The notes under the pieces are model-generated. The model ran no database searches. It was given only the letters and a program-made list of their open reading frames with translations, and had not been told where the DNA came from. Shown here in pieces: positions 1 through 64,000 of a stretch of 64,000 nucleotides of DNA. The position numbers were made by a program, and so were the translations under genes. This DNA comes from Clostridia bacterium (GTDB lineage: Bacteria > Bacillota > Clostridia > Christensenellales > Aristaeellaceae): contig JAGBBA010000064.1 in NCBI GenBank assembly GCA_017938695.1, positions 1 to 64,000 of the forward strand, written 5' to 3'. Every line of letters begins with the position of its first letter. The first letter of the stretch is position 1.

Positions 1-116
1 CCGGTGGCAATGACGAAGGGGTCCCACCTGTTCCCATCCCGAACACAGAAGTTAAGCCCTTCAGTGCCGAAAGTACTTGGCTGGACACGGCCCGGGAGGA
101 TAGGTCGCTGCCGGAT
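1..116 (+). rRNA. rrf: 5S ribosomal RNA (5' end at window edge)
   Basis: The sequence carries the conserved 5S core, including the CCCATCCCGAACACAGAAGT block and TTAAGCCC. The first bases CCGGTGGC can pair with the GCTGCCGG near 107-114, forming helix I. One or two 5' bases may lie outside the window. As 5S usually follows 23S, the window starts at the end of an rRNA operon. A strong terminator follows immediately. Confidence 0.95.
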
Positions 117-123
117 TCCATTT

Positions 124-154
124 AGAAGCTTCTCAGTTGAGAGGCTTCTTTTTT
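124..154 (+). terminator. Rho-independent terminator of the rRNA operon
   Basis: An 11-bp stem (124-134 with 139-149, one G-T pair) with an AGTT loop runs into a T-tract ending at 154, directly after the 5S gene. Confidence 0.9.
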
Positions 155-165
155 CTGTATACATA

Positions 166-174
166 TGTTATACT
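166..174 (+). promoter_or_regulatory. Possible extended -10 promoter for the 196 gene
   Basis: TGT followed by TATACT forms an extended -10 element just after the rRNA terminator. No good -35 box is present at the expected distance, so the call is weak. Confidence 0.35.
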
Positions 175-195
175 GCCGTTGGAGCGTGATGACGG

Positions 196-723
196 ATGGT
201 GAACACTGATTACAGGATCGGGGCAATCGGCTTTCTGCTGCATGAGGATTGCATCCTGAAGGGCTATTATCCGCTGATTCCGCATCGGGATGTGCTGGTG
301 GAGCGGCTGAAGCAAATGGGCTGCAAGCGCAAATCTGACGTGATGCGGCTTCCCGATGAGGGATTGATGCAAGCCGGTGTGCCGCAGGAAGGACTGGGCT
401 TGTTCAGAAAATTTCTGGTGATGTATGATCCCAGAGCGCAGAAGATGCGCGAGATCGCGTCCGTCAGCCACACGCCGGAGGAAGAAGCATGCTTCAAGGA
501 GCTGTACCTGCTGCCGGGCGTGAAAGGCACACGGGCGCAGCTATACATGAAGGCCGGGTTCGCATCCCTGGCGGATGTTGCCAATGCCTCGGCAGAGGGG
601 GTGGTCGCGGCCTGCGGGCAAGCGATCGCAAGGGAAAATCTGCCGATGAAGGTGCCGCTGCTGAAGGAAGCCCGGACGCACATCGCCGTGGCGAAGGCTT
701 TTACAGATAAGGTGGAAGGATAA
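196..723 (+). CDS. Hypothetical protein with helix-hairpin-helix-like segment
   Basis: The 175-residue product is not recognised as a named family. The segment around residues 105-130 (LPGVKGTRAQLYMKAGF) resembles the helix-hairpin-helix motif of DUF4332-like proteins, where a GVG/GVK turn sits between two helices, which would suggest nucleic-acid contact. A second similar segment near residues 45-62 (LPDEGLMQAGVPQEG) may be a degenerate copy. There is no signal peptide or membrane segment. The start has a GGAG sequence 11 bases upstream. It ends three bases before the next start, so the two genes are probably co-transcribed. Function is unknown. Confidence 0.7.
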   Translation: MVNTDYRIGAIGFLLHEDCILKGYYPLIPHRDVLVERLKQMGCKRKSDVMRLPDEGLMQAGVPQEGLGLFRKFLVMYDPRAQKMREIASVSHTPEEEACFKELYLLPGVKGTRAQLYMKAGFASLADVANASAEGVVAACGQAIARENLPMKVPLLKEARTHIAVAKAFTDKVEG

Positions 724-725
724 AC

Positions 726-2234
726 ATGAACAAGCTCCGCGTGGAAATCAACCCCGTGACCAACTACGTTTTTCACATGCTCTCGGTGGCCGGGCTGGGC
801 TACGATAACGATTATGGCCGTAGGTGGCGGCATACCGTGCTGGAAAATGACCTGGCGGTGCTTCGTGCCCACGAAAGGCAGCTGACCGTGAAGGGTGGCG
901 AGTACTGCGGCGAGTGGTACGTCCCGCTGGTGTGCCAGGCGGCCAGGGGCGATGTGCCGCCGGAGGACTACTACGCCCGCATGGACGATCCGGCTATGGC
1001 CGAGGTCTGCCGGGTGATGGCGGCGCACTATCAATCATACCTGATGGATGTTTACCCTGATACCCTGCGTGAATTGCAGCCCTTTGCCGATGAACTGCAG
1101 CGTCTGCTGGATGAAAGCGGCCTGGCTGAACGTGCTGAGGCGATGGTGGGGCAGGCGATACCCGAGTTCCGGGTGATGCTGGTCAATTCCGTGGACGGAG
1201 GCCCGGAGGCCATCGACATTTCGGGCAACCAGGATGTGTTTGGCAACGGGTGCGCGCCGGAGGCAAAATGGTTGTTCATCGGGCACGAGTACATCATCTA
1301 TCTGCTCAAGCAGGCACTGGCGGGCACGGCGGCCTTCCGCACCTGGGACACCTGGCGCATCACCGAGGGGCTGGCGGAGTATTACCTTACCAGGCTCTTC
1401 GGTGAAAGCGGTGCATTCCGGAAGATGCAGGACGTGGTGGACTTCTACAGGCAGCAGAAGGAGGGTCTTTCGGCAAGGGAATTATACCTGCGCGCGGAGG
1501 CCTGGGAACTGCTGCGAACCATCGCCAGGGAGTACCATACTGTGCTGGGCGATGCCCTGACCGGCGTGTACGCCCACGGCAGCATGGCCTTCGGATGCTA
1601 TAACCCATCGGAAAGCGACATGGATTTCCTGGTGGTGGTGGAGCGCGAGCCCACCGACGTGCAGAAGCAGCACCTGCTGGAAATCCTTCTGTACCTGGAC
1701 GAATTTGCCCCGGCCAAGGGCTTCGAGATGAGCGTGGTGCTCGCGCAGGACTGCGCTGCGCCGGTGCATCCGGTGCCGTTCTGCCTGCATTTTTCCAATG
1801 CCCACAAGGAGGCGTGCCGCAAGGACATGCCTGCCTACATTCAGCGGATGAAGGGCACGGATCCTGACCTGGCGGCGCACTTCACGGTAACCCGGGCGGT
1901 GGGCAGGGCGGTGTGGGGCAAGCCGGTGGAAGAAGTCTTTGCCCCGGTGCCCCGGGAGGCCTATCTGGACAGCATCCGCGCCGATGTGGCCAACGCCGCA
2001 GAGGACGTGGCGGACGCCCCGGTGTATGTGATATTGAACCTGTGCCGGGTGCTGGCCGCCCTTCAGGATGGCGCGGTGCTGAGCAAAGCCCAGGGCGGCG
2101 CGTGGGGCCTGGAGCACCTGCCCACGGAGCACCACGGGGTGATCCGCGCGGCGTTGGAAGCATACGAAACCGGCAGCGTGTGCACGGCGGACGGCCGGGC
2201 GTTTGCGCTGTGGGCGGCAACGGAGCTGGGATGA
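726..2234 (+). CDS. Fusion of a degenerate gluzincin-like domain and an ANT-type nucleotidyltransferase
   Basis: The 502-residue protein has two parts. The N-terminal half contains GHEYI (H187, E188) followed 26 residues later by EGLAEYY (E214/E218), the layout of a gluzincin peptidase (HExxH plus a downstream glutamate). The second zinc histidine is missing: residue 191 is Ile. The C-terminal half has HGSMAFG (G285, S286) and SDMD (D298, D300), the GS-x-DxD active site of polymerase-beta-like nucleotidyltransferases. Its C-terminal helical region (around GLEHLP) resembles ANT(3'')/ANT(9) aminoglycoside adenylyltransferases and the DUF4111 domain. Nucleotidyl transfer is therefore plausible, while protease activity is doubtful. 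The natural substrate cannot be read from sequence. The start follows an AAGGTGGAAGGA ribosome site overlapping the upstream gene end. Confidence 0.75.
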   Translation: MNKLRVEINPVTNYVFHMLSVAGLGYDNDYGRRWRHTVLENDLAVLRAHERQLTVKGGEYCGEWYVPLVCQAARGDVPPEDYYARMDDPAMAEVCRVMAAHYQSYLMDVYPDTLRELQPFADELQRLLDESGLAERAEAMVGQAIPEFRVMLVNSVDGGPEAIDISGNQDVFGNGCAPEAKWLFIGHEYIIYLLKQALAGTAAFRTWDTWRITEGLAEYYLTRLFGESGAFRKMQDVVDFYRQQKEGLSARELYLRAEAWELLRTIAREYHTVLGDALTGVYAHGSMAFGCYNPSESDMDFLVVVEREPTDVQKQHLLEILLYLDEFAPAKGFEMSVVLAQDCAAPVHPVPFCLHFSNAHKEACRKDMPAYIQRMKGTDPDLAAHFTVTRAVGRAVWGKPVEEVFAPVPREAYLDSIRADVANAAEDVADAPVYVILNLCRVLAALQDGAVLSKAQGGAWGLEHLPTEHHGVIRAALEAYETGSVCTADGRAFALWAATELG

Positions 2235-2276
2235 TTGTTCTTTCCCTGCTTTTTCCTGCCGCAGGGCCGCAAACTG

Positions 2277-2285
2277 TGCTACAAT
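2277..2285 (+). promoter_or_regulatory. Extended -10 promoter before the transglutaminase-like gene
   Basis: TGC-TACAAT lies 29 bases upstream of the start codon at 2314. The -35 region is poor, which fits an extended -10 promoter. A small CCCTGC/GCAGGG stem lies just upstream. Confidence 0.4.
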
Positions 2286-2313
2286 AAGCCCATCAGCCAT
2301 GGGAGGTATTTTT

Positions 2314-3690
2314 ATGAACATAGATCGCTGCGTTGATTCCCTGTCCATGCCCTTGCCGGAGGATATCCTCAAGCGCAAGTGGGCCGGTGACCTGGAAGGG
2401 GCCATGAAGGCCATTGATATCCGCTTGCAGGAGGACTTGCCGGAGATGCTCCGCGCCCGCCTGGTGTGCGAGAAGGAGCGCATCCGCCGCCTGCCCACCC
2501 AGTACCCCTGGAACCGCGCCCAGGCCCTGGAAAAGCTGCAGGAGCTGATCCCCGGCATGACCGATGAGGATCTGGAAGCGTGGGAAATGGCCGGCAAGGT
2601 GGACTTCATTTACATTGGCGGCGAGAAGCGGTACTTTGTCCGCTTCCATAAAACCCTGGCCAAGTATCCCGTGCTGATGCAAAAGGCCGGCAAAACCGTC
2701 AGCCCCGAAAGCCCCTGGCTTGATCCCATGATCAAGACCATCAAGGAGAAGGGCCAGCTGCGCCGCCGCATCGTGCTGGACACCGCTGTGTACTGCGACA
2801 AGGATGTGTTCGTCCCTGGGGAATACCTGGCGCACATGCCCTTCCCGGCGGCCAGCGCGCAGCAGAGTGAAATGACCCTGCTGGCAGGCGACCCGGACGG
2901 CATCGGCCCCGAGGACGCTCCTGCCCGCACCGCCTGGTGGAAGCGCGAATTGAAGGAGTGGCAGAAGCTGCGCGTGAAGTACAGCTATGTGAGCTGCATC
3001 AAGTATGCCGATCCGCTGCACGCCCCGGCCCCGGCGGAGCCCCTGTACCCCAACGCTGCGCCCCCCTGCGCTGACGACCTGGCCGAGAGCGGCGCGTACA
3101 TCCGCTTTACCCCCTATTTGAAGGCCCTGGCCGCCGATCTGGCCAAGGGCGAAACCACCCCCGTGGGCAAGGCCTGGAAGTTCTATGAATTTGTGACCAC
3201 CAAGGTGAAGTATTCCTTCATGCGCGATTATTTCCAGATCGACGATCTGGGCGAATACTGCGCCGTGAACCTAAAGGGCGACTGCGGTTTGCAGGCGTTG
3301 CTGTTCATTATCCTGTGCCGCATTGCGGGCATCCCGGCCCGGTGGCAGAGCGGTATGAGCATCGACGATGATTATGTGGGCAGCCACGACTGGGCACAGT
3401 TCTACCTGGAGGGCTGGGGCTGGCTGTTCTGCGACCCTAGCTACGGCGGCGGTGCATACCGCAACGGCAGCGCGGAGCGGCACGCCTTCTACTTCGGCAA
3501 CCTGGATCCCATGCGCCTGGTGGCCAACCGGGAGTATCAGGCTCCCCTGGTGCCGGAGATGCACGCCCTGCGCGTGGACCCCTACGACAACCAGTCCGGC
3601 GAGATGGAGCGCATCGGTGCGGAGGTTGCCTTCACCGGCCGCGAGCTGGACTGCGACGCGGAGCTGGTGAGCTTCGAGGATTTGGACTAA
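2314..3690 (+). CDS. Transglutaminase-like (papain-fold) protein
   Basis: The 458-residue protein carries the transglutaminase-like catalytic triad in its C-terminal half: Cys in GDCGLQALLF, His in GSHDWAQFYL and Asp in CDPSYGGG. The preceding helix (TPVGKAWKFYEFVTTKVKYS) matches the family pattern. The first ~250 residues are a helical domain with no recognised relatives. No signal peptide is seen, so it is probably cytoplasmic and may act as a peptidase or amidase rather than a cross-linker. The ATG at 2314 was chosen because GGAGG lies eight bases before it; the frame is open upstream to 2203 but without a ribosome site. Confidence 0.85.
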   Translation: MNIDRCVDSLSMPLPEDILKRKWAGDLEGAMKAIDIRLQEDLPEMLRARLVCEKERIRRLPTQYPWNRAQALEKLQELIPGMTDEDLEAWEMAGKVDFIYIGGEKRYFVRFHKTLAKYPVLMQKAGKTVSPESPWLDPMIKTIKEKGQLRRRIVLDTAVYCDKDVFVPGEYLAHMPFPAASAQQSEMTLLAGDPDGIGPEDAPARTAWWKRELKEWQKLRVKYSYVSCIKYADPLHAPAPAEPLYPNAAPPCADDLAESGAYIRFTPYLKALAADLAKGETTPVGKAWKFYEFVTTKVKYSFMRDYFQIDDLGEYCAVNLKGDCGLQALLFIILCRIAGIPARWQSGMSIDDDYVGSHDWAQFYLEGWGWLFCDPSYGGGAYRNGSAERHAFYFGNLDPMRLVANREYQAPLVPEMHALRVDPYDNQSGEMERIGAEVAFTGRELDCDAELVSFEDLD

Positions 3691-3770
3691 GTTTTTTTCA
3701 GCAGGCCGGACGGAGGGTTCGGCTTGTTGATTTTAGTTTTACTTCAGACAGGCTTTAGGTGTTGCAGGGG

Positions 3771-3940
3771 GCCGCTTTCGCGCGTCGAAAGCGGCGCAAA
3801 GCCGCCGGGGGGAAGCGATCACGCTTCCCCCCGGACCCCCTCGCCTTCTGAGCAACTGGGCAAGCGGCTGTAAAGCGGGGCGGCTCCGTTGCAGAGGATT
3901 GCTTTGAATTTCCGCTTTCAGCGGAAGCAATCCTCTGCAA
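3771..3940. repeat. Cluster of three perfect hairpins in a 390-bp gene-free stretch
   Basis: The 3691-4083 gap contains no credible gene. It holds three consecutive inverted repeats: a 10-bp stem at 3771-3780/3786-3795, a 13-bp stem at 3805-3817/3822-3834 (ATCA loop), and a 16-bp stem at 3889-3904/3925-3940 enclosing a second 7-bp stem at 3910-3916/3920-3926. They lack T-tracts, so they are better read as palindromic repeat units than terminators. Confidence 0.75.
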
Positions 3941-4028
3941 AGTCACCGCATTGTTCCTTTGCGGTTTGAGCGACAGCCGCAGGGGCTTGAGGGGAACGGT
4001 GGGGCAATGATCCACTTACATAATAAAT

Positions 4029-4077
4029 AAAACCGCGCACTTCTTACCCTTTAACGGGGATGAAAGTGCGCGGTTTT
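4029..4077 (-). terminator. Terminator of the minus-strand MATE-AraC-GNAT group
   Basis: A 14-bp stem (4029-4042 with 4064-4077) is followed on the minus strand by TTTTATTTATTA, just downstream of the GNAT stop at 4084. Confidence 0.8.
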
Positions 4078-4083
4078 GTTGCA

Positions 4084-4509
4084 TCAGCAGGGGGTCAGCT
4101 TCTTTTTCAAATTGTAGCGGCAGTGGCCCTTGGGGCAGTCCTCCAGGACGCCGAAGACCTCGTAGCCGTGGCGCAGGTAGAAGTCCTTGGCCTGGAAGTC
4201 GAAGGTATCCAGGTGGATCAGCTCGCACCCGGCGCGGCGGGCGTCGTCCTCCACGGCCTGCAGGAGACGGCTGCCCAGGCCCTGCTTGCGGTAGGGTTCA
4301 TCCACCCACAACACATCCACCCAAACGATGTGCCAGCAGTACATTTCCGCCAGGCATCCGGCGATAATGTTGCCCGCCTCATCCACGATCTTCTTACGGA
4401 TGGGCACAAACCGCTCCTTCTGCGTCAGGGGCACCTGGCTGTGGTTGTACCGGGTGATGCCCTCGTAGATCGCGCCGGTCTCCTGCTCGGGGCAGTCAAG
4501 CAATTGCAT
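4084..4509 (-). CDS. GNAT family N-acetyltransferase
   Basis: This 141-residue protein is a single GNAT fold that transfers an acetyl group from acetyl-CoA. The acetyl-CoA loop is visible as EPYRKQGLGSRLLQ (Q/RxxGxG/A pattern), preceded by the strand VWVDVLWVD and followed by IHLDTFDFQAKDFYLRHGYE, the typical motif B with its FY...GY ending. The substrate is unknown. It starts 12 bases after the GyrI-like gene, with AAGGA as ribosome site, and is the last gene before a terminator, so it is probably the end of the operon starting at 7486. Confidence 0.88.
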   Translation of the reverse strand: MQLLDCPEQETGAIYEGITRYNHSQVPLTQKERFVPIRKKIVDEAGNIIAGCLAEMYCWHIVWVDVLWVDEPYRKQGLGSRLLQAVEDDARRAGCELIHLDTFDFQAKDFYLRHGYEVFGVLEDCPKGHCRYNLKKKLTPC

Positions 4510-4521
4510 AGCAGTATCCTT

Positions 4522-4974
4522 TCATAGCCGCCGGATGGGGAAGAGCATGTATTCCTTGCCGGTGGCTGGGTCGGTAAAGTCGTGAACGGCACCGGCCAGG
4601 GAGAGGCCGTGCTGTTCCATGTAGGCAAGCGTGGCAGGGAAGGCGTCGGGGCTGCTTTCCACCCGGAGGTACTCATACCCGGGGATGACCCACTTCACCC
4701 AGCCGGTGGGAGGCTCGGCGTCGTCGCGACACTCAGCACCGGCCAGGTACAGCCCCTGGGTGAAGTTTTCCTCCCAGGGCTGAAAGGTGCGGGAGAAGTC
4801 GCTCATCGCGCCCCACACGCCGCAGAGCTGGCCGTTTTCCATTTTGGCCAGGGGAGCGATCTCGCCGAAATGGCTGTTGGCATCCGCCCACAAACGCTGG
4901 ATGAACCCGTCGCCGTCCCGGGTGGAGCCCTCCTTGCCGATGACGGTAAAGCCGGGCTTGGTGATTCGCTCCAT
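4522..4974 (-). CDS. GyrI-like/effector-binding domain protein
   Basis: The 150-residue protein resembles the stand-alone effector-binding domain (GyrI-like, SRPBCC-related) used by AraC- and BmrR-type regulators. The beginning (KPGFTVIGKEGST) and the WVIPGYEYLRVE segment are characteristic. It lacks a DNA-binding domain. It begins three bases after the stop of the AraC regulator, whose own C-terminal half is the same fold. The tight spacing suggests that the two proteins sense related small molecules or that this one modulates the regulator; this is inference. Confidence 0.78.
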   Translation of the reverse strand: MERITKPGFTVIGKEGSTRDGDGFIQRLWADANSHFGEIAPLAKMENGQLCGVWGAMSDFSRTFQPWEENFTQGLYLAGAECRDDAEPPTGWVKWVIPGYEYLRVESSPDAFPATLAYMEQHGLSLAGAVHDFTDPATGKEYMLFPIRRL

Positions 4975-4977
4975 GGT

Positions 4978-5793
4978 TTACACCCTTTCCAGCGGCAGCC
5001 ACAGCTCCGCGTAGTTTTCTTCCGGGGGCGTGTAGTATTCCAGGTTGTAGTTGCCGCCCAGCTTGTAGTCCTTGCAGGCAGGGAGCCACTCCTTCCACAT
5101 GCGGGTGTTGATGTCCTGCAAATTGTCCAGCCGGCAGGGGAAGATGGCCCAGGTGCCGGCTGGGAAGAAGGCGGTTTCGTAGCCCTCGGGGATGTCGCGC
5201 CAGGGCTGGTACACATCAGCGATCAGGTATTTGAACCACCGGCCGTCGGCATCAATGCACGCGCCGAACTGGCCGCAAACGTGCTGGTTATCGCCAGCGT
5301 AATACTCGTCCCAATAGGGCGGAATCTCCTGATAAGAGGTTTCGTTGTTGAACATTCTGCCCGTGCCCATCAGGGTAAAGGCAGGCTTTTCCACGATCTT
5401 GAACTCAAGCATGTTGCCACCCTCCAACGTCAGATTGATGCGCAGGGGTGAAAAGGCATTGAGCTTCGCGCCCTTCTCCTTGGCGGCGGAGGGCAGCGTG
5501 CCGTGGAACTTCTGAAACGCCCGGGCAAAGCTGTCGGGGGAGTCGTAGCCGTATTTCAGGGCCACGTCGATCACCTTGTCCTCGCCCCGGGAAAGCTCCT
5601 GGGCGGCTAAGGTCAGGCGGCGGCAGCGAATGTACTCGCCCAGGGTCACGCCGCACAGGGCGTGGAAGATCCGCTGGAAGTGGTACGCGGACACATAGGC
5701 CTTCTGCGCCACGTCCTCCGGCGAGATCTCCTCGGTGAGGTGCTCCTCGATGTACTTCAGCGCGCTTTCCAAGCCGCTGATCCAGTTGGGCAT
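4978..5793 (-). CDS. AraC family regulator with GyrI-like effector-binding domain
   Basis: The 271-residue protein has an N-terminal pair of AraC helix-turn-helices (ALKYIEEHLTEEISPEDVA ... YHFQRIFHALCG ... DVALKYGYDSPDSFARAFQK) and a C-terminal GyrI-like domain from about residue 118 (LEFKIVEKPAFTLMGTG). This order matches the SoxS/Rob-type group, which binds small hydrophobic or cationic ligands and controls efflux genes. The MATE exporter encoded upstream would be a natural target. The ATG at 5793 is preferred because AAAGGAG lies eight bases before it; a TTG at 5814 is in frame but precedes that site. Confidence 0.85.
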   Translation of the reverse strand: MPNWISGLESALKYIEEHLTEEISPEDVAQKAYVSAYHFQRIFHALCGVTLGEYIRCRRLTLAAQELSRGEDKVIDVALKYGYDSPDSFARAFQKFHGTLPSAAKEKGAKLNAFSPLRINLTLEGGNMLEFKIVEKPAFTLMGTGRMFNNETSYQEIPPYWDEYYAGDNQHVCGQFGACIDADGRWFKYLIADVYQPWRDIPEGYETAFFPAGTWAIFPCRLDNLQDINTRMWKEWLPACKDYKLGGNYNLEYYTPPEENYAELWLPLERV

Positions 5794-5864
5794 GCCCTTC
5801 ACTCCTTTCATCAAGGCAATGATAGCATGGCGGGGCAGCCTTGTCCCGACTTTTTCTGCGCCCC

Positions 5865-6131
5865 TTAGCGGCCAGCGTCCTCCCGGCGGATTACGTCCAT
5901 GATCTCGCCATACCGGGCCATAAGAGCATCGTAATTCTCCCTTTCATGGGGGAACAGGCACCGGGAGCAGTCCTTCACGCCGCTGGGCAGATAGGTGCAG
6001 TCGCCGCCGCACTTTTTCCCCAGGGCGTACAGGGGGCAATAGCAGAACAGGCAGTTGAAGTCCTCGGGCCTGTCGGTTTCATGGCAGGGGAAATAAGGGC
6101 AGGCCGTGTTTTGAAAGAACTGGCTGCTCAT
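5865..6131 (-). CDS. Cysteine-rich small domain protein
   Basis: The 88-residue protein matches the cysteine-rich small domain family (PF04071). It shows CPYFPCHE, FNCLFCYCPLY, KKCGG and GVKDCSRCLFPH, giving about nine cysteines and two histidines that could hold zinc or an Fe-S cluster. The family has no firmly assigned function and is sometimes found near cobalamin genes, which are absent here. Its start codon overlaps the MATE stop by four bases (ATGA), so translation is probably coupled. Confidence 0.85.
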   Translation of the reverse strand: MSSQFFQNTACPYFPCHETDRPEDFNCLFCYCPLYALGKKCGGDCTYLPSGVKDCSRCLFPHERENYDALMARYGEIMDVIRREDAGR

Positions 6132-7486
6132 AGCGACTGGCCCCCGGTGGCGATGAGGTGCATCCGGTGGTAGTAGCCCCAGATCAGCAGCACCGCTGCG
6201 CCCACCCAGGCCAGGATCTCAGCGGAGTAAATGCCCCACTCGCCCAGCAGAGAAGGCAGCAGCAGTGCCGCGCCAATGCGCATGAACAACTCCACCACGC
6301 CGCTGATCATGGGGATGAAGGTATCGCCCAGGCCCTGCAGGGTGGAACGGTACACGATCAGCAGATACAGCGCGAACAGGCCGGAACTCATTACCACCAG
6401 GAAGCGGTAGCCAAAGGCCAGCACCTGCTCCACAATGGCCGGGTCGTCCTCGATAAACAGCTGCAGCAGCGGCTTGCCCCAGATGATCATCACCGCCGCC
6501 ACCAAAATGGCCAGGCCGGTGGCGATCTGCGCAGACCTGCGAAGGCCCAGGCGCACACGGTCCATCTTCTTGGCGCCGTAATTCTGTCCGGTGAAGGTAC
6601 CCACCGCGCTGCCAACGGCCACGCCGCCCAGCTCGATCAGGCCCTGCAGGCGGCTGGCGGCACTGTAACCGGCCATAAAGATGAAGCCCTGGGCATTCAC
6701 CACGCCCTGCAGCACCAGTCCGCCCACAGAAATAATGAAGTTCTGGAAAGCCACCGGCACGCCCAGGCGGATCAGCCGGACGGAGATAGAACGGGTCAAG
6801 CGGAAATCGCTGCGGGCAAGGCGCAGGATGGGCAGCCGCAGCACGGCCACCAGGCAAATGGTGCAGCTCAGTGCCTGGGACATCACCGTTGCCGTGGCCA
6901 CGCCCACCACGCTCCAGCGGAAGAAGGCCACAAACAGGATGTCCAGCGCAATGTTGCACAAGGCCGCGGTGGTCATGGCAATCAGCGGCGTGCGGCTGTT
7001 GCCCACCGAGCGCAAAAAGCCTGCAAACAGGTTGAAGCCCATCACAAAGGGCAGGCCGCCGAAAATGATGCGCAGATAAGTGCAGGTCAGCTCGTAGGTA
7101 TCGGCGGGGGTGTTCATCAGCGTGAGCACGGGCCGCAAAAGCGCCTGGGCGGTGATCTCCAGCCCCACCACCACAAAGGCGGCCAGCACGATGCTCTGGC
7201 CCGCGGCCTGGCGCAGTTCGCGCTCATCGCCCGCGCCGAAGCTCTGGGCGATCTGGATGGCAAAGCCCTGGGCCAGACCCATGGCCAGGCCCAGCACGGT
7301 CCAGTCCAGCCAGCCCGCGCTGGACACCGCCGCCAGGGCGGTCACGCCCTCCACGCGGCCCACCACCAGGGTGTCCACCAGGGAATAAAACTGCTGGAAC
7401 AGATTGCCCGCCAAAATGGGCAGCGCAAAGAAAAGGATCAGTTTGGTCGGGGAACCGTGGGTCATATCCTTGGTACGGGATGCCAT
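6128..7486 (-). CDS. MATE family efflux transporter
   Basis: The 452-residue membrane protein has about twelve hydrophobic segments and MATE signatures: an N-terminal LFFALPILAGNLFQQFYSLV helix, DTLVVGRVEGVTALAAVSSA, and the repeat of this pattern in the second half with VGTFTGQNYGAKK. It would export cationic drugs or metabolites by sodium or proton antiport across the cytoplasmic membrane. It is the first gene of the likely MATE, Cys-rich, AraC, GyrI, GNAT operon. A second MATE gene lies at 47040-48425 in another context. Confidence 0.92.
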   Translation of the reverse strand: MASRTKDMTHGSPTKLILFFALPILAGNLFQQFYSLVDTLVVGRVEGVTALAAVSSAGWLDWTVLGLAMGLAQGFAIQIAQSFGAGDERELRQAAGQSIVLAAFVVVGLEITAQALLRPVLTLMNTPADTYELTCTYLRIIFGGLPFVMGFNLFAGFLRSVGNSRTPLIAMTTAALCNIALDILFVAFFRWSVVGVATATVMSQALSCTICLVAVLRLPILRLARSDFRLTRSISVRLIRLGVPVAFQNFIISVGGLVLQGVVNAQGFIFMAGYSAASRLQGLIELGGVAVGSAVGTFTGQNYGAKKMDRVRLGLRRSAQIATGLAILVAAVMIIWGKPLLQLFIEDDPAIVEQVLAFGYRFLVVMSSGLFALYLLIVYRSTLQGLGDTFIPMISGVVELFMRIGAALLLPSLLGEWGIYSAEILAWVGAAVLLIWGYYHRMHLIATGGQSL

Positions 7487-7597
7487 GAAAAAGCACTCCT
7501 TTGAATGTGTTCATGACGCTATTCGTGAAGGAAGACCGGATTCCTGCCGGTGGAGGGAAAGATTTGCCTGCAAAAGGCTGATTCTACTTTATGTCGG

Positions 7598-7626
7598 GTG
7601 ACAAAAAGGCTCCTTTTTGCTATGCT
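7598..7626 (+). promoter_or_regulatory. Sigma-A promoter of the XRE regulator gene
   Basis: GTGACA (7598-7603), a 17-base spacer and TATGCT (7621-7626) lie 21 bases upstream of the start. The spacer contains a small AAAAAGG/CCTTTTT palindrome. Confidence 0.6.
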
Positions 7627-7646
7627 AAAGCAAAGGAGGGGAAAAC

Positions 7647-8120
7647 ATGGACGCGACAATGCTGGGAGAAAAGATCACTGCGCTGCGCAAGGAAAAAGGC
7701 ATGACACAAAAAGACCTGGCAGCCCTTCTGCACGTGACAGACAAGGCTGTAAGCAAATGGGAGCGAGGCCTGAATTTTCCGGAGATCACCCTGCTGGAGC
7801 CGCTGGCTTCCGCCCTGAACACGTCGGTAGTTCAGCTGCTTTCCCTGGAGGACGCCAGCAAGGAAAAGATGGCGGAGACCTTCGCTATGTTATCAGCAAA
7901 GGAAAAGCGGCAACTGATTAAAGAAATGAAGAACAAGGCCGTCATCAAGCTTGTGATAGAGGTAATCCTGCTGGCTGCGCTGAGCTGCGCCTCCAAGCTG
8001 TTTGCCGATCGTGGTATCTACGGCTTGGCACAGATTGTTACCATGGGCATGACGGGGTTTGTCGGCATACTGATCGGTTCGGAAATCTACGCCATCAAAA
8101 AACTTCCGAAGCTGGGCTGA
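7647..8120 (+). CDS. XRE-type regulator with two C-terminal membrane segments
   Basis: Residues 6-62 form a Cro/CI-type helix-turn-helix (ITALRKEKGMTQKDLAALL ... VTDKAVSKWERG). Two hydrophobic helices follow (about 99-115 and 125-147), so the protein appears to be a membrane-tethered DNA-binding protein of 157 residues. Such proteins are common in Clostridia but their signals are mostly unknown. It starts after an AAAGGAGGGG ribosome site and has its own promoter, divergent from the MATE operon, which it might regulate; this is inference from position only. Confidence 0.88.
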   Translation: MDATMLGEKITALRKEKGMTQKDLAALLHVTDKAVSKWERGLNFPEITLLEPLASALNTSVVQLLSLEDASKEKMAETFAMLSAKEKRQLIKEMKNKAVIKLVIEVILLAALSCASKLFADRGIYGLAQIVTMGMTGFVGILIGSEIYAIKKLPKLG

Positions 8121-8130
8121 TGCCCCCGGT

Positions 8131-8159
8131 TTGCATTTCCCCCCGAAACGTGCTATGAT
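8131..8159 (+). promoter_or_regulatory. Sigma-A promoter of the RpiB-like gene
   Basis: TTGCAT (8131-8136), a 17-base spacer and TATGAT (8154-8159) with an extended TGC element precede the gene by 36 bases. Confidence 0.75.
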
Positions 8160-8195
8160 AAACAAAACCACGTTTACAGAAAGGATGAACTTCCT

Positions 8196-8828
8196 ATGCG
8201 TATCGCTCTGATCAACGAAAACAGCCAGGCGGCCAAGAACGCCATGATCGAGGCCTCCCTGAAGAAAGTTGTGGAGCCCATGGGCCACACCGTGATCAAC
8301 TATGGCATGTATGCCGCTGACGATGCCTGCCAGCTCACCTATGTGAAGTGCGGCCTGCTGGCCTCCCTGCTGCTGACCACCGGCGCGGCCGATTATGTGG
8401 TCACCGGCTGCGGCACCGGTGAAGGTGCCATGCTGGCCTGCAACAGCTTCCCCGGCGTGCTCTGCGGCCACCTGGTGGACCCCTCCGACGGCTACATGTT
8501 CGCCCAGATCAACGACGGCAACTGCGTGTCCCTGCCCTTCGCCAAGGGCTTCGGCTGGGGTGCTGAGCTGAACCTGGAGATGATCTTCCAGCAGCTGTTC
8601 GGCTTCGGCCACGGCAACGGCTATCCCGCCGACCGCGTGGTGCCCGAGCAGCGCAACAAGAAGATCCTCGACGGCGTGAAGGCTATCACCTACCGCCCCC
8701 TGATCGACATCCTTCACGACATCGACCAGGATTTCCTGAAGGAAACCATCAGCGGCGAGCACTTCGCCGAGTATTTCTACCCCGCCTGCCAGGATGAGGC
8801 CATCGCCGCCTACCTGAAGAGCCTGTAA
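8196..8828 (+). CDS. RpiB/LacAB family sugar-phosphate isomerase
   Basis: The 210-residue protein belongs to the RpiB/LacA/LacB family, which interconverts aldose and ketose phosphates (ribose 5-phosphate/ribulose 5-phosphate or allose and galactose derivatives). Visible signatures are an N-terminal strand with INENSQAAKN, GHTVINYGMY, and the phosphate/active-site loop YVVTGCGTGEGAMLACNSF (catalytic Cys in GCGTG). It is about 60 residues longer than classical RpiB, with a C-terminal extension from about residue 150 seen in a subfamily often annotated only as RpiB family. It has its own strong promoter and an AAAGGATG ribosome site, and is probably monocistronic. Confidence 0.88.
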   Translation: MRIALINENSQAAKNAMIEASLKKVVEPMGHTVINYGMYAADDACQLTYVKCGLLASLLLTTGAADYVVTGCGTGEGAMLACNSFPGVLCGHLVDPSDGYMFAQINDGNCVSLPFAKGFGWGAELNLEMIFQQLFGFGHGNGYPADRVVPEQRNKKILDGVKAITYRPLIDILHDIDQDFLKETISGEHFAEYFYPACQDEAIAAYLKSL

Positions 8829-8839
8829 GCCTTTCACCC

Positions 8840-8875
8840 GGCTGGAGTGCAGGAAAAAGTGCTTGCACTCCAGCC
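8840..8875. repeat. 12-bp perfect inverted repeat overlapping a -35 box
   Basis: GGCTGGAGTGCA (8840-8851) is repeated inverted at 8864-8875 with a 12-base spacer. There is no T-tract, so it would be a poor terminator for the upstream gene. Its right arm contains most of the -35 hexamer at 8863-8868, making an operator role possible. Confidence 0.65.
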
Positions 8876-8891
8876 GCAGGTGTGCTATAAT
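8863..8891 (+). promoter_or_regulatory. Near-consensus promoter of the tRNA-Ala transcription unit
   Basis: TTGCAC (8863-8868), a 17-base spacer and TATAAT (8886-8891) with extended TGC. Transcription would begin near 8898, six bases before the first tRNA-derived unit. Confidence 0.85.
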
Positions 8892-8903
8892 ATTTGGCGT
8901 TGC

Positions 8904-9102
8904 GGGGCATTAGCACAGTTGGTAGAACGAATTACCTCTTGCGCATCCCCGGCACCCACCCCGCAAGTTGGTGAACTTGCACAAAAAAATCAATACAAAA
9001 TTTGGGGCATTAGCACAGTTGGTAGAACGAACTACCTCTTGCGCATCCCCGGCACCCACCCCGCAAGTTGGTGAACTTGCACAAAAAATCAATAGAAAAT
9101 TT
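8904..9102 (+). repeat. Two tandem units each starting with the 5' part of tRNA-Ala
   Basis: Units 8904-9003 and 9004-9102 are almost identical. Each begins with the same 22 bases as the tRNA-Ala gene at 9103 (acceptor 5' strand, D-stem and D-loop), then diverges into a sequence that has no anticodon or T-arm. A GCAAGTT/AACTTGC hairpin closes each unit before an A-rich linker. They lie between the strong promoter at 8863 and the true tRNA, so they should be transcribed with it. They cannot fold as normal tRNAs; a role as pseudo-tRNAs or leader RNA is inference. Confidence 0.8.
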
Positions 9103-9175
9103 GGGGCATTAGCACAGTTGGTAGCGCGCTACATTCGCATTGTAGAGGTCACCGGTTCGAATCCGGTATGCTCCA
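9103..9175 (+). tRNA. tRNA-Ala (anticodon CGC)
   Basis: The 73 bases fold as a cloverleaf: acceptor GGGGCAT/ATGCTCC including the G3-T70 wobble that identifies alanine tRNA, anticodon stem CTACA/TGTAG around loop TTCGCAT (anticodon CGC), and T-arm CCGGTTCGAATCCGG. The D-stem has one A-C mismatch. The discriminator is A and CCA is not encoded. Confidence 0.93.
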
Positions 9176-9178
9176 CGC

Positions 9179-9208
9179 AAGGACTTGCAGAAATGCAGGT
9201 CCTTTTTT
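9179..9208 (+). terminator. Terminator of the tRNA unit
   Basis: An 11-bp stem (9179-9189 with 9194-9204, one mismatch) with GAAA loop is followed by a T-tract to 9208. Confidence 0.9.
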
Positions 9209-9247
9209 GTAAGCTCACATCCTGGTGGTCATTTGCTTTCCCCCAAC

Positions 9248-9280
9248 GCAAAAGAAGCAGCACGCAGCTGCTTCTTTTGC
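9248..9280 (-). terminator. Terminator of the polysaccharide-utilisation operon
   Basis: A perfect 14-bp stem (9248-9261 with 9267-9280) with T-rich arm lies just downstream of the minus-strand gene ending at 9294. Its symmetric A/T ends could serve both directions. Confidence 0.75.
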
Positions 9281-9293
9281 GAATGGTCGTTTT

Positions 9294-10082
9294 TTACGCG
9301 TTGCCGTTTTCCTGCCCAAAAACCTCCCACTCGATCAGGGCAGGGAAGGCGGAGGGGTCGTCGCTCTTTTGCATGCGCTCCAGGCGCAGCCAGCGGATGG
9401 TATGGCGGCCCAGGGGAATGAATTGCCGCTCGCCGGTTTTCTCCAGGTCATAGGCGATCTCGCTGCCGTCGGACAGCACCACATGCCCGGCGACCCAGTA
9501 GGCGTCGTGAGGGAAGTCGGCCCGCAGGGTCAGGGCCATTTCGTCTACCTGGACGTCGCGGCCGAAGTCCAGCAGGCACCAGGCGTCCTCGCGGGCACCG
9601 ATGCCCCAGCTCTGGAAGGGCCACTCGCCGTGGTAGGTGCTGTGGCGCATGCCGTCGATCACGTTGCGGGCGCAGAAGCAGGCCTCATTGCGTGTTTCCA
9701 CATTGGCCGTGCAGTGGGGGAAGAAATCCGTGTCGCCCCGCAGGTCGGCGGGGTTGCAGGCAATGTTGCGGCGGGCGGTGATCTCGCCCTTCGTCATGGC
9801 GCGGGCGGTGACGATGTGCCGCAGGCCCTGGAAGGCCACCGGGCAGTAGGCCAGGCGGTGCTCGCCGAAGGGGATGCGCCAGGTCATTCGGCCGGTGGGG
9901 AGGTACACTTCGCCGGGCAGGATGGTGGCGTCCATCTGCACGAAAAGGTGCTGGGCGTCGCTGGTGATTTGGATGTAGTCGCCCTCTTCATACACCCGGT
10001 CGATGCGCAGAAGGGCTTCGGAGGCGTGGCTGACCTGCGCCAGCTCTTCGCCTGATGCCGTGTAGGCAGTGATGGTGATCAT
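9294..10082 (-). CDS. Carbohydrate-binding (discoidin-like) protein
   Basis: The 262-residue protein has no signal peptide. Its C-terminal half shows the pattern of an F5/8-type-C-like sugar-binding beta-sandwich: RNVIDGMRHSTYHGEWPFQSWG, then WCLLDFGRDVQVDEMALTLR, and RWLRLERM near the end. The N-terminal ~90 residues are another beta-rich domain. This arrangement matches proteins often annotated as carbohydrate-binding in gut Clostridia polysaccharide loci; no catalytic residues are evident. It starts 12 bases after the GH88 stop, with TAAGGAG overlapping that stop, and is the last gene of the operon. Cytoplasmic location with the GH88 enzyme is expected. Confidence 0.75.
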   Translation of the reverse strand: MITITAYTASGEELAQVSHASEALLRIDRVYEEGDYIQITSDAQHLFVQMDATILPGEVYLPTGRMTWRIPFGEHRLAYCPVAFQGLRHIVTARAMTKGEITARRNIACNPADLRGDTDFFPHCTANVETRNEACFCARNVIDGMRHSTYHGEWPFQSWGIGAREDAWCLLDFGRDVQVDEMALTLRADFPHDAYWVAGHVVLSDGSEIAYDLEKTGERQFIPLGRHTIRWLRLERMQKSDDPSAFPALIEWEVFGQENGNA

Positions 10083-10094
10083 AGCACGTTCTCC

Positions 10095-11204
10095 TTACAG
10101 CCACAGCATGGGGTCGGTGCCGCGCAGCTTGGCCAGGGCTTCCACCAGGAAGTAGTCGCCGTAGGTGATGTTGGTGTGGCGGCCTGCGCCGTCGTCGTGA
10201 TAGCTGGCGGTGCAGTGGGTCAGCACGCCGCAACGGTCCTCCGACCAGTCGCAGCAGTGGTCGATCAGGCCGTCCAACAGGCGTTCGGCGGCCTCCTGCC
10301 AGTGGCTGTCGCCGGTGGCCTTGGCCAGTTCCATCAGGCCGCAGGCAGCGCAGGCACCGGCAATGTTGTCGATGCGCTCCTCACCCTCGGGCTGGCAGAA
10401 GTCGCAGTCGGTGAGGCCGTCGGGGCGGATGTGGGCCACGAAATACGCGGCAATGCGTTTGGCGGCGTCCAGATAGCGTTCATCCTTGGTGTTGATGTAG
10501 GCCAGCGTGAAGCCATACAGGCCCCAGGCCTGGCCGCGGCTCCAGCTGCTGCCCAGGGTGTAGCCCTGGCCGGGGTGCTCCTGCACCCGGGCACCGGTGT
10601 TGGGGTCGATCTCGATGATGTGGCTCACGGAGCCATCGGGTCGCAGGAATTCACGCAGGGTCATGTCGGCATGCACCTTGGCCACGTTGGCAAAGCGGGG
10701 ATCTTCCAATTGGCGGCTGGCCCAGAAAAGCAGGCTCAGGTTCATCATGCAGTCGATGATGGCAAAGCCCATCTTGGCCTTTTCGTTCCAGGCGCGGATG
10801 TAGCCCACGGGGTTGAAGCGGCCCATCAGGAGGCTGGCGGCATGGAGGGTATCCGTGCGGGCCTGTTCATCGCCGTTGAGCTTGTGATCGGCACCGGTGG
10901 AGAGCAGGTACATAAACCCGGTGTCGTGGTTCAGCAGGTTGTAGGTGCGCAGCTCGGCGGTGAGCAGCTCCTGGGTGCGGTGGGCCTCGGTGCGGAACAT
11001 TTCATCCTTGGTGGCGGCGAAGAGCTGCCACATCAGCCCCGGCCAGAAGCCGCCCGTCCACCAGGAATTGCCGTCGTAGGGCGAGGCGATCCACTTGCCC
11101 TGCTCGCTCTTGTAGGGCAGAATGCCCATCTGGGCGGCCAGGGGCACCGTGCGGCGGAATTTGGCTACGATCTTTTCAAAAATCACATCAGGTTGATTGC
11201 GCAA
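10095..11204 (-). CDS. Glycoside hydrolase family 88 (unsaturated uronyl hydrolase)
   Basis: The 369-residue protein matches GH88, which hydrates the 4,5-unsaturated uronic acid left at the non-reducing end by polysaccharide lyases, releasing it from the oligosaccharide. It shows WWTGGFWPGLMWQL, NHDTGFMY (first catalytic Asp), AIIDCMMNLSLLFWAS (second Asp) and LGSSWSRGQAWGLYGF. No signal peptide is present, so it acts on imported oligosaccharides. The TTG at 11204 is chosen as start because GAAGAGGTG lies seven bases upstream; it overlaps the DUF2264 gene by 17 bases. A GTG at 11186, right at that stop, is the alternative. Confidence 0.9.
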   Translation of the reverse strand: MRNQPDVIFEKIVAKFRRTVPLAAQMGILPYKSEQGKWIASPYDGNSWWTGGFWPGLMWQLFAATKDEMFRTEAHRTQELLTAELRTYNLLNHDTGFMYLLSTGADHKLNGDEQARTDTLHAASLLMGRFNPVGYIRAWNEKAKMGFAIIDCMMNLSLLFWASRQLEDPRFANVAKVHADMTLREFLRPDGSVSHIIEIDPNTGARVQEHPGQGYTLGSSWSRGQAWGLYGFTLAYINTKDERYLDAAKRIAAYFVAHIRPDGLTDCDFCQPEGEERIDNIAGACAACGLMELAKATGDSHWQEAAERLLDGLIDHCCDWSEDRCGVLTHCTASYHDDGAGRHTNITYGDYFLVEALAKLRGTDPMLWL

Positions 11205-12990
11205 TGTTCAGCACCTCTTCCGGAATTTCGTTGGGAACGGCATCGCCGGCGTCGGTCCACACGGCGCAGACCAGGGTAGTGGTACCGGCAGGGATGGCGG
11301 CGTGCAGGGTGGGGATCACCGTGCGGGGGGCCATCAGGTTGGTGTTGGCCTCGGGGGCGATGACCTCGCCCTGGATGTAGCCCTGAAGGGCGTAGATGGC
11401 GGCGGTACCCATATCGCCGTGGGCCACGGCGGAGCGTTCGTCGGCCTGCAAGGCGGTGGCGATGCGGTCGCACAGGCGGCGGCCGGGTTTGTCACGGGGA
11501 ATGGCGAAGGCGGCCTCAGCAGCCTCCAGGGGGCGGTCGGTGGTGATCACATGCTTGCGCACATGCCACATGCCGCAAGGGATAATGCGGCTTTCGATGT
11601 GCACGCCGTCCACGGGGCTCCAGGTAAAGGCGACTTCCTTTTCCGTGAGGGAGAAGGTGTCGCAGCCGCTGCGGCCATGCCACAGGTCTTTTTCGCCCTT
11701 CACCACCAGCATGGAGTCGAACGCGCCCTTGCGCAGTGTGCCGGCCTCCTTCACCACCGAGAAGGTGAACTGGGTGGAATAGGCGAATTTCTCGTACTTT
11801 TCATCCTCGTGCATGTGCTCGTAGGCGTGGTTGCCGGCGGTGTAGGCCACCACCTGCCGGTTTTGCTCATCGCGGGTGAGAAGCAGGCGCACATGCTCGT
11901 CGCAGAAGGTTTGCGGCGGGGTATAGGGCTTTTCTTCCGCCAGCCAGAAGGGGTGATCTGCAGGCAGGGCCAGCACGGAGAACGCCTTCAGGGCCCAGTA
12001 GGGGGAGCCGGGAGCGTTGTAGCCCTCGGTCATCACCAGGTTGGGATAGCCGTAGCCGATGGTCAGCACGCCGTCCCGGTCGAAGATGGGCTGCTGCATC
12101 CAGAAGCGCACATTGCGCAGGAGCAAGCCCTTGATCTCGCCCCAGTCCAGGCCGGGGGCGGTCACATCCGCCAGGGCACAGGCGGCGAAGAAGCTGCTCT
12201 GTGCAAAGCGGTAGGTCAGGCTGCGGCCATAGGTCAGGGCGCGGCCCTCCTTGTCGAACCAGCAGGCGAAGCGGGGAGCGATCATCCGTGCACGCTCACG
12301 GAAACGGGCGGCGCGGTCGGGGTCGTACTGATCCATCACCTTGGCGTACACCAGGCTGTAATAGTGGAAGCCCCACAGAGTATAGTAGTCGCGCTGGGTG
12401 GCCTTGTCGAAGTACCAGCCGTCGGCAACGTAGTGGCCTTCCATGTCGTCCAGGTCGCGGCGGAGGCGATCCTCATTCACCGGGCGGCCCACCGACTTGA
12501 AGCCGATGTTCACCAGAATGCGGAAGAACTGCCAGTTGTTCTGGGGCATTTCGTGCTGGTTGATCTGATCCAGCCAGCGGTAGAGGTTCTCCTGCTGGGC
12601 GGGGGTCAGCTCGTGATAGAACCGGTCGGGGATCAGGCACAGGGCCATGCCCATCACGGCCATCTCCACCATGCGCTGGTCAAAGGGGCCGATGTTGCCC
12701 CAGTATTCCTCATGCTCCGGGTCGGTGCCGTGGATGATGCCCTCCTTCCACAGGGCCCACAGGGGCTCGGCCTCGGGACAGCGGCTGGCCAGCATGGGCA
12801 CCAGGGCCCACAGCGCACGGGAAAAGCCCTCCATCCCGGCGATGCCCTCATCGTAGCTGGCACCGGAGTGGCCCAGCATCAGCCGGGCTTTGCCGGGGGT
12901 GAAGCAGCGGGTCAGGGGTCTGATCAGCTGCAGGGCGGCGGTGACCATGTCCTGCCTGGTGCGGATGGGATTGAGACGAACATCATTCAT
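11188..12990 (-). CDS. DUF2264 family protein (putative glycan-processing enzyme)
   Basis: The 600-residue protein belongs to DUF2264 (PF10022), a family built of an (alpha/alpha)-barrel like region plus a beta-sandwich, often encoded with GH88/GH105 and lyases. Recognisable segments are LMLGHSGASYDEGIAGMEGF, FDQRMVEMAVMGMALCL and NNWQFFRILVNIGFKSVG. It lacks a signal peptide. Its exact reaction is not established; association with uronic-acid glycan breakdown is inferred from this operon. The ATG at 12990 has AAAGGA nine bases upstream; two ATG codons at 12999 and 12996 are too close to that site. Confidence 0.85.
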   Translation of the reverse strand: MNDVRLNPIRTRQDMVTAALQLIRPLTRCFTPGKARLMLGHSGASYDEGIAGMEGFSRALWALVPMLASRCPEAEPLWALWKEGIIHGTDPEHEEYWGNIGPFDQRMVEMAVMGMALCLIPDRFYHELTPAQQENLYRWLDQINQHEMPQNNWQFFRILVNIGFKSVGRPVNEDRLRRDLDDMEGHYVADGWYFDKATQRDYYTLWGFHYYSLVYAKVMDQYDPDRAARFRERARMIAPRFACWFDKEGRALTYGRSLTYRFAQSSFFAACALADVTAPGLDWGEIKGLLLRNVRFWMQQPIFDRDGVLTIGYGYPNLVMTEGYNAPGSPYWALKAFSVLALPADHPFWLAEEKPYTPPQTFCDEHVRLLLTRDEQNRQVVAYTAGNHAYEHMHEDEKYEKFAYSTQFTFSVVKEAGTLRKGAFDSMLVVKGEKDLWHGRSGCDTFSLTEKEVAFTWSPVDGVHIESRIIPCGMWHVRKHVITTDRPLEAAEAAFAIPRDKPGRRLCDRIATALQADERSAVAHGDMGTAAIYALQGYIQGEVIAPEANTNLMAPRTVIPTLHAAIPAGTTTLVCAVWTDAGDAVPNEIPEEVLNIAQST

Positions 12991-13018
12991 TTGCATCATT
13001 CCTTTACAGGGAAATGCC

Positions 13019-13089
13019 TTCCGGACTCAACACGCAACGGGGCTGTGTGCTGAGTCCGGAACACGGGGAAGGGAGCACCCCTCCCCGTG
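13019..13089 (-). repeat. Two intercistronic hairpins between permease and DUF2264 genes
   Basis: Stem 13062-13069/13082-13089 (CACGGGGA) and 11-bp stem 13019-13029/13051-13061 (TTCCGGACTCA) lie between the permease stop and the next ribosome site. Neither has a T-tract. They could stabilise or separate the transporter mRNA from the enzyme mRNA. Confidence 0.6.
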
Positions 13090-13103
13090 ACGGATACGAT
13101 GGT

Positions 13104-13976
13104 TTAGCCCTTTAGGCCGGAGGTGGCGATGCCCTCGATAAAGTACTTCTGCAGGCACAGGAACACAACGGATACCGGCAGCAGCGAACACAGGGAGGCG
13201 GCCATGATCAGGTGATAGTCGCTGGAGTTTTCCTGGATGAAGCGGCGCAGACCCACCTGCACGGTTTTGTTCACATCGCGGGTCAGGTAGATCATGGGGC
13301 CCATGTAGTCGTTCCAGGTGCCAACGAAGGTGAAGATCACCAGCGTGGCGATGGCGGCCTTGGACAGGGGCAGCATGATGCGGGCCCAGATGCCGTATTC
13401 GCTCAGGCCGTCGATACGGGCGGCCTCGCACAGCTCGGTGGGGATGGACTGGTAGAACTGGCGCATCAGGAACACGCCGAAGGCACTGAACGCCTGCAGA
13501 ACCACCATGGCCCACAGCGTGTCGTACAGACCCATGGAGCGCATCATGATGAACTGGGGCAGCATGTAGGCCTGCCACGGCACAGCAATGGTGGCAATAT
13601 AGGCCAGGAACAGCACATCGCGCCCCTTGAATTGCAGCTTGGCAAAGGCATAGGCCGCAAAGGAGGAAGTCAGCGTTTGCAAACAGGTGACCACAATGGC
13701 GATGAAGGCGGTGTTCTTGAAATAGGTGAGCAGCGGCACCTTCTGCCAGATGAGGGAGAAGTTCTCCCAGTGGAAGGTTTCGGGGATCCAGCGGATGGGG
13801 TAGATGAACACCTCACGGTCAAGCTTGAGGGAGGAGGAGATCATCCACACAAAGGGGATCAGCGTAAACAGGGCGACGAAGATCAGCACGGTGTACAGAA
13901 CAACCTTGCCGATCAGGCGCAGCATGGGGTTATCCTTGCGGATCTCCCGGCCAGTACGGACAGCAGCCTGTGTCAT
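13104..13976 (-). CDS. Sugar ABC transporter permease (MalG/CUT1 type)
   Basis: The 290-residue membrane protein has about six transmembrane helices and the EAA loop that contacts the ATPase: EAARIDGLSEYGIWARIMLP, placed as in CUT1 importers. It forms the translocation pore with the product of 13995-14966, 18 bases upstream. No ATPase gene is present in the locus, so a shared MsmX/MsiK-type ATPase encoded elsewhere is expected. The imported substrate is presumably an oligosaccharide with unsaturated or uronic residues, judged from the GH88 and DUF2264 genes that follow. Confidence 0.93.
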   Translation of the reverse strand: MTQAAVRTGREIRKDNPMLRLIGKVVLYTVLIFVALFTLIPFVWMISSSLKLDREVFIYPIRWIPETFHWENFSLIWQKVPLLTYFKNTAFIAIVVTCLQTLTSSFAAYAFAKLQFKGRDVLFLAYIATIAVPWQAYMLPQFIMMRSMGLYDTLWAMVVLQAFSAFGVFLMRQFYQSIPTELCEAARIDGLSEYGIWARIMLPLSKAAIATLVIFTFVGTWNDYMGPMIYLTRDVNKTVQVGLRRFIQENSSDYHLIMAASLCSLLPVSVVFLCLQKYFIEGIATSGLKG

Positions 13977-13994
13977 GGTTCACATCCTCCTTTC

Positions 13995-14966
13995 TTAATC
14001 GTTGGCGAATTTCTTTTCGCTGGAGAACTGGATGATGGTGATGGTCAGAACGATCAGCAGCAGCACCATGGAGATGGCACTGGCCTCGCCGTACTTGATG
14101 CGGGCGAAGGCGATATCGTAAATGTAGGTCACCAGCATCTTGGTGGAACGTCCGGGGCCGCCCTCGGTCATGATGGCGACCACGTCGTAGATTTTGAAGC
14201 AGGAGATGATCATCATGATGGAGGCGAAGAAGGTGGTGGGCTTCAGCTGGGGCAGGGTCACATTGCGGAACTGCTGCCACTTGCTGGCACCGTCCACCGT
14301 GGCGGCCTCGTAAAGCTCGCGGGGCACGCCCTGCAGGGCGGCCAGGTAGATGATCATGTAGTAGCCCATGTTGCGCCATACGCTTACCAGGATGATGGCC
14401 CACATGGCCATGGTACTGTCTGCCGTCCAGGATTTATTGAACGGTATGCCCAGCGCCATGATGAACTGGTTGATGGGGCCATCCTTCATCAGCATGAAGT
14501 TCCAGCACACGCAGATGGCCACCATGGAGGCAACGTAGGGGAAGAAGAAAATGGTGCGGAAAACCACTGCGCCCTTCACGGCCTTGTTCAGGGCCATGGC
14601 CAGGGCGATGGAGCAGACTAGCGTCAGCGGGACGGTGATCAGCGTGTAGAACACGGTGTTCTTCAGCGAAATGCCCAGATCCACACGGTTAAAGAAATAG
14701 AAATAGTCGCCCTCGGCAAACTTTTCTGCCACCTTTTCCACCTTGAAAATGGTGGCGTAGTTGTCAAAGCCGACCCATTTCATCGTGCTCAGGGCACCGC
14801 CGTTCCACTCGATAAAGGAGAGCAGAATGGAAAAAACAACGGGAACCAGGGTAAAAATGGCGAAGCCCAGGAAGTTGGGGGCAAGGAAGGAGTAAGCGAC
14901 GAGGGTATTCTTCCTCTCCAGCTTGCTCATGGATCGCTTGCGTTGTTTCACGGCCGTCTGTGCCAT
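13995..14966 (-). CDS. Sugar ABC transporter permease (MalF/CUT1 type)
   Basis: The 323-residue protein has a cytoplasmic basic N-terminus (KQRKRSMSKLERKN), about six membrane helices and the EAA loop ELYEAATVDGASKWQQFRN, followed by TEGGPGRSTKMLVTYIYDIAF, characteristic of the MalF branch. It pairs with the MalG-type permease immediately downstream and with the solute-binding protein encoded upstream. It sits after an intergenic hairpin that separates it from the highly expressed binding-protein gene. Confidence 0.93.
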   Translation of the reverse strand: MAQTAVKQRKRSMSKLERKNTLVAYSFLAPNFLGFAIFTLVPVVFSILLSFIEWNGGALSTMKWVGFDNYATIFKVEKVAEKFAEGDYFYFFNRVDLGISLKNTVFYTLITVPLTLVCSIALAMALNKAVKGAVVFRTIFFFPYVASMVAICVCWNFMLMKDGPINQFIMALGIPFNKSWTADSTMAMWAIILVSVWRNMGYYMIIYLAALQGVPRELYEAATVDGASKWQQFRNVTLPQLKPTTFFASIMMIISCFKIYDVVAIMTEGGPGRSTKMLVTYIYDIAFARIKYGEASAISMVLLLIVLTITIIQFSSEKKFAND

Positions 14967-15011
14967 GGCGAATGCTCCCCTTTCAGGATGTGCTGATGGA
15001 AATAACTTGAA

Positions 15012-15045
15012 CGGGGAGAGCGAGTTTTGCGCTGCGCTCTCCCCG
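15012..15045 (-). repeat. Intercistronic hairpin downstream of the binding-protein gene
   Basis: A perfect 11-bp stem (15012-15022 with 15035-15045) without a T-tract. Hairpins here commonly protect binding-protein mRNA from 3' decay and set its excess over permease mRNA; that role is inferred. Confidence 0.6.
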
Positions 15046-15084
15046 CACGTTAGACTACTTTGGGGTTATTTGATTGCGGATACC

Positions 15085-16326
15085 TTACTCAAACAGCTCG
15101 GCAGCGCGATCGTTCATTTCCTCGATGCCTTCCTCAACGGAGATCTCGCGGGTCATGATCAGGGTGTGGGTCTCTTCCACGATGGGCTTGATGTCGCTCA
15201 GCTTCTCGACAACGGGCCATTCAACAGCCACGTAGGAGGGCAGCAGGGCAGCCTTGGAAGCCTCGTCGGTGGGGAAGCCGGCCACAGAAGCCATGGCGCC
15301 AGCCACGTCCTCAGACACCCAAGCGGGGCGGGAGCCGGTGGAAGCGGTAGCCTTGGAGCCTTCCACGCCGCACAGCCAGGAGATGTAGGTCCAGGCCAGG
15401 TCCTTGTTCTCGGACTTCTTGTTCATCATCACGCCGGTCAGGTTGCCGAAGGAAGAACCAGCGGCCACGCCCTCAGCATGGGGAACAGCGGTGATGCCCC
15501 AGTTGAAGTTGCAGGTGCCGTCGTTGTTGTAGCCGATCAGGGTGGACACATACCAGTAGCCCATGGGCATCATGGCCACGTCGCCGTTGGCGAAAGCAGC
15601 GGAGTAGTGCAGGCCGGAAGCCTTCAGCTCATTGTAAGCACGGCAGGCACCGGCGTCTTCCAGACCCTGGTACAGGTTGTAGAAGTAGGTCAGGTCGTCA
15701 TACTTGCCGTCGGCCAGGGTGTTCACGCCGTCGCACACGGCCCAGTTGGCCACAGCAGACAGCCAGGTGTGGTAGTGGGTACCGTACACGCCGTCCTTGG
15801 TCATGGTCTTGGCCAGCTCAGCATAGGCGTCCCAGGTCATGTCGTTGGTGGGATAGGCCACGCCAGCGGCATCGAACAGATCCTTGTTGTAGAACAGGAC
15901 CCAGAAGTCAGAGCGGAAGGGCAGAGCATACTGGGTGCCCTCGGCGGCGTAGTTGGCTTCCATGCCAACGAAGCCGGACACGTCGTAGTTATCCTTCTCC
16001 ATGAAGGGGGTCAGGGGCTCGGCGAAGCCCTGAGCCTGCCAGTTCACGATGTCGGAAACTTCCTTAACCATGAACACGTCGGAAGCGTCGCCGCCGGACA
16101 GCATGGAGCCAGCCTTGATGGCATAGTCCTGAGAGGCAACGTCGATGTACTGCAGGTCGATGTTGGGATAAGCAGCTTCGAAAGCGGCTTCCTGGGCAAC
16201 CAGGTAGGGGGTGGTGTTGGCGTCCCAAGTCACGACGGTCAGCACCTGCTTCTCTTCGGCCACAGCAAAGCTGGCCACAGACAGGAGCATCACGACTGCC
16301 AGGATCAGGGAAAGCAGTTTCTTCAT
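15085..16326 (-). CDS. Extracellular sugar-binding protein of an ABC importer
   Basis: The 413-residue protein is a CUT1 family solute-binding protein. A signal peptide spans residues 1-23 (MKKLLSLILAVVMLLS...AVA|EE). There is no lipobox cysteine, unusual for a Gram-positive binding protein that needs membrane anchoring. The mature part shows TVVTWDANTTPYLVAQ, LSGGDASDVFMVKE, ALPFRSDFWVLFYNKDLFD and TWDAYAELAKTMT, typical of the family. It would capture an oligosaccharide and deliver it to the two permeases. It is first in the operon, has a strong promoter at 16446-16474 and lies divergent to the LacI regulator. Confidence 0.93.
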   Translation of the reverse strand: MKKLLSLILAVVMLLSVASFAVAEEKQVLTVVTWDANTTPYLVAQEAAFEAAYPNIDLQYIDVASQDYAIKAGSMLSGGDASDVFMVKEVSDIVNWQAQGFAEPLTPFMEKDNYDVSGFVGMEANYAAEGTQYALPFRSDFWVLFYNKDLFDAAGVAYPTNDMTWDAYAELAKTMTKDGVYGTHYHTWLSAVANWAVCDGVNTLADGKYDDLTYFYNLYQGLEDAGACRAYNELKASGLHYSAAFANGDVAMMPMGYWYVSTLIGYNNDGTCNFNWGITAVPHAEGVAAGSSFGNLTGVMMNKKSENKDLAWTYISWLCGVEGSKATASTGSRPAWVSEDVAGAMASVAGFPTDEASKAALLPSYVAVEWPVVEKLSDIKPIVEETHTLIMTREISVEEGIEEMNDRAAELFE

Positions 16327-16380
16327 ATGAGGTTCCTCCTTGTTTGATTATCTAAACGGGATCTCCCGTTCGACACTGGT

Positions 16381-16402
16381 TTCTTACACTTTTCTTACAC
16401 TT
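16381..16402. repeat. Tandem 11-bp direct repeat in the binding-protein leader
   Basis: TTCTTACACTT occurs twice back to back. It lies in the 5' untranslated region of the solute-binding-protein transcript, between the -10 box and the start codon, and could be a regulator site. Confidence 0.55.
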
Positions 16403-16445
16403 GGTTTTTGTGCGAAGATGTGTGTTCTGGGATAAGTTCGAGATT

Positions 16446-16474
16446 ATTGTACATCCGTCAATGGGGTGTGTCAA
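16446..16474 (-). promoter_or_regulatory. Promoter of the sugar-uptake operon
   Basis: On the minus strand a perfect TTGACA (16474-16469), a 17-base spacer and TACAAT (16451-16446) lie about 120 bases upstream of the binding-protein start. Confidence 0.85.
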
Positions 16475-16518
16475 CAGCTTTTGGAAGAATCCTAAAAATT
16501 TTTATGTAAAATCGTCAT

Positions 16519-16548
16519 TGAAAGAAAGCTGTTTTCACTTTTCTTTCA
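16519..16548. promoter_or_regulatory. Candidate operator: 9-bp inverted repeat upstream of the uptake promoter
   Basis: TGAAAGAAA (16519-16527) and TTTCTTTCA (16540-16548) are perfect inverted arms with a 12-base spacer, located between the two divergent promoters. It may bind the LacI-type regulator or an activator. Confidence 0.45.
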
Positions 16549-16551
16549 CAA

Positions 16552-16573
16552 ATTTACAAAAAATCTTGTAAAT
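16552..16573. promoter_or_regulatory. Candidate LacI operator overlapping the regulator's own -35 box
   Basis: ATTTACAA (16552-16559) and TTGTAAAT (16566-16573) form a perfect inverted repeat with a six-base centre. The right arm coincides with the -35 hexamer of the LacI gene, which suggests autoregulation. Confidence 0.55.
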
Positions 16574-16593
16574 GCAGAAAACAATGATATAAT
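16566..16593 (+). promoter_or_regulatory. Promoter of the LacI-type regulator gene
   Basis: TTGTAA (16566-16571), a 16-base spacer and TATAAT (16588-16593) precede the GTG start at 16624. Confidence 0.75.
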
Positions 16594-16623
16594 ATACATG
16601 AAAAACCAAAGGGAGTGACCCTT

Positions 16624-17670
16624 GTGAACAATAAGCAAGCAACGATCTATGACGTGGCGGAGCACGCGGGGGTGTCCATTGCCACGGTGTCCCGGGTGCT
16701 TTCCGGGGGCAGTGCCAGCCGCGCCGCCCGGCAGAAGGTGGAAGCAGCCATCGCTGCGCTGGATTACACACCGCCTGCATCCCGCCGGGGGCAGGAAAAG
16801 GGCCCTGAGAACCGCACCCTGGCCCTGGTGGTGTCCAACCTGAGCAACCCCTACTACGCCTGCCTGGCTGCCGGTGCCGAGGAGGCTGCCCGCCGCAACG
16901 GCTATGCGTTGCAGCTGTACAGCCACGACCTGAATGAGCCCGTGAGCCCCGCGCTGATCAACCAGCTCATCGAGCATCGCCCCGCTGGCGCGGTGCTGGT
17001 GGGCTCCATGGTGGAGAACGGCACGGACGACGAGCTGTTCAGCCACCTGGAGCGGCTGCACCAGGTGATGCCCCTGGCCATCATCGGCCCCAAGATCGAA
17101 GGGCTGGACTGCATCAACATCACCTCCGACCTGTCCCTGAGCGTGCGCAAGAGCATCGCCCACCTGATCGCCATGGGGCACAAGCGGATCGCCTTTATCG
17201 GCGGCAGCAGCAATATCCGCTCGGCCTCGGTGCGGGAGCAGGCGTTCTATCATGAAATGGAACGCCTGGGCATGGAGGTCCTGCGCACCGGTGCTGAAAG
17301 CGGCTTTACCCCCCGGGATGGCGAAATGTGCGTGGCCAGGCTGTTTGCCAGCCTGCCGGAGGGCAAACGTCCCACCGCCCTGATCGCCATCAACGACCTG
17401 GTGGCCCTGGGTGCCCTGCGCGAACTGCACCGCCTGAACCTCCGCGTGCCGGAGGACGTGGCCCTTATCGGCTGCGACAACCAGTTCTTTACCCCGTACC
17501 TCAATCCGCCCCTGACCACCGTGGACCTGCACCCCACCGATCACGGCAAAAACGCCGTGTCCGAGCTGATCAACGCCATCAGCGGCGGCAACGTGTATTC
17601 TTTCAGCCATATCCGCGAGTGCTCGCTGATCATCCGTGAAAGCTGCGGGATGGGGCGGCGCATAGTGTAA
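16624..17670 (+). CDS. LacI family transcriptional regulator
   Basis: The 348-residue protein has the N-terminal LacI helix-turn-helix (ATIYDVAEHAGVSIATVSRV) and hinge, and a periplasmic-binding-like effector domain (TLALVVSNLSNPYYACLAAG, HKRIAFIGGSS, PTALIAINDLVALGALREL, EDVALIGCDNQFFTPYLNPP). It probably senses a sugar imported or released by the divergent operon and controls both that operon and the GH43 gene downstream. The GTG at 16624 is eight bases after GGGAG; an in-frame GTG at 16615 overlaps that site and is unlikely. The effector is unknown. Confidence 0.92.
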   Translation: MNNKQATIYDVAEHAGVSIATVSRVLSGGSASRAARQKVEAAIAALDYTPPASRRGQEKGPENRTLALVVSNLSNPYYACLAAGAEEAARRNGYALQLYSHDLNEPVSPALINQLIEHRPAGAVLVGSMVENGTDDELFSHLERLHQVMPLAIIGPKIEGLDCINITSDLSLSVRKSIAHLIAMGHKRIAFIGGSSNIRSASVREQAFYHEMERLGMEVLRTGAESGFTPRDGEMCVARLFASLPEGKRPTALIAINDLVALGALRELHRLNLRVPEDVALIGCDNQFFTPYLNPPLTTVDLHPTDHGKNAVSELINAISGGNVYSFSHIRECSLIIRESCGMGRRIV

Positions 17671-17728
17671 AATACCGGCAGTCTGATCGCCACTGATCCA
17701 TCACACCTATACATAAGGAGGAATAACC

Positions 17729-19072
17729 ATGGCCAATCCTATCCTGCCCCTGTGGGAATACATCCCCGACGGCGAGCCCCGGCAGTTTGGTGACCGCGTT
17801 TATCTCTACGGTTCCCACGACCGCCACAACGGCACCGCCTTCTGCGATTACAAGCTGAAGGTGTGGAGTGCCTCCATCCACGACCTGAATCACTGGGTAT
17901 GCCACGGCCACAGCTTCCATACCCGCCCGGATACCGACCACCCCTCCAGCGTGCCCCACACCGACCACGAGCTTTACGCGCCCGACGTGGTGGAGAAGGA
18001 CGGCAAGTATTACCTGTACACCTACATTGTGGGCGCAAAGGGCTGCGTTTCCGTCAGCGATAAGCCCGAGGGCCCCTTCACCTTCCTGTCCACCTATCAA
18101 TATGCGCCGGAGGATGCCGGGGATGAGGGCATCTACAACGATGTGGGCGTGCTGGTGGATGATGACGGTCGGGTGTACTGCTACTATGGGTTCACCAACT
18201 CCCACATGAACGAGCTGGACCCCGAAACCATGTGCAAGGTGCTGCCCGGCTCCCTGCAGCACCGCGTGATCGACGACCGGGAAGAGGTGCCCGAGGAGAT
18301 ACGGTTCTACGAGGCCAGCTCTCCCCGGAAGATCGGCGATACCTACTACCTGATCTACTCTCCCCGCAAGGGCAGCCGCCTGGCCTATGCCACCGCCGAC
18401 AAGCCCACCGGCCCCTTCACCTACCGGGGATACATTATCGACAACGGTGTGGATTACCCTGCCGGCAACAATCACGGCTCCCTGTGCAAGATCGGCGACC
18501 AGTGGTATGTGTTCTATCACCGCATGACCAACAACACCATCACCTCCCGCCGCGCCTGCGTGGAAAAGGTGACCATCCTGCCCGACGGTACCATTCCGCC
18601 GGTGGAAATGACCTCCCTGGGCTTTGAGGAGGCCCTGACCCCCTATGAGCCCGTGAAGGCGGAGATCGCCTGCGTGCTCACCGGCGGCTGCTTTGTGATC
18701 GAGAAGGATCCCTTCACCCGTGTGGTGACCCAGGTGCAGGATCAATGCGTGCTGGGCTACAAGTACTTCGACTTCGGTGAGGACACCTCCACGGCAACGA
18801 TGGTGCTGGCCATGAAAACCATCGGCACCGGCTGCCCCGGCAGAATGCACGTGATGATCGACGCCCCCACTGCGGAAAAGGGCGGCAAGGAGATCGGCGT
18901 GGTGGAGATCGGCGCAGGGGACGGCGTTTACCGCGCCCGCGTGCAGAACGTGACCGGCCGGCACGCGCTGTACTTTGTGGCAGAGGTGATCAAGCCCCAG
19001 AGCGACTGGATGTGCCAGTACTTTAAGGACCGCAGCATTTGCGAAGTAGAAGAATTCGTGTTCATGAAATAA
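17729..19072 (+). CDS. Glycoside hydrolase family 43 (xylosidase/arabinofuranosidase-like)
   Basis: The 447-residue protein has the five-bladed GH43 propeller in residues 1-300, with LYAPDVVEKDGKYYLYTY, NDVGVLVDDDGRVYCYYG (the Asp that tunes the acid) and FYEASSPRKIGDTYYLIYS (candidate catalytic Glu). The catalytic base is probably the Asp in LYGSHDRH. The last 140 residues look like a CBM6-like sandwich. There is no signal peptide, so imported oligosaccharides are the substrate, probably with terminal xylose or arabinose. It follows the LacI gene by 58 bases with an AAGGAGG ribosome site and ends at a strong terminator. Confidence 0.9.
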   Translation: MANPILPLWEYIPDGEPRQFGDRVYLYGSHDRHNGTAFCDYKLKVWSASIHDLNHWVCHGHSFHTRPDTDHPSSVPHTDHELYAPDVVEKDGKYYLYTYIVGAKGCVSVSDKPEGPFTFLSTYQYAPEDAGDEGIYNDVGVLVDDDGRVYCYYGFTNSHMNELDPETMCKVLPGSLQHRVIDDREEVPEEIRFYEASSPRKIGDTYYLIYSPRKGSRLAYATADKPTGPFTYRGYIIDNGVDYPAGNNHGSLCKIGDQWYVFYHRMTNNTITSRRACVEKVTILPDGTIPPVEMTSLGFEEALTPYEPVKAEIACVLTGGCFVIEKDPFTRVVTQVQDQCVLGYKYFDFGEDTSTATMVLAMKTIGTGCPGRMHVMIDAPTAEKGGKEIGVVEIGAGDGVYRARVQNVTGRHALYFVAEVIKPQSDWMCQYFKDRSICEVEEFVFMK

Positions 19073-19089
19073 CCCCTCAGCATCATAAC

Positions 19090-19138
19090 AAAACGCTCTC
19101 TGTTGACTGCATCAGGCAGTGCGGCAGAGAGCGTTTTT
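19090..19138. terminator. Bidirectional terminator between GH43 and the polysaccharide operon
   Basis: A perfect 13-bp stem (19090-19102 with 19125-19137) with A-tract and T-tract flanks lies between two convergent genes. Confidence 0.88.
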
Positions 19139-19157
19139 GCTGAAGAGATATGCGGTT

Positions 19158-20171
19158 TTATTTGCCTGCACCACGCAGGGCATGAGTGCCCACCCGGCGG
19201 CCCAGTTCAAACAGGCTGAAGCGGTCTTCGAAGGCCCGGCGGGCATTGCGGCACATCTGCTGATAGGTTTCCGGGTCGCGGAGGGTGTCCAACGCCTGGG
19301 CCAGGGCTTCGGGGGTCTTTGGGATGATCAGGCCGGTGCGGCCCTGGTCGATGTAATCGGGCACGGTGTCGTTGGGGGTGGTGATCACCGGCTTGCCCAG
19401 CATGGCGGACTGCAGGAAAACCAGCTGTCCGGAGGAAAACTTTTCGCTTTGCAGGGGAACCAGCGCGGCCCGGGCACCGGCCAGCAGGCGCAGGTACTCG
19501 TCGCCGTGGCAGTTTTTCAGGTACTTGATGTTGGCCGTGTCCTCGGACTTCTCCACGTCGCAGATGATCATCAGCGGGGCTTCGTCCTTGGGCCAGGCTT
19601 CCCGGAGGAAGGCGTAGTCCCGGTTGCTGCGGCCTGCGGCGACGTAGTAGGGCTCCTCAGGCTGGGCGTCACTGTACAGGTCGGGCCGGTCGGCCACGCC
19701 CAGGAGCTCGGTGGCGAACTTGTCCTTGCTCACGCCGAAGTAATCAGCGTAGTAGTCCACCTCGCTCTGGCTGTACACGACGATCTTATGCACATAGTCC
19801 GACGTGACCGTGTAGCGGACGAACCACTCGAACACCCGGCCGATCAGGCCCTTTTTCGGCTTGTAGATCAGGGCCATGATGGTGATCTGCGGCGGGTTTT
19901 TCACATGGAAGAGCCGCAGGAAAAACACGGTGATCAGCCCCAGGAACTGCTCCCAGGAGATGATGTGGGAGTACCGCTTGCGCTGGAAAAACAGTGCCAT
20001 TGGCCCCAGGAAATAGGTCAGGAACCGGGTGTATTTCTTGATCCCGTTGTACTGGTTGATCACGCAGACCTTCACATCCCAGGGGGAGCCGGTGGCCTTT
20101 TCCACGCCGCGGCGGAAAGGCCAGTCCTCGTCCACGGTGTTGCCCACCAGGATCAGCTTTTTCTTGTCCAT
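19158..20171 (-). CDS. Glycosyltransferase (GT4/GT-B like)
   Basis: The 337-residue protein looks like a retaining GT-B glycosyltransferase. The C-terminal half shows YYVAAGRSNRDYAFLREA (start of the donor domain), LLAGARAALVPLQ and SSGQLVFLQSAMLGKPVITT, with the SxG...LxxA.G.PVI pattern that binds the nucleotide sugar in GT4. A hydrophobic stretch near residues 50-95 suggests membrane association. It is the last of twelve minus-strand genes for a surface polysaccharide and ends at a terminator. Donor and acceptor sugars are unknown. Confidence 0.82.
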   Translation of the reverse strand: MDKKKLILVGNTVDEDWPFRRGVEKATGSPWDVKVCVINQYNGIKKYTRFLTYFLGPMALFFQRKRYSHIISWEQFLGLITVFFLRLFHVKNPPQITIMALIYKPKKGLIGRVFEWFVRYTVTSDYVHKIVVYSQSEVDYYADYFGVSKDKFATELLGVADRPDLYSDAQPEEPYYVAAGRSNRDYAFLREAWPKDEAPLMIICDVEKSEDTANIKYLKNCHGDEYLRLLAGARAALVPLQSEKFSSGQLVFLQSAMLGKPVITTPNDTVPDYIDQGRTGLIIPKTPEALAQALDTLRDPETYQQMCRNARRAFEDRFSLFELGRRVGTHALRGAGK

Positions 20172-20191
20172 GATGATCCTCCTATGCTGCG

Positions 20192-21424
20192 TCAGGGTTT
20201 GTCACAGAAGGCAGATTTGTACTTGGCGGCGATGTCCGGCCAGCTGTATGCCTCCCGGATGCGGGCCTTGGCCTTCTGGCCGTAGGCGGCGCGCTCTTCC
20301 TCCGGCATGCCGTCCACCTGATTGATAAGGGCCGCCAGGCTGCCTTCGGCCTTCTCCCAGTAGAGGGCGGCATCCTGCCCCACCTCGCTGTTGAAGCACA
20401 CGTTCAAAAGCAGGTTCAGGGGTGTGCTGCCCAGGGCCTCCAGCAGGGAAGGGTTGGTGCCGCCCACCTCATGCCCATGGAAATAGGCGTGGGCGTTCTC
20501 GCGGATCTTCATCAACAGCTCCTGGTCGTACACCGTGCCCACAAAGCAGATGCGGGGGTCCTGCCGGAAGTGCAGGCGGCTTTCCAGGTCGTCCAGGAAA
20601 TTCTGGTTCACGTTGGTGATGATGGCCAGCTTGCGCCGGGTGCGGCTGGCCATGTATTCGCGGATCATGGTTTCGTAGTTGTTTTCCGGCACGAACCTGC
20701 CCACGATCAGGTCATAGCCGTTCTTTTCCAGGCCCTTTTCCTTCAGCCAGGCGCAGAAGCGGGCGTCATCGTCCGCCAGGGCACTGGGCCGGGTTTCCGC
20801 ACCGTAGGCGATGAAGGTGGTCTTGGGCGAAGCACCGTGCATCCCCTTGCCGTCGTAGCTTTCGTGGATGTAGCGTTCGATGTTCTTCGAGTCGCAGATA
20901 GCCAGGTCGCAGAACTTGACCATCCGCCGTTCGGAATACTTCCAGTAGGCCCGCACCGGCGGTGCCCATTTGGCGCGCTTCCACTCGTGGCCGTCGGGGT
21001 TCAGGAAAACCCGGCCGCCCAGGCGGTGCAACGCGCGATAAAGCCAGCCGATGAAGGGGCCGATGCGGCAGGTCATGATATACACGATGGGGTGTTCGAT
21101 TTTCTCCCGGCGGATGATGCGCAGGCACTCCAGGAATGCTGCCAGGTCGTAATAGATAGCCTGGGCAGGGCCCAGCTTTTCCGGCACGGGGATGCGGAAG
21201 CAGCGGGCGTTGTGGTAGATAAAATTCTCCTCGTCGATGATCTGCGCGCCGGGGGTGGCGGCCGGATCCATGCAGCCGTCGCCGTTGGCCTTGCAGGCAA
21301 CGTGATACTGTACCTCGCCGTCCTCCTGGTGGTAGGCGGTCAGCTTGTCGATAAAGGTTTCATAGCCGCCGTACTTTCCCAGGGATTTGGCACCGATGCA
21401 GAAAACATGCTGGACATTGCTCAT
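20192..21424 (-). CDS. DUF1972-type glycosyltransferase (rhamnosyltransferase-like)
   Basis: The 410-residue protein starts with a DUF1972 domain (IGAKSLGKYGGYETFIDKL), the acceptor domain of transferases such as the capsule beta-1,4-rhamnosyltransferase Cps2T. The GT4-like donor half has YDLIVGRFVPENNYETMI and YFHGHEVGGTNPSLLEALGS, the E-x7-E motif region. It would add an early sugar onto the lipid-linked primer at the inner membrane face. The start overlaps the previous gene stop (ATGA at 21421-21424), indicating translational coupling. No rhamnose synthesis genes are seen in the window. Confidence 0.87.
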   Translation of the reverse strand: MSNVQHVFCIGAKSLGKYGGYETFIDKLTAYHQEDGEVQYHVACKANGDGCMDPAATPGAQIIDEENFIYHNARCFRIPVPEKLGPAQAIYYDLAAFLECLRIIRREKIEHPIVYIMTCRIGPFIGWLYRALHRLGGRVFLNPDGHEWKRAKWAPPVRAYWKYSERRMVKFCDLAICDSKNIERYIHESYDGKGMHGASPKTTFIAYGAETRPSALADDDARFCAWLKEKGLEKNGYDLIVGRFVPENNYETMIREYMASRTRRKLAIITNVNQNFLDDLESRLHFRQDPRICFVGTVYDQELLMKIRENAHAYFHGHEVGGTNPSLLEALGSTPLNLLLNVCFNSEVGQDAALYWEKAEGSLAALINQVDGMPEEERAAYGQKAKARIREAYSWPDIAAKYKSAFCDKP

Positions 21425-22317
21425 GATACATTCGCTTCTTTCGTTTGGGCGGTGGAGGTCTGGGCTTTTTGCTTGCGCCTGCTGTTCAGAAAGCTTTTCG
21501 CAAAGGGCACCAGGCCGGGGTAGTACCAGCGCATCATTTGCAGGAACCGCTTGCGCTGCCCGGGGGCGGCGTTCTTTTGCTTCAGGTATCCCTCCAGCAG
21601 GTTGCGCAGGGCGTGCATGGAGATCACCGGGCAGTTTTTCACCACCTCCGGGTGCTTGCGGCTGAACAATTCCAGCGCACAGAGCATCTTGTTATAATTC
21701 ACGCTGATGGAATCCTCGCCGATGATGTAATCCACCAGGGGGATGTCCATGCAGTAGGCCCGGTATTTTTTCATGGCCCGGTAGAGCCACTCCATGTCCT
21801 GATAGCGGGGCATGGCCGGGTCGAAGAGCACATGCTCCAGCACCTCGCGCCGGGCGAACACATTCTGCGTGCCAAAGCCGAAAATATCATCCTCCAGGGT
21901 GATAAAGCCCTCGCCCACGCGCTTGGGGAAAAGGGTTTTGCTGCCGTCGGGGTGGCACATGGCCAGCTTGCAGATCACGATATCGCTGCCGGTTTCGCGG
22001 ATGCAGTGCAGCTGCTTTTCCAGCTTATCGGGATACCACAGATCGTCGCTGTCGTGAAAGGCGATGTACTCGCCCCGGGCCAGGGCAATGCCGTGATTGC
22101 GGGCGGCACAGGCACCGGCGTTCTCCTGATACACATAGCGGACGCGGTCATCCTGCAGCCCCTCTACCACCTGCCGGGTATTGTCGGAGGAGCCGTCGTC
22201 GATGATCAGCAGCTCAAAATCCGCAAAGGTCTGCGCCAGAACGCTCCGGGCGGATTTTTCGATCACATGCGCCCGGTTATAGGAGGGGATGATCACCGAG
22301 ATCAGGGGCGTTGACAT
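21421..22317 (-). CDS. Glycosyltransferase family 2
   Basis: The 298-residue protein is a GT-A fold transferase: ISVIIPSYNRAHVIEKSARS at the start, LLIIDDGSSDNT (nucleotide-binding Asp), YIAFHDSDDLWYPDKL (metal-binding DxD) and QDMEWLYRAMKK (catalytic base region, EDxE-type variant). No membrane helix is present. It lies in the polysaccharide operon between the asparagine-synthase-like gene and the DUF1972 transferase. A second GT2 is at 25458-26315. Confidence 0.9.
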   Translation of the reverse strand: MSTPLISVIIPSYNRAHVIEKSARSVLAQTFADFELLIIDDGSSDNTRQVVEGLQDDRVRYVYQENAGACAARNHGIALARGEYIAFHDSDDLWYPDKLEKQLHCIRETGSDIVICKLAMCHPDGSKTLFPKRVGEGFITLEDDIFGFGTQNVFARREVLEHVLFDPAMPRYQDMEWLYRAMKKYRAYCMDIPLVDYIIGEDSISVNYNKMLCALELFSRKHPEVVKNCPVISMHALRNLLEGYLKQKNAAPGQRKRFLQMMRWYYPGLVPFAKSFLNSRRKQKAQTSTAQTKEANVS

Positions 22318-22350
22318 GGCGGGGTTCCTTCTTTCTTCTGCATGGGAAAA

Positions 22351-23877
22351 TCAGCTGTGCTGGTCAAACTTCCGCGACAGCTTTTTCTTCTCGATCTTGT
22401 GCTGGATAAAGCTCACGTAGGTCTGCACGGTTTTCTTTATGCCCAGGGTGCGCAGGCGGTGAAGGCCGCGCTGCAGCTTTTTGCCCAGCAGGGCCAGGGA
22501 CGATTCGCCGGAAATCTTGTCGCTGCCAAAGGGCACATCGCCAATGGCGGGGCAGACATGGCGGATGATCCGGGCCTGGTGGTGTTTGGTCATGCGCTCG
22601 TCCCTGGGGAATTCCAGCAGCATGCTCATGAACAGGCGGCAGTTGGCAGGCTGCAGGGAAACGGCGTGATCCAGCATATCGAAGCCGGACTCGATGGCGG
22701 AAAGCCAGCAGCCTTCGCGCTGCAGCCACAGGAACAGATTGCTTGCCACCAGGTCCTTTTCCGGGTGGGCGTCGTTCCAGGCGAAATACTGCTCCAGGGA
22801 GCGCTTTTCGATGGAATCTGCCTGCACGCCGAACCAGTCGTAAAAATCAAAGCCGGGGCCTGATTCGGTAAAGGTGCGGCGGAAGTATTCGATCACGTTT
22901 TCCCAGATGGAGCTGCGCAGGAAAGCCACATCTCCAAAAGATTCGATCAGCTGCTGATATTGCCCGTGGGCGTAAAAGATCCTGTCCTGGTCGCGGATCA
23001 GGCCGGCGGTCTGGGACAGGTAATCCTGCTCCAGCTGAGCATCGTACCGGTCATGATCCACGGGAACGTAGTGATGCTTCACACCAGTCAGCTCGCACAG
23101 CTTTTTCGGGATGCTGATATCATCGGTGTAGATGGTGTCATAGGCCAGGGTGTAGGCATCGAAGTCGATCCCGGCGTGCTTCGCCAGGGCGAAGAGGGTG
23201 CGGGAATCGTATCCGCCGGTGAGGGCGACCAGCAGCTTCTTTCCGCCCAGTGCCTTGCGCATGTTGTGCATGGAGGCGGTGAAAAGCCTGGTGAAGGCTT
23301 CGATGCGCTGTGCATCATCGGCGATGCCCTGGTAGCCCTGGGCCAGCAGCGGCCGGGCGGCTACTTCGCCGGTATCGTACTGGTACGTCTGGGAGGCCAG
23401 CAGCTTGTACACGCCCTCGTAGTGGGTCAGGGGGCCGGGCATCCAGTTCATCACACCGGGCTTGGGGGTGTAAAGCTGCTCCGGCAGCCCGGCGGCCTGG
23501 GCCAGCAGCGTGCAGTCGCTGGAAACGCCCCGGTCGCTGTAGAAAACGGAGAGCATGCTGCAGGTATCCGTATACACGGTGGCGCGGTGGATCAGCACAT
23601 AACGGCCGCACCAGGTCTCCTCCATGGCGAGGACGGCTTCCCGGGGTGCGCCCTGGGGATAGCGAACGCAAAGCTGGCTGATCTCCTCCTCGGGGGTGCC
23701 CCGGGAGGGATCCACCTGCCAGGCGATGCCCAGCAGCAGGGTCTGCTTGTCCTGGGAAATGAAAACCTTCAGCTTTTCGTGATAGCTGAGAATCCAGCCG
23801 TCATGCAGCGAAACATGCTGATACCCGGGCAGATCAACGGTGTTTTTCAGGATAGCGAATTGGCCGCCGCGGATCAT
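22351..23877 (-). CDS. Asparagine-synthase-like enzyme lacking an obvious glutaminase cysteine
   Basis: The 508-residue protein carries the ATP-pyrophosphatase PP-loop LVALTGGYDSRTLFALA (residues 217-232) of the asparagine synthetase family, with Thr in place of the usual first Ser. The N-terminal domain has the family beta-sandwich shape but begins MIRGGQ, without the Cys2 nucleophile of glutamine-dependent enzymes. It could therefore use free ammonia or another amine and amidate a carboxylate, for example a uronic acid of the polysaccharide; this is inference from its place in the operon. Its start overlaps the flippase stop by four bases. Confidence 0.8.
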   Translation of the reverse strand: MIRGGQFAILKNTVDLPGYQHVSLHDGWILSYHEKLKVFISQDKQTLLLGIAWQVDPSRGTPEEEISQLCVRYPQGAPREAVLAMEETWCGRYVLIHRATVYTDTCSMLSVFYSDRGVSSDCTLLAQAAGLPEQLYTPKPGVMNWMPGPLTHYEGVYKLLASQTYQYDTGEVAARPLLAQGYQGIADDAQRIEAFTRLFTASMHNMRKALGGKKLLVALTGGYDSRTLFALAKHAGIDFDAYTLAYDTIYTDDISIPKKLCELTGVKHHYVPVDHDRYDAQLEQDYLSQTAGLIRDQDRIFYAHGQYQQLIESFGDVAFLRSSIWENVIEYFRRTFTESGPGFDFYDWFGVQADSIEKRSLEQYFAWNDAHPEKDLVASNLFLWLQREGCWLSAIESGFDMLDHAVSLQPANCRLFMSMLLEFPRDERMTKHHQARIIRHVCPAIGDVPFGSDKISGESSLALLGKKLQRGLHRLRTLGIKKTVQTYVSFIQHKIEKKKLSRKFDQHS

Positions 23878-25421
23878 GCAGAACGCCTCCTTTTCAGCAA
23901 TTGGGTCACCTGCTTCCAGTCACGCCTGCTGAAAACGATCAGCAGGTGCAGTGCAGCACCGATGATCAAAAGCACCGCTGCCGAGGCGATCAGCGCAGGC
24001 CAGGAAGCAGGGGTGTACAGCAGGGAAAGACCCTTGAAAACGGCCACCAGCACCGCGCAGGACAGCACATTGCGCAGAATGTTGGGGTAGAAGGTCCACC
24101 AGGGCAGTTGCAGCACATGGGCCATATACAAGGGATTGGTAACGAAGTTGATCACAAACATCACGAACACGGTAGTCCACACCACGGCGTAAATGCCCAA
24201 ACTGGTGTAGCGGATGAGGAAATACATGCTCACCACGTTGAACAGGCCGCCTGCAATGGTGATCAGGGTGGGGAGCTTCTTTTTTAGCGTCAGGATATAG
24301 ATGTAGTAAAGGGGCTGCATGGGCCCGCCGGGGATGGTGGTCATGTTGCCGATGATGGTCAGCAGGTAGATCAGCGAGATGTCCTCATTGGGGATCCACA
24401 GCTTGTAGAAGGCCATGCCCAAGGCCACGAACCCGGCAAAGAAGATATTGCTCAGCATGCCGGAGAACTTCATGGCGATCTTCAGATCGCCCAGCAGGGT
24501 CTCCTTGTCGCCCTTGGCGTAGCTTCTCAGGTACAGGGGCTCGAAGGCCTGGCCCACCAGGATGAACATGCCGGCAAAAATGGCGTAGAATGTTTTCGAA
24601 AGTGCCAGCTGGCCCATGGCCAGGGGCGTGAGCATCAGGTTGCAGATGAGCAGATCCAGCCCCTGGTTCAGCATATCGCCCAGGGAGTTCAGCGTGGACC
24701 AGATGCCGTCCACCACCAACCGCTTGATGGCCTGGAAGGAGAAATAGCGACGCTGCACCTTTAGCTCAGGCGTATATCGTTTGCACAGCCAGCCGTTGCT
24801 CACCGCCACCACCAGGGACATGGTGGTGAGGCCGATGCCCACATAAAACACCCGGGGCGGCAGAAGGGTGTAGAGGGCGATCAACACCAGGGCCTCGCAC
24901 ACATAGGCCAGGGCCTTGAAGGCACCCACGGTGTCCAGCTTGTTTTTGATGTGCCCAGCCGCGCTGAAGGCGGTGGCCACCGTGGTGATCCAGAAGTTGA
25001 CGAACACGAAGAACATCAATAGTTTGACATCGGTGACGATGGCCGGGGAGATTTGCAAAACCTTTTCCATGAACGAGGTAAAACCCATGGCAATGGCAAA
25101 CAACCCCGTGCCCAGCAGAAAATCGCCGAAGACGGTGGAGGAAAAATACGTATTGGCCTCATCCAGGTCGTTCTTATGATAAGCGATCACGATGTAGCGC
25201 GCGGCAAAGGAATTGAGTGCCGAGGCGGCGATTACCGCATACTGCGCAATATTCTTGGCCAGGGAAACAAAGCCATAGGCCTCGGTGCCCACGGTGGAGG
25301 AGATCAGCGGTGCCAGCAGCAGGGCGATCATGCCGTTGAGCAGCAGCGCGCCGCCGGAAACGACGATCGTCCGCAGCAGCTTCACATATTTGTTGGTGGG
25401 TTTCGCTTGTTGCATGTGCAT
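23874..25421 (-). CDS. Polysaccharide flippase (Wzx/MOP superfamily)
   Basis: The 515-residue membrane protein has about 13-14 hydrophobic helices and resembles the oligosaccharidyl-lipid flippases. The first helix region (GGALLLNGMIALLLAPLISSTVGTEA, here cut) and GFVSLAKNIAQYAVIAASAL are typical of Wzx. It would move the undecaprenyl-linked repeat unit to the outer face for the polymerase encoded at 27345-28739. It is translationally coupled to the asparagine-synthase-like gene. Confidence 0.87.
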   Translation of the reverse strand: MHMQQAKPTNKYVKLLRTIVVSGGALLLNGMIALLLAPLISSTVGTEAYGFVSLAKNIAQYAVIAASALNSFAARYIVIAYHKNDLDEANTYFSSTVFGDFLLGTGLFAIAMGFTSFMEKVLQISPAIVTDVKLLMFFVFVNFWITTVATAFSAAGHIKNKLDTVGAFKALAYVCEALVLIALYTLLPPRVFYVGIGLTTMSLVVAVSNGWLCKRYTPELKVQRRYFSFQAIKRLVVDGIWSTLNSLGDMLNQGLDLLICNLMLTPLAMGQLALSKTFYAIFAGMFILVGQAFEPLYLRSYAKGDKETLLGDLKIAMKFSGMLSNIFFAGFVALGMAFYKLWIPNEDISLIYLLTIIGNMTTIPGGPMQPLYYIYILTLKKKLPTLITIAGGLFNVVSMYFLIRYTSLGIYAVVWTTVFVMFVINFVTNPLYMAHVLQLPWWTFYPNILRNVLSCAVLVAVFKGLSLLYTPASWPALIASAAVLLIIGAALHLLIVFSRRDWKQVTQLLKRRRSA

Positions 25422-25457
25422 CAGCCTTCTTGGTTGCAGAAAACGGCGGGCCGGAAA

Positions 25458-26315
25458 TCAGCAGCCGCGCAGCTTTGCATAAATTTTGTAGAAGAACAAC
25501 TTGATCACATAAGGGGTCACCTGGGGCAGCTTGGCGCGCACGCCGCAGCGGCAGATGTTCCACAAAATGGCCACATGGGCCCGGGGATATTTACGGTAGT
25601 CCGCTTTGTTGATGCGGTAAATATTGCGGAAACCCTCGTACACCCGGTCCAGGCGGGTGGAGATATGGGCGCTGTTGTCCATGTGCTTGATGAAATACAC
25701 ATCGTTGGTGCCGCGGACGGCATACTTCCGGGCAATGCGGATCCACAGCTCGTAGTCCTCTTCAGCAGGCTGGTTTTCCGTCAGGAAGCCGCCCACCTCG
25801 CGCAGGGCCTTCATGGAGATCAGCGGCACGGAGGCGGAGCCCACATAGTCCGTCCACAGCATGTCCTCCAGGGTGGGTTCGGGCTTAAAGATCTGGTGCT
25901 GCCAGGTGTATTCTTCCTTGTCGCTGCCCTCAAACAGGATGCGGCCGGTCACGAAGGCGATGCCCAGGTTGGGCGTTTCGTCGAACAGGCGCACCTGGGT
26001 GGCCAGCTTTTCAGGATGCCACTCATCGTCGTCATCCAAAAAGGCCAGCAGATCGCCCCGCGCCTCCTCGATGGCATGGTTGCGGGCCTTGCACACGCCG
26101 CCGTTCTTCCCCATGGGGACATAGCGCACCTTGGCCAGCTTCAGTACCTCTTGGCGGATCTCCCGGCTGTATTCGCTGGTGGCGTCGTTATCGTCCACCA
26201 GCAGCAGCTCGTAGATGGGATAGGTCTGGTTCAGTACGCTTTCGATAGAACGGATGATGGACTTCCACTCGCGCTTGTAGGTGGTGATGGCAACGGAGAT
26301 TTTCCACTGGCTCAT
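25458..26315 (-). CDS. Glycosyltransferase family 2
   Basis: The 285-residue GT-A transferase shows WKISVAITTYKREWKSIIRS, ELLLVDDNDATSEY, NHAIEEARGDLLAFLDDDDE (metal-binding DDD cluster) and AEEDYELWIRIAR (catalytic ED). No membrane segments are seen. It is likely to add one sugar of the repeat unit on the cytoplasmic side. It lies between the flippase and the acyltransferase genes. Confidence 0.9.
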   Translation of the reverse strand: MSQWKISVAITTYKREWKSIIRSIESVLNQTYPIYELLLVDDNDATSEYSREIRQEVLKLAKVRYVPMGKNGGVCKARNHAIEEARGDLLAFLDDDDEWHPEKLATQVRLFDETPNLGIAFVTGRILFEGSDKEEYTWQHQIFKPEPTLEDMLWTDYVGSASVPLISMKALREVGGFLTENQPAEEDYELWIRIARKYAVRGTNDVYFIKHMDNSAHISTRLDRVYEGFRNIYRINKADYRKYPRAHVAILWNICRCGVRAKLPQVTPYVIKLFFYKIYAKLRGC

Positions 26316-26352
26316 AAGGATCCCTCCTGAGATAAAATGCCGTTTGGGTCAA

Positions 26353-27348
26353 TCAGTAACGGAACGCTTCTTTGATCACGGGGATCTTGCCCAGCACCCA
26401 GGAAGCAAACCAGGTACCGGCGATCAGCAGCAGCCACCCCAGGGTGGATTCCACCGGGCCGCTGACAAGAGAACGCATTTGGAGCGCATCCACCACGAAG
26501 GAGTGCAGCAGGAATGCGCCGAAGCTGCATCCGGCAAAACGGGCGAAGAAGCCGGAAAGCCCTTTGGATACGCGGAAAACCAGGAAGAGTACCGCGCTCC
26601 AGATGATGACCAGCAGGTTATCGTAAACGTAGTTGGATTCGATCTGCCCGGTGATCTTGTAGCAGAGGACGTATTGATAAACAATACAGAGCACCGTCAG
26701 GACAAGAGCGGCGATGGGCAGGTGCACAGGCTTAAATTTGCTTATGTCCAGGGTACTCAGGTAGTAGCCGAGGAAAAAATAGAATAGCCACGTCCACAGC
26801 CGAAGCCGCTGGTTGATCGCTTCCTGAACAAAGAAGCCCCCATTGGCAATGGAAACAAGAGATGCAATATCCACCAGAACGCAAACTGCACCCAAGGCAA
26901 GGGTCAGGATTTTCAAATGCTTTTTGATCAGCGGGAAAGCCAGAAGCAGCAGGGTGTAGATCAATCCGAAGGTGATCAGGAACCACAAATTGGTCACATG
27001 GTGATAGGCCAGCATGCCCTTGAGGCCCTCTTTGACGGACTGCATCAGCCCGGCCTGATGGAACAAAAGATAATACAGGCCGGTCACGCCGCCCCAGATG
27101 ATCAGAACGCGGATGATGCTGATAAGCTTTTTCTTGTAATAATCCAGGGGAAAGCTTTCCCTGCGAAGCATCAGCGCGCCGTTGACCATAAAAAACAGCG
27201 GCATGCAGCACCGCGCTGCATAGAACAACACGGCGTTGTGACAGGGATCGGTCACCTCTGCGCCGCGTTGGGTATGCAGAGCGAAAACCATCAGCAATGC
27301 AAAGGTTTTGATGCCATCCAGATAGACTTCTCGGCTCTTTGTTTTCAT
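26353..27348 (-). CDS. Acyltransferase 3 family membrane protein
   Basis: The 331-residue protein has about ten transmembrane helices and the acyltransferase-3 start: EVYLDGIKTFALLMVFALHT (with the conserved His) followed by CCMPLFFMVNGALMLRR. Family members move acetyl or other acyl groups onto sugars of surface polysaccharides. It overlaps the polymerase gene upstream by four bases. It is probably the enzyme that O-acetylates the operon's product. Confidence 0.9.
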   Translation of the reverse strand: MKTKSREVYLDGIKTFALLMVFALHTQRGAEVTDPCHNAVLFYAARCCMPLFFMVNGALMLRRESFPLDYYKKKLISIIRVLIIWGGVTGLYYLLFHQAGLMQSVKEGLKGMLAYHHVTNLWFLITFGLIYTLLLLAFPLIKKHLKILTLALGAVCVLVDIASLVSIANGGFFVQEAINQRLRLWTWLFYFFLGYYLSTLDISKFKPVHLPIAALVLTVLCIVYQYVLCYKITGQIESNYVYDNLLVIIWSAVLFLVFRVSKGLSGFFARFAGCSFGAFLLHSFVVDALQMRSLVSGPVESTLGWLLLIAGTWFASWVLGKIPVIKEAFRY

Positions 27349-28739
27349 GCTCGTTTATTCCTTTGCGGTTTTCTGTTCAATGCTCGTTTGGCACTGCCTT
27401 GCTTCAGCCTGGCAGCGCGCAGCTCCGCGCCTTTGGGCATGGAGGCATAGGCGATCTCCTTGCCCTGCTGCGCCAGGCCAAGCATCAAAAACAAGAACAT
27501 GGTGCCGTAGGAGGATGGCGTGAAGGCGCGTTCTGTCAGGCCGCGGATGAGCAGCACCATAATGATGGCACTGCATACTACATAGTGTTCCTCCGGGATT
27601 TTTTTCACGTTGATATAAGCGATGATCAGTGTCGCCAGGTAAATCGTCAGGCCGATCAGTCCCATGTCCAGCCACATTTCCAACAGCACATTGTGGGAGC
27701 CGAAGGTCATGGAGCGGAACCAGGAATCGCGGGAATAGCAATTTTGCAGGTTTTGCAGGGCGATCTCGTCGCGCCAGAACATGTTAAAGCCCGACCCTGT
27801 AAAGGTGTTGAACTGCTGCACATATTCCAGAATGCCTTCCCAGATCAGCGTTCGGTTGGACAGGGTGGCGTCCTTGCCGATGGAATTGAAGAAGGGCTCG
27901 AACAGGGGAAGGATCGTCATAGCGGCGATGAGAAAGCCGATGGAACCAACGGTATAGATGATCCCCCACTGAAAGCGGCCGCGGGCACCTAAACGCTTTT
28001 CCAGCACGAACAAAAAGGCGACCGGTATGGAGGCAGTGAACAGTGCACCGGCGTTCTGGCACAGGATCAGCAAAAACAGCTGAGCTGCCAGCACGCCCCA
28101 GAACAGCAGGGAGACTTTTTCTTTTTTATCCAGCTTCAGGCGGAGCAACACCATTTGCAGCACCATGCCGAAGCCCAGCTCCTGGCCCAGAGCGTTTTTA
28201 CGATCAGCAATGCCGCGAAAAAGATAGCGGCCCTCTTCGTCAAAATAGAAGCCGATATGGGGGAAAAGAAAATACAAAACCAGGTTCGCAAACACAAACA
28301 TGGTTTGCGCAGCGATGATAAATTCCAGCGTGCGCTTGATGTCATAGCGGTCGGTGACCCACAGGGCAAACAGGGCCGTCATGGTAAAGCGCAGGCAGGA
28401 GATGAGCTGGTCGGCCACATAGTTGGTCACAGCCATGGACTGGATGAAGAACACCGCCAGCAGGAAATAGGTAGGCATGTGCCGTTTTTTCAGGTCGATG
28501 ATCTTGATGTCCATCAGGTTGTCGGCGCTGGAAACCAGGATCACGGCGATCTGCAGGATGAAGGAGCTGTACTCGATGGCCATGCCGATGGCGCCGCCGA
28601 AGAATTCCCGGTAGTTGCCGGGAAAACCCATGCTGCAAAAAAACGCATAGATCACGATAAAATCGATGATGCTGTTTTTCTGCCGGTCCATCTGGCCGCT
28701 CAGTCGCCTGTCCATGGTTCCATACTCCATCCTGTTCAC
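27345..28739 (-). CDS. O-antigen polymerase-like (Wzy) membrane protein
   Basis: The 464-residue protein has ten to twelve hydrophobic helices and a long extracellular loop with LSNRTLIWEGILEYVQQFNTF and GSHNVLLEMWLDMGLIGL, the Wzy_C signature (Wzy/WaaL ligase-like, with His in the HN motif). It would polymerise the flipped repeat units outside the membrane. The ORF begins with a GTG that overlaps the VanZ stop; an ATG at 28715 with GGAG nine bases upstream is a good alternative start. The C-terminal tail is very basic. Confidence 0.87.
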   Translation of the reverse strand: MNRMEYGTMDRRLSGQMDRQKNSIIDFIVIYAFFCSMGFPGNYREFFGGAIGMAIEYSSFILQIAVILVSSADNLMDIKIIDLKKRHMPTYFLLAVFFIQSMAVTNYVADQLISCLRFTMTALFALWVTDRYDIKRTLEFIIAAQTMFVFANLVLYFLFPHIGFYFDEEGRYLFRGIADRKNALGQELGFGMVLQMVLLRLKLDKKEKVSLLFWGVLAAQLFLLILCQNAGALFTASIPVAFLFVLEKRLGARGRFQWGIIYTVGSIGFLIAAMTILPLFEPFFNSIGKDATLSNRTLIWEGILEYVQQFNTFTGSGFNMFWRDEIALQNLQNCYSRDSWFRSMTFGSHNVLLEMWLDMGLIGLTIYLATLIIAYINVKKIPEEHYVVCSAIIMVLLIRGLTERAFTPSSYGTMFLFLMLGLAQQGKEIAYASMPKGAELRAARLKQGSAKRALNRKPQRNKRA

Positions 28740-29422
28740 TGCGGGCAGAAGCGGCGGAAGATCCGGTAGCCCAGAAAGCCGACCGCGGCACCCAGAATAT
28801 TTGTAACGATGTCGGTCAGGTCAGCCTGGCCCAGCAAAAGGAAAAACTGCACGGTTTCGATCAAGGTGGTGGCCATCAGGGCGATGAGGATCACATGGCC
28901 CCAGGCGTCCAGCTTTTCCGGATAAACAAAGGGCAGCAGCACGCCCAGGGGGATGAACATGGCCACGTTTTGCAACAGGTGGTTCACCGGTTTGAGGGAA
29001 TGGGTGCGGATGGCCTTGCTGACCAGATCGGTGCGGAAGATGAAAACAGAGGTATCCTTGGCATACTCGCGGGAGAAGATGGTCACATAGGCCACCGCCA
29101 GCAGATACACGATGAAAAGGGTCAGCATGCCTTTGTTGATATGACACCAGTTCTGAAACAGCGCGTAGACGGCTGCCAAAAGAATCACGCAGGACATAAG
29201 CATCAGCAGGGTGAACAGGAGCATTTCTGTGCTGCCCAGGCTGCTGACGATGTAGATCACCGGCCCGGCGATCATCGCATAGGCAAGCAGCAGGACCACC
29301 GCCAGAAACGGACGCTTGATATACTCAGGGGCGCGGCGGGAGGCCATCTGCAACAGATAAATGTAGCCGCATACCAGCAGGATGCCGATGATGGCCAGCT
29401 GAAACACATTCTGGTTGGACAA
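28736..29422 (-). CDS. VanZ family membrane protein
   Basis: The 228-residue protein has six to seven membrane helices. The VanZ signature is in its last third: NHLLQNVAMFIPLGVLLPF, ETVQFFLLLGQADLTDIVTN and ILGAAVGFLGYRIF. VanZ relatives give low-level teicoplanin resistance in enterococci, but most are of unknown function and often lie in surface-polysaccharide loci, as here. Position between the Wzz/kinase-like gene and the polymerase suggests a role in export or anchoring of the polymer. Confidence 0.9.
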   Translation of the reverse strand: MSNQNVFQLAIIGILLVCGYIYLLQMASRRAPEYIKRPFLAVVLLLAYAMIAGPVIYIVSSLGSTEMLLFTLLMLMSCVILLAAVYALFQNWCHINKGMLTLFIVYLLAVAYVTIFSREYAKDTSVFIFRTDLVSKAIRTHSLKPVNHLLQNVAMFIPLGVLLPFVYPEKLDAWGHVILIALMATTLIETVQFFLLLGQADLTDIVTNILGAAVGFLGYRIFRRFCPQ

Positions 29423-29450
29423 GGGGGATCGTCCTTTCTGCCGGGATGAT

Positions 29451-31091
29451 TTAGGGCATATTGGTGGGCTTGGTGGGGTTATCGTTGATGAGGCTGTCCA
29501 TCATATTGCGCGCACTGGGTGCAGGCTTGCTGCTGGCAGAGACCTCTGCCGCAGGGGCGGCGGGGGCAGCCTTCTTTTCGGGCTTGCGCTTGCTCTTCTT
29601 CCGGGCGGACTTCACCTGCACCGTAGCGGCGGTGGGATCTTCATTAGCATTGGCAGAGGTGGTGGGGAAGGCAGGTTCGGGCATGTCGTCCACAACGGTC
29701 TTTTGCTTGCGGCTGCGGTTGACCTTCTTGTCCTTGCCCTTGCCGCGGTTCTGCACACCGTTGACGATGCAGCCCAGCACGCGGATGCCGGACTTGTCCA
29801 GCTTCTCCAGGGAGGCCTGGATATCCGGGATGGTGGCGGTGTCGTAGCCCACAACGTAGAGCACGGTGTTGGCCACCTGGTTCAGGCTCAGGGTATCGGA
29901 CTCCTTGCCCACGGGCGGCGCGTCCAGAATGACGTATTCGTATTTTTCAGAGAGCTTGTTGATCAGACCGATCACCGTGCTGTCCATGGAGATGGCGTTA
30001 TGCTCCAGCACCGTGGGCAGAATGTCCAGATAGCCGGTGAGGGTGGTGATGGCCTCGATCTCGTTGGCGTCGCCGCGGTAGAGGGCGTTGAGGGAGTTGC
30101 TGTAATCCACATGGTCCAGGAACAGGCCGCCCAGGCTGGGGTTACGGGTATCGAAGTCGATCAGCAGGGTGCGGTGCTCCATGTCAGACAGCTGAATGGC
30201 CAGGTTGGCCGCCACAGAGGAGCGGCCCTCCCGGTTGGTGGTGGAGGTCACGTAGAAGCAGTGGTGCTCGTCCTTCATGCCCAGGCGGTTGCGCAGGATG
30301 TAAGCAGCGGCAGAGAAGCCCTGGATGATCTCCGGGGAGTTGTCGTCTTCCACCAGCAGGGAGCTTTCGCGGTTGAAGTGCGCGTCGTCCCGGGGGATCA
30401 GGCCCATGGTTTCCAGACCCAGCACGGATTCCACGTCCTTGACGTTGGTAAGGGTGGGGTGCATCAGGATCTCCATGGCGGCAAAGCCGACGCCGGTGCA
30501 GAAGCCCAGCATGGCCAGGATCAGCCACACGGTCTTGCCCATGGTGCTGGCACCCACCACCTCGGAGGTGGCGGTGTTGATCAGCACCAGGCGGCCCATT
30601 TGCAGGATCTCGGGCATCAGCTTGTTGGTGGCGGCGATCACCGCATTCCAGATGCCCAGGCCCTCGGTATCATCGCTCCAGGCCAGGGTCATTTCCAGGA
30701 TCTGCGTGGCGTTGAACTGCCGGATGGACAGGTTCTCACGCAGGTCCTTGATGCCCACGCCCAGCAGCTGCTGCTCGTTGATCACCTGATCCAGCACGCG
30801 GTCGCTCTTCATCAGGTAGGTCACGGCGTCCACCATGGTTTCGCCCAGGGTGAAGTCAAGCTGGCCGGGGGCGTCGGCGCCGTTGAGGTAGGTGCCTGCT
30901 TCCGGCTTGGTGATAATGGCAAAGGAGCCTGTGATCTCATGATTCTGCATGGAGGACTGGACATAGCTCACCGCGGAGAGCAGCAAGCCCATCACCAGAC
31001 CCACAAAGGTCAGCGTCATGATCAGCTTCCAGCGTTTTTGAATGGCAAAGAGCATATCGCCGATGCGCAGCTGGATACCATTGGTCTGCAC
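29451..31091 (-). CDS. Wzz/BY-kinase-like chain-length regulator with altered Walker A
   Basis: The 546-residue protein joins a Wzz-type domain (residues 10-205, membrane helices near 22-45 and 186-206) to a CpsD/Wzc-type kinase domain (210-447). Expected motifs are changed: Walker A reads STTNREGRSS (283-292), with Arg290 in place of the invariant Lys; Walker A' is LLIDFDTRNP (309-318) and Walker B is ILDAPP (388-393). The C-terminal ~97 residues form a Lys/Ala/Pro-rich tail with no tyrosine, whereas active BY-kinases end in a tyrosine cluster. It probably controls polymer length, but ATP-dependent autophosphorylation is doubtful. It follows the MotB-like gene by 45 bases. Confidence 0.88.
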   Translation of the reverse strand: MQTNGIQLRIGDMLFAIQKRWKLIMTLTFVGLVMGLLLSAVSYVQSSMQNHEITGSFAIITKPEAGTYLNGADAPGQLDFTLGETMVDAVTYLMKSDRVLDQVINEQQLLGVGIKDLRENLSIRQFNATQILEMTLAWSDDTEGLGIWNAVIAATNKLMPEILQMGRLVLINTATSEVVGASTMGKTVWLILAMLGFCTGVGFAAMEILMHPTLTNVKDVESVLGLETMGLIPRDDAHFNRESSLLVEDDNSPEIIQGFSAAAYILRNRLGMKDEHHCFYVTSTTNREGRSSVAANLAIQLSDMEHRTLLIDFDTRNPSLGGLFLDHVDYSNSLNALYRGDANEIEAITTLTGYLDILPTVLEHNAISMDSTVIGLINKLSEKYEYVILDAPPVGKESDTLSLNQVANTVLYVVGYDTATIPDIQASLEKLDKSGIRVLGCIVNGVQNRGKGKDKKVNRSRKQKTVVDDMPEPAFPTTSANANEDPTAATVQVKSARKKSKRKPEKKAAPAAPAAEVSASSKPAPSARNMMDSLINDNPTKPTNMP

Positions 31092-31136
31092 GATAGATCA
31101 CCTGCATTTCATCAATAACGTGGGGAATAAGGCAGT

Positions 31137-32765
31137 TTATTTTTTCCTGCGCTTGCGGATATACGAGGGAATGGCGATGGCCATGGCGATGATGAACACC
31201 GCCAGGAAGCCGAACATCACATACTGCATCACATAGGTGGTATGGATGTTGATCACCTGCACCTCTGCCTGGTTGGCAATGCGGATATCATAGCGGGTTT
31301 CCGTGTCGCCGTCCTTGATCAGGTAGTAGCGGCCCTCTTCCAGCTCGTTGAACATCAGCGCGCTGCCGGTGGTGGTCCAGGTGCGGATCAGCTCGTCCTG
31401 CGCGTTGTACAGGGCCAGGCTCACGTTGGGCACCTGCACGCTGGAGAACTCATCCGTAATGCCGATGGAGGCGCGCAGCATGCGGTTGGTCAGGTTCACG
31501 GTGGCTTCGGTTTCCTCGCCGATGTAGCCGTTCAGGTCAACGGACACATGGGTTTCATCCTGGTTGTAGCGGTAGCCGGTGGTGGAGGCCGTTTGCAGGA
31601 TGCGGTAGGTCACGCCCTTGTCCAGCTCGTCCAGAAGGATGCGGCCGCTGCTGTCGGTGGTGTAGGAAACGGGCTCGCCGCCGGGCACGGCACTGATCAG
31701 GAACGTTGCGCCGGAAATGCCCCGGGTGTTGTAAAGCTCGTCGGTCAGGTTCAGGCGGATGCGGGTGCGGCGGCTGGCCACAGTGTTCAGCGTGGGCAGG
31801 GCGTCGGTCTTCTGGGCGACGGTCACCTCGATCTCCTCGGTCAGACCGGCGTAGTGATCGGGGATCTCCTTCTGCCGCAGGATATAGCTGCCCAGGTACA
31901 GCTCCTTGCTTTCGCCGTAGCCGTCCTCGTCGCAGGCAAGGGTGCCCACCAGCTGCCCGGCATAGTGGCGCATGGTGCCGTCGGCGGTGAGGATATCCTC
32001 GCCGGCGATGATATCAAAGCTGCCGCCGGAAACGGGCATGCCGGTTTCGGCATCGGTCATCTGCACGCGGATCACATTGCGGGCGGCAAACACCGGGATG
32101 CGCACCACCAGCGGTTCGGGCCAGTCGTATTCCTTGCCCAGGTAGAAGGCCACGTCCTCCGCCGGGTCGTAGCCTGCGGGGGTGGTCACCTGCCGGATCT
32201 CATAGTGCCCCTGGGCCAGCTTCTCCGGGAAGAAGAAGGTGCCGGCGTCGGTGGTGGCGTAGATGCGGTGGCTGAGAAGCTCGGGATAATATACGTTCAG
32301 GATCTGCAGGGCGTTGTTCTCGCCGTATAGCTCAAACTCCACGCCCGCTTCCTTGATGGTGCGGTTGGTTTCGGCGTCCACCATCATCACATACACGGCG
32401 GACTTGGCACCGGGATCGCCTTCGCCGTGGCTGTCATCGCCACCGCCGCCGCCGTAGCCGGGATGCACAGGCGTGGGGGTGGGGGAGGGCGTGGGCGACA
32501 CGGTGGGCGTGGGGGATGGGGTGGCGTAGGTGCCGCCGTCGCCGCCGTCATAGGCCCACAGGGGCGTGGGAGAAGGCGTGGGCGAGGAGGTAACGTCGCC
32601 GATTTCGGTGTCCACCAGCTCCTCGTCCGGCACATGGACCAGGTACAGGCCCATCAGGATGATAACGAGCATCAAGATCAGCAGCAGTGCAGAGAACATG
32701 TCGGAAGCAGGCTGCCAGAAGTTGAATTCATCGTTATTCGTAAATTTCTTCTTCTGCTTCATCAA
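31137..32765 (-). CDS. MotB/ZorB-like protein with prealbumin (SpaA-like) surface domains
   Basis: The 542-residue protein starts with a short basic tail and a membrane helix FWQPASDMFSALLLILML (17-34) that has an Asp (D22) at the position used by MotB, ExbD and ZorB for ion transfer. A Pro/Thr/Ser linker (SPTPSPTP type, about 60-100) and a Gly-rich patch follow. Residues 120-500 form three to four prealbumin-like beta-sandwich repeats of the SpaA/Cna-B type (for example GYRYNQDETHVSVDLNGY, LLDELDKGVTYRILQTAS). A second membrane helix (511-534) and a basic RKRRKK end follow. No peptidoglycan-binding OmpA domain is present. It starts in the stop of the channel gene (ATGA), so both are made together. 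Confidence 0.82.
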   Translation of the reverse strand: MMKQKKKFTNNDEFNFWQPASDMFSALLLILMLVIILMGLYLVHVPDEELVDTEIGDVTSSPTPSPTPLWAYDGGDGGTYATPSPTPTVSPTPSPTPTPVHPGYGGGGGDDSHGEGDPGAKSAVYVMMVDAETNRTIKEAGVEFELYGENNALQILNVYYPELLSHRIYATTDAGTFFFPEKLAQGHYEIRQVTTPAGYDPAEDVAFYLGKEYDWPEPLVVRIPVFAARNVIRVQMTDAETGMPVSGGSFDIIAGEDILTADGTMRHYAGQLVGTLACDEDGYGESKELYLGSYILRQKEIPDHYAGLTEEIEVTVAQKTDALPTLNTVASRRTRIRLNLTDELYNTRGISGATFLISAVPGGEPVSYTTDSSGRILLDELDKGVTYRILQTASTTGYRYNQDETHVSVDLNGYIGEETEATVNLTNRMLRASIGITDEFSSVQVPNVSLALYNAQDELIRTWTTTGSALMFNELEEGRYYLIKDGDTETRYDIRIANQAEVQVINIHTTYVMQYVMFGFLAVFIIAMAIAIPSYIRKRRKK

Positions 32766-34336
32766 GCCTTACCTTCGTTCATGATTTTTTCGAATTCTTC
32801 CAGAGACATCGGCTTGGAAAGGTAGAAGCCCTGGCCCTCGGTGCAGCCGCACTTGCGCAGCAGCGTCATCTGCTCCATGCTCTCGATGCCCTCGGCTGCC
32901 AGGTTGATCTGCAGCTTGCGGGCCTGCTCAAACATGCCGCGCAGGCTGTTGGGGTTGGCGGCGGCGTTGCAGCGGCGCAGGTCCAGCTTCAGTAGGTCGG
33001 CCTTGATGTCCTCAATGGCCTGCAGGGCCATATAGTCGCCGTCGAAGCCGTCGATGGCCACGCGGAAGCCAGCCTGGCGCAGCTTTTCCTCGGTTTCGAT
33101 GGCTGCCTCGGGGCACTGCAGATAGGCGTTCTCCGCGATCTCGATCTCCAGGCTGCGGGGCGGGATGCGGTACTTCTTCAGCATTTCGGTAAAGAACTCG
33201 GTGATGTCCATGGCCAGGATATCCGTCTTGGTCACGTTGATGGACAGGGGCACCGGGCGGATGCCCTGGTCGATCCAGCGGCGGACGGCGGCGCACACCT
33301 GCTCCCAGATGTGCTTGTCCAGCTTGGTGATGGAGCCGTTCTTTTCCAGCACGGGGATGAACTCCGCCGGGGACACCGTGCCCAGCTTGCCGTGGTTCCA
33401 GCGAACCAGGGCCTCGGCACCCACCACCTTGCGGGAGTTCAGGTCAAACCGGGGCTGGAGGTAGAACACGAATTCCCCCGTGCGCAGGCCCTGGAGGATC
33501 TGGGGCATCAGGGTTTGCTCTTTGCCGGTGGCAGGGGCAGCAGCGGGGTTGTTGCCGCCGTCGGCTGCGGAAAAGGGCAGCGCGCCGCCCTTGCTCATCT
33601 TTTCCAGCAGGTCGGTGATCTGCTTGATCTCCTTATGCTCGCGGTAGCGCAGCTGCTCATCCACGGTGGGGATGATATTCTGATGGAATTCCTCGGTGAA
33701 AAGGCCCATGTTGCGCAGCACCATGTTCCAGGCAATGCGGTACATGATGTTGAACGCCAGGGACAGGATCAGACCGGCGATGGAGGTGTAGAAAGCCACC
33801 TGGATACCGCCCAGCAGGGCCTGCACGCTGGTCAGGGCTGCGCTGACGGTGCTGAAGCCGATGTTGCGGATACCCATGATCAGGCCGATGAAGGTGCCCA
33901 GCAGGCCCAGGCCCGTCAGGCTGCCGGGAATTTGATGGATCACGTTCTGCCAGCTGCGCAGGGCCAGGCTTTCCTCGTTGATGAACTCGTCGATGTCAGA
34001 CAGCACCTGGCCGGATTCGCGCTGGGCCTGCACCTTGGCGCGGTAATCGGTAAAGATCTCGTCCATGGTGCGCTGGTGGAAAAACTCGTCGATCTGAAGC
34101 ATGGCGGCCCAGGTGGACTGGCTGGGCATGGAAAGCGCATGATCGATGTTCTCCATGCCGGTTTCAAAGCCGTGATAAAACTGCACCGCCGGAAGGATGC
34201 CAAACAGGCCGCCCGCCACCAGAATGCCTTCCATCAGCACGATAAACACGGTGGAAATGGAGTCGGGGGCGTAGGCCATCAGCACGATGCCGGTGATCAG
34301 GATCAGGGCCATAAAGGTGTAGATCAGTCTGCGCAT
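32762..34336 (-). CDS. MotA/ExbB-like channel fused to an EAL (c-di-GMP) domain
   Basis: The 524-residue protein has four membrane helices (about 7-23, 28-50, 133-157, 173-199). Helices 3-4 carry IPGSLTGLGLLGTFIGL and LLGGIQVAFYTSIAGLILSL, the signature of MotA/TolQ/ExbB/ZorA ion channels. After a linker, residues 275-522 are an EAL domain: EAL (308-310), N367, EIAE (399-402), K450, E482, Q502. The DDFGTG loop reads DGFDGD (429-434), so the second metal Asp is lost. It may hydrolyse c-di-GMP poorly or only bind it. It heads the polysaccharide operon, with the MotB-like partner overlapping by four bases. A c-di-GMP-gated ion motor is inferred. Confidence 0.87.
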   Translation of the reverse strand: MRRLIYTFMALILITGIVLMAYAPDSISTVFIVLMEGILVAGGLFGILPAVQFYHGFETGMENIDHALSMPSQSTWAAMLQIDEFFHQRTMDEIFTDYRAKVQAQRESGQVLSDIDEFINEESLALRSWQNVIHQIPGSLTGLGLLGTFIGLIMGIRNIGFSTVSAALTSVQALLGGIQVAFYTSIAGLILSLAFNIMYRIAWNMVLRNMGLFTEEFHQNIIPTVDEQLRYREHKEIKQITDLLEKMSKGGALPFSAADGGNNPAAAPATGKEQTLMPQILQGLRTGEFVFYLQPRFDLNSRKVVGAEALVRWNHGKLGTVSPAEFIPVLEKNGSITKLDKHIWEQVCAAVRRWIDQGIRPVPLSINVTKTDILAMDITEFFTEMLKKYRIPPRSLEIEIAENAYLQCPEAAIETEEKLRQAGFRVAIDGFDGDYMALQAIEDIKADLLKLDLRRCNAAANPNSLRGMFEQARKLQINLAAEGIESMEQMTLLRKCGCTEGQGFYLSKPMSLEEFEKIMNEGKA

Positions 34337-34351
34337 GGCAAGCTCTCCTCA

Positions 34352-34379
34352 CAAGGCAGGTGCCTGTGCAGCCGCCTTG
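34352..34379 (-). promoter_or_regulatory. Leader hairpin before the channel-EAL gene
   Basis: CAAGGC (34352-34357) pairs with GCCTTG (34374-34379) in the 5' untranslated region, ending just before the AGGAGAG ribosome site. It could affect translation of the first operon gene. No known riboswitch consensus is seen. Confidence 0.4.
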
Positions 34380-34432
34380 ATGTTAGTCATATGAATGTTT
34401 CATGTAAAAAAGCCGATAAATAACCGAAATAC

Positions 34433-34442
34433 ATTATAGCAT
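34433..34442 (-). promoter_or_regulatory. Extended -10 promoter of the polysaccharide operon
   Basis: On the minus strand TGC-TATAAT gives a consensus extended -10 about 97 bases upstream of the channel-EAL start. A clear -35 is absent. The surrounding 34380-34500 stretch is AT-rich. The rest of the 310-bp gap up to 34646 shows no other clear element, and I see no strong promoter for the GH4 gene. Confidence 0.65.
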
Positions 34443-34646
34443 AGTTTGTCGAATGAAATCTACCATATTAGTGAAAATATCAATAAAAAGTTTCGCAGCG
34501 GCGTTTTGGGGCCTGGAAGCATAAGGAAAAAGAAAGGACAAATGTGATCAGTTTCTGGGCAATAATTTGCAAAAAGGCAGGGAGGTTTCATGGCTTACAT
34601 GTCGAAATAGACAGCAGAAAAGTACGCCAAAGGAGCGAGTCATACC

Positions 34647-36038
34647 ATGATGACCATTAAGGATAACAAGGCTTCCGGCCTGCAGGTGGCCTACATCGGC
34701 GGCGGCAGCCGCGGCTGGGCCTGGGGCTTTATGGCTGACCTGGCCATGGACGAGCAGCTGTGCGGCGAGGTGCGCCTGTACGATATCGACCGCAGCGCGG
34801 CCGAGCGCAACGAGATCATCGGCAACCGGCTGAGCGAGAAGGCCGAGGTCAAGTCCAAGTGGACGTATTCCGTCAGCGATTCCCTGAAGGACGCCCTCAC
34901 CGGTGCGGATTTCGTGGTGATCTCCATCCTGCCCGGCACCTTTGAGGAAATGAAGTCCGACGTGCATCTGCCTGAGCGCGTGGGCGTGTGGCAGCCCGTG
35001 GGCGACACCGTGGGCCCCGGCGGCTTTATGCGCGCCATGCGCACCATCCCCATGTTTGTGGAGATCGGCGAGGCCATCCGCGATTATGCGCCCGACGCCT
35101 GGGTGATCAACTACACCAACCCCATGAGCCTGTGCGTGCGCACGCTGTATGAAGTGTTCCCCAAGATCAAGGCCTTCGGCTGCTGCCACGAGGTGTTCGG
35201 CACCCAGAAGCTGATGTGCCAGATGCTGGAGGACGAGTACGGCATCAAGGCCGAGCGGCATGAAATCTACACCCAGGTCACCGGCATCAACCACTTCACC
35301 TGGCTGACCCGCGCCACCTACAAGGGCATGGACCTGATGCCCCTGTATGCCAAGTATGCCGAGAAGTACGCCGACGGCTACGACAAGGGCGGCGACAACA
35401 ACTGGATGAACTCCAATTTCAACTGCGCCCAGAAGGTGAAGTTCGACCTCTTCCGCCGCTACGGCTCCATTGCCGCCGCCGGCGACCGCCATCTGGTGGA
35501 GTTCCTGCCCCCCTGGTATAACGACAGCCCCGAAACCGTGGCCAAGTGGAAGTTCAACCTGACCACCGTGGATTGGCGCATCGGCGACCTGGCCAAGCGT
35601 ATGCAGCGCAGCGACGATCTGATCGCTGGTAAGGAGGAGCTGAGCCTCTCCGGCTCCGGCGAGGAAGGCCATCTGCTGCTGAAGGCCGTGCTGGGCCTGG
35701 GCGACCTGGTGAGCAACGTCAACGTGCCCAACCGGGGCCAAATTCCCAACCTGCCCCTGGGCGCGGTGGTGGAAACCAACGCCCTCTTCGGCTATGACCG
35801 CATCGAGCCCGTGCATGCCGGGGACATCCCTGCCAACATCCTGCCCCTGGTGGCCCGGCAGATCTACAACCAGGAGAACACCCTGCGCGCCGCCATGACC
35901 TGCGACCGTAAGCTGGGCTTTACCACCTTCATGAACGATCCGCAGATGGCCAAGGTGTCCATGGAGGACGGCCAGAAGCTGTTCGACGATATGCTGGAAA
36001 ACCAGCGCAAGTACCTGCCTGCCAAGTGGTTTGAGTAA
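34647..36038 (+). CDS. Glycoside hydrolase family 4 (alpha-glucosidase/galactosidase)
   Basis: The 463-residue protein is a GH4 enzyme, which cleaves glycosides by a redox mechanism needing NAD+ and Mn2+. It shows the N-terminal nucleotide-binding strand VAYIGGGSRGWAWGF, INYTNPMSLCVRTLYE, the metal cysteine in FGCCHEVFGTQ and the metal histidine in TGINHFTWLT. Relatives act on alpha-glucosides, alpha-galactosides or glucuronides; the exact specificity is not clear. It lies alone between the polysaccharide operon and a terminator, divergent from the former. AAAGGAG stands eleven bases before the first of two ATG codons. Confidence 0.92.
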   Translation: MMTIKDNKASGLQVAYIGGGSRGWAWGFMADLAMDEQLCGEVRLYDIDRSAAERNEIIGNRLSEKAEVKSKWTYSVSDSLKDALTGADFVVISILPGTFEEMKSDVHLPERVGVWQPVGDTVGPGGFMRAMRTIPMFVEIGEAIRDYAPDAWVINYTNPMSLCVRTLYEVFPKIKAFGCCHEVFGTQKLMCQMLEDEYGIKAERHEIYTQVTGINHFTWLTRATYKGMDLMPLYAKYAEKYADGYDKGGDNNWMNSNFNCAQKVKFDLFRRYGSIAAAGDRHLVEFLPPWYNDSPETVAKWKFNLTTVDWRIGDLAKRMQRSDDLIAGKEELSLSGSGEEGHLLLKAVLGLGDLVSNVNVPNRGQIPNLPLGAVVETNALFGYDRIEPVHAGDIPANILPLVARQIYNQENTLRAAMTCDRKLGFTTFMNDPQMAKVSMEDGQKLFDDMLENQRKYLPAKWFE

Positions 36039-36049
36039 GGCAGCAAGCA

Positions 36050-36084
36050 AAAAGGAACGGAAGCGATTCGCTTCCGTTCCTTTT
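36050..36084. terminator. Bidirectional terminator between GH4 and sulfatase-like genes
   Basis: A perfect 16-bp stem (36050-36065 with 36069-36084) with A- and T-rich ends separates two convergent genes. Confidence 0.92.
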
Positions 36085-36091
36085 CTTTGTA

Positions 36092-37831
36092 TTACTGGGC
36101 ATTCAGCCATTCCTCGAAGGATTTTTCAGATACATTCGCCATGGAGAATTCCACGTCCCACCAGTTGCCGGTGGGCTGGTAGCTGGCCAACTCCTGAGCG
36201 TCGCCGTTCACCAGGTATTCACGCAGGGCGATCTCGCCATCCTCGTCGGAGAACAGGGCGGTGTAGCAGTAGGTGCGCTGACGGGCCTCGCCTTCGGGAA
36301 TGTCCAGCAGGGTGCGGCCGTAGGCGGCAGCGTCGATGCCCAGGCCCTGCAGATAGGTGGCAGGCAGGTCCTCGTGGCATACGGGGGCGTTGGAAATGGC
36401 CAGGGGTGCATCGGCAGCACCGGCGGGTTTGACCATCATCAGAGGTGCGGCGGCCTGGGGGAGATCCAGGCTGTCGCCGCCGCCGGAGTAGCCGTGGTCA
36501 GCGGTGATGACGATGGTGCTCTGGTCGTAAATGCCCAGGGCTTTCATCTGCTGCACATACTCGGCTACCATCCGCAGGGAGCCGCACATGGCGTCGGTGC
36601 GCTGGGGGGTGTAGTCGTACACGAAGTCCAGGTTGGCGTCCCAGCAGTAGCCGGGGTGGTTGCCCCACAGGTGGTAGAAGCGGAAGGCCTTCTTGTAATT
36701 GTCCGTGGCGGTCAGGGTCTGGTCTGCCAGCTCGTAGTAGAAGTCGCAGTCCAGGTTGCTGAAGTAGGTTTCCTCCAGGGTCATGGACTCTGCGCCGATG
36801 TCGAAGGGATCGTACTCGTACTCCTCCTTCAGCGCATAGGGGGCCAGCTTGTACAGGGAAATGGTGCCCATGCCCTGCACCAGGCCGGGCAGGCTCAGGT
36901 TTTCCAGCTGGTTATAGGCATAAGCGGTGCTGTTGGCGATGATATCGCTGGCGGCGTTGCCGATCATGCCGATATCCTCGGTATAGATGCGCACGTCCGT
37001 CCCGGCGGCGTGCATGTCCCGCAGGAGGGTGCCGTTGGTAAAGGCACGGTCCACATACAGGGCGGGGTCTTCGTTGAAATAGAAGCGTTCGCCGGTGAGC
37101 ATGTAGGTCAGGGAGGGGAAGGTGCGGCTGTAAGCACTGGTGGCGTTGGGGAAGTAAGTGAAGCCGGAAAGCTCGCTGTGCAGCTCGGGGTACTGGGCCA
37201 GGGTGTCGTTCACGATGCTCACGTCGCTGGTATCCAGGATGAACACCACCACGTTTTCGCCCTTGGAAAGCTCAAACTGGCCGTTGCCGGTGAGGAAGGT
37301 TTCCAGCTGGCCGCCGGAAAGGTCGCTGGTGAAGATCAGCGTTACCAGGGCCAGGGCCTGGATGCCCGTCAGCGCGGCGGAAACATAGCGCAGCACGTTG
37401 TGGGCCAGCTGTTCCTTCTTTTTGAGCAGCAGCACGATGGTCGCCGCCAGCACCGCCAGCAGGATCGCGCCCCAGATCACCAGGTTCACGGTGATCTGCC
37501 CGGGGGTGATGTTCATTTCCTCGCCCGTGAGGGTCACCATGCCGCCGTTGAGGAACATGCTCTGCACATAGCAGCCAAGGCCCAGACCAGCGGTGAGGGC
37601 ATTCAGCAGCAGGGACACCTTGCGGGGAAGGAGCATCTCCACGGCGGTGAGCAGCAGCGCGGCCAGAAGGGTCGCGGCCAGCATGATCCACCACACATGC
37701 TCAAAGGGCATGACGAAGGAGCTCAAATTGCCCACGTACACTTCCATGGGGGCAAAATAGAGCACCGTGCCTGCCAGAAACAGGTTGCACAACAGGGCTG
37801 TCAGCAGCTTGGCTTTCCAGGGATGCTTCAT
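36092..37831 (-). CDS. LTA-synthase-like membrane sulfatase/phosphatase-superfamily protein
   Basis: The 579-residue protein has about five N-terminal membrane helices (residues 8-175) and an extracellular alkaline-phosphatase-superfamily domain. NVVVFILDTSDVS gives a metal Asp/Thr start, TSAYSRTFPSLTYMLTGE offers a candidate nucleophile Thr, and VITADHGYSGGG gives the C-terminal metal Asp/His pair. This is the plan of LtaS and phosphoglycerol transferases, which use phosphatidylglycerol outside the cell, but the LtaS-specific motifs are not conserved. It is the last gene of an operon with the YidC/CDP-glycerol-transferase fusion, so a role in a glycerol-phosphate surface polymer is likely. 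Confidence 0.85.
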   Translation of the reverse strand: MKHPWKAKLLTALLCNLFLAGTVLYFAPMEVYVGNLSSFVMPFEHVWWIMLAATLLAALLLTAVEMLLPRKVSLLLNALTAGLGLGCYVQSMFLNGGMVTLTGEEMNITPGQITVNLVIWGAILLAVLAATIVLLLKKKEQLAHNVLRYVSAALTGIQALALVTLIFTSDLSGGQLETFLTGNGQFELSKGENVVVFILDTSDVSIVNDTLAQYPELHSELSGFTYFPNATSAYSRTFPSLTYMLTGERFYFNEDPALYVDRAFTNGTLLRDMHAAGTDVRIYTEDIGMIGNAASDIIANSTAYAYNQLENLSLPGLVQGMGTISLYKLAPYALKEEYEYDPFDIGAESMTLEETYFSNLDCDFYYELADQTLTATDNYKKAFRFYHLWGNHPGYCWDANLDFVYDYTPQRTDAMCGSLRMVAEYVQQMKALGIYDQSTIVITADHGYSGGGDSLDLPQAAAPLMMVKPAGAADAPLAISNAPVCHEDLPATYLQGLGIDAAAYGRTLLDIPEGEARQRTYCYTALFSDEDGEIALREYLVNGDAQELASYQPTGNWWDVEFSMANVSEKSFEEWLNAQ

Positions 37832-37832
37832 C

Positions 37833-38105
37833 TTAGGCCTCCTGGTCGTCCTTGACGATCACGTCTTCTTCAACTTCCTTGTTCTTGTCCAGGTTGATAC
37901 CCATCTTCTCGTTCAGGCGTTTCTTGGCGCGGCGCCAGTAGATCACCACAAAGGAGCCCACGGCCACGGCGATACCGGCGATGGCCTGGATGAGATAGGT
38001 GGTGGTGGAGGGATCGATGTAGGCGTAGGCCACGGTGGGGAAGAAAGCGTTCTTGTAGGCGATCAGGGCCAGCACCAGGCCCAGGAACTTCATGGTCTTT
38101 TTCAT
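37833..38105 (-). CDS. Small conserved membrane protein (YIDPSTTTYLIQ type)
   Basis: The 90-residue protein has two membrane helices (about 6-28 and 36-56) joined by AYIDPSTTTYLIQAIAG, then a charged cytoplasmic tail (RRAKKRLNEKMG ... EEDVIVKDDQEA). I recall similar short proteins beside sulfatase- and LtaS-like genes in Clostridia, but no function is assigned. It lies one base from the sulfatase start and 12 bases after the fusion gene, so all three are made together. The first helix could be a signal peptide. Confidence 0.8.
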   Translation of the reverse strand: MKKTMKFLGLVLALIAYKNAFFPTVAYAYIDPSTTTYLIQAIAGIAVAVGSFVVIYWRRAKKRLNEKMGINLDKNKEVEEDVIVKDDQEA

Positions 38106-38117
38106 GGTGTATTCTCC

Positions 38118-40211
38118 TTACTTTTTCTTGGTCAGACGGCTGATGATATAGTCAGCGGCGGTCTTGCCGCAGGAACCCAGGTTGAAGATGTTTTCGGTGC
38201 GCACCTGCTTGATCTGCTCGCTCCAGCGGCCGGGGTTATCCAGCATATCCCGGGCCAGGTCGGCGGCGCGGGCGACCTCGTCCTTGTTCAGGGACTGGCC
38301 GATCTTGTCGCGCAGGGAAATTTCGAGGGGCGTGATGCCGATCTTCTCCCAGTTGGGGTTGGGGGCCTTGACCTTGGTGTTGATGAACAGCGTGGGCCGC
38401 AGCGTGGAGTAGGAATACTCGTAGGCGATGCCCGACCAGTCGGTGATCATCAGATCGCTGCGCCAGATGGAGGTGCTGTCGGAGAAGTCGGTTTCGAACA
38501 CCAGGCCTTCGCCGGTCTTCTGCTCCCAGCGGGCCATGAGGGCCTCCATCCGGGGCCAGTAGCGTTTCACATACTCGGGATGGGGGCGAACCACCAGCTG
38601 GTATTCGTCGCACAAAAGGGTCTCGATCAGTTCATCAATGACGGAATCCAGGATGTTGTCCTCCTGCCAGGAGGGGGCGATCAGCACACGCTTGCGGGGC
38701 TGCTGGGGAAGGTCGCTGCTTTCGTAGCCAGCCACCAGGTCGTCCATCAGGCAGTAGCCGCAGGGCACCAGGGTCTTTTCGGGGGTGCCGTACACCTTCT
38801 CGGTGGCGCGGATTTCCTCCATCTGCTGGGGGCCGACGCAGAATACCGTGTCGAAGTGGTCCAGCGCGCCCTCCCGGAAGCCCATGTGGATGCTCATGGC
38901 GTCGTGGGGGGTGTAGATGTACTCCACATCCTTGCGCATTTTGCTGCGCTTGATCTGGTACTTCTCTAGGTCGGGGGTGGTCATCACCACCAGGTCGGCG
39001 TCCAGCTTCATCATCAGGGTGATGATCTTGCGCGGGCCGATGTAGTAGGGCACGATGCGGGGCTCCTTCTCCGCCAGGGCGAAGATCTGATCCTCCGGGT
39101 CGTTGGTGACGTAGTGGATCTTCATGTTGGTGCGGCGGAGAAGCTGCTCCACAATGTCCTTGTAGTACTTCCAGAAGCCGCTCTTTTCAGAGTAGAACAC
39201 CACATGCTTGTTCAGCACCGAGAAGAACCGCTTGTAGTCCTGCTTTTCACGCTTGGCGTTGGGGTCCTTGCTGAACAGTCCGCCGCTCTTTTTGCCGCCG
39301 GCCAGGTTTTCCATTTCCTCCAGGGCAGCGCGGCTCTTTTCCAGCTCGGCATAGTCCACAAACTTCTTGGGGTCGATGGCCATGTTCAGCAGGTACATCT
39401 GCACGATGGAAATCAGGTTGCTGGCGATCCAGTACAGGCCGATGCCGGCCGGTACGAAGAAGCCCAGGTACAGCGACAGACCCACGGAAATGGCCATGGT
39501 GCCGTATTTATTCACCTTGCCCTGCTCGGCCTGCAGCACCTGGTCGTGGTTCTGGGTCACGCACATGATCCACGCGCTCAGCGCGGCCAGCACGGGCACG
39601 ATCAGCGTGATGCCCAGCGTTTCCGAGGGGATCCAGCTCAGGTCAAGGCCCAGGAAGTTCATCTGGAAGGCCTGCAGCTGCGCCACGATGGCAGGCATAT
39701 CGCCGCCCTCCAGGGCCAGGAAGGCATCCTGGTAAGCCGGGTTCTTGACGGCGTTCACCACCGTCATCTGGATGGAGGAGGACAAAACGTCCGCGCCGGT
39801 GAGCTCGCCCGTCAGGGCCACCATGGCGGCGGAAAGCTCTTCCGGCAGGCAGAGGATGTAGCGCAGGGGGTTGTAGATCACTTCCACCAGGCCCAGCAGG
39901 ATCACCACCTGCACCAGCAGGGGGATCACGCTGGCCAGGGCGTTGTATTTGTATTTCTTATAGATGTCGGCCTGCTTTTCGGCAATGGTATCCAGATCGC
40001 CGAAGTGGTTCACCTTCAGCCAGTTGATCTCCGGCTGCATCTTCACCAGCTTGATGCCGTTTTTCTGCACCCAGATGGAAATGGGCAGCAGAACGACCTT
40101 CGACAAAAGCACAAACAGCAGTATGGCCAGGCCGTAATTCTGCGTCAGCATATAGCAGGGGCGGATCACATACCCCAGCAGCTGACCGATCAGTCCAACG
40201 ATGGTATCCAA
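38118..40211 (-). CDS. YidC/Oxa1 insertase fused to a CDP-glycerol phosphotransferase domain
   Basis: Residues 1-280 form a YidC-type insertase: five membrane helices, LAILLFVLLSKVVLLPISIW with Lys38 at the usual Arg position, a cytoplasmic hairpin (56-95) and FFVPAGIGLYWIASNLISIV. Residues 330-690 resemble TagB/TagF-type CDP-glycerol glycerophosphotransferases: YIYTPHDA (H436), RPHPEY (542-547) and TDWSGIAYEYSY (590-601). The polypeptide of 697 residues has no break. TTG is the start, with GAGGTGAG just upstream. The fusion suggests that polymer synthesis is tethered at, or coordinated with, a membrane insertase. Whether the YidC half inserts proteins is unknown. Confidence 0.88.
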   Translation of the reverse strand: MDTIVGLIGQLLGYVIRPCYMLTQNYGLAILLFVLLSKVVLLPISIWVQKNGIKLVKMQPEINWLKVNHFGDLDTIAEKQADIYKKYKYNALASVIPLLVQVVILLGLVEVIYNPLRYILCLPEELSAAMVALTGELTGADVLSSSIQMTVVNAVKNPAYQDAFLALEGGDMPAIVAQLQAFQMNFLGLDLSWIPSETLGITLIVPVLAALSAWIMCVTQNHDQVLQAEQGKVNKYGTMAISVGLSLYLGFFVPAGIGLYWIASNLISIVQMYLLNMAIDPKKFVDYAELEKSRAALEEMENLAGGKKSGGLFSKDPNAKREKQDYKRFFSVLNKHVVFYSEKSGFWKYYKDIVEQLLRRTNMKIHYVTNDPEDQIFALAEKEPRIVPYYIGPRKIITLMMKLDADLVVMTTPDLEKYQIKRSKMRKDVEYIYTPHDAMSIHMGFREGALDHFDTVFCVGPQQMEEIRATEKVYGTPEKTLVPCGYCLMDDLVAGYESSDLPQQPRKRVLIAPSWQEDNILDSVIDELIETLLCDEYQLVVRPHPEYVKRYWPRMEALMARWEQKTGEGLVFETDFSDSTSIWRSDLMITDWSGIAYEYSYSTLRPTLFINTKVKAPNPNWEKIGITPLEISLRDKIGQSLNKDEVARAADLARDMLDNPGRWSEQIKQVRTENIFNLGSCGKTAADYIISRLTKKK

Positions 40212-40256
40212 CGTCTTCTCACCTCGTGATGGTTGTGTGCATATGGACTAAATTTT

Positions 40257-40286
40257 ATTTTATCACTGTATGTTATGCCTTGTCAA
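40257..40286 (-). promoter_or_regulatory. Promoter of the YidC-fusion operon
   Basis: On the minus strand TTGACA (40286-40281), an 18-base spacer and TAAAAT (40262-40257) stand 46 bases before the start. Confidence 0.75.
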
Positions 40287-40299
40287 ATCGCCCTCCTGC

Positions 40300-40329
40300 T
40301 TGCAGTCTTTTGTCCTTTCGTGGTACAAT
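40300..40329 (+). promoter_or_regulatory. Promoter of the ABC exporter gene
   Basis: TTGCAG (40300-40305), an 18-base spacer and TACAAT (40324-40329) precede the start at 40361. Confidence 0.6.
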
Positions 40330-40360
40330 ATTCCGGATCGAAAACTGTGGAGGAAAACCC

Positions 40361-42112
40361 ATGAAAACCTCAACCCTGATCAAAAGATTCCTTCCTTATT
40401 TTAAGCGGTACAAGGGCACCGTGGCCTTCGACCTGATGTGCGCCGCGCTGACCACCGTGTGCGAATTGGTGCTGCCGCTGATCGTCAGCGAGATCACCGA
40501 CAGGGCCACCATCGACCCGGCCTCCCTCACGGTGAAGTTCGTGCTCACTATGGGCGGGGTGTATCTGCTCCTGCGCGTGGTGGACGCGGCGGCCAATTAT
40601 TTCATGCAGTCCGTGGGCCACATCATGGGCTCCAAGATGGAAACGGATATGCGCCGCGACCTGTTCCACCACCTGCAGCAGCTGTCCTTCGGCTATTACA
40701 GCGAAACCAAGGTGGGCCAAATCATGGCGCGCATCACCTCCGACCTGTTCCAGGTGACGGAGTTCGCCCACCACTGCCCGGAGGAGTTCTTCATCGCGGG
40801 CATCAAGATCATCGTCAGCTTTGTGGTGCTGTGCGGCATGAACATTCCCCTGACGCTGCTGGTGTTCGCGGTGCTGCCCTTCATGCTGGCGGCGGCCTTC
40901 CATTTCAACCGCAAGATGCGCCGGGTGATGCTGGCCCGCAACAAGCAGGTGGGCGAGATTAACGCCCAGGTGGAGGACAGCCTGCTGGGCATCCGCGTGG
41001 TGAAGAGCTTCGCCAACGAGGGCATCGAAGAAGAAAAGTTCCGCCAGGGCAACCAGCGTTTCCTGGAGTTGAAGGCGGAGTCCTACAAGGTGATGGCCCA
41101 GTTCGGCACCTCCAACCGCATCTGCGACGGCCTGATGTACATCATTATCGTCATGGCGGGCGCGATCCTCATCGGCAAGGGCAAATTGAGCATTGCGGAC
41201 TTCACGGCCTATCTGCTCTATGCCACGGTGCTGCTGAACTCCATCCGCCGCATTGTGGAGTTCACCGAGCAGTTCCAGCAGGGCATGACGGGCATTGAGC
41301 GTTTCTTTGAGATCCTGGACGCCCCGGAGGATATCCAGGACAAGCCTGGTGCCAAGGAAATGAAGGACGTCAAGGGCGCGGTGACCTTCGACAACGTGTC
41401 CTTCCATTATGCCGACGATAACACCGAGGTGCTCCACCGCCTGAACCTGACGGTGCAGCCCGGGCAGTCCATTGCCCTGGTGGGTCCCTCCGGCGCAGGC
41501 AAAACCACCCTGTGCAACCTGATTCCCCGGTTCTACGATGTGACCGGCGGCCGCATCCTCATCGACGGGCAGGACATCCGGGACTTTACCCAGCAGAGCC
41601 TGCGCCAGTCCATCGGCATGGTGCAGCAGGAGGTCTACCTGTTTGCCGGAACCGTGTTTGAGAACATCGTCTACGGCAAGCCCGGCGCGACCCTGGAGCA
41701 GGTGCAGGAGGCCGCCAAGATGGCCGGCGCGCACGAGTTCATCATGGCCCTGCCCAATGGCTACGACACCTATGTGGGCGAGCGCGGTGTGCGCCTCTCC
41801 GGCGGCCAGAAGCAGCGCATTTCCATTGCCCGTGTGTTCCTGAAGAATCCGCCCATCCTGATCCTGGACGAGGCCACCTCCGCCTTGGATAACGAGAGCG
41901 AACACCTGGTGCAACAGTCCCTGGAAAAGCTGGCCCGCGGCCGCACGGTGTTCACCATCGCCCACCGCTTGACCACCATCAAGGGCGCGGATACCATATG
42001 GGTGCTGACCGAGAACGGCGTGGAGGAAAGCGGCAGCCACACAGAACTGATGAACAAGGGCGGCCTGTATGCCCATTTGTATGCGATGTATACCAGTGAA
42101 CAAAAGCTATGA
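40361..42112 (+). CDS. ABC transporter, fused permease and ATPase (ABCB-like exporter)
   Basis: The 583-residue half-transporter has six membrane helices in residues 15-310 and an ATPase domain from about 340. Motifs are Walker A GPSGAGKTTLC, signature LSGGQKQRISIAR, Walker B ILILDEATSALD and the H-loop FTIAHRLTT. As one subunit it would form a homodimer exporting lipids, peptides or drugs. The ATG at 40361 follows TGGAGG; the frame is open upstream to 40226 without a ribosome site. It overlaps the DUF559 gene by four bases. Confidence 0.93.
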   Translation: MKTSTLIKRFLPYFKRYKGTVAFDLMCAALTTVCELVLPLIVSEITDRATIDPASLTVKFVLTMGGVYLLLRVVDAAANYFMQSVGHIMGSKMETDMRRDLFHHLQQLSFGYYSETKVGQIMARITSDLFQVTEFAHHCPEEFFIAGIKIIVSFVVLCGMNIPLTLLVFAVLPFMLAAAFHFNRKMRRVMLARNKQVGEINAQVEDSLLGIRVVKSFANEGIEEEKFRQGNQRFLELKAESYKVMAQFGTSNRICDGLMYIIIVMAGAILIGKGKLSIADFTAYLLYATVLLNSIRRIVEFTEQFQQGMTGIERFFEILDAPEDIQDKPGAKEMKDVKGAVTFDNVSFHYADDNTEVLHRLNLTVQPGQSIALVGPSGAGKTTLCNLIPRFYDVTGGRILIDGQDIRDFTQQSLRQSIGMVQQEVYLFAGTVFENIVYGKPGATLEQVQEAAKMAGAHEFIMALPNGYDTYVGERGVRLSGGQKQRISIARVFLKNPPILILDEATSALDNESEHLVQQSLEKLARGRTVFTIAHRLTTIKGADTIWVLTENGVEESGSHTELMNKGGLYAHLYAMYTSEQKL

Positions 42113-42585
42113 ACCAGCGGAAGAATGAACGGCTGACGTCCAATGCGCAGAAACTGCGGCGTGCTATGACCAGGGAAGAACGCCGTTTGTGGTATGAATG
42201 TCTGAAACAGCTTCCTGTAACGGTGAACAGGCAAAAGGTGATAGGACATTATATTGTCGATTTCTACTGTGCATCAGCAAAGCTGGTGATTGAGCTGGAT
42301 GGTTCTCAGCATTATCAGGAGGAAGCACGGCAGGCCGATTGTCAGAGAGATGCGTATCTGAACGGACTTGGGCTGCAAGTTTTACGCTATACCAACAGAG
42401 ATGTGAACCAGCAGTTTCAGCAAGTGTGCGAGGATATATACAGGCAAATAATGCAGCGTACCACCTCATCAGTCGCTGCGGCGACAGCTTCCCCTCAAGG
42501 GGAAGCCAAGGAGAGCCGAAGCTTGACCGGGCACCCTGAGAGGTGCGTAAACCAGTTGGGTTGCGCACGAAAGCCTTCCCCTTGA
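42109..42585 (+). CDS. DUF559 endonuclease-like protein, 3' end supplied by a repeat element
   Basis: The first ~118 residues are a DUF559 domain (Vsr-related, PD-(D/E)XK fold): LTSNAQKLRRAMTREERRLW, VTVNRQKVIGHYIVDFYC, KLVIELDGSQHY (active-site E, D) and VLRYTNRDV. The last ~40 residues (from SSVAAATASP) are encoded inside the 156-bp repeat that starts at 42461, so the original stop was probably lost when the element inserted. The start overlaps the ABC gene stop (ATGA). DUF559 proteins are common small nucleases of unknown role. Confidence 0.85.
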   Translation: MNQRKNERLTSNAQKLRRAMTREERRLWYECLKQLPVTVNRQKVIGHYIVDFYCASAKLVIELDGSQHYQEEARQADCQRDAYLNGLGLQVLRYTNRDVNQQFQQVCEDIYRQIMQRTTSSVAAATASPQGEAKESRSLTGHPERCVNQLGCARKPSP

Positions 42586-42616
42586 GGGGAAGGTGCCCGA
42601 AGGGCGGATGAGGTGG
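42461..42616. mobile_element. Palindromic MITE-like element, copy 1
   Basis: 156 bp bounded by CCACCTCATC and GATGAGGTGG inverted ends. Inside are the inverted segments CTTCCCCTCAAGGGGAAG and its near-complement. No transposase is encoded. It overlaps the end of the DUF559 gene. Such elements are abundant in gut Clostridia and often create spurious reading frames. Confidence 0.82.
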
Positions 42617-42653
42617 ATGTGCGAGGAAAAGACGAGAAGGCAAAAGCAGCGTA

Positions 42654-42809
42654 CCACCTCATCAGTCGCTGCGGCGACAGCTTCCCCTCAAGGGGAAGCC
42701 AAGGCGAGCCGGAGCTTGACCGAGCATCCCGACAGGTGTGCAGACCAGCCGGGTTGAGCACGAAAGCCTTCCCCTTGAGGGGAAGGTGCCCGAAGGGCGG
42801 ATGAGGTGG
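42654..42809. mobile_element. Palindromic MITE-like element, copy 2
   Basis: A second 156-bp copy in the same orientation, with the same terminal inverted repeats, 37 bp after copy 1. Both copies are preceded by GCAGCGTA, which may be part of the element or a duplicated site. The 42586-42849 gap holds nothing else. Confidence 0.82.
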
Positions 42810-42849
42810 ACGCAACGAAATCAACCAATATCAACAGGGAGGAATCACC

Positions 42850-44301
42850 ATGTTATTGACCAAGGCAAATCAATCTCATTTTGTTGCAGCATGCGAGCTT
42901 TATCGAGCGGTCTGCGACGACATGGTCGCCCGGGGCGTGAACCAGTGGGTGTGGGGCGAATACCCCAACGAGGACTTTGTCCGCCAGGATATCGAGAAGA
43001 GCGAACTGTATGTGCTGGAGGGCGAAAACGGCCTGGATGCAGTGCTGTGCATCAACACCGTGCAGGACAAGGAATACGACGAGAAAAACTGGCTCTTCGG
43101 CGTGAAGCCCGGCAGCTTCCACCGCCTGGGCATCCGCCCCGGGGCCCAGGGCAAGGGCCTGGGCGCGAAGATCCTGGCCGACGTGGAGGAGGTCATCCGC
43201 GCCCTGGGCTGCGACTGCCTGCGCATCGACACCTATTCCCCCAACGAGAACGCCCAGAAGCTTTACACCCGTTACGGCATGCGCCGGGTGGGCGAGGTGA
43301 AGTTCTGGCACCGGGAGCTGCCCTTCGTGTGCTTTGAAAAGCCCGTGACGGCGGATTGTCCCCTGCTGCCCCTGACCATGCACCCGGCCTTCCGCGGCGG
43401 CGCGCTGACCCCCTGGGGCGGCGAAAAGCTGCGCACCGTGTACGGCAAGCCCATCGCTGACGTGCCCACCGGCGAAAGCCTGGAGGTCAGCTGCATCCCC
43501 GGCCTGGAATCCACCGACGACGAGGGCGTGAAGCTCACCGACCTTATCGCTAAGTATGGCGCGAAGTTTGCCGGCAAGTATGCGGAGGGCACCTTCCCCC
43601 TGCTGCTGAAGCTCATCGACGCCAGCGAGTCCCTGTCCGTGCAGGTGCATCCTGACGACAGCTACGCGGGTGCCAACGAGAACGGCAAGCTGGGCAAGAC
43701 CGAGGCCTGGCTGATCCTGGACGCTCCCGAGGGCAGCCAGCTGGTGTACGGCATCAAGCCCGGCACCGACCTGGACACCCTGCGCACCGCCTGCGAGGCC
43801 GGTGCCGCCGTGGAGCCCCTGCTCCGCCGCGTGAACGTGAAGCCCGGCGACGTGTGCTTTATCCCTGCTGGCTGCGTGCACGCCATCGGCGCAGGGATCA
43901 TGCTGTACGAAATTCAGCAGTCCTCCGACGTGACCTACCGCTTCTACGACTGGGACCGCGTGGACGCCAAGGGCAACCGCCGCGAGCTGCATCTGCGCAA
44001 GGCCCTGGACGTGACCGACCTGAGCTTCTCCCTGGACCCCATTCCCGCGCCGGACGCCCCCATCGCCCGGGTGCTGGACGAGGAGTATTTCACCCTTGAC
44101 CTGATGAAGGTGGACGGCCAGTGCCAGCTGCCTGCCATCGCCGATTTCGGCCTGCTCACCAGCCTGGAGGGCGACGTGACCCTGTGCTGGCAGGGCGCGG
44201 AGAAGCCCCTCAAAAAGGGCGAGAGCCTGTACATCCCTGCCGCCGCGCCGGAACTGGTGCTGAAGGGCAACGGCCGCGCCGCGCTGAGCATGGCACGGTG
44301 A
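42850..44301 (+). CDS. Fusion of GNAT acetyltransferase and mannose-6-phosphate isomerase
   Basis: Residues 1-170 are a GNAT domain with the acetyl-CoA loop RPGAQGKGLGAKIL and CLRIDTYSPNENAQKLYTRY. Residues 175-483 are a class I phosphomannose isomerase (ManA): SVQVHPDD (zinc Gln/His), GKTEAWLILD (zinc Glu), PAGCVHAIGAG (zinc His) and a C-terminal cupin. ManA interconverts mannose 6-phosphate and fructose 6-phosphate. No stop or frameshift separates the parts. The GNAT substrate is unknown. The gene starts after GGAGG, beyond the repeat pair, and is the only ManA in the window. Confidence 0.88.
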   Translation: MLLTKANQSHFVAACELYRAVCDDMVARGVNQWVWGEYPNEDFVRQDIEKSELYVLEGENGLDAVLCINTVQDKEYDEKNWLFGVKPGSFHRLGIRPGAQGKGLGAKILADVEEVIRALGCDCLRIDTYSPNENAQKLYTRYGMRRVGEVKFWHRELPFVCFEKPVTADCPLLPLTMHPAFRGGALTPWGGEKLRTVYGKPIADVPTGESLEVSCIPGLESTDDEGVKLTDLIAKYGAKFAGKYAEGTFPLLLKLIDASESLSVQVHPDDSYAGANENGKLGKTEAWLILDAPEGSQLVYGIKPGTDLDTLRTACEAGAAVEPLLRRVNVKPGDVCFIPAGCVHAIGAGIMLYEIQQSSDVTYRFYDWDRVDAKGNRRELHLRKALDVTDLSFSLDPIPAPDAPIARVLDEEYFTLDLMKVDGQCQLPAIADFGLLTSLEGDVTLCWQGAEKPLKKGESLYIPAAAPELVLKGNGRAALSMAR

Positions 44302-44394
44302 CCAGAGGCTCTGCCTCTGGACTCCGCCCAAGGGGCTTTGCCCCTTGGGAATCCCCACGAAGGGCCCTTCGGCCCTTTCGAAACCCCTTTGGGG
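44302..44394. repeat. Run of four hairpins in the 224-bp gap after the GNAT-ManA gene
   Basis: Perfect stems lie at 44302-44309/44313-44320, 44327-44336/44340-44349 and 44360-44366/44371-44377, then a CCCC/GGGG pair near 44384-44394. The rest of the gap to 44525 is GC-rich without a gene. No T-tracts are present. Confidence 0.7.
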
Positions 44395-44525
44395 AGAGTG
44401 AGGCTATGTGATCTCCGAGCGGGGGCGCGGCGCAGGGTCTTCGGCCCATTTCCTTCAGTCGCGCCGCGACGCGGGGAACGGAGGGCTCCTTGGCTTGATT
44501 CCAGGAACGAACGGAGGGAATGACC

Positions 44526-44939
44526 TTGACCTTTGGTCAGCGGCTTTATGAGCTGCGCAGGAGCAAGAATATTTCGCAGGAAGAGTTTGCCGAGCTGCTG
44601 GATGTGTCCCGGCAGTCCATCTCCAAATGGGAGAATGACAAAGCCTACCCTGAGATGACGCGGTTGCTCTTCATGAGCGATTATTTCGACGTTTCGCTGG
44701 ACTATCTGATGCGCGGCACGGAAGCACCCCAGAGCAAGCAAGAGGCAGACAAGAACTACGATGCAAAGGATTGGCTGCTTGTCTGGAATACCTTTGTTAC
44801 CAATCTGTCCGCTGCCCAGAGGAAGCTGATGGCGGTTCTGTGCCTTCTGCTGGCTGGCGTTTGCCTGGCGGCGATCTTCAACTTTATCTACGGGGCCGGT
44901 TATGAAATCGGCAAGTTCATTTATCACCTGAAAAACTAA
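44526..44939 (+). CDS. XRE-type regulator with one C-terminal membrane helix
   Basis: The 137-residue protein starts with a Cro/CI helix-turn-helix (LYELRRSKNISQEEFAELL ... VSRQSISKWEND) and ends with a membrane helix and the amphipathic tail GYEIGKFIYHL. The TTG at 44526 is eight bases after GGAGG; the ATG at 44520 is only two bases from it. The tail is similar to the tiny protein encoded next (45053-45175). Target genes are unknown. Confidence 0.85.
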   Translation: MTFGQRLYELRRSKNISQEEFAELLDVSRQSISKWENDKAYPEMTRLLFMSDYFDVSLDYLMRGTEAPQSKQEADKNYDAKDWLLVWNTFVTNLSAAQRKLMAVLCLLLAGVCLAAIFNFIYGAGYEIGKFIYHLKN

Positions 44940-45052
44940 GCAAAAGCCATCTGCAACCGCAAGTTTACACAGGTGCAACCCCGGTTTGATGGCGATTTCC
45001 CTGCCGTGATGCTATGCTGCCTGCATCACTTGACGAAGGGAGGTCGCTTGGT

Positions 45053-45175
45053 ATGAAAAAATTCTTTCAAGAGCGTACGCTGATGCAAAAGGTGCTGATC
45101 TGTCTGCTGGGGATCCTGGCACTGTATCGTCTGGGCTACGGCATCGGCGAATTTCTGGGGCATATCGGCAGCTGA
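45053..45175 (+). CDS. 40-residue membrane protein related to the neighbouring regulator's tail
   Basis: A short frame follows the ribosome site AAGGGAGG. It encodes MKKFFQERTLMQKVLICLLG, a membrane helix and GYGIGEFLGHIGS. The helix and the GYxIGxF ending match the C-terminal tail of the XRE regulator just upstream (GYEIGKFIYHL), so it looks like a freed copy of that tail. It might compete for or modulate the tethered regulator; this is inference. Confidence 0.65.
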   Translation: MKKFFQERTLMQKVLICLLGILALYRLGYGIGEFLGHIGS

Positions 45176-45214
45176 TTCATTCTTTAAGAAGCCGAACGAA
45201 GGAAGGTGAAGTTC

Positions 45215-45775
45215 ATGCGTTTGTTGTTTATCTTTGGTGCCCATGCCGCCGGAAAAATGACGGTAGGGCAGGCGGTGAGCCGCATCACGCCCATGAAGCT
45301 GTTTCATAACCATATGACCATCGAGCCGGTGATCGAGCTGTTCGGCAGCTATAACGGCGTGGCCACTCAGCGGCTCCGCCAGGTGGTCTTCGAGGAGTTT
45401 CTGAAAACCGATAACTACGGCCTGATCTTCACCTTCATTTGGGCGTTTGATTCTCAGTACGACTGGGACTATGTGGAGCAGATCTCCAAGCTGTACCGGG
45501 AGGCCGGTGCCCAGGTGGATTATGTGGAGCTGATCGCGCCCCAGGAGCTCCGCCTGCAGCGCAACCGCACAGAAAATCGCCTGAAGGAAAAGCCCTCCAA
45601 GCGTGATGTGGAGCTGTCGGAGGCACGGCTGCTGGATGCGGAGAGCCACTACCGCTGCGTGTCCGAACCCGGCGAGGTGCCCTACGCCAATTATCTGCGG
45701 CTGGATAACAGCCAGCTTTCCCCGGAGGAAGCGGCGGAAATCATCGTGAAGCATTTCGGGTATGAGAGGAAATAA
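45215..45775 (+). CDS. P-loop nucleotide-kinase-like protein
   Basis: The 186-residue protein has a Walker A loop GAHAAGKMTVGQAV (GxxxxGKMT) right after the first beta strand, and a later LRLQRNRTENRLKEKPSKRD segment that could be the lid or phosphate-contact arginines of a small-molecule kinase. The Walker B is not obvious. It resembles shikimate/AAA-type kinases of unknown substrate found in Firmicutes. The ATG at 45215 lies eight bases after GGAAGG; an in-frame GTG at 45206 is less likely. It ends at a strong terminator shared with the convergent YwaF gene. Confidence 0.8.
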   Translation: MRLLFIFGAHAAGKMTVGQAVSRITPMKLFHNHMTIEPVIELFGSYNGVATQRLRQVVFEEFLKTDNYGLIFTFIWAFDSQYDWDYVEQISKLYREAGAQVDYVELIAPQELRLQRNRTENRLKEKPSKRDVELSEARLLDAESHYRCVSEPGEVPYANYLRLDNSQLSPEEAAEIIVKHFGYERK

Positions 45776-45777
45776 GC

Positions 45778-45808
45778 AAGAGGCTGGTCAGTGCGACCAG
45801 CCTCTTTT
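45778..45808. terminator. Terminator between convergent P-loop and YwaF genes
   Basis: A perfect 12-bp stem (45778-45789 with 45795-45806) followed by TT. The stem overlaps the last codons of the minus-strand gene, which ends at 45788. Confidence 0.8.
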
Positions 45809-46471
45809 CCGTTGCAGCAGGTATACGGTGCATCCCTCCGCCAGCAGCACCAGCACCGCCAGGGCGGCCAGCGTCAGCCGCCAGGCGGTTTGGCCCCACT
45901 GGTTCATCCAGGGGACGGGGGAGAAGTTCAGAAACAGGTAGTTGCCGCCGGTGAGGGCGTTCATCCCCAGGGCCACGCAGGCGGCCAGGGCCAGAAACCC
46001 CAGCGACCAGGCCGCACCCCAGGGCGAGGGCCGCCAGCCCAGGCTCAGGGGCAGCAGGGGTGCGAGAAACACGCAGCAGTGCATCAGGTGGAAGGCCAGC
46101 TCGGTCACGCGGGGCCAGGGTGTTTCCAGCACGGCGGGGAAGAGCAGGGCCATCAGCGCGCCGGGCAGCCCCAGATACAGCGACAGGTGCCGCAACAGCC
46201 TGCGGCGGCTGATGAGCATGGGCAGGGTGAACAGCCCCATCAGGCTGCACAGGTGCAGGGGCAGGGCGTTGCGCCAGTGGAGCTGGCCGCTGAAAAGCAG
46301 CACCGCCTCCTGCACGGCCATGGCCGCATAGGCTCCGCCGCCGACGGCCCAGCTCATGGCCAGGTAAAGCCGCTGTGCCGGGGGATTGCATCCGCACCGC
46401 CGCCACAGGACAATGCGCCGCAGGCCCATGCCCACGGCGGCACCAAGAACGATCAGCAGCGCGAATTGCAT
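45788..46471 (-). CDS. YwaF/TMEM164-type membrane protein
   Basis: The 227-residue protein has about seven membrane helices and matches the YwaF (TIGR02206, TMEM164-related) family: LPLHLCSLMGLFTLP with the conserved HLC, ELAFHLMHCCVFLAPLL and GGNYLFLNFSPVP. Family members may be acyltransferases, but the bacterial role is not established. It follows the GNAT gene by 32 bases with GGAGG as ribosome site, as the last gene of the MATE-GNAT-YwaF operon. Confidence 0.85.
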   Translation of the reverse strand: MQFALLIVLGAAVGMGLRRIVLWRRCGCNPPAQRLYLAMSWAVGGGAYAAMAVQEAVLLFSGQLHWRNALPLHLCSLMGLFTLPMLISRRRLLRHLSLYLGLPGALMALLFPAVLETPWPRVTELAFHLMHCCVFLAPLLPLSLGWRPSPWGAAWSLGFLALAACVALGMNALTGGNYLFLNFSPVPWMNQWGQTAWRLTLAALAVLVLLAEGCTVYLLQRKRGWSH

Positions 46472-46503
46472 CCATCCACCTCCACGGGTGGATAGGGTGC
46501 GCG

Positions 46504-47043
46504 TTATGCCACAGGCTTATGCATGGCGGCAAACCGCTTTTCGCCCAGGAAAGCGGTCATCAGCTGCTGGTAATCCCCATAGGTGACAGGGGCGGTGGCC
46601 AGCATTTCGTACACCACGCCGCTCTCGCAAAGCTTGAATCCGGCGGGCTGATAACCGTTACGCAGGTAGAAGCTGCGGCGGCGCAGGCGCAGGGGCAGGT
46701 TGTCGCAGGGGGCGTCCGGGTCCTCGATGGCCAGCATCAGCCGCTTGCCTGTATGCCGCTGGGCCAGCTCCGCCAGGATGGACGTGCCCCGGCCTGCGCC
46801 CCGCTGGGCGGCTTCCACCGCCAGGAAGAACACATACACCATGTCGGCATGGTGGACGAGGATGGTCAGACCCACGAAGGTCTTATCGTCGTACACGCCC
46901 AGGATCTCCCCTGCGCCCTTGCGGGCCTTGAGGGCAAGCAGCAACAGCGGCGGCCGTTCATTGGGCGGAAAGGCCTCGATATACAGCTTTTTCACCTGCC
47001 GGTAGCAGCGGCGGTTTTTCAGTGCGTTTTCAAACTGGATCAT
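46504..47043 (-). CDS. GNAT family N-acetyltransferase
   Basis: The 179-residue protein has a GNAT fold with the acetyl-CoA loop AAQRGAGRGTSILAELAQ and SFYLRNGYQPAGF near the end of the domain. The start EAFPPNERPPL is common to a set of GNATs in Clostridia. The substrate is unknown. Its start overlaps the MATE stop by four bases, so the two proteins are probably made together; the exporter might carry an acetylated compound. Confidence 0.88.
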   Translation of the reverse strand: MIQFENALKNRRCYRQVKKLYIEAFPPNERPPLLLLALKARKGAGEILGVYDDKTFVGLTILVHHADMVYVFFLAVEAAQRGAGRGTSILAELAQRHTGKRLMLAIEDPDAPCDNLPLRLRRRSFYLRNGYQPAGFKLCESGVVYEMLATAPVTYGDYQQLMTAFLGEKRFAAMHKPVA

Positions 47044-48425
47044 GCTTCAAAACCTGCTTTCTTGATGCACCTTTGCAGCCAGCCGCCCTTCCAGTAATAC
47101 AAAAGGAACAGGCAGGAAGTCAGGCCCCAGGTGATGGGATAGCTCACCAGCACCGCCTGCATGGTGCCGATACCCGGCGCGATGAACAGTAGCCACACCA
47201 CGCGGATCAGGCACACGCCGCAAAGGGTGATCAGGGTGGGGATCAGGGAATCGCCTGCGCCGCGCACCGTGCCGGAGATGATCTCGATGCACAGGTACAG
47301 CACATAGGTGGGCACCAACAGGCGCAGGATGTCCATGCCGTGGGCGATGACCACCGGGTCATCGGCAAAGAGGCGGTAGAGATACTGGCCCACCAGCAGG
47401 TAGGCGGTGCTCAGCACAATGGTGGCCCCGAAGGCCATGCCCAGGCACACCTTGACGGACTTGCGCACCCGGTCGTACAGCTGGGCACCGAAGTTCTGCC
47501 CCACGAAGGTGGTAATGGACACGCCAAAGGCACTGACGATCATCCAGAACAGGCCGTCCAGCTTGCCATAGGCCGTCCAGGCGGCCAGCACATCGGTGCC
47601 GAAGGCGTTCATGGAGGACTGGATGATCACGTTGGACAGGGAGTACATCACGCTCTGCAAGCCGGCAGGCAGGCCGATGCGCAGAATACCCCGCATCAGC
47701 CTTGTGTGGATGCGGATCTGCCGCAGATGCAGCTGATAGCTATCGCGGCTGCGGCAAAGGGTGAGAATGACCAGCACGGCACTCACCGCCTGGGAAAGGA
47801 TGGTCGCCAGTGCTGCACCGGCCACGCCCATGTCAAGCCCCACCACCAGGATCACGTCCAGCACGATGTTGGTCATGCAGGCGGCGATGAGGAAATACAG
47901 CGGGCGGCGGGAATCGCCCACCGCGCGCAGGGAGGCAGAGCCGATATTATACAGTGCCGAGGGGATCATGCCGCCGAAATAGATGCGGATGTAGGTCACG
48001 GCGTTGTCGAAGATCTCCGGGGGCGTGCCCATCCACCCAAGCAGCGTGGGGGAGAGAATGATGCCTGCAACCATCAGCACGGTACCAAAAAGAAGGCCCA
48101 TGGCGATGTTGGTGTGCAGGGTGTCGCTCACGTCCTTGCCGTTGCGCGCGCCATAGACCTGGGAGAGCATGACGGTTGCGCCCGAGGACACACCCATAAA
48201 GAAGCCCACGATCAGGTTGATCAGACTGCCGGTGGCACCGCCCACGGCGGCCAGGGCCTCCTTGCCCACATACTTGCCCACGATCATCGCATCGGCGGTG
48301 TTGTACATCTGCTGGAAGAACGATCCCAGCAGGATCGGGAAGAAAAAGATCAGCAGCTGTTTCCAGATCACGCCTTCGGTGATGGAATTCTCTTCAATGG
48401 CCTCCCGGCGGCGGTTCCACGGCAT
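47040..48425 (-). CDS. MATE family efflux transporter
   Basis: The 461-residue protein has about twelve membrane helices and MATE features: LLIFFFPILLGSFFQQMYNT, DAMIVGKYVGKEALAAVGG and VSITTFVGQNFGAQLYDRV. It belongs to a different subgroup from the exporter at 6128-7486. It is first in a three-gene operon with GNAT and YwaF and has its own promoter, divergent from the isomerase gene. Confidence 0.92.
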   Translation of the reverse strand: MPWNRRREAIEENSITEGVIWKQLLIFFFPILLGSFFQQMYNTADAMIVGKYVGKEALAAVGGATGSLINLIVGFFMGVSSGATVMLSQVYGARNGKDVSDTLHTNIAMGLLFGTVLMVAGIILSPTLLGWMGTPPEIFDNAVTYIRIYFGGMIPSALYNIGSASLRAVGDSRRPLYFLIAACMTNIVLDVILVVGLDMGVAGAALATILSQAVSAVLVILTLCRSRDSYQLHLRQIRIHTRLMRGILRIGLPAGLQSVMYSLSNVIIQSSMNAFGTDVLAAWTAYGKLDGLFWMIVSAFGVSITTFVGQNFGAQLYDRVRKSVKVCLGMAFGATIVLSTAYLLVGQYLYRLFADDPVVIAHGMDILRLLVPTYVLYLCIEIISGTVRGAGDSLIPTLITLCGVCLIRVVWLLFIAPGIGTMQAVLVSYPITWGLTSCLFLLYYWKGGWLQRCIKKAGFEA

Positions 48426-48464
48426 GGCGGCGGCTCTCCTTTGCGAAGAATGTTCTTAATTGTA

Positions 48465-48493
48465 GGTATAGCATAAAGGGGTGGGTTTGTCCA
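48465..48493 (-). promoter_or_regulatory. Promoter of the MATE-GNAT-YwaF operon
   Basis: On the minus strand TGGACA (48493-48488), a 17-base spacer and TATACC (48470-48465) with an extended TGC element. Confidence 0.6.
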
Positions 48494-48539
48494 TAGGATC
48501 AAATGCGCAAAAAATGATTAACACGCTGTTAAGTTTGAG

Positions 48540-48568
48540 TTGACGAACGGCGAATTGCGTGATATTCT
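48540..48568 (+). promoter_or_regulatory. Promoter of the fucose-isomerase-family gene
   Basis: TTGACG (48540-48545), a 17-base spacer and TATTCT (48563-48568) lie 53 bases before the start. Confidence 0.7.
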
Positions 48569-48621
48569 GTAGAAAGAAGATCTATGTTCGCCAAGAACAT
48601 ATCTGTTAGGAGGTACATATT

Positions 48622-50106
48622 ATGCAGAACATTCCTGTGGTTAAGCTTGGCCTGGTGGCCGTGTCCCGCGACTGCTTCCCCATCACCCTGAGCGAAAAGC
48701 GCCGTGCCGCTATCGCTGAGAAGTGCGGCCAGAAGAACCTGGAGATCGTTGAGATCAAGACCACCGTCGAAAACGAGAAGGACATGCTCAAGGCTGTTGA
48801 AGAACTCAAGGCCAACGAGTGCAATGCCTGCGTGGTGTTCCTGGGCAACTTCGGCCCCGAGACCCCCGAGACCCTGATCGCCAAGTATTTCGACGGTCCC
48901 TGCATGTTCATTGCTGCTGCTGAAGGCGACGGCGACATGATCAACGGCCGCGGCGACGCCTATTGCGGCATGCTGAACTGCTCCTACAACCTGGGCATGC
49001 GTCACCTGAAGGGCTACATCCCCGAGTATCCCGTGGGCAACGCTGCTGAGCTGGCCGACAAGATCGCCGAGTTCGTGCCCATCGCCCGCGCCATCATCGG
49101 CGTGAAGAACCTGAAGGTCATCACCTTCGGCCCCCGTCCCCAGGACTTCTTTGCCTGCAACGCCCCCATCAAGGGCCTGTACGAGCTGGGCATCGAGATC
49201 GAAGAGAACTCCGAGCTGGATCTGCTGGTTTCCTACAAGGAGCATGCCAACGATCCCCGTATCCCCGCCATCTGCGCCGAAATGGCCGCCGAAATGGGCG
49301 AGGGCAAGTACTACGAAGACCTGAACGCCCGCATGGCTCAGTTCGAACTGACCCTGCTGGATTGGGCTGAGAACCACAAGGGTGCCCGCAAGTATGTCGT
49401 GTTCGCCGACAAGTGCTGGCCCGCCTTCCCCTCTCAGTTCGGCTTCGAGCCCTGCTACGTCAACTCCCGTCTGGCTTCCCGCGGCATCCCGGTGGCCTGC
49501 GAAGTGGACATCTACGGTGCTGTTAGCGAGTACATCGGTGCCTGCCTGACCGGCGACGCCGTGACCCTGCTGGACATCAACAACTCCGTGCCCGAGTACA
49601 TCTACGACGCCGACATCAAGGGCAAGTTCGACTATCGTCTGACCGAGACCTTCATGGGCTTCCACTGCGGCAACACCCCCTCCTGCAAGATGTGCGCCGA
49701 CCGTGCTGTGAAGTATCAGCTGATTCAGCACCGTGTGCTTGAGCCCGAAGGCTCCGAACCCGACATCTCCCGCGGCACCCTGGAAGGCGACATCGCTCCC
49801 AGCGACATCACCTTCTATCGCCTGCAGTGCGACTCCAACGGCGACCTGCGCTCCTACATCGCTCAGGGCGAGGTTCTGCCCGTGGCTACCCAGTCCTTCG
49901 GCGGCATCGGCATCTTTGCCATCAAGGAAATGGATCGCTTCTACCGTCACGTGCTGGTGCAGAAGGGCTATCCCCACCACGGTGCTGTGGCCTTCTCTCA
50001 CTGCGCCAAGCAGCTGTTTGAGGTGCTGAAGTACCTGGGCGTGAAGGACATCGCCTACAACCAGCCCAAGTCCCTGCCCTATCCCACGGAGAATCCCTGG
50101 GCCTAA
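48622..50106 (+). CDS. L-fucose/L-arabinose isomerase family protein
   Basis: The 494-residue protein has the fold order of L-fucose isomerases: N-terminal Rossmann-like domain (VKLGLVAVSRDC), a second domain (KNLKVITFGPRPQDFF) and a C-terminal beta-barrel (GTLEGDIAPSDITFYRLQCD ... HHGAVAFSHCAKQLFEVLKY). Candidate metal ligands are the Glu and Asp of ACEVDIYGAVSEY and the His near HCGNTP/HHGA. It would interconvert a deoxy- or pentose aldose with its ketose. It is alone on its transcript, uses AGGAGG, has notably optimal codons and is followed by a terminator. Confidence 0.85.
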   Translation: MQNIPVVKLGLVAVSRDCFPITLSEKRRAAIAEKCGQKNLEIVEIKTTVENEKDMLKAVEELKANECNACVVFLGNFGPETPETLIAKYFDGPCMFIAAAEGDGDMINGRGDAYCGMLNCSYNLGMRHLKGYIPEYPVGNAAELADKIAEFVPIARAIIGVKNLKVITFGPRPQDFFACNAPIKGLYELGIEIEENSELDLLVSYKEHANDPRIPAICAEMAAEMGEGKYYEDLNARMAQFELTLLDWAENHKGARKYVVFADKCWPAFPSQFGFEPCYVNSRLASRGIPVACEVDIYGAVSEYIGACLTGDAVTLLDINNSVPEYIYDADIKGKFDYRLTETFMGFHCGNTPSCKMCADRAVKYQLIQHRVLEPEGSEPDISRGTLEGDIAPSDITFYRLQCDSNGDLRSYIAQGEVLPVATQSFGGIGIFAIKEMDRFYRHVLVQKGYPHHGAVAFSHCAKQLFEVLKYLGVKDIAYNQPKSLPYPTENPWA

Positions 50107-50122
50107 GGCGCTGCGCTTTCAA

Positions 50123-50152
50123 AAAGATGGCTTCTGAAGAAGCCATCTTTTT
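50123..50152 (+). terminator. Terminator after the isomerase gene
   Basis: A perfect 12-bp stem (50123-50134 with 50139-50150), TGAA loop and T-tract. Confidence 0.9.
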
Positions 50153-50162
50153 GAGTTTTTGG

Positions 50163-50317
50163 CAGATTTGGACTGGTCGCTGCGCTCCCGGCCGTCCAAA
50201 TCTGTAAGGTATGTTTCCGGCAGAGCCGGAAACGCCCCGCCCGCCCGGCAAAGCCGGGCGATACGATTACAGTCAGAGAGGCTGCGGCCTCTCCGACACC
50301 TCTCCGGAGGCGTGTCG
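50163..50317. repeat. Cluster of five palindromes in the 345-bp gap before the Na/Pi gene
   Basis: Stems: 50163-50173/50194-50204, 50213-50221/50225-50233, GCCCGGC/GCCGGGC within 50243-50259, 50276-50282/50287-50293, and CGACAC/GTGTCG ending at 50317. None has a T-tract. The cluster resembles those at 3771-3940 and 44302-44394. Confidence 0.65.
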
Positions 50318-50370
50318 AAGCCCTTTTCGGCTCATGGCAATTTGTCCATGAAAATTTGCAGAAATATACA

Positions 50371-50399
50371 TTTACTTGCAGGAACAGGCATGATATCAT
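50371..50399 (+). promoter_or_regulatory. Possible promoter of the Na/Pi symporter gene
   Basis: TTTACT (50371-50376), a 17-base spacer and TATCAT (50394-50399) lie 52 bases before the start. Confidence 0.45.
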
Positions 50400-50451
50400 T
50401 ATCCCGTATAGTGAACAGGAAAAGAAGAAATATTGCGGAGGGATCGCAAGA

Positions 50452-52098
50452 ATGAGTTTCATGAACGTACTGTCACTGCTGGGCGGCCTGGGCCTGTTCC
50501 TCTTTGGCATGAAGATCATGGGCGACGGCCTGGAAAAGGCCGCCGGCAACCGGCTGAAGAAGATCCTGGGCTATGTGACCCATAACCGGTTCCTGGCCAT
50601 GCTGGCCGGTATCGTGATCACGGCGGTGATCCAGTCCTCCTCGGCCACCACGGTGATGGTGGTGGGCTTTGTCAACGCCAGTCTGATCAGCCTTACCCAG
50701 GCGGTGGGCGTGATCATGGGTGCCAACATCGGTACCACGGTGACCTCGCTGCTTCTGTCGGTGAAGATCGACTTTGCGGCGGTGTTCGCCTGCATCGGTC
50801 TGCTTTTGACCATGCTGCCCAAGAAGTATAACACCGCCCGCCAGTTCGGCGATATCTGCCTGGGCCTGGGCATCCTGTTCGTGGGCATGAACACCATGTC
50901 CTCGGCCATGAAGCCCCTGCAGGACTGGGACGTGTTCAAAAACGCCATGACGGGCATCACCAACCCCATTGTAGGCGTGCTGGTGGGTGTCATCATCACG
51001 GCGGTGCTGCAATCCTCCTCTGCCAGCGTTGGTATCCTGCAGGCCCTGGCCGGTGAAGGCCTCATCCCCCTGCAGGGCTCCATGTTCATCCTCTTCGGAC
51101 AGAACATCGGTACCTGCGTCACAGCCCTGATCGCCTGCTCCGGTGCGACCACGGCGGCCAAGCGCGCGGCAGTGGTGCATCTTCTGTTCAATGTGATCGG
51201 CGCGGTGCTGTTCACGGTGCTGGCGGTGCTGCTGCCTGTCGACCAGTGGATCATCGCTCTGGCCCCGGATAACCTGCGCTTGCAGATCGCCTTTATTCAC
51301 ATCATCTTCAACGTGACCACCACCGCCCTGCTTCTGCCTGCTGCCAAGGTGCTGGAGAAGATCGCCTGCCTGGTGGTGCGCCAGAAAAACGACACGCTGG
51401 TGGAAGGCGAACCCATGCGCCTGCAGTATTTCGACGAGCGTCTGCTGAAGACGCCCCCCATCGCCGCTGCCCAGCTGTTCAAGGAAGTGCAGCGCATGGG
51501 CGACATTGCCATGAGCAACTTCACCGGTGCCATGGCCTGCTTTGAGAACTGGGATGAAAGCAAGGCAGATGAGATCGCCCGGAACGAAGAGGTGCTGGAC
51601 TTCCTGAACAAGGAGATCACCTCCTGCCTGGTGGAAGTCCGCGGCCTTGACCTGAACGAGAAGGACGCTCATATGGTGGGTACCCTCTTCCATGTGGTGA
51701 ACGACTGGGAGCGCGTGGGTGACCATGCCGTGAACGTGCTGGACGCTGCCCGCCTGCGCCAGACGGAGGAGATCAAGTTCTCCGCCAAGGCCGTGGCCGA
51801 ATTGGAAAACCTCTCCGGCATGGTGATGGATCAGCTGAACACCGCCGTGGCCATGTTCCTGGCCCAGAGCACCGACCCCACCGCCTTCCAGGCCGTGGAG
51901 GACGTGGAGGAAGAGATCGACAACCTCACCGAGGCCCTGCGCGAGCACCATGTGGAGCGCGTGAAGAACAAGAAGTGCTCCGCCAAGAACGGTATGCTCT
52001 ACCTGGATATCCTCACCAACCTGGAACGTATCGGCGACCACGCCGAAAACATCGCCACCTCCACCGAGCGTCTTGTGCCGGTGAACAGCAAGTGGTAA
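50452..52098 (+). CDS. Na/Pi cotransporter family protein with PhoU domain
   Basis: The 548-residue protein has two inverted Na/Pi symporter repeats with QSSSATTVMVVGFVNA and LQSSSASVGILQALAGEG, the QSSS motifs that bind sodium and phosphate, and about nine membrane helices up to residue 340. The last 190 residues are a PhoU-like helical domain (VNDWERVGDHAVNVLDAAR, ILTNLERIGDHAENIA), where E/D-rich repeats bind metal. It imports phosphate or controls its level. The ATG at 50452 follows GGAGGG; the frame is open to 50356 upstream without a ribosome site. Confidence 0.92.
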   Translation: MSFMNVLSLLGGLGLFLFGMKIMGDGLEKAAGNRLKKILGYVTHNRFLAMLAGIVITAVIQSSSATTVMVVGFVNASLISLTQAVGVIMGANIGTTVTSLLLSVKIDFAAVFACIGLLLTMLPKKYNTARQFGDICLGLGILFVGMNTMSSAMKPLQDWDVFKNAMTGITNPIVGVLVGVIITAVLQSSSASVGILQALAGEGLIPLQGSMFILFGQNIGTCVTALIACSGATTAAKRAAVVHLLFNVIGAVLFTVLAVLLPVDQWIIALAPDNLRLQIAFIHIIFNVTTTALLLPAAKVLEKIACLVVRQKNDTLVEGEPMRLQYFDERLLKTPPIAAAQLFKEVQRMGDIAMSNFTGAMACFENWDESKADEIARNEEVLDFLNKEITSCLVEVRGLDLNEKDAHMVGTLFHVVNDWERVGDHAVNVLDAARLRQTEEIKFSAKAVAELENLSGMVMDQLNTAVAMFLAQSTDPTAFQAVEDVEEEIDNLTEALREHHVERVKNKKCSAKNGMLYLDILTNLERIGDHAENIATSTERLVPVNSKW

Positions 52099-52102
52099 TC
52101 AG

Positions 52103-52813
52103 AACCACCGGCTAAGCCGGTGGTTTGCACTGTGCCTATAAGGCACCAATACCGGCCGCGCTGAAAGCGCCGGAAAGTCTGCCTTCCGCACCAGGGTCAC
52201 GGGCTGCCCCTAAAGGGGCTTCTCTTTACTTGCCTTTTCTGTACTGCTCACCCGTAAACGGGTCAATTACCTCGCTCATTGTCAGTTGCTCGTACTCCTT
52301 ATCCTCCTTCAACTGATTCCGGATGTACTCCTCTATCGCTTTCTTGTTCCGTCCCACCGTATCCACATAGTAACCACGACACCAGAATTTCCGATTCCCA
52401 TACCGGTATTTCAGGTTTGCGTATCGGTCGAATATCATCAGCGAGCTTTTCCCCTTCAGATATCCCATAAAATCCGATACACTAATCTTCGGCGGTATAC
52501 TCACTAACATGTGGATATGATCCGGACACGCCTCTGCTTCGTGGATTGTCACTCCCTTGCGCTCGCACAGCGTCCGCAGGATTTTTCCGATATCAGCTTT
52601 CAGTTTCCCATAGATGATTTGCCTCCGATACTTCGGCGCAAACACTATATGATATTTGCAATTCCATGTCGTATGTGCTAAACTATTCTTGTCCATTTGT
52701 ATCCTCCTGTTCTTTCTTGGTGCGGTTGGCAGACCTATCCCATTTTAGCATAGTTGGATACTCTTGGACTCATAGCTTTAAGCTTTCCTGAACCCCCGCT
52801 CGAAGCGGGGGTT
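52103..52813 (-). mobile_element. IS200/IS605-type insertion sequence
   Basis: The element encodes one small HUH transposase and is bordered by subterminal hairpins rather than inverted repeats: AACCACCGGCT/AGCCGGTGGTT at 52103-52125 and AACCCCCGCT/AGCGGGGGTT at 52791-52813. TGCCTATAAGGCA and GCCCCTAAAGGGGC stems lie just inside the 52103 end. Exact ends are not certain. It lies between the Na/Pi gene and the DUF3783 gene. Confidence 0.8.
52226..52696 (-). CDS. tnpA: IS200 family transposase TnpA
   Basis: The 156-residue protein is a Y1 HUH transposase. It has YHIVFAPKYRRQIIYG, the HUH motif in CPDHIHMLVSIPP and the catalytic tyrosine in CRGYYVDTVG. It cuts and joins single-stranded DNA at hairpin ends. 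Length and motifs are intact, so it may be active. No TnpB/IscB accessory gene is present. GGAGG precedes the start. Confidence 0.93.
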   Translation of the reverse strand: MDKNSLAHTTWNCKYHIVFAPKYRRQIIYGKLKADIGKILRTLCERKGVTIHEAEACPDHIHMLVSIPPKISVSDFMGYLKGKSSLMIFDRYANLKYRYGNRKFWCRGYYVDTVGRNKKAIEEYIRNQLKEDKEYEQLTMSEVIDPFTGEQYRKGK

Positions 52814-52826
52814 TTCGTTATACAAC

Positions 52827-52856
52827 AAAGCCGCGTACCAAATGGTACGCGGCTTT
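52827..52856 (-). terminator. Terminator after the DUF3783 gene
   Basis: A 14-bp stem (52827-52840 with 52843-52856) follows the minus-strand gene; the T-run on that strand is short. Confidence 0.65.
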
Positions 52857-52858
52857 GC

Positions 52859-53248
52859 TTATGCCTCCGTGTGCACCTGACCCTGGTGCTGCCGGATGGC
52901 CTCCCGCTCGGCGGTAAGCTCCTTGTACAGCTCCACCGGGTTCCACAGGGCATTGGTGGGGGTCACCACGGCCTTGAGGCGGATGGGCAGGCGGCCCTGC
53001 TTCAGTGCGGCCAGCAGGCGGTTGGCCAGCTGCTGGTTGAAACCATTCATCACCAACATATCCTCGGTGAAGGTTTCTTCCGGGGCGGGGGCGTCGGTGC
53101 GGTCGGTCATGCCGCACAGCGCGCCGATGGTCTGGCCGTAGTCGGCGGCGTCCACAGGGCGCACCTGGATGCCCAGGCGCATGCAGGTAAAGCGCAGCTT
53201 GCTCAGCTTATCGGCAGGAATGTTGAAAACAAGGATCGTGGGGCTCAT
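52859..53248 (-). CDS. DUF3783 family protein
   Basis: The 129-residue protein matches DUF3783 (PF12646), whose conserved part is MLVMNGFNQQLANRLLAALK followed by IRLKAVVTPTNALWNPVEL, seen here. The N-terminal half (SPTILVFNIPADKLSKLRF) is a typical companion strand-helix unit. Function is unknown. It follows the YunB gene by 57 bases with AGGAGG as ribosome site. Confidence 0.83.
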   Translation of the reverse strand: MSPTILVFNIPADKLSKLRFTCMRLGIQVRPVDAADYGQTIGALCGMTDRTDAPAPEETFTEDMLVMNGFNQQLANRLLAALKQGRLPIRLKAVVTPTNALWNPVELYKELTAEREAIRQHQGQVHTEA

Positions 53249-53305
53249 GGGAAGACCTCCTTGATTGATCTGATGAAGGTATTCGACAGAGCAGGGGATT
53301 TTCCT

Positions 53306-53965
53306 TTAGGGGATCAGATCCAGCATGTCGGAATCCTCGTTCAGATCCACAAAGGACTCGGGCACCTGGCCCACGATGATGCTCTCCGCCACGGCCATCT
53401 GGGTGGAGGCCTCCATTTTGCTGGAGCCGGTGGGGATCACCAGCCGCACCGTGGCGGTGAGGGTCAGCAGCACCTTGTGCCGGGTTTGGTTGATGCCGGC
53501 GGTCTGGAATTCGGTGTCGAAGCGGGGGATCACCGCGCCTACGGGCAGGATGCGCACCTGGATGCGCGGCCCCGCGCCGGCGAAGATGGTCAGCCCCAGG
53601 GCGGAACCCAGGGGCACGGAGATGGTCTGGTCTTCCAGCTCCTCCAGCTTTTTCTGGGCCAGCAGCGTGGCGTGGGAGGCCAGGCGGTTCATTTCCGCCG
53701 TGTTGGCCTGGATCAGCCGCACGGTGCCGTCGCTGCCGGTGGTAACGGACATCAGCTTGTCGTAGCTGACCTCGCCTGCGATGGTTTCCTCCACGGCTTC
53801 GTTCAGTATCTGCACCGCCAGCGACCGGGCCCGGGCGTCCGCCAGGGACAAGACCACATGGGTCAGGTTGCCATCCAGATACAGCCAGATCAGGGCAAAA
53901 AGCACCGCAGACACCGCAAACCCCACAAGAATGCTGTGGCGTTTTTTTTCGCATTTTGCAGTCAT
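53306..53965 (-). CDS. yunB: Sporulation protein YunB
   Basis: The 219-residue protein has one N-terminal membrane helix (about 11-31) and the YunB signature: TISVPLGSALGLTIF, GPRIQVRILPVG and FQTAGINQTRHKVLLTLTA. YunB is made under sigma-E in the Bacillus mother cell and is needed for normal sporulation. Its presence indicates a spore-forming lineage. The ATG at 53965 is seven bases after GGAGG; the frame is open further upstream to 54001. No clear sigma-E promoter was identified. Confidence 0.88.
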   Translation of the reverse strand: MTAKCEKKRHSILVGFAVSAVLFALIWLYLDGNLTHVVLSLADARARSLAVQILNEAVEETIAGEVSYDKLMSVTTGSDGTVRLIQANTAEMNRLASHATLLAQKKLEELEDQTISVPLGSALGLTIFAGAGPRIQVRILPVGAVIPRFDTEFQTAGINQTRHKVLLTLTATVRLVIPTGSSKMEASTQMAVAESIIVGQVPESFVDLNEDSDMLDLIP

Positions 53966-53987
53966 TCCAGGGCCTCCATCGTTGTTA

Positions 53988-54017
53988 TTGTGTAAGGGCA
54001 AGCACTTGTGCTATAAT
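53988..54017 (+). promoter_or_regulatory. Probable promoter of the class A PBP gene
   Basis: A consensus TATAAT (54012-54017) with extended TGC and a weak TTGTGT -35 (18-base spacer). An AGCACTTGTGCT palindrome lies across 54001-54012. Confidence 0.55.
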
Positions 54018-54071
54018 TACAATGTGAAGATATGCCGCCCGCGTGGGCAGCATACCCGGGAGGTGACCCCT

Positions 54072-56915
54072 TTGAGACGAAGCAAGCGTTACGAGCAGGA
54101 ACAGCCTGCCGATTATGAAGCCTGGCAGGAGGAAGATGATCTCCCCCAGGAGGAAGACTGGCCCGAGGAAGAGGGCTACGACGATTATGTGGGTGAGGAA
54201 GCCTACGCCCATGAGGACTTCTGGGACGAACAGCCCGTCTACGACGACGTGGACCTGTACCCGGAGGAGGTGGTGCACGCACGCACCATCTTTAAGCCTG
54301 CCACGAAGAAGCCGAATTTCGTGATCTCGGTGGCGGTGAACGTGGTGCGCATCCTGGCGGTGATGGTGCTGCTGGCCGGTCTGGCCCTGGTGGGCGCGGT
54401 GGCAGGCATCGCCAAGGGCTATATGGAAACCGCCCCCGACCTGAATCTGGCCACCCTGGAGGGCCAGGCCCAGACCTCCTTTATCTATGACGCCAACGGC
54501 AATCTGATCACCGAGTACAAGGGCATTGAAAACCGCGTGATGGTGTCCATCGCCGCCATGCCCCCTTATCTGCAAAAGGCCTTTGTGGCCGTGGAGGACG
54601 CCCGCTTTTACACCCATTCCGGCATCGACCTGAAGCGTATCGTGGGCGCGTTTGTGTCCAACCTGTCGTCTTCCTCCACCCAGGGCGGTTCCACCATCAC
54701 CCAGCAGCTGATCAAAAACACGCTGCTTTCCAGCGAGCAAAGCTACAAGCGCAAAATCCAGGAAGCCTACCTGGCCATGCAGCTGGAGCAGAAATACACC
54801 AAGGACGAGATCCTTGAGGCCTACCTGAACACCATCTGGCTGGGCGAAAATTATTACGGCGTGCAAACGGCGGCGGAGGGCTACTTCGGCAAGTCCCTGG
54901 CTGAACTGACCCTGCGCGAGTGTGCCATGCTGGCCGGCACCTGCAACAGCCCCTACTATTACAACCCCCGGCGCAATTTCTACACCCGCTCCAAGGAGGG
55001 TGTGGACTATGTGGGCATCACCAACGACCGCACAGACTATGTGCTGCGCTGCATGTACGAGAGCCAGTTCATCACCTACGAGCAGTATCAGGAGGCCCTG
55101 AACCCGGCCACCGCTGCCGTGCTGGAAAAGGATCCCTCCACCGGCACGGGCATGTATGACTATGCCCATTATGTGGAGTATGCCATCAGCGAGGTGGTGG
55201 ATATCCTTCTGGAAATGGAAGGCATCGAAAACACCACCGCCAACCGCAACGCCATGGAGAACAAGCTCCGCTCCGCAGGCTACCACGTCAAGCTGGCCAT
55301 TGATACCGACGTGCAACAGATCGTGGAGGATACCCTGGAAAACTGGACCAAGTATCCCTCCCTGCGCGACCCGTCGGACAAGATCTACCGCATCCGCAAT
55401 TCCGACGGCACCTATGACGAGATCATCCAGCCCCAGGCGGCAGCCGTGGTGCTGGACTACCGCACGGGCGAGCTGAAGGCCATCGTGGGCAGCCGCACCA
55501 AGCCCGACGCGAAAAAGACGCTGAACCGCGCCGTGAACATGAAGATGCCTGTGGGCTCCTCCATCAAGCCCCTGGCGGTGTATGCCCCCGCGCTGGAGTT
55601 GGGCGCATCCCCGGCCAGCATCGTGTACAACATGCCCCTGCCCATTTCCGGCTGGAAGGACGCCAAGGGCAACGACACCTGGCCGAAAAACTACGGCGGT
55701 GGCGGCTACACCGGCCCCACTACTCTGCGCTACGCCATGAAAAAGAGCCTCAACACCGCCGCGGCCCAGACGCTGATGACCATGGTGGGCGTGGAACGCT
55801 CCAAGGATTTCCTTCTGCGCATGGGCGTGGATGAGGATCATATCGACCAAACCCCCTTCGGCCTGAGCCTGGGCTCCAGCGGCATCACCCCCATGCAGAT
55901 GACCGTGGCCTTCGGCGTGCTGGCCAACGGCGGCGTGTACCAGGAGCCCATCTCCGTGCTGGGCATTTCCGACTCCGAGGGCAAGGTGGTCTGGGACGGC
56001 CACGCCCAGCAGGAACGCCGGCGCGTGTTCTCTGAATCCACCGCCTGGATGATCGTGGACATGCTCAAGGACGCCGTGTCCTCCGGCACGGGCACCACGG
56101 CCAAGATCAAGGGCCAAACCGTGGGCGGCAAGACCGGCACCAACTCCGACCAGAAGGGCGTGTTCTTCGCCGGCATGACGGGGTACTATTCCTCCGCCAT
56201 CTGGGTGGGCCACGACAATTACAAGGCCCTGAGCGGCTCCTCCACGGGCAGCGGCGCGGCAGCCCCCCTGTGGCAGAGCTACATGAGCAAGATCCACACC
56301 CAGAAGAACCTGCCCAACCGGGACATCCTGGAGGGCGACCCCACCCAGTACGGCCTGGTGAAGGCCACCACCTGCGCGGTGTCCGGCCAGCTGGCCACCG
56401 ACGCCTGCCGCAACGACGCCATGGGCTACGGCACCGTCACCGACTGGTGGGCCCAGGGCACGGTACCCACGGTGTCCTGCCAGATGCACGTGACGCAAAA
56501 TGTCTGCTCCGAGAGCGGACAGCTGGCCTCGAACTACTGCCCCTATGCCGTGCAGAAGGGCGTGATCGTGATTCCCCAGGGGCATCCGCTGTACCGCTTT
56601 GTGGGCTCCGGCTATGATGATGTCCTGGCGGATTACCTGGGCAGCGCGGCGGCGGTGGGCGGCACCTGCACCCTGCACACCTCCTATGGCGGCGGCAGCA
56701 CCCTGGTGCAGAACACCCTTATCCCCGATGCGCAGCTGCTGATTTCCCAGGCCCAGGGCATGCTCTCGGCCATGGATCCCTCCAGCATGCAGTATCAGAG
56801 CATTCAAAATGCCATCAGCTACCTGCAAAGCGTGATCTCCTCTGGCTCGCCCAGCCAGAGCGAGGTGGCCCACGCCATGGGTCAGCTGACGCAGGCTATG
56901 GCAGGACTTTACTGA
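54072..56915 (+). CDS. Class A penicillin-binding protein (transglycosylase/transpeptidase)
   Basis: The 947-residue protein has an acidic cytoplasmic N-terminus (residues 8-66, mostly E, D, Y and P), one membrane helix (84-113), a GT51 transglycosylase (VAVEDARFYTHSGIDLKRI, GGSTITQQLIKN, YLNTIWLGENYYGVQTAA) and a transpeptidase with SSIKP (SxxK), KKSLNTA (SxN) and GGKTGTNSD (KTG). It polymerises and cross-links peptidoglycan. The C-terminal ~200 residues have cysteines (CAVSGQLATDAC and others) and a helical tail. TTG at 54072 is chosen: GGGAGG lies about eight bases upstream. The frame runs open to 53781 upstream. Confidence 0.92.
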   Translation: MRRSKRYEQEQPADYEAWQEEDDLPQEEDWPEEEGYDDYVGEEAYAHEDFWDEQPVYDDVDLYPEEVVHARTIFKPATKKPNFVISVAVNVVRILAVMVLLAGLALVGAVAGIAKGYMETAPDLNLATLEGQAQTSFIYDANGNLITEYKGIENRVMVSIAAMPPYLQKAFVAVEDARFYTHSGIDLKRIVGAFVSNLSSSSTQGGSTITQQLIKNTLLSSEQSYKRKIQEAYLAMQLEQKYTKDEILEAYLNTIWLGENYYGVQTAAEGYFGKSLAELTLRECAMLAGTCNSPYYYNPRRNFYTRSKEGVDYVGITNDRTDYVLRCMYESQFITYEQYQEALNPATAAVLEKDPSTGTGMYDYAHYVEYAISEVVDILLEMEGIENTTANRNAMENKLRSAGYHVKLAIDTDVQQIVEDTLENWTKYPSLRDPSDKIYRIRNSDGTYDEIIQPQAAAVVLDYRTGELKAIVGSRTKPDAKKTLNRAVNMKMPVGSSIKPLAVYAPALELGASPASIVYNMPLPISGWKDAKGNDTWPKNYGGGGYTGPTTLRYAMKKSLNTAAAQTLMTMVGVERSKDFLLRMGVDEDHIDQTPFGLSLGSSGITPMQMTVAFGVLANGGVYQEPISVLGISDSEGKVVWDGHAQQERRRVFSESTAWMIVDMLKDAVSSGTGTTAKIKGQTVGGKTGTNSDQKGVFFAGMTGYYSSAIWVGHDNYKALSGSSTGSGAAAPLWQSYMSKIHTQKNLPNRDILEGDPTQYGLVKATTCAVSGQLATDACRNDAMGYGTVTDWWAQGTVPTVSCQMHVTQNVCSESGQLASNYCPYAVQKGVIVIPQGHPLYRFVGSGYDDVLADYLGSAAAVGGTCTLHTSYGGGSTLVQNTLIPDAQLLISQAQGMLSAMDPSSMQYQSIQNAISYLQSVISSGSPSQSEVAHAMGQLTQAMAGLY

Positions 56916-57271
56916 TGAACGAAGTATATCAGGCATTGCAGACCCTGCGCGCACCCATCCAGCAGGGGGAATACGACCTGCATCAACTGGTGATGGAGGC
57001 ACTCCATGCCCACGGGATACCTTGCGAGCACGAGGTATCCCTGGCACCCCGCTGCCGCATCGACCTGATGTGCGGCGGCGTGGGCATTGAGATCAAGCGC
57101 GGCAAGCCCGTGCGGGGCAAGCTCATTGAACAGCTGACCCGTTACGCCCGGTGCGAACAGGTGCAGGGGCTGATTCTGGTGGCGGAGCGCAGCGTGGATC
57201 TGCCCCGGCAGATCGCAGGCAAGCCGGTGCAGACGGTGTGCCTCAACCGCTTATGGGGGATCGCACTATGA
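56915..57271 (+). CDS. PD-(D/E)XK nuclease-like protein
   Basis: The 118-residue protein shows RCRIDLMCGGVGIEIKRGK, the D...ExK spacing of the PD-(D/E)XK nuclease core, followed by a helix with QLTRYARC. It resembles small stand-alone VRR/Mrr-like nucleases. Start overlaps the PBP stop by one base and its own end overlaps the SNF2 helicase start by four (ATGA), indicating a functional pair with that helicase. The reaction is inferred from fold motifs only. Confidence 0.78.
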   Translation: MNEVYQALQTLRAPIQQGEYDLHQLVMEALHAHGIPCEHEVSLAPRCRIDLMCGGVGIEIKRGKPVRGKLIEQLTRYARCEQVQGLILVAERSVDLPRQIAGKPVQTVCLNRLWGIAL

Positions 57272-59034
57272 TGGACGACTGGCAGGATTTCCAGGATTTC
57301 GACGATCAGCCGGAGGACGAGCTCCTTCCGGCTTATTTGCGTTATGTGGAAAGCACCCCCGGCCGCACCTACGGCACGCTGAGCTACAACCGCCGCAGCA
57401 AGTGCTGGGTGGTGAAGGGCGACCCCTCCGTGACGGAAATGTGCAAGCGGCTGTTTCCTGGCTCTGCCGGGAGCAAGCGTGGCGAGGCCCGCTTCACCGC
57501 CCACCGGCGCATGGTGGGGGAACTGTGCTGGCTGATGATGCGCTTTCCCCTCAGCGTCAAGATGTCCGACCTGCCCCTGTGGGACAAGGCCGTGGCCGAT
57601 GCGAGGGAGTACGCCATCCGCAAGGAGCGCGCCGCCCGGATGCCCGTGTGCGCCACGCCGCCGGAGGGCACTTTTACCGGCACGCTGATGTCCTTTCAGC
57701 AGGAGGGCCTGGGGTTCCTTTTGCAGCACGACCGCTGCCTCCTGGCCGATGAAATGGGCCTGGGCAAAACGGTGCAGGCCCTGTCCTGGCTGGCCAGCAC
57801 CGGCGCATTCCCCGTGCTGGTGATCCCCCCGGCGCACCTCACCCGCAACTGGCAGGAGGAAGCCACCCGTTTCCTGCGCCTGAGGGGCCAGCCGCCCCGG
57901 GTGCATGTGATCAAGGGCCTGAAGCCCTACGACCTGCCCGAGGCGGATATCTACATCATGCATTACCTTCTCCTGCGCGGCTGGAAGGAAGTGCTGCCCA
58001 CGCTGCCCTTCCAGGCGGTGATCTTCGACGAGATCCAGGAGCTGCGCCACACCGGCACGGAGAAATACTCCGCCGCCAGCCTGCTTTCGGAAAGCTGCGA
58101 GAGGGTGATCGGCCTGAGCGGCACGCCCATTTACAACAAGGGCGGCGAGATCTGGAACGTGATCAACATCCTGGACTTTCACTTCCTGGGCGACTGGGAG
58201 AGCTTCTCCCGGGAGTGGTGCTACGGCTATGGCAGCGCAGTGGTCATCAAGCCCGACCTGCTGGGCGCGTACCTCAAGCGCGAGGGCCTGATGCTGCGGC
58301 GCACCAAGCAGGAGGTGCTGAAGGAGCTGCCCCCCAAACGCCGCCTGGTGCAGGAGCTGGACTGGAACGACAAGGTGTACGCCAAGCTGATGGAGCCCAT
58401 TCTGCCTCAATTGATCCGCTGGAAGACCGACGGCACCCTGACGGCCTCCACCCGGGCCATGCTGGAGGAAAGCATCTCCCAGCGGGCGCGCCAGGCCACC
58501 GGCGTGGCCAAGGCCCCCTATGTGTGCCAGTTCGTCCGCGCCCTGCTGGAGGGCGGCGAACAGGTGCTGCTCTTTGCCCACCACCACGAGGTGATGGACA
58601 TCTACAAAAAGGAGCTTCACGCTTTCTCGCCCGGGTTCATCACCGGCCGGGAGACCTCCGCCATGAAGGACAGGGCCGTGGAACGGTTTATGACCGGCAA
58701 AACGGACGTGCTGTGCATCAGCCTTCGCGCCGCCAGCGGCTTGAACCTGCAGCGCGCCACCTGCGTGGTGTTCGGAGAGCTGGACTGGTCGCCGGCGGTG
58801 CATTCCCAGGCGGAGGACCGCGCCCACCGCATCGGCCAGGAGGATTCCCTCCTGTGCTACTACCTGGTGGCCCCCCAGGGCAGCGACGCCTCCATGCAGG
58901 AGGCCCTGGGCCTGAAGGTCAGCCAGTTTGTGGGCCTGATGGGGGATACGCCCATCTCTGCCCAGCAGGCGGCGGACGCAGCCAGCCAGGCCCGGAAGCA
59001 TGTTGAAAAGATCGTGCAGGAACTGAACCTGTAA
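57268..59034 (+). CDS. SNF2 family helicase (SMARCAL1-like)
   Basis: The 588-residue protein has SNF2 ATPase motifs: I LLADEMGLGKTVQALSW, II VIFDEIQELR (DEIQ in place of DEAH), III IGLSGTPIYNKG, V AASGLNLQRATCVVFGELDW and VI QAEDRAHRIGQ. A ~130-residue N-terminal part (RKYLRYVE-like and RRSKCWVV segments) precedes it and is similar in shape to the HARP region of annealing helicases. It would remodel or rewind DNA, using the partner nuclease encoded by the overlapping upstream gene. The start is the ATG at 57268. Confidence 0.88.
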   Translation: MMDDWQDFQDFDDQPEDELLPAYLRYVESTPGRTYGTLSYNRRSKCWVVKGDPSVTEMCKRLFPGSAGSKRGEARFTAHRRMVGELCWLMMRFPLSVKMSDLPLWDKAVADAREYAIRKERAARMPVCATPPEGTFTGTLMSFQQEGLGFLLQHDRCLLADEMGLGKTVQALSWLASTGAFPVLVIPPAHLTRNWQEEATRFLRLRGQPPRVHVIKGLKPYDLPEADIYIMHYLLLRGWKEVLPTLPFQAVIFDEIQELRHTGTEKYSAASLLSESCERVIGLSGTPIYNKGGEIWNVINILDFHFLGDWESFSREWCYGYGSAVVIKPDLLGAYLKREGLMLRRTKQEVLKELPPKRRLVQELDWNDKVYAKLMEPILPQLIRWKTDGTLTASTRAMLEESISQRARQATGVAKAPYVCQFVRALLEGGEQVLLFAHHHEVMDIYKKELHAFSPGFITGRETSAMKDRAVERFMTGKTDVLCISLRAASGLNLQRATCVVFGELDWSPAVHSQAEDRAHRIGQEDSLLCYYLVAPQGSDASMQEALGLKVSQFVGLMGDTPISAQQAADAASQARKHVEKIVQELNL

Positions 59035-59057
59035 CCATAAGTGATCAAGAGGTATGT

Positions 59058-59681
59058 ATGAAGATCAGTGCGCCAATGCTGATAGCGGATTTGACCGAGA
59101 TGTATGAGCTGCCCGACGAGGACGAGTTTGAGCATATCTCCATGGAGTCGGCCTACCTGGCCTATGAGGATCTCCACGCCCGGGAGTTTCGCGGCTGCGT
59201 TTTCCGCAAGGTGAATTTTTCCTCGGCCGACCTGAGCCGCGCCGGGTTTGTGGATGTGGTGTTCGACCACTGCGACCTGTCCGGCGTGAAAATGGAGGAT
59301 GCGGTATTCCAGCGGGTGCGGTTCATCGGCTGCCGTATCACCGGCGCGAACATGATCCACGCCATTGCGCGCGATACGGTCTTCACCGAATGCCGCATGG
59401 ACTACCTGAACATCAACCGCATCAAAACCGACTGGGTGCAGTTTACGGACTGCATCATGCGTGAGGCCGCCATGGAGGAGTGCACCTTCAAGCACACCGA
59501 ATGGGACGAATGCGACCTGACCCGCGCCACCATCCACATGACCAGTATGAAGGGTCTTGACCTGCGTACCTGCCAGCTGGACGGCATCACCATCGGGCTG
59601 GGAGATGTGCGGGGCATGATCGTGAACACCCAGCAGGCCATCGGGCTGTCGCAGCTCCTGGGCCTGGTGATCAAGGAGTAA
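59058..59681 (+). CDS. Pentapeptide repeat protein
   Basis: The 207-residue protein contains about 20 pentapeptide units of A(D/N)LxX type from residue 35 ([20 protein letters not shown]) to about 185 ([14 protein letters not shown]). It would form a right-handed quadrilateral beta-helix. Relatives such as Qnr and MfpA mimic DNA and protect gyrase. It sits 24 bases after the helicase gene and four bases before the Nfo gene. A DNA-mimic role fits the neighbourhood but is inference. Confidence 0.85.
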
Positions 59682-59685
59682 AGCT

Positions 59686-60516
59686 ATGCTGAGAATTGGC
59701 TGTCATTTATCGGCGTCGAAGGGCTATCTGCACATGGCGAAGGAGGCCCTGTCCATCGGCGCGAACACCTTTCAGTTTTTTACACGCAATCCCCGGGGCG
59801 GCACCGCCAAAGCCATGGACGAGGCGGACGTGGCGGCTTTCCGGGATTTTGCGGCGGAAAACGGCATCGGCGTTATCCTGGCCCATGCGCCCTATACCCT
59901 CAACGGCTGCTCGGCGGAGGCGTCCATCCGGGAATTCGCCGCAAGAACCATGCTGGACGACCTTCACCGCATGGAATACACCCCCGGCAACCTGTATAAC
60001 TTCCATCCCGGCAGCCATGTGAAGCAGGGCGTTGAAACCGGCATCGAGCTCATTGCCCAGATGCTGAACAGCATCCTGTGGCAGGACATGCACACCACCG
60101 TGCTGCTGGAAACCATGGCTGGCAAGGGCAGCGAGGTGGGCGGCAGCTTTGAGGAGCTGCGAGCCATCATCGACCGGGTGGCGTTGCAGGACAAGCTGGG
60201 CGTGTGCCTGGATACCTGCCACGTCAGCGACGCAGGCTATGATATCGTCAACGACCTGGACGGCGTGCTGACCCGGTTTGATAACATCGTGGGCCTGGAG
60301 CGCATCAAGGCCGTGCACATCAACGATAGCAAGAACCCCCTGGGCGCGCGCAAGGACCGGCATGAGAAGATCGGCCAGGGAACCATCGGCACCGAGGCCA
60401 TCGTTCGTCTGATGACCCACCCGGCCCTGCGGGACAAGCCCTTTTACCTGGAAACGCCCAACGAGCTGGACGGCTACGCGGCGGAGATCGCCTTACTGAA
60501 GGAGAAATGGTCATGA
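59686..60516 (+). CDS. nfo: Endonuclease IV (AP endonuclease)
   Basis: The 276-residue TIM-barrel protein matches Nfo, which cuts 5' to abasic sites in base-excision repair. Zinc ligands can be seen in order: H in [10 protein letters not shown] in YNFHPGSH, E in [10 protein letters not shown] and H in [14 protein letters not shown] in [11 protein letters not shown] in [11 protein letters not shown] and E in FYLETPNE. N-terminal [10 protein letters not shown] is characteristic. Full length and intact. The Nudix-HAD gene starts inside its last codons. Confidence 0.96.
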
Positions 60517-61520
60517 TCGAGGTTTCTGCCGGGATCATCCGCCGCAAGGACGGCCGGGTGCTGATCTGCCAGCGGGGCGAGGGGCGGAACAACGCCCATC
60601 TGTGGGAATTTCCCGGCGGCAAGATCGAAGCGGGGGAATCCCCCTGCGACTGCCTGCGCCGGGAGCTGATGGAGGAGCTCTCCCTGCCGGTGGAGGGCTT
60701 GCAGGAGGTGTGCCAGCAGCAGGCCCAGGGCATCCTGTTTCACTTTATTGAGGGAACTACGGAGGGGATGCCTGCCCTCACCGAGCACGAGGCCTTTGCC
60801 TTCGTGACCGACCGGGACATGCTGCGCTACGCCTTCTGCCCGGCGGATACCGCTGTGGCCCGGGACATGGCCCTGAATGCACCGCCCCTGCGGCATTTCT
60901 TCTGGGATTTTGACGGTACGCTGCTGGACACCTACCCGGCCATGACCGAAGCCTTTGTGCGCATGGCGGCAAGGGCTGGCTTTGTCATCGAACCCCAGCG
61001 GGCCCTGAACCTGATGAAAGAAAACCTGACTCACGCCTTGCAGGTGGTGGCAGGGGAGAACGGCCTGGACGCTGCGGTCCTCTTGCCCATGTTCCGGGAG
61101 GAAGAGAAGCTCACCCTGCCCCGGCTGATCCGCCCCGTGCCGGGCATCCCCGAGGCACTGCGCGCCCTGCCCGGCCAGCACTACCTGGTGACCCACCGGG
61201 ATCACGACGCCCTGGCCTACCTGGAGCAGACCGGCCTGAAAGCATATTTCACCGATTTTGTGGTGGCGGACGACGGCTTCCCCCGCAAGCCCCAGCCGGA
61301 CAGTCTTTTGCACCTGGTGCGTAAGCACGGCCTGAATCTGAGCGAGTGCGTGATGATCGGCGACCGTCCCCTGGACACCGCCGCAGGTCGCAACGCAGAT
61401 ATGCTCTCCTGCCTGCTGGACACGGAAAACCGCTTCCCGGACGACCCCTGCGACCTCCGCACAAGCTCCGCTTATGAATTACCCTCCCTGCTCTGCCCCC
61501 AGCCAGCACTTCATTCCTAA
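60513..61520 (+). CDS. Nudix hydrolase fused to a HAD phosphatase
   Basis: The 335-residue protein has a Nudix domain (residues 1-130) with the Nudix box [24 protein letters not shown]-type pattern (G-x5-E-x7-REL-x2-EE), like MutT 8-oxo-dGTPase. Residues 130-325 are a HAD phosphatase: [14 protein letters not shown] (motif I), [11 protein letters not shown] (motif II), RKPQPDSLL (Lys of motif III) and [13 protein letters not shown] (motif IV). It could sanitise oxidised nucleotides and then dephosphorylate products. ATG at 60513 is eight bases after AAGGAG and overlaps the nfo stop. The C-terminal end runs into a heptamer repeat. Confidence 0.88.
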
Positions 61521-61555
61521 TTCCTAATTCCTAATTCATAATTCATCATTCATAA
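61514..61555 (+). repeat. Six-unit heptamer tandem repeat
   Basis: Units of 7 bp (TTCCTAA three times, then TTCATAA, TTCATCA, TTCATAA) begin inside the last codons of the Nudix-HAD gene. The stop of that gene is in the first unit. The remaining gap to 61682 shows no other clear element. Confidence 0.8.
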
Positions 61556-61682
61556 TTCCCGCTTGGGGTAGCCAAGACGCGAGAAATCTGGTAATATAGA
61601 TAAATCGGCGCAAGAATTTGTGTCGCTGGAACGTTGAATCAATGAAACCTTACGCAAGATGCATTGCCATTGGAGGAATATC

Positions 61683-63545
61683 ATGCGCAAGTTATTAACT
61701 GTTTTCTTATTGCTGATGCTGCTTTGCGGCGCGGCACAGGCGGAAAGTGCCCTGTCCCTGGAGCCGGTGGGGGAGACCATCCACCCCGGCCGCGCAGTGA
61801 CCATCAGCTTTACCGCACCCGAGACCGGCGCGGCGGAGATCCTGCTGAAGGACATGCAGGGGCAGACGCTGTCCGTTGTGGTGGAGAATTTTATTGCCGA
61901 CCAGGGCTTTAACAGCCTGTGGTGGAACGGCACCTACCAGGGCGTGCCTGCCCCCCAGGGCGAGCACCAGCTGGTGGTGAACCTGAACGGGCAGTCCGCC
62001 TCCGTGCCAGTCACGGTGGGCAGCATGGCCCCCTACTTTGCCAGCATCGCCGTGGACAGCACCGCTGCCACCCCGGCCGTGCCCATCAAGGTGGATTTCT
62101 ACGCCAGCACCGACGGCGTGGTCACTGTGGGCCTTCTGCAGGACGACGTGCACGTGGAGATCGCCACGGTGGACGTGCAGGAGGGCCAGCAGACCTATCT
62201 ATGGCAGACCAGCCACTACACCGGCATCGGCCTGCGCGACGGCACCGCCTCCCTGACGCTGATGCTGACCAATAACGAGGACTTCTCCTCCAACGAGGAG
62301 CACATCGCCCTCACGCTGTCCGGCTTTGCGATGGAGCAGCCCACCGCCGCCCCTGACGCGGTGATCCCCGAGGCCACCGATGCCCCTGCCGAGCAGCTGC
62401 CGGAAAACGACAGTGCCGTGACCATCGAAACGGAGATCCTGCCGGATCAGTCCGTGTTCACCCCCTCCTACGGCAGCCCCTATAACACCGATACCTCCCT
62501 CAACTACTGGACGCTGCCCATGGACATCACCGACGAAGAGGCCGTGTGGGAAGTGCTGATGCAGCCCATGACCATCCTCTATTCCAGCAAGGACAAGGCC
62601 GACCGCACCCAGGTGGTGCTCCGTGCCGAGCCCAGCGAGGACAGCCCGGGCGTGGGCGTGGTGACCCGCATCAACCAGGGCGTGCATGTGCTGGAAACCC
62701 TGGACAACGGCTGGTCGCTGATCGAGTGCTACTCCTCCTCCTTCCACAACAGCGAGGTGAAACGCTACAACTGCCTGGTGCAGGGCTATGTGGAAACCTC
62801 CCACCTCAAGACCATCGAGCCCCAGAAGGAATACGCCATGGTCATCGACAAGCTGACCCAGCGGCTGTACCTGTTCAAGGAGGGCAAGCTGTATTCCACG
62901 CTGCTGGTATCCACCGGCCTGACCAATGAAAAGCAGCCCTGGAACGAAACCCGCTCCGGCGAGTTTATGCTCACCAGCCCTGTGGGCGGCTTCCCCAGCG
63001 GCAACCTGACCTGCGCCATGGCCATCCGCTTCAACAGCGGCGACCTTCTGCACGAGGTGCCTTACAAGACCAACGCCGACGGCACCAAGAATTACAGCTA
63101 TGCCGAGCCCAGCCTGGGCACCAAGGCCAGCCACGGCTGCATCCGCGTGCAGCGGCGCAAGACCCCCGAGGGCATCAACATGGCCTGGCTGTGGAACAAC
63201 CGCGAATGGAACACCAAGCTGCTGATCTGGGAGGACTGGCAGGGCCGTCAAATCCCCATCCCGGAAGACGATCTGCAGCTGTACTACAACCCCAAGGGCG
63301 GCGAATCGTACCATTCTGCGGAAACCTGCTACTCCGCGCAGAAGACCACATTCACGGCCTTCTCCTACAGCCAGCTGGAGGATGAAGGCTTCGCCAAGCT
63401 GAAACGCTGCTCCTACTGCGCGCCTGCCTTGCGTGTCAGCGAGATCGAGGAGATCAACGCTGTGTACGCCCCCGGCGGCGACCATGACCCCATTCTGACG
63501 GAACTCCGCCAAAAGCAGCTGGAAAAAGAAGCGGCGGACGATTGA
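61683..63545 (+). CDS. Secreted L,D-transpeptidase (YkuD) with FlgD-like and SH3-like domains
   Basis: The 620-residue protein has a signal peptide (1-20, ending AQA). A FlgD-Ig-like region (35-110, with NSLWWNGTYQGVPAPQG) and a second similar domain follow, then a Pro/Ala/Glu linker (220-255), an SH3-like domain (305-375, VVLRAEPSED) and a YkuD domain (375-520) with the catalytic KASHGCIRVQ (His/Cys). It would make 3-3 cross-links in peptidoglycan or attach proteins. The C-terminus (after ETCYSAQKTTFTAFSYSQL, ending with CSYCAP) has Cys pairs. GGAGGA precedes the ATG; the frame opens upstream at 61659. Confidence 0.9.
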   Translation: MRKLLTVFLLLMLLCGAAQAESALSLEPVGETIHPGRAVTISFTAPETGAAEILLKDMQGQTLSVVVENFIADQGFNSLWWNGTYQGVPAPQGEHQLVVNLNGQSASVPVTVGSMAPYFASIAVDSTAATPAVPIKVDFYASTDGVVTVGLLQDDVHVEIATVDVQEGQQTYLWQTSHYTGIGLRDGTASLTLMLTNNEDFSSNEEHIALTLSGFAMEQPTAAPDAVIPEATDAPAEQLPENDSAVTIETEILPDQSVFTPSYGSPYNTDTSLNYWTLPMDITDEEAVWEVLMQPMTILYSSKDKADRTQVVLRAEPSEDSPGVGVVTRINQGVHVLETLDNGWSLIECYSSSFHNSEVKRYNCLVQGYVETSHLKTIEPQKEYAMVIDKLTQRLYLFKEGKLYSTLLVSTGLTNEKQPWNETRSGEFMLTSPVGGFPSGNLTCAMAIRFNSGDLLHEVPYKTNADGTKNYSYAEPSLGTKASHGCIRVQRRKTPEGINMAWLWNNREWNTKLLIWEDWQGRQIPIPEDDLQLYYNPKGGESYHSAETCYSAQKTTFTAFSYSQLEDEGFAKLKRCSYCAPALRVSEIEEINAVYAPGGDHDPILTELRQKQLEKEAADD

Positions 63546-63570
63546 TTTTCCCTGCAAGGGAGGCTGATCC

Positions 63571-64000
63571 ATGAACGCTGTTGACTATGTGGTGCTGGGC
63601 CTTTTGGGCCTGAGCGTGCTGTTCGGGTTTTACCGCGGCTTTGTGAGCACGGTGCTCAACTCCGGCGGCTGCCTGATCTCGCTGATCCTGTCCTTCATCC
63701 TCTATCCCAAGGCGGCAGAGCTGATCCAGGGCAATGATGAACTGGTGCGCACCCTTTTGCACTACACCGATGCATCCTCGCGCCTGGGTGATTTGGAGCT
63801 GTCCATCACCAACGTGGCCACGCTGACGCAGTCGAAGATCGCGGAGGTGGTGAGCAAGGTGCAGCTGCCCCCGCCCCTGGACACGCTTTTGCAGGTGAAC
63901 CTGGAAAAGCAGGTGTACGCGGCCAGTGCGGGCATCGACACCGTGGCGGATTACGTGAGCCAGACGATCCTGACGGCCTGCATCAACATCATTTGCTTCC
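63571..64000 (+). CDS. CvpA-like membrane protein (truncated by window end)
   Basis: An ATG after AAGGGAGG opens a frame that continues to the window end (143 codons visible). The start MNAVDYVVLGLLGLSVLFGF and YRGFVSTVLNSGGCLISLIL are typical of the CvpA family of membrane proteins, linked to colicin V production and envelope stress. A second membrane helix is expected beyond the edge. It is 25 bases from the L,D-transpeptidase stop and probably co-transcribed. Confidence 0.8.
   Translation, partial: MNAVDYVVLGLLGLSVLFGFYRGFVSTVLNSGGCLISLILSFILYPKAAELIQGNDELVRTLLHYTDASSRLGDLELSITNVATLTQSKIAEVVSKVQLPPPLDTLLQVNLEKQVYAASAGIDTVADYVSQTILTACINIICF

Follow-up and report, generated by a model that had tools for sequence, protein, structure and literature searches.

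A putative ion-driven membrane pair of the ZorAB/MotAB type, with a fused EAL domain, encoded beside a polysaccharide co-polymerase in Clostridia

In the ZorAB motor, the ion-path Asp of ZorB (D24/D21) packs against a Ser/Thr ring of ZorA (PMC11890865). Extra domains have been reported on the A subunits of 5:2 motors, many of them of unknown function, and EAL domains are not mentioned in the main text of that account (PMC12505986). Surface polysaccharide has already been connected with a MotAB-like motor, in that the Agl motor is reported to move the Exo polymer around the spore, although Exo export does not need Agl (PMC3858216). In ordinary systems of the Wzc/CapAB type, cycling of the co-polymerase kinase is attributed to phosphorylation of its tyrosine cluster (PMC8285477). 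A literature search returned nothing relevant on a system of the kind described below; most subscription papers lay outside its scope, so the unpublished status of the system is unproven.

The DNA analysed here (the window) is a stretch of 64,000 nucleotides in which two genes, A and B, head a Wzx/Wzy-type polysaccharide operon. All genes lie on the same strand, and neighbours from A to the end of the operon are separated by -4 to 45 nt. The features are as follows.

32762..34336, (-): gene A (524 aa), four-helix channel subunit of the ZorA/MotA type (about residues 1-250) joined to an EAL domain
33554..34336, (-): gene A residues 1-261, the channel part, which contains the polar-ring positions T148 and S185
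32765..33544, (-): gene A residues 265-524, the EAL part
31137..32765, (-): gene B, 542 aa (541 from ATG), ZorB-type helix, linker, SpaA-type domains and second helix
29451..31091, (-): gene W, 546 aa, Wzz-type polysaccharide co-polymerase with a BY-kinase-like ATPase domain
28736..29422, (-): VanZ-family membrane protein (Pfam VanZ, 5.5e-20)
27345..28739, (-): Wzy-type polymerase or ligase (Pfam Wzy_C, 1.7e-10)
26353..27348, (-): Acyltransferase-3 family protein (Pfam Acyl_transf_3, 1.6e-27)
25458..26315, (-): glycosyltransferase family 2 (Pfam, 3.3e-30)
23874..25421, (-): probable Wzx-type flippase, 515 aa, by place and look only
19158..23877, (-): remainder of the operon, a 508-aa protein, a GT2, a DUF1972 glycosyltransferase and a group 1 GT (Pfam)

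The putative Wzx gene had no Pfam or NCBIfam match, and, of the 16 fetched loci that extend past W, 9 have a homologue of it in the operon. A plain ATGA overlap between A and B had been proposed in the initial annotation; the overlap itself was confirmed, but the junction reads TTGATGA, in which the TGA of A shares one base with an ATG start, or four with a TTG start. Overlaps of the ATGA kind were found in several relatives. A single weak site came out of a promoter scan upstream of A, close to the number expected from shuffled sequence (mean 0.8).

The early reading of A as a MotA/ExbB/ZorA-type four-helix channel joined to an EAL domain was borne out by profile searches. Residues 91-203 match Pfam MotA_ExbB (E 3.1e-10), residues 280-509 match Pfam EAL (E 1.1e-55), and four hydrophobic helices were found in the window copy. 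The MotA_ExbB match was above the Pfam cut-off in all seven A subunits scanned from the set of 25. The PADLOC ZorA profiles also match gene A (best 7.1e-16), and a profile of the A family matches type I ZorA 8vvn_C at 2.1e-14. Positions T148 and S185 are invariant in 25/25 A subunits and both align with ZorA residues; the polar ring is read from this alignment and would face the B Asp.

Gene B begins with the helix that carries D22, followed by a Pro/Thr/Ser- and Gly-rich linker, SpaA-type domains (three Pfam stretches, best E 2.4e-25) and a second helix in the membrane, which has a basic tail. The PADLOC ZorB profile matches residues 3-42 with its positions 5-44 (E 1.8e-5); this puts a score behind a ZorB-type helix that had been assigned by eye, and the ion-path Asp D22, whose register is set by this match, is present in 24/24 B subunits. 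The first helix matches 8vvn_B weakly (E 0.019), a phmmer search of the first 45 residues against the PDB gave no match, and the charge before this helix ranges from -2 to +3, which is not clearly positive. The helices of the window copy lie at 25-43 and 516-534, and two helices were found in 23/23 full-length B copies, with some 470 exposed residues, including the SpaA-type domains, between them. We know of no counterpart of the second helix in known 5:2 motors. No OmpA-type domain matched in the window B and none was among the families listed for nine B subunits scanned; another pair in the same genome does carry one. The initial annotation was therefore right in describing a ZorB-type helix with an Asp, SpaA domains and a second membrane helix in place of an OmpA domain; its adhesin-like stalk needs amending, since the second helix is predicted to put both ends of B in the membrane and B would then not be free. 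A sortase-anchored SpaA pilin was likewise rejected, there being no LPXTG-type signal before the last helix within the last 120 residues of 20 B rows, all from the window's family; 19 of these have true C-termini (L099 ends at a contig edge). Sequence profiles place A and B in the 5:2-type channel class of ZorAB/MotAB, as first supposed, and the two very probably form a working ion-driven pair of that class.

Against the PDB, the EAL part of A finds 31 distinct sequences at E <= 1e-10, the best at 6.3e-39. In the window its DDFG loop is altered to DGFDGDY (residues 429-435), and the second Asp of DDFG, a metal ligand, is lost in 20/20 family EAL domains, where it is replaced by G (16) or S (4). 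Residues E308, R312, N367, D429, K450, E485 and Q502 are kept in all 20, and E402 is kept in 14/20 (window and L096 among them) and lost in 6/20; E308, N367, E402 and D429 stand for the metal ligands E, N, E and D. The reading as an active EAL phosphodiesterase was set aside, as the DDFGTG loop with both Asp is absent in 20/20. The domain is probably not an enzyme, and we favour, with moderate confidence, a role as a c-di-GMP sensor. Some phosphodiesterase activity may persist in 14/20 domains, the window's included, because E402 is kept there together with E308, N367 and D429, and a different chemistry could be carried out with DGFDGD, an acidic motif that is new.

The EAL domain is present in 21/24 A subunits long enough to judge, and a 25th (G660) ends at the contig edge yet runs into the start of an EAL domain. 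It is missing in 3/3 members found in one family, although A-B-W persists there; these EAL-less A subunits have no added domain and measure about 254-278 aa depending on the chosen start. The earlier claim of an EAL domain built into the channel thus holds, with the amendment that the domain is optional in A-B-W systems and looks sensor-like rather than like a phosphodiesterase. In G677 (L141) nearly all site residues of the EAL domain are gone; therefore, control by c-di-GMP cannot be general. Nine GGDEF matches in the window's own genome speak for a sensor role, and no c-di-GMP riboswitch was found in the window or four loci at Rfam gathering scores.

Gene W shows the Wzz layout, with helices at 23-41 and 188-206 and a domain between them, fused to a kinase-like P-loop domain. 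Its match to the TIGR01007 tyrosine autokinase (1.8e-20) is under the NCBIfam cut-off and its match to Wzz is weak (0.019). The Walker A Lys is changed to Arg in the window copy, so W may not need ATP cycling at all. The tail of the window W contains no Tyr, and the same is true of 18/21 family W proteins; in an ordinary phosphatase/kinase/Wzz trio at another site of this genome, the last 40 residues of the kinase include 6 Tyr. Tyrosine clusters were found in W of 3/3 EAL-less systems, and the degenerate EAL of G677 is accompanied by a W without Tyr. Only a small number of independent lineages stand behind the contrast between EAL and tyrosines: a family that has EAL, another that lacks it, and G677 as a lone case. 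A strict exchange of the tyrosine cluster for the EAL domain is contradicted by G660, the one clear exception among the family W proteins, in which a W with a cluster of 4 Tyr lies beside the A that runs into an EAL domain at the contig end, and therefore the two can coexist.

The genes A, B and W were found together in 23/23 loci whose contigs reach W, across three families of Clostridia, with W directly after B in 19/19 family loci (window included) and 4/4 loci outside the family. Among 308 genomes of the window's family, A and W (the latter at E <= 4e-180) occur in the same 21; a Fisher test gave p 1e-31, which ignores relatedness and is descriptive only. The constant partner of A/B is thus W, a chain-length regulator with a BY-kinase-like domain, an observation that is new here. 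Polysaccharide genes come next in 17/17 family loci that continue past W. In two of the four loci outside the family (L142 and L157), the A-B-W trio lies among housekeeping genes, with no polysaccharide genes among the neighbours scanned. A search for the gene pair across genomes, suggested at the outset as a check on the capsule connection, thus recovered it mostly in polysaccharide context and with EAL in the 21/24 given above; the refuting pattern foreseen at the outset, a pair outside such context and mostly without EAL, did not appear. The link to polysaccharide is far stronger than first seen, but the tightest partner is W and not Wzx or Wzy.

Relatives of A share 37-69% identity in three bacterial families, and B identity falls to about 30%; conservation of the pair across three families places the observation beyond chance. 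In a tree of A channel parts (41 rows), the 25 A group apart from 15/16 ZorA-like rows, 13 of the ZorA-like rows being from the window's family. Support for the A branch is only 97/72, with a long-branch warning, and one very long ZorA-like row from another family (L139) falls inside it. The three EAL-less A rows form one group (100/100), and the tree gives no decision between gain and loss of the EAL domain. The distances calculated for A channel, EAL, B and W correlate with one another (r 0.84-0.95, 18 loci); this was not taken as evidence of contact, because common descent alone would give such correlations. No relatives of A or B were found in viral contigs in three scans. A scan of genome contigs with a single protein as query, less suited to the purpose than an alignment, found one locus.

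The gene order suggests that a motor powers or controls the making or export of a sugar coat, and the strict linkage makes A/B very probably the functional partner of W. The proposed mechanism is that five A subunits would surround two B subunits in a complex dedicated to the co-polymerase W. Ion flow past B Asp22 and the Thr/Ser ring of A would make A rotate or bend against B. With both of its ends in the membrane, B could serve as an axle with outer stays, and therefore would need no peptidoglycan anchor. The A/B movement would be passed to W by contact, so that the motor could pace assembly and release of the W oligomer, and with it chain length and export through the Wzx/Wzy pathway. In most of the window's lineage, control may have shifted to c-di-GMP, for which the degenerate EAL domains beneath the ring of A subunits would be the binding site. 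The whole chain, from an A5B2 motor to W under c-di-GMP control, is given a probability somewhat short of even, lowered from 0.43 to 0.4 because one EAL-bearing system keeps its tyrosines. The fullest reading is that of a new class of envelope machine, in which a rotary-type ion motor with B anchored at both ends powers or gates Wzx/Wzy polymerisation via W, and c-di-GMP sensing replaces tyrosine phosphorylation in most of one lineage. This fullest reading is tentative, with a probability of roughly one in three.

Several other explanations were weighed against this one. Flagellar stators act as surface sensors, and the SpaA-bearing loop exposed between the helices of B could similarly feel polysaccharide or contact, such that load on A-B alters the EAL domain and its output, by phosphodiesterase activity or protein interaction, to c-di-GMP signalling. 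The 14/20 EAL domains, including those of the window and L096, that retain E402, E308, N367, D429 and K450 are consistent with such an output, while the loss of the second DDFG Asp in all 20 and of E402 in six, together with the family in which all three members found keep A-B-W without an EAL domain, argues against it, and we consider it unlikely. A slightly less probable alternative is that the pair works on finished polymer at the cell surface, moving it or wrapping it, with no action on W, for which the Myxococcus Agl-Nfs system with its spore coat polymer is a precedent (PMC3858216). The outer domains of B could bind glycan in such a role. The strict linkage is to W, including at the two loci with no other polysaccharide genes seen nearby, and no gene of the Glt/Nfs kind was found among the operon genes as named by Pfam.

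The extra helix of B and its missing peptidoglycan anchor, both unusual for a motor, would also suit a channel-derived scaffold for arranging Wzx, Wzy and W within the membrane, with no ion flow. The ion-path Asp (24 copies) and polar ring (25 copies) stay invariant even where identity is as low as 37% for A and about 30% for B, which makes such a scaffold rather improbable. The matches of A and B to the ZorA and ZorB profiles would fit a Zorya-kind phage defence placed inside a polysaccharide operon. Membership in Zorya was rejected, as B has no OmpA domain, A has no long ZorA tail, and ZorC/ZorD or ZorE were not found next door: ten genes of and around the operon had no PADLOC match at E <= 0.01, the glycosyl- and acyltransferases having been scanned with Pfam only. 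The fixed partner, moreover, is W, and a defence role is given almost no weight.

If the proposed motor-driven reading is correct, the ZorAB/MotAB motor class would gain a further output and possibly a B subunit without a peptidoglycan anchor, and the channel subunit itself is a location new for a c-di-GMP-type domain. Inheritance of the motor pair with a co-polymerase in several Clostridia families makes it testable how Wzx/Wzy polysaccharide assembly receives input from ion gradients and second messengers, and what besides phosphorylation can drive the co-polymerase kinase.

By sequence, the best structural relatives for A and the first helix of B are in ZorAB from type I and type II Zorya (PDB 8VVN, 8VVI), with the Asp and Ser/Thr ring positions in common. 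ZorA has a long cytoplasmic tail where A has an EAL domain or nothing, and ZorB has a peptidoglycan-binding domain where B has SpaA-type domains and a second helix. The 5:2 motors MotAB, ExbBD, TolQR and GldLM share with A/B the channel family and one ion-path Asp in the B helix, but differ in that B has no OmpA-type anchor and A carries an EAL domain. To our knowledge, AglRQS has neither an EAL domain nor a link to a Wzz/BY-kinase gene of the W kind. With Nfs/Glt, Myxococcus AglRQS is likewise a MotAB-like motor working on surface polysaccharide, but it acts after export and with a large envelope complex, unlike the proposed A/B (PMC3858216). The Wzc/CapAB co-polymerase kinases (PCP-2) have the Wzz layout and BY-kinase-like domain also seen in W, whereas W mostly lacks the tyrosine cluster in the window's lineage and sits behind a motor pair. 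LapD is a degenerate EAL receptor in which the DDFG loop is changed or missing and the pocket is kept. In LapD and FimX the EAL domain is joined with GGDEF and further sensor parts, and in A with a channel. FimX is also a degenerate EAL receptor with a changed or missing DDFG loop and a kept pocket, and in this respect resembles the EAL domain of A (PMC5301497).

The genome carrying the window is 2.53 Mb in 76 contigs and 87.5 % complete. The three genes considered here were annotated as follows.

32762–34336, minus strand: gene A, 524 aa, with MotA_ExbB (residues 91–203) and EAL (280–509) domains
31137–32765, minus strand: gene B, 542 aa
29451–31091, minus strand: gene W, a Wzz-type co-polymerase fused to a BY-kinase-like domain

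The operon runs from A to position 19158 on a single strand, with intergenic spacing of −4 to 45 nt. A and B are followed by W, VanZ, Wzy_C, an acyltransferase, GT2, a probable Wzx, a 508-aa protein and three further glycosyltransferase-type proteins. The operon begins with gene A, since the ORF upstream lies on the opposite strand (start 34647). The domains of gene A agree with the fusion of a MotA/ExbB/ZorA-type channel to an EAL domain claimed in the initial annotation. Also within the window, a 697-aa ORF (38118–40211, minus strand) was found to be an insertase–teichoic-acid-type polymerase fusion, combining a YidC-type insertase (60KD_IMP, 26–276) with a CDP-glycerol glycerophosphotransferase domain (332–609). 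Between it and the operon is a membrane protein with a sulfatase-family domain (36092–37831, minus strand), possibly another polymer-modifying enzyme.

To establish the distribution of A, all 308 genomes of the window's family were searched with a profile of its channel part. Gene A was present in 21, each at E≤1.2e-97, and the next-best matches began near 1e-31. A sample of 396 genomes from the order gave 32 matches at 1e-12, of which two, in genomes G000 and G064, were true A and the remainder were at the level of ZorA paralogues (109 bits or less). A class sample (391 genomes) yielded five matches, namely G000 again, G677 and G983 as newly found genuine relatives, and two that scored like ZorA. 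No further A was found at E≤1e-18 in a phylum sample of 299 genomes, only five ZorA-like matches. Searches of the families of G983 and G677 found A in 3/68 and 1/6 genomes respectively, bringing the total to 25 (21 in the window's family, three in G983's and one in G677). Loci L041 and L096 are one contig (18,385 identical bases) and were counted once; L041 belongs to a same-family MAG from roe deer rumen, with 68 % identity in A.

Gene B follows A in all 24 loci whose contig runs beyond A, a count that leaves aside locus L111 (genome G660), where A is cut by the contig end. W directly follows B in 23/23 loci reaching W (19 in the family, including the window, and four outside), and in G578 and G660 the terminal part of a B gene lies immediately ahead of W on its contig. 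The W profile matched 22/308 family genomes at 1e-40, namely the 21 genomes with A (E≤4e-180) and a distant match in G587 (1.2e-42), with neither A nor B in the surrounding stretch covered. W is also a special kind of Wzz protein, since two other Wzz-domain proteins lie elsewhere in the window's genome. A–B–W is a real, conserved module.

The initial annotation had proposed searching for the gene pair and testing its co-occurrence with capsule genes. Within the family this association held, with polysaccharide genes downstream in 17/17 loci running beyond W, the window included; 16 carry a Wzy relative; the seventeenth, L108, carries a pair of glycosyltransferases and a sub-threshold match to Wzy_C. 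Outside the family, L141 (in G677) and L156 carry polysaccharide genes, and the association was not seen at the other two loci. None was found among eight neighbours scanned at L142 in G983 (YicC, guanylate kinase, a tRNA synthetase, a phosphoesterase, a response regulator, a weak sensor-kinase match and two unmatched) or six at L157 (two ribosomal proteins, a C39 peptidase, two ABC transporters and a CYTH protein). The link of A–B–W to polysaccharide assembly is strong. Just ahead of the stand-alone, EAL-less trio of G983, three genes (L142:5895–9540) encode a weak sensor-kinase match, a 436-aa protein without a match and a LuxR-type response regulator, which might control the trio.

Gene A matched 23 ZorA profiles of PADLOC (E 7.1e-16 to 0.057). 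Compared with structures, a channel-part profile of six sequences matched type I ZorA of Shewanella (8vvn_C, E 2.1e-14), four other ZorA chains (8qyy, 8qyk, 8qyh and 8qyd, E 5.7e-14 to 3.6e-13) and 8vvi_F (E 7.4e-6); other matches were unrelated, at E 0.0045 or weaker. Residues 3–42 of B align to positions 5–44 of a PADLOC ZorB profile (E 1.8e-5). The best structural matches of the B profile were pilin SpaA chains (E 9.2e-5), with a weak match to 8vvn_B (E 0.019) at the first helix region. The available text of PMC11890865 sets D24 or D21 of ZorB against a Ser/Thr ring of ZorA. D22 of B is in this register and is kept in 24/24 copies, supporting the MotB/ZorB-type helix with an Asp claimed earlier, and T148 and S185 of A are kept in 25/25. 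The ZorA/ZorB matches together with these conserved residues provide good sequence support that A and B belong to the 5:2 motor class. A second, conventional pair is present in the window's genome (L046:5318–7923, C51), in which the ZorA-like subunit has a longer tail and the ZorB-like subunit an OmpA domain; ZorA-like matches of this kind are common in the family.

Gene B comprises a first helix, a Pro/Thr/Ser- and Gly-rich linker, SpaA-type domains, a second helix and a basic tail; the SpaA-like domains, second helix and lack of an OmpA domain had all been correctly anticipated. Two hydrophobic helices were predicted in 23/23 full-length copies. The tail after the second has a net charge of +3 to +8; charge ahead of the first is −2 to +3, not clearly basic. 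No sortase motif was seen in the last 120 residues of the 20 B of the window's family that were searched. The analogy of the first helix to ZorB, together with the basic tail, suggests that both termini should be inside and the SpaA-type part outside. B subunits of known motors have a single helix together with an anchor in the periplasm. With its two ends membrane-embedded, B would be unlikely to rotate as a free stalk. In a hypothetical mechanism for A–B–W, B could remain static while A turns within it, or B could bend.

EAL sites were compared across the 20 complete EAL domains of the window's family, with positions mapped through alignments to structures; the assignment of those touching c-di-GMP is in part putative. 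E308, R312, N367, D429, K450, E485, Q502 and P509 are conserved in 20/20, E482 in 16, D452 in 14 and E402 in 14 (otherwise Q in five, M in one). The second Asp of DDFG is present in none (G in 16, S in four). In the part of PMC5301497 available, both Asp of DDFGTG are listed among the metal ligands and FimX, without this motif, is described as inactive. Loss of this Asp makes a sensor likelier than an enzyme; residual activity may persist, and the conserved DGFDGD might form another kind of site. The L141 domain lacks E308, N367, D429, K450, E485 and Q502, and Pfam still detects it as EAL (2.7e-28). The three A of G983's family stop after the channel part (254–278 aa depending on the start chosen), and the two scanned had no EAL match. 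Nine GGDEF matches in the window's genome suggest that c-di-GMP is probably made, and c-di-GMP gating is plausible for the window's family only. In one relative, another EAL-type stretch (L105:855–1511, 24 % identity) lies ~8 kb from A.

According to the available text of PMC8285477, synthesis and export depend crucially on Wzc alternating between an octamer and phosphorylated monomers. Beyond the kinase-like domain of W, Tyr is absent from the tail in 18/21 family copies, counting those of G578, G594 and G660 on other contigs, and from that of L141; L108 has one and L101 three, scattered over a 493-residue tail. In contrast, W of the three EAL-less systems has 4, 5 and 7 tail Tyr, mostly in a tight cluster directly after the kinase-like domain. 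This contrast suggests that most EAL-bearing systems gave up control by tyrosine phosphorylation, with few independent lineages represented. EAL and the cluster are not exclusive: W of G660 has four clustered tail Tyr, though its A reaches the first part of an EAL domain. The Walker A Lys is Arg in 5/18 aligned family copies (the window, L042, L097, L098 and L100), so ATP use by these W may be weak or lost; it is Val in L141. In L097, L098, L100, L101 and L144, W is 834–939 aa with a long tail. A separate locus of the window's genome (L161) encodes an ordinary trio of CpsB/CapC phosphatase, kinase-like protein and Wzz, with six Tyr among the last 40 residues of the kinase-like protein.

The A–B core is most like ZorAB and MotAB. 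Membership of Zorya was rejected, as A is without the long tail, B is without an OmpA domain and no defence gene was found alongside, with ten genes in and near the operon scanned against PADLOC (E≤0.01). Extra domains on A subunits outside flagella are described in PMC12505986, the available main text of which does not mention EAL. In the available text of PMC12220298, which reviews the length of capsule chains, c-di-GMP is mentioned only twice, both times for synthase-dependent systems, and neither 'proton motive' nor 'MotA' occurs. Nothing relevant to A–B–W, or to a combination of motor, EAL and polysaccharide genes, was found in the literature searched, and as far as that literature goes the module is new to us. 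The nearest precedent known to us is Agl–Nfs of Myxococcus, a 5:2-class motor working on polysaccharide, which, in the portion of PMC3858216 available, acts after export.
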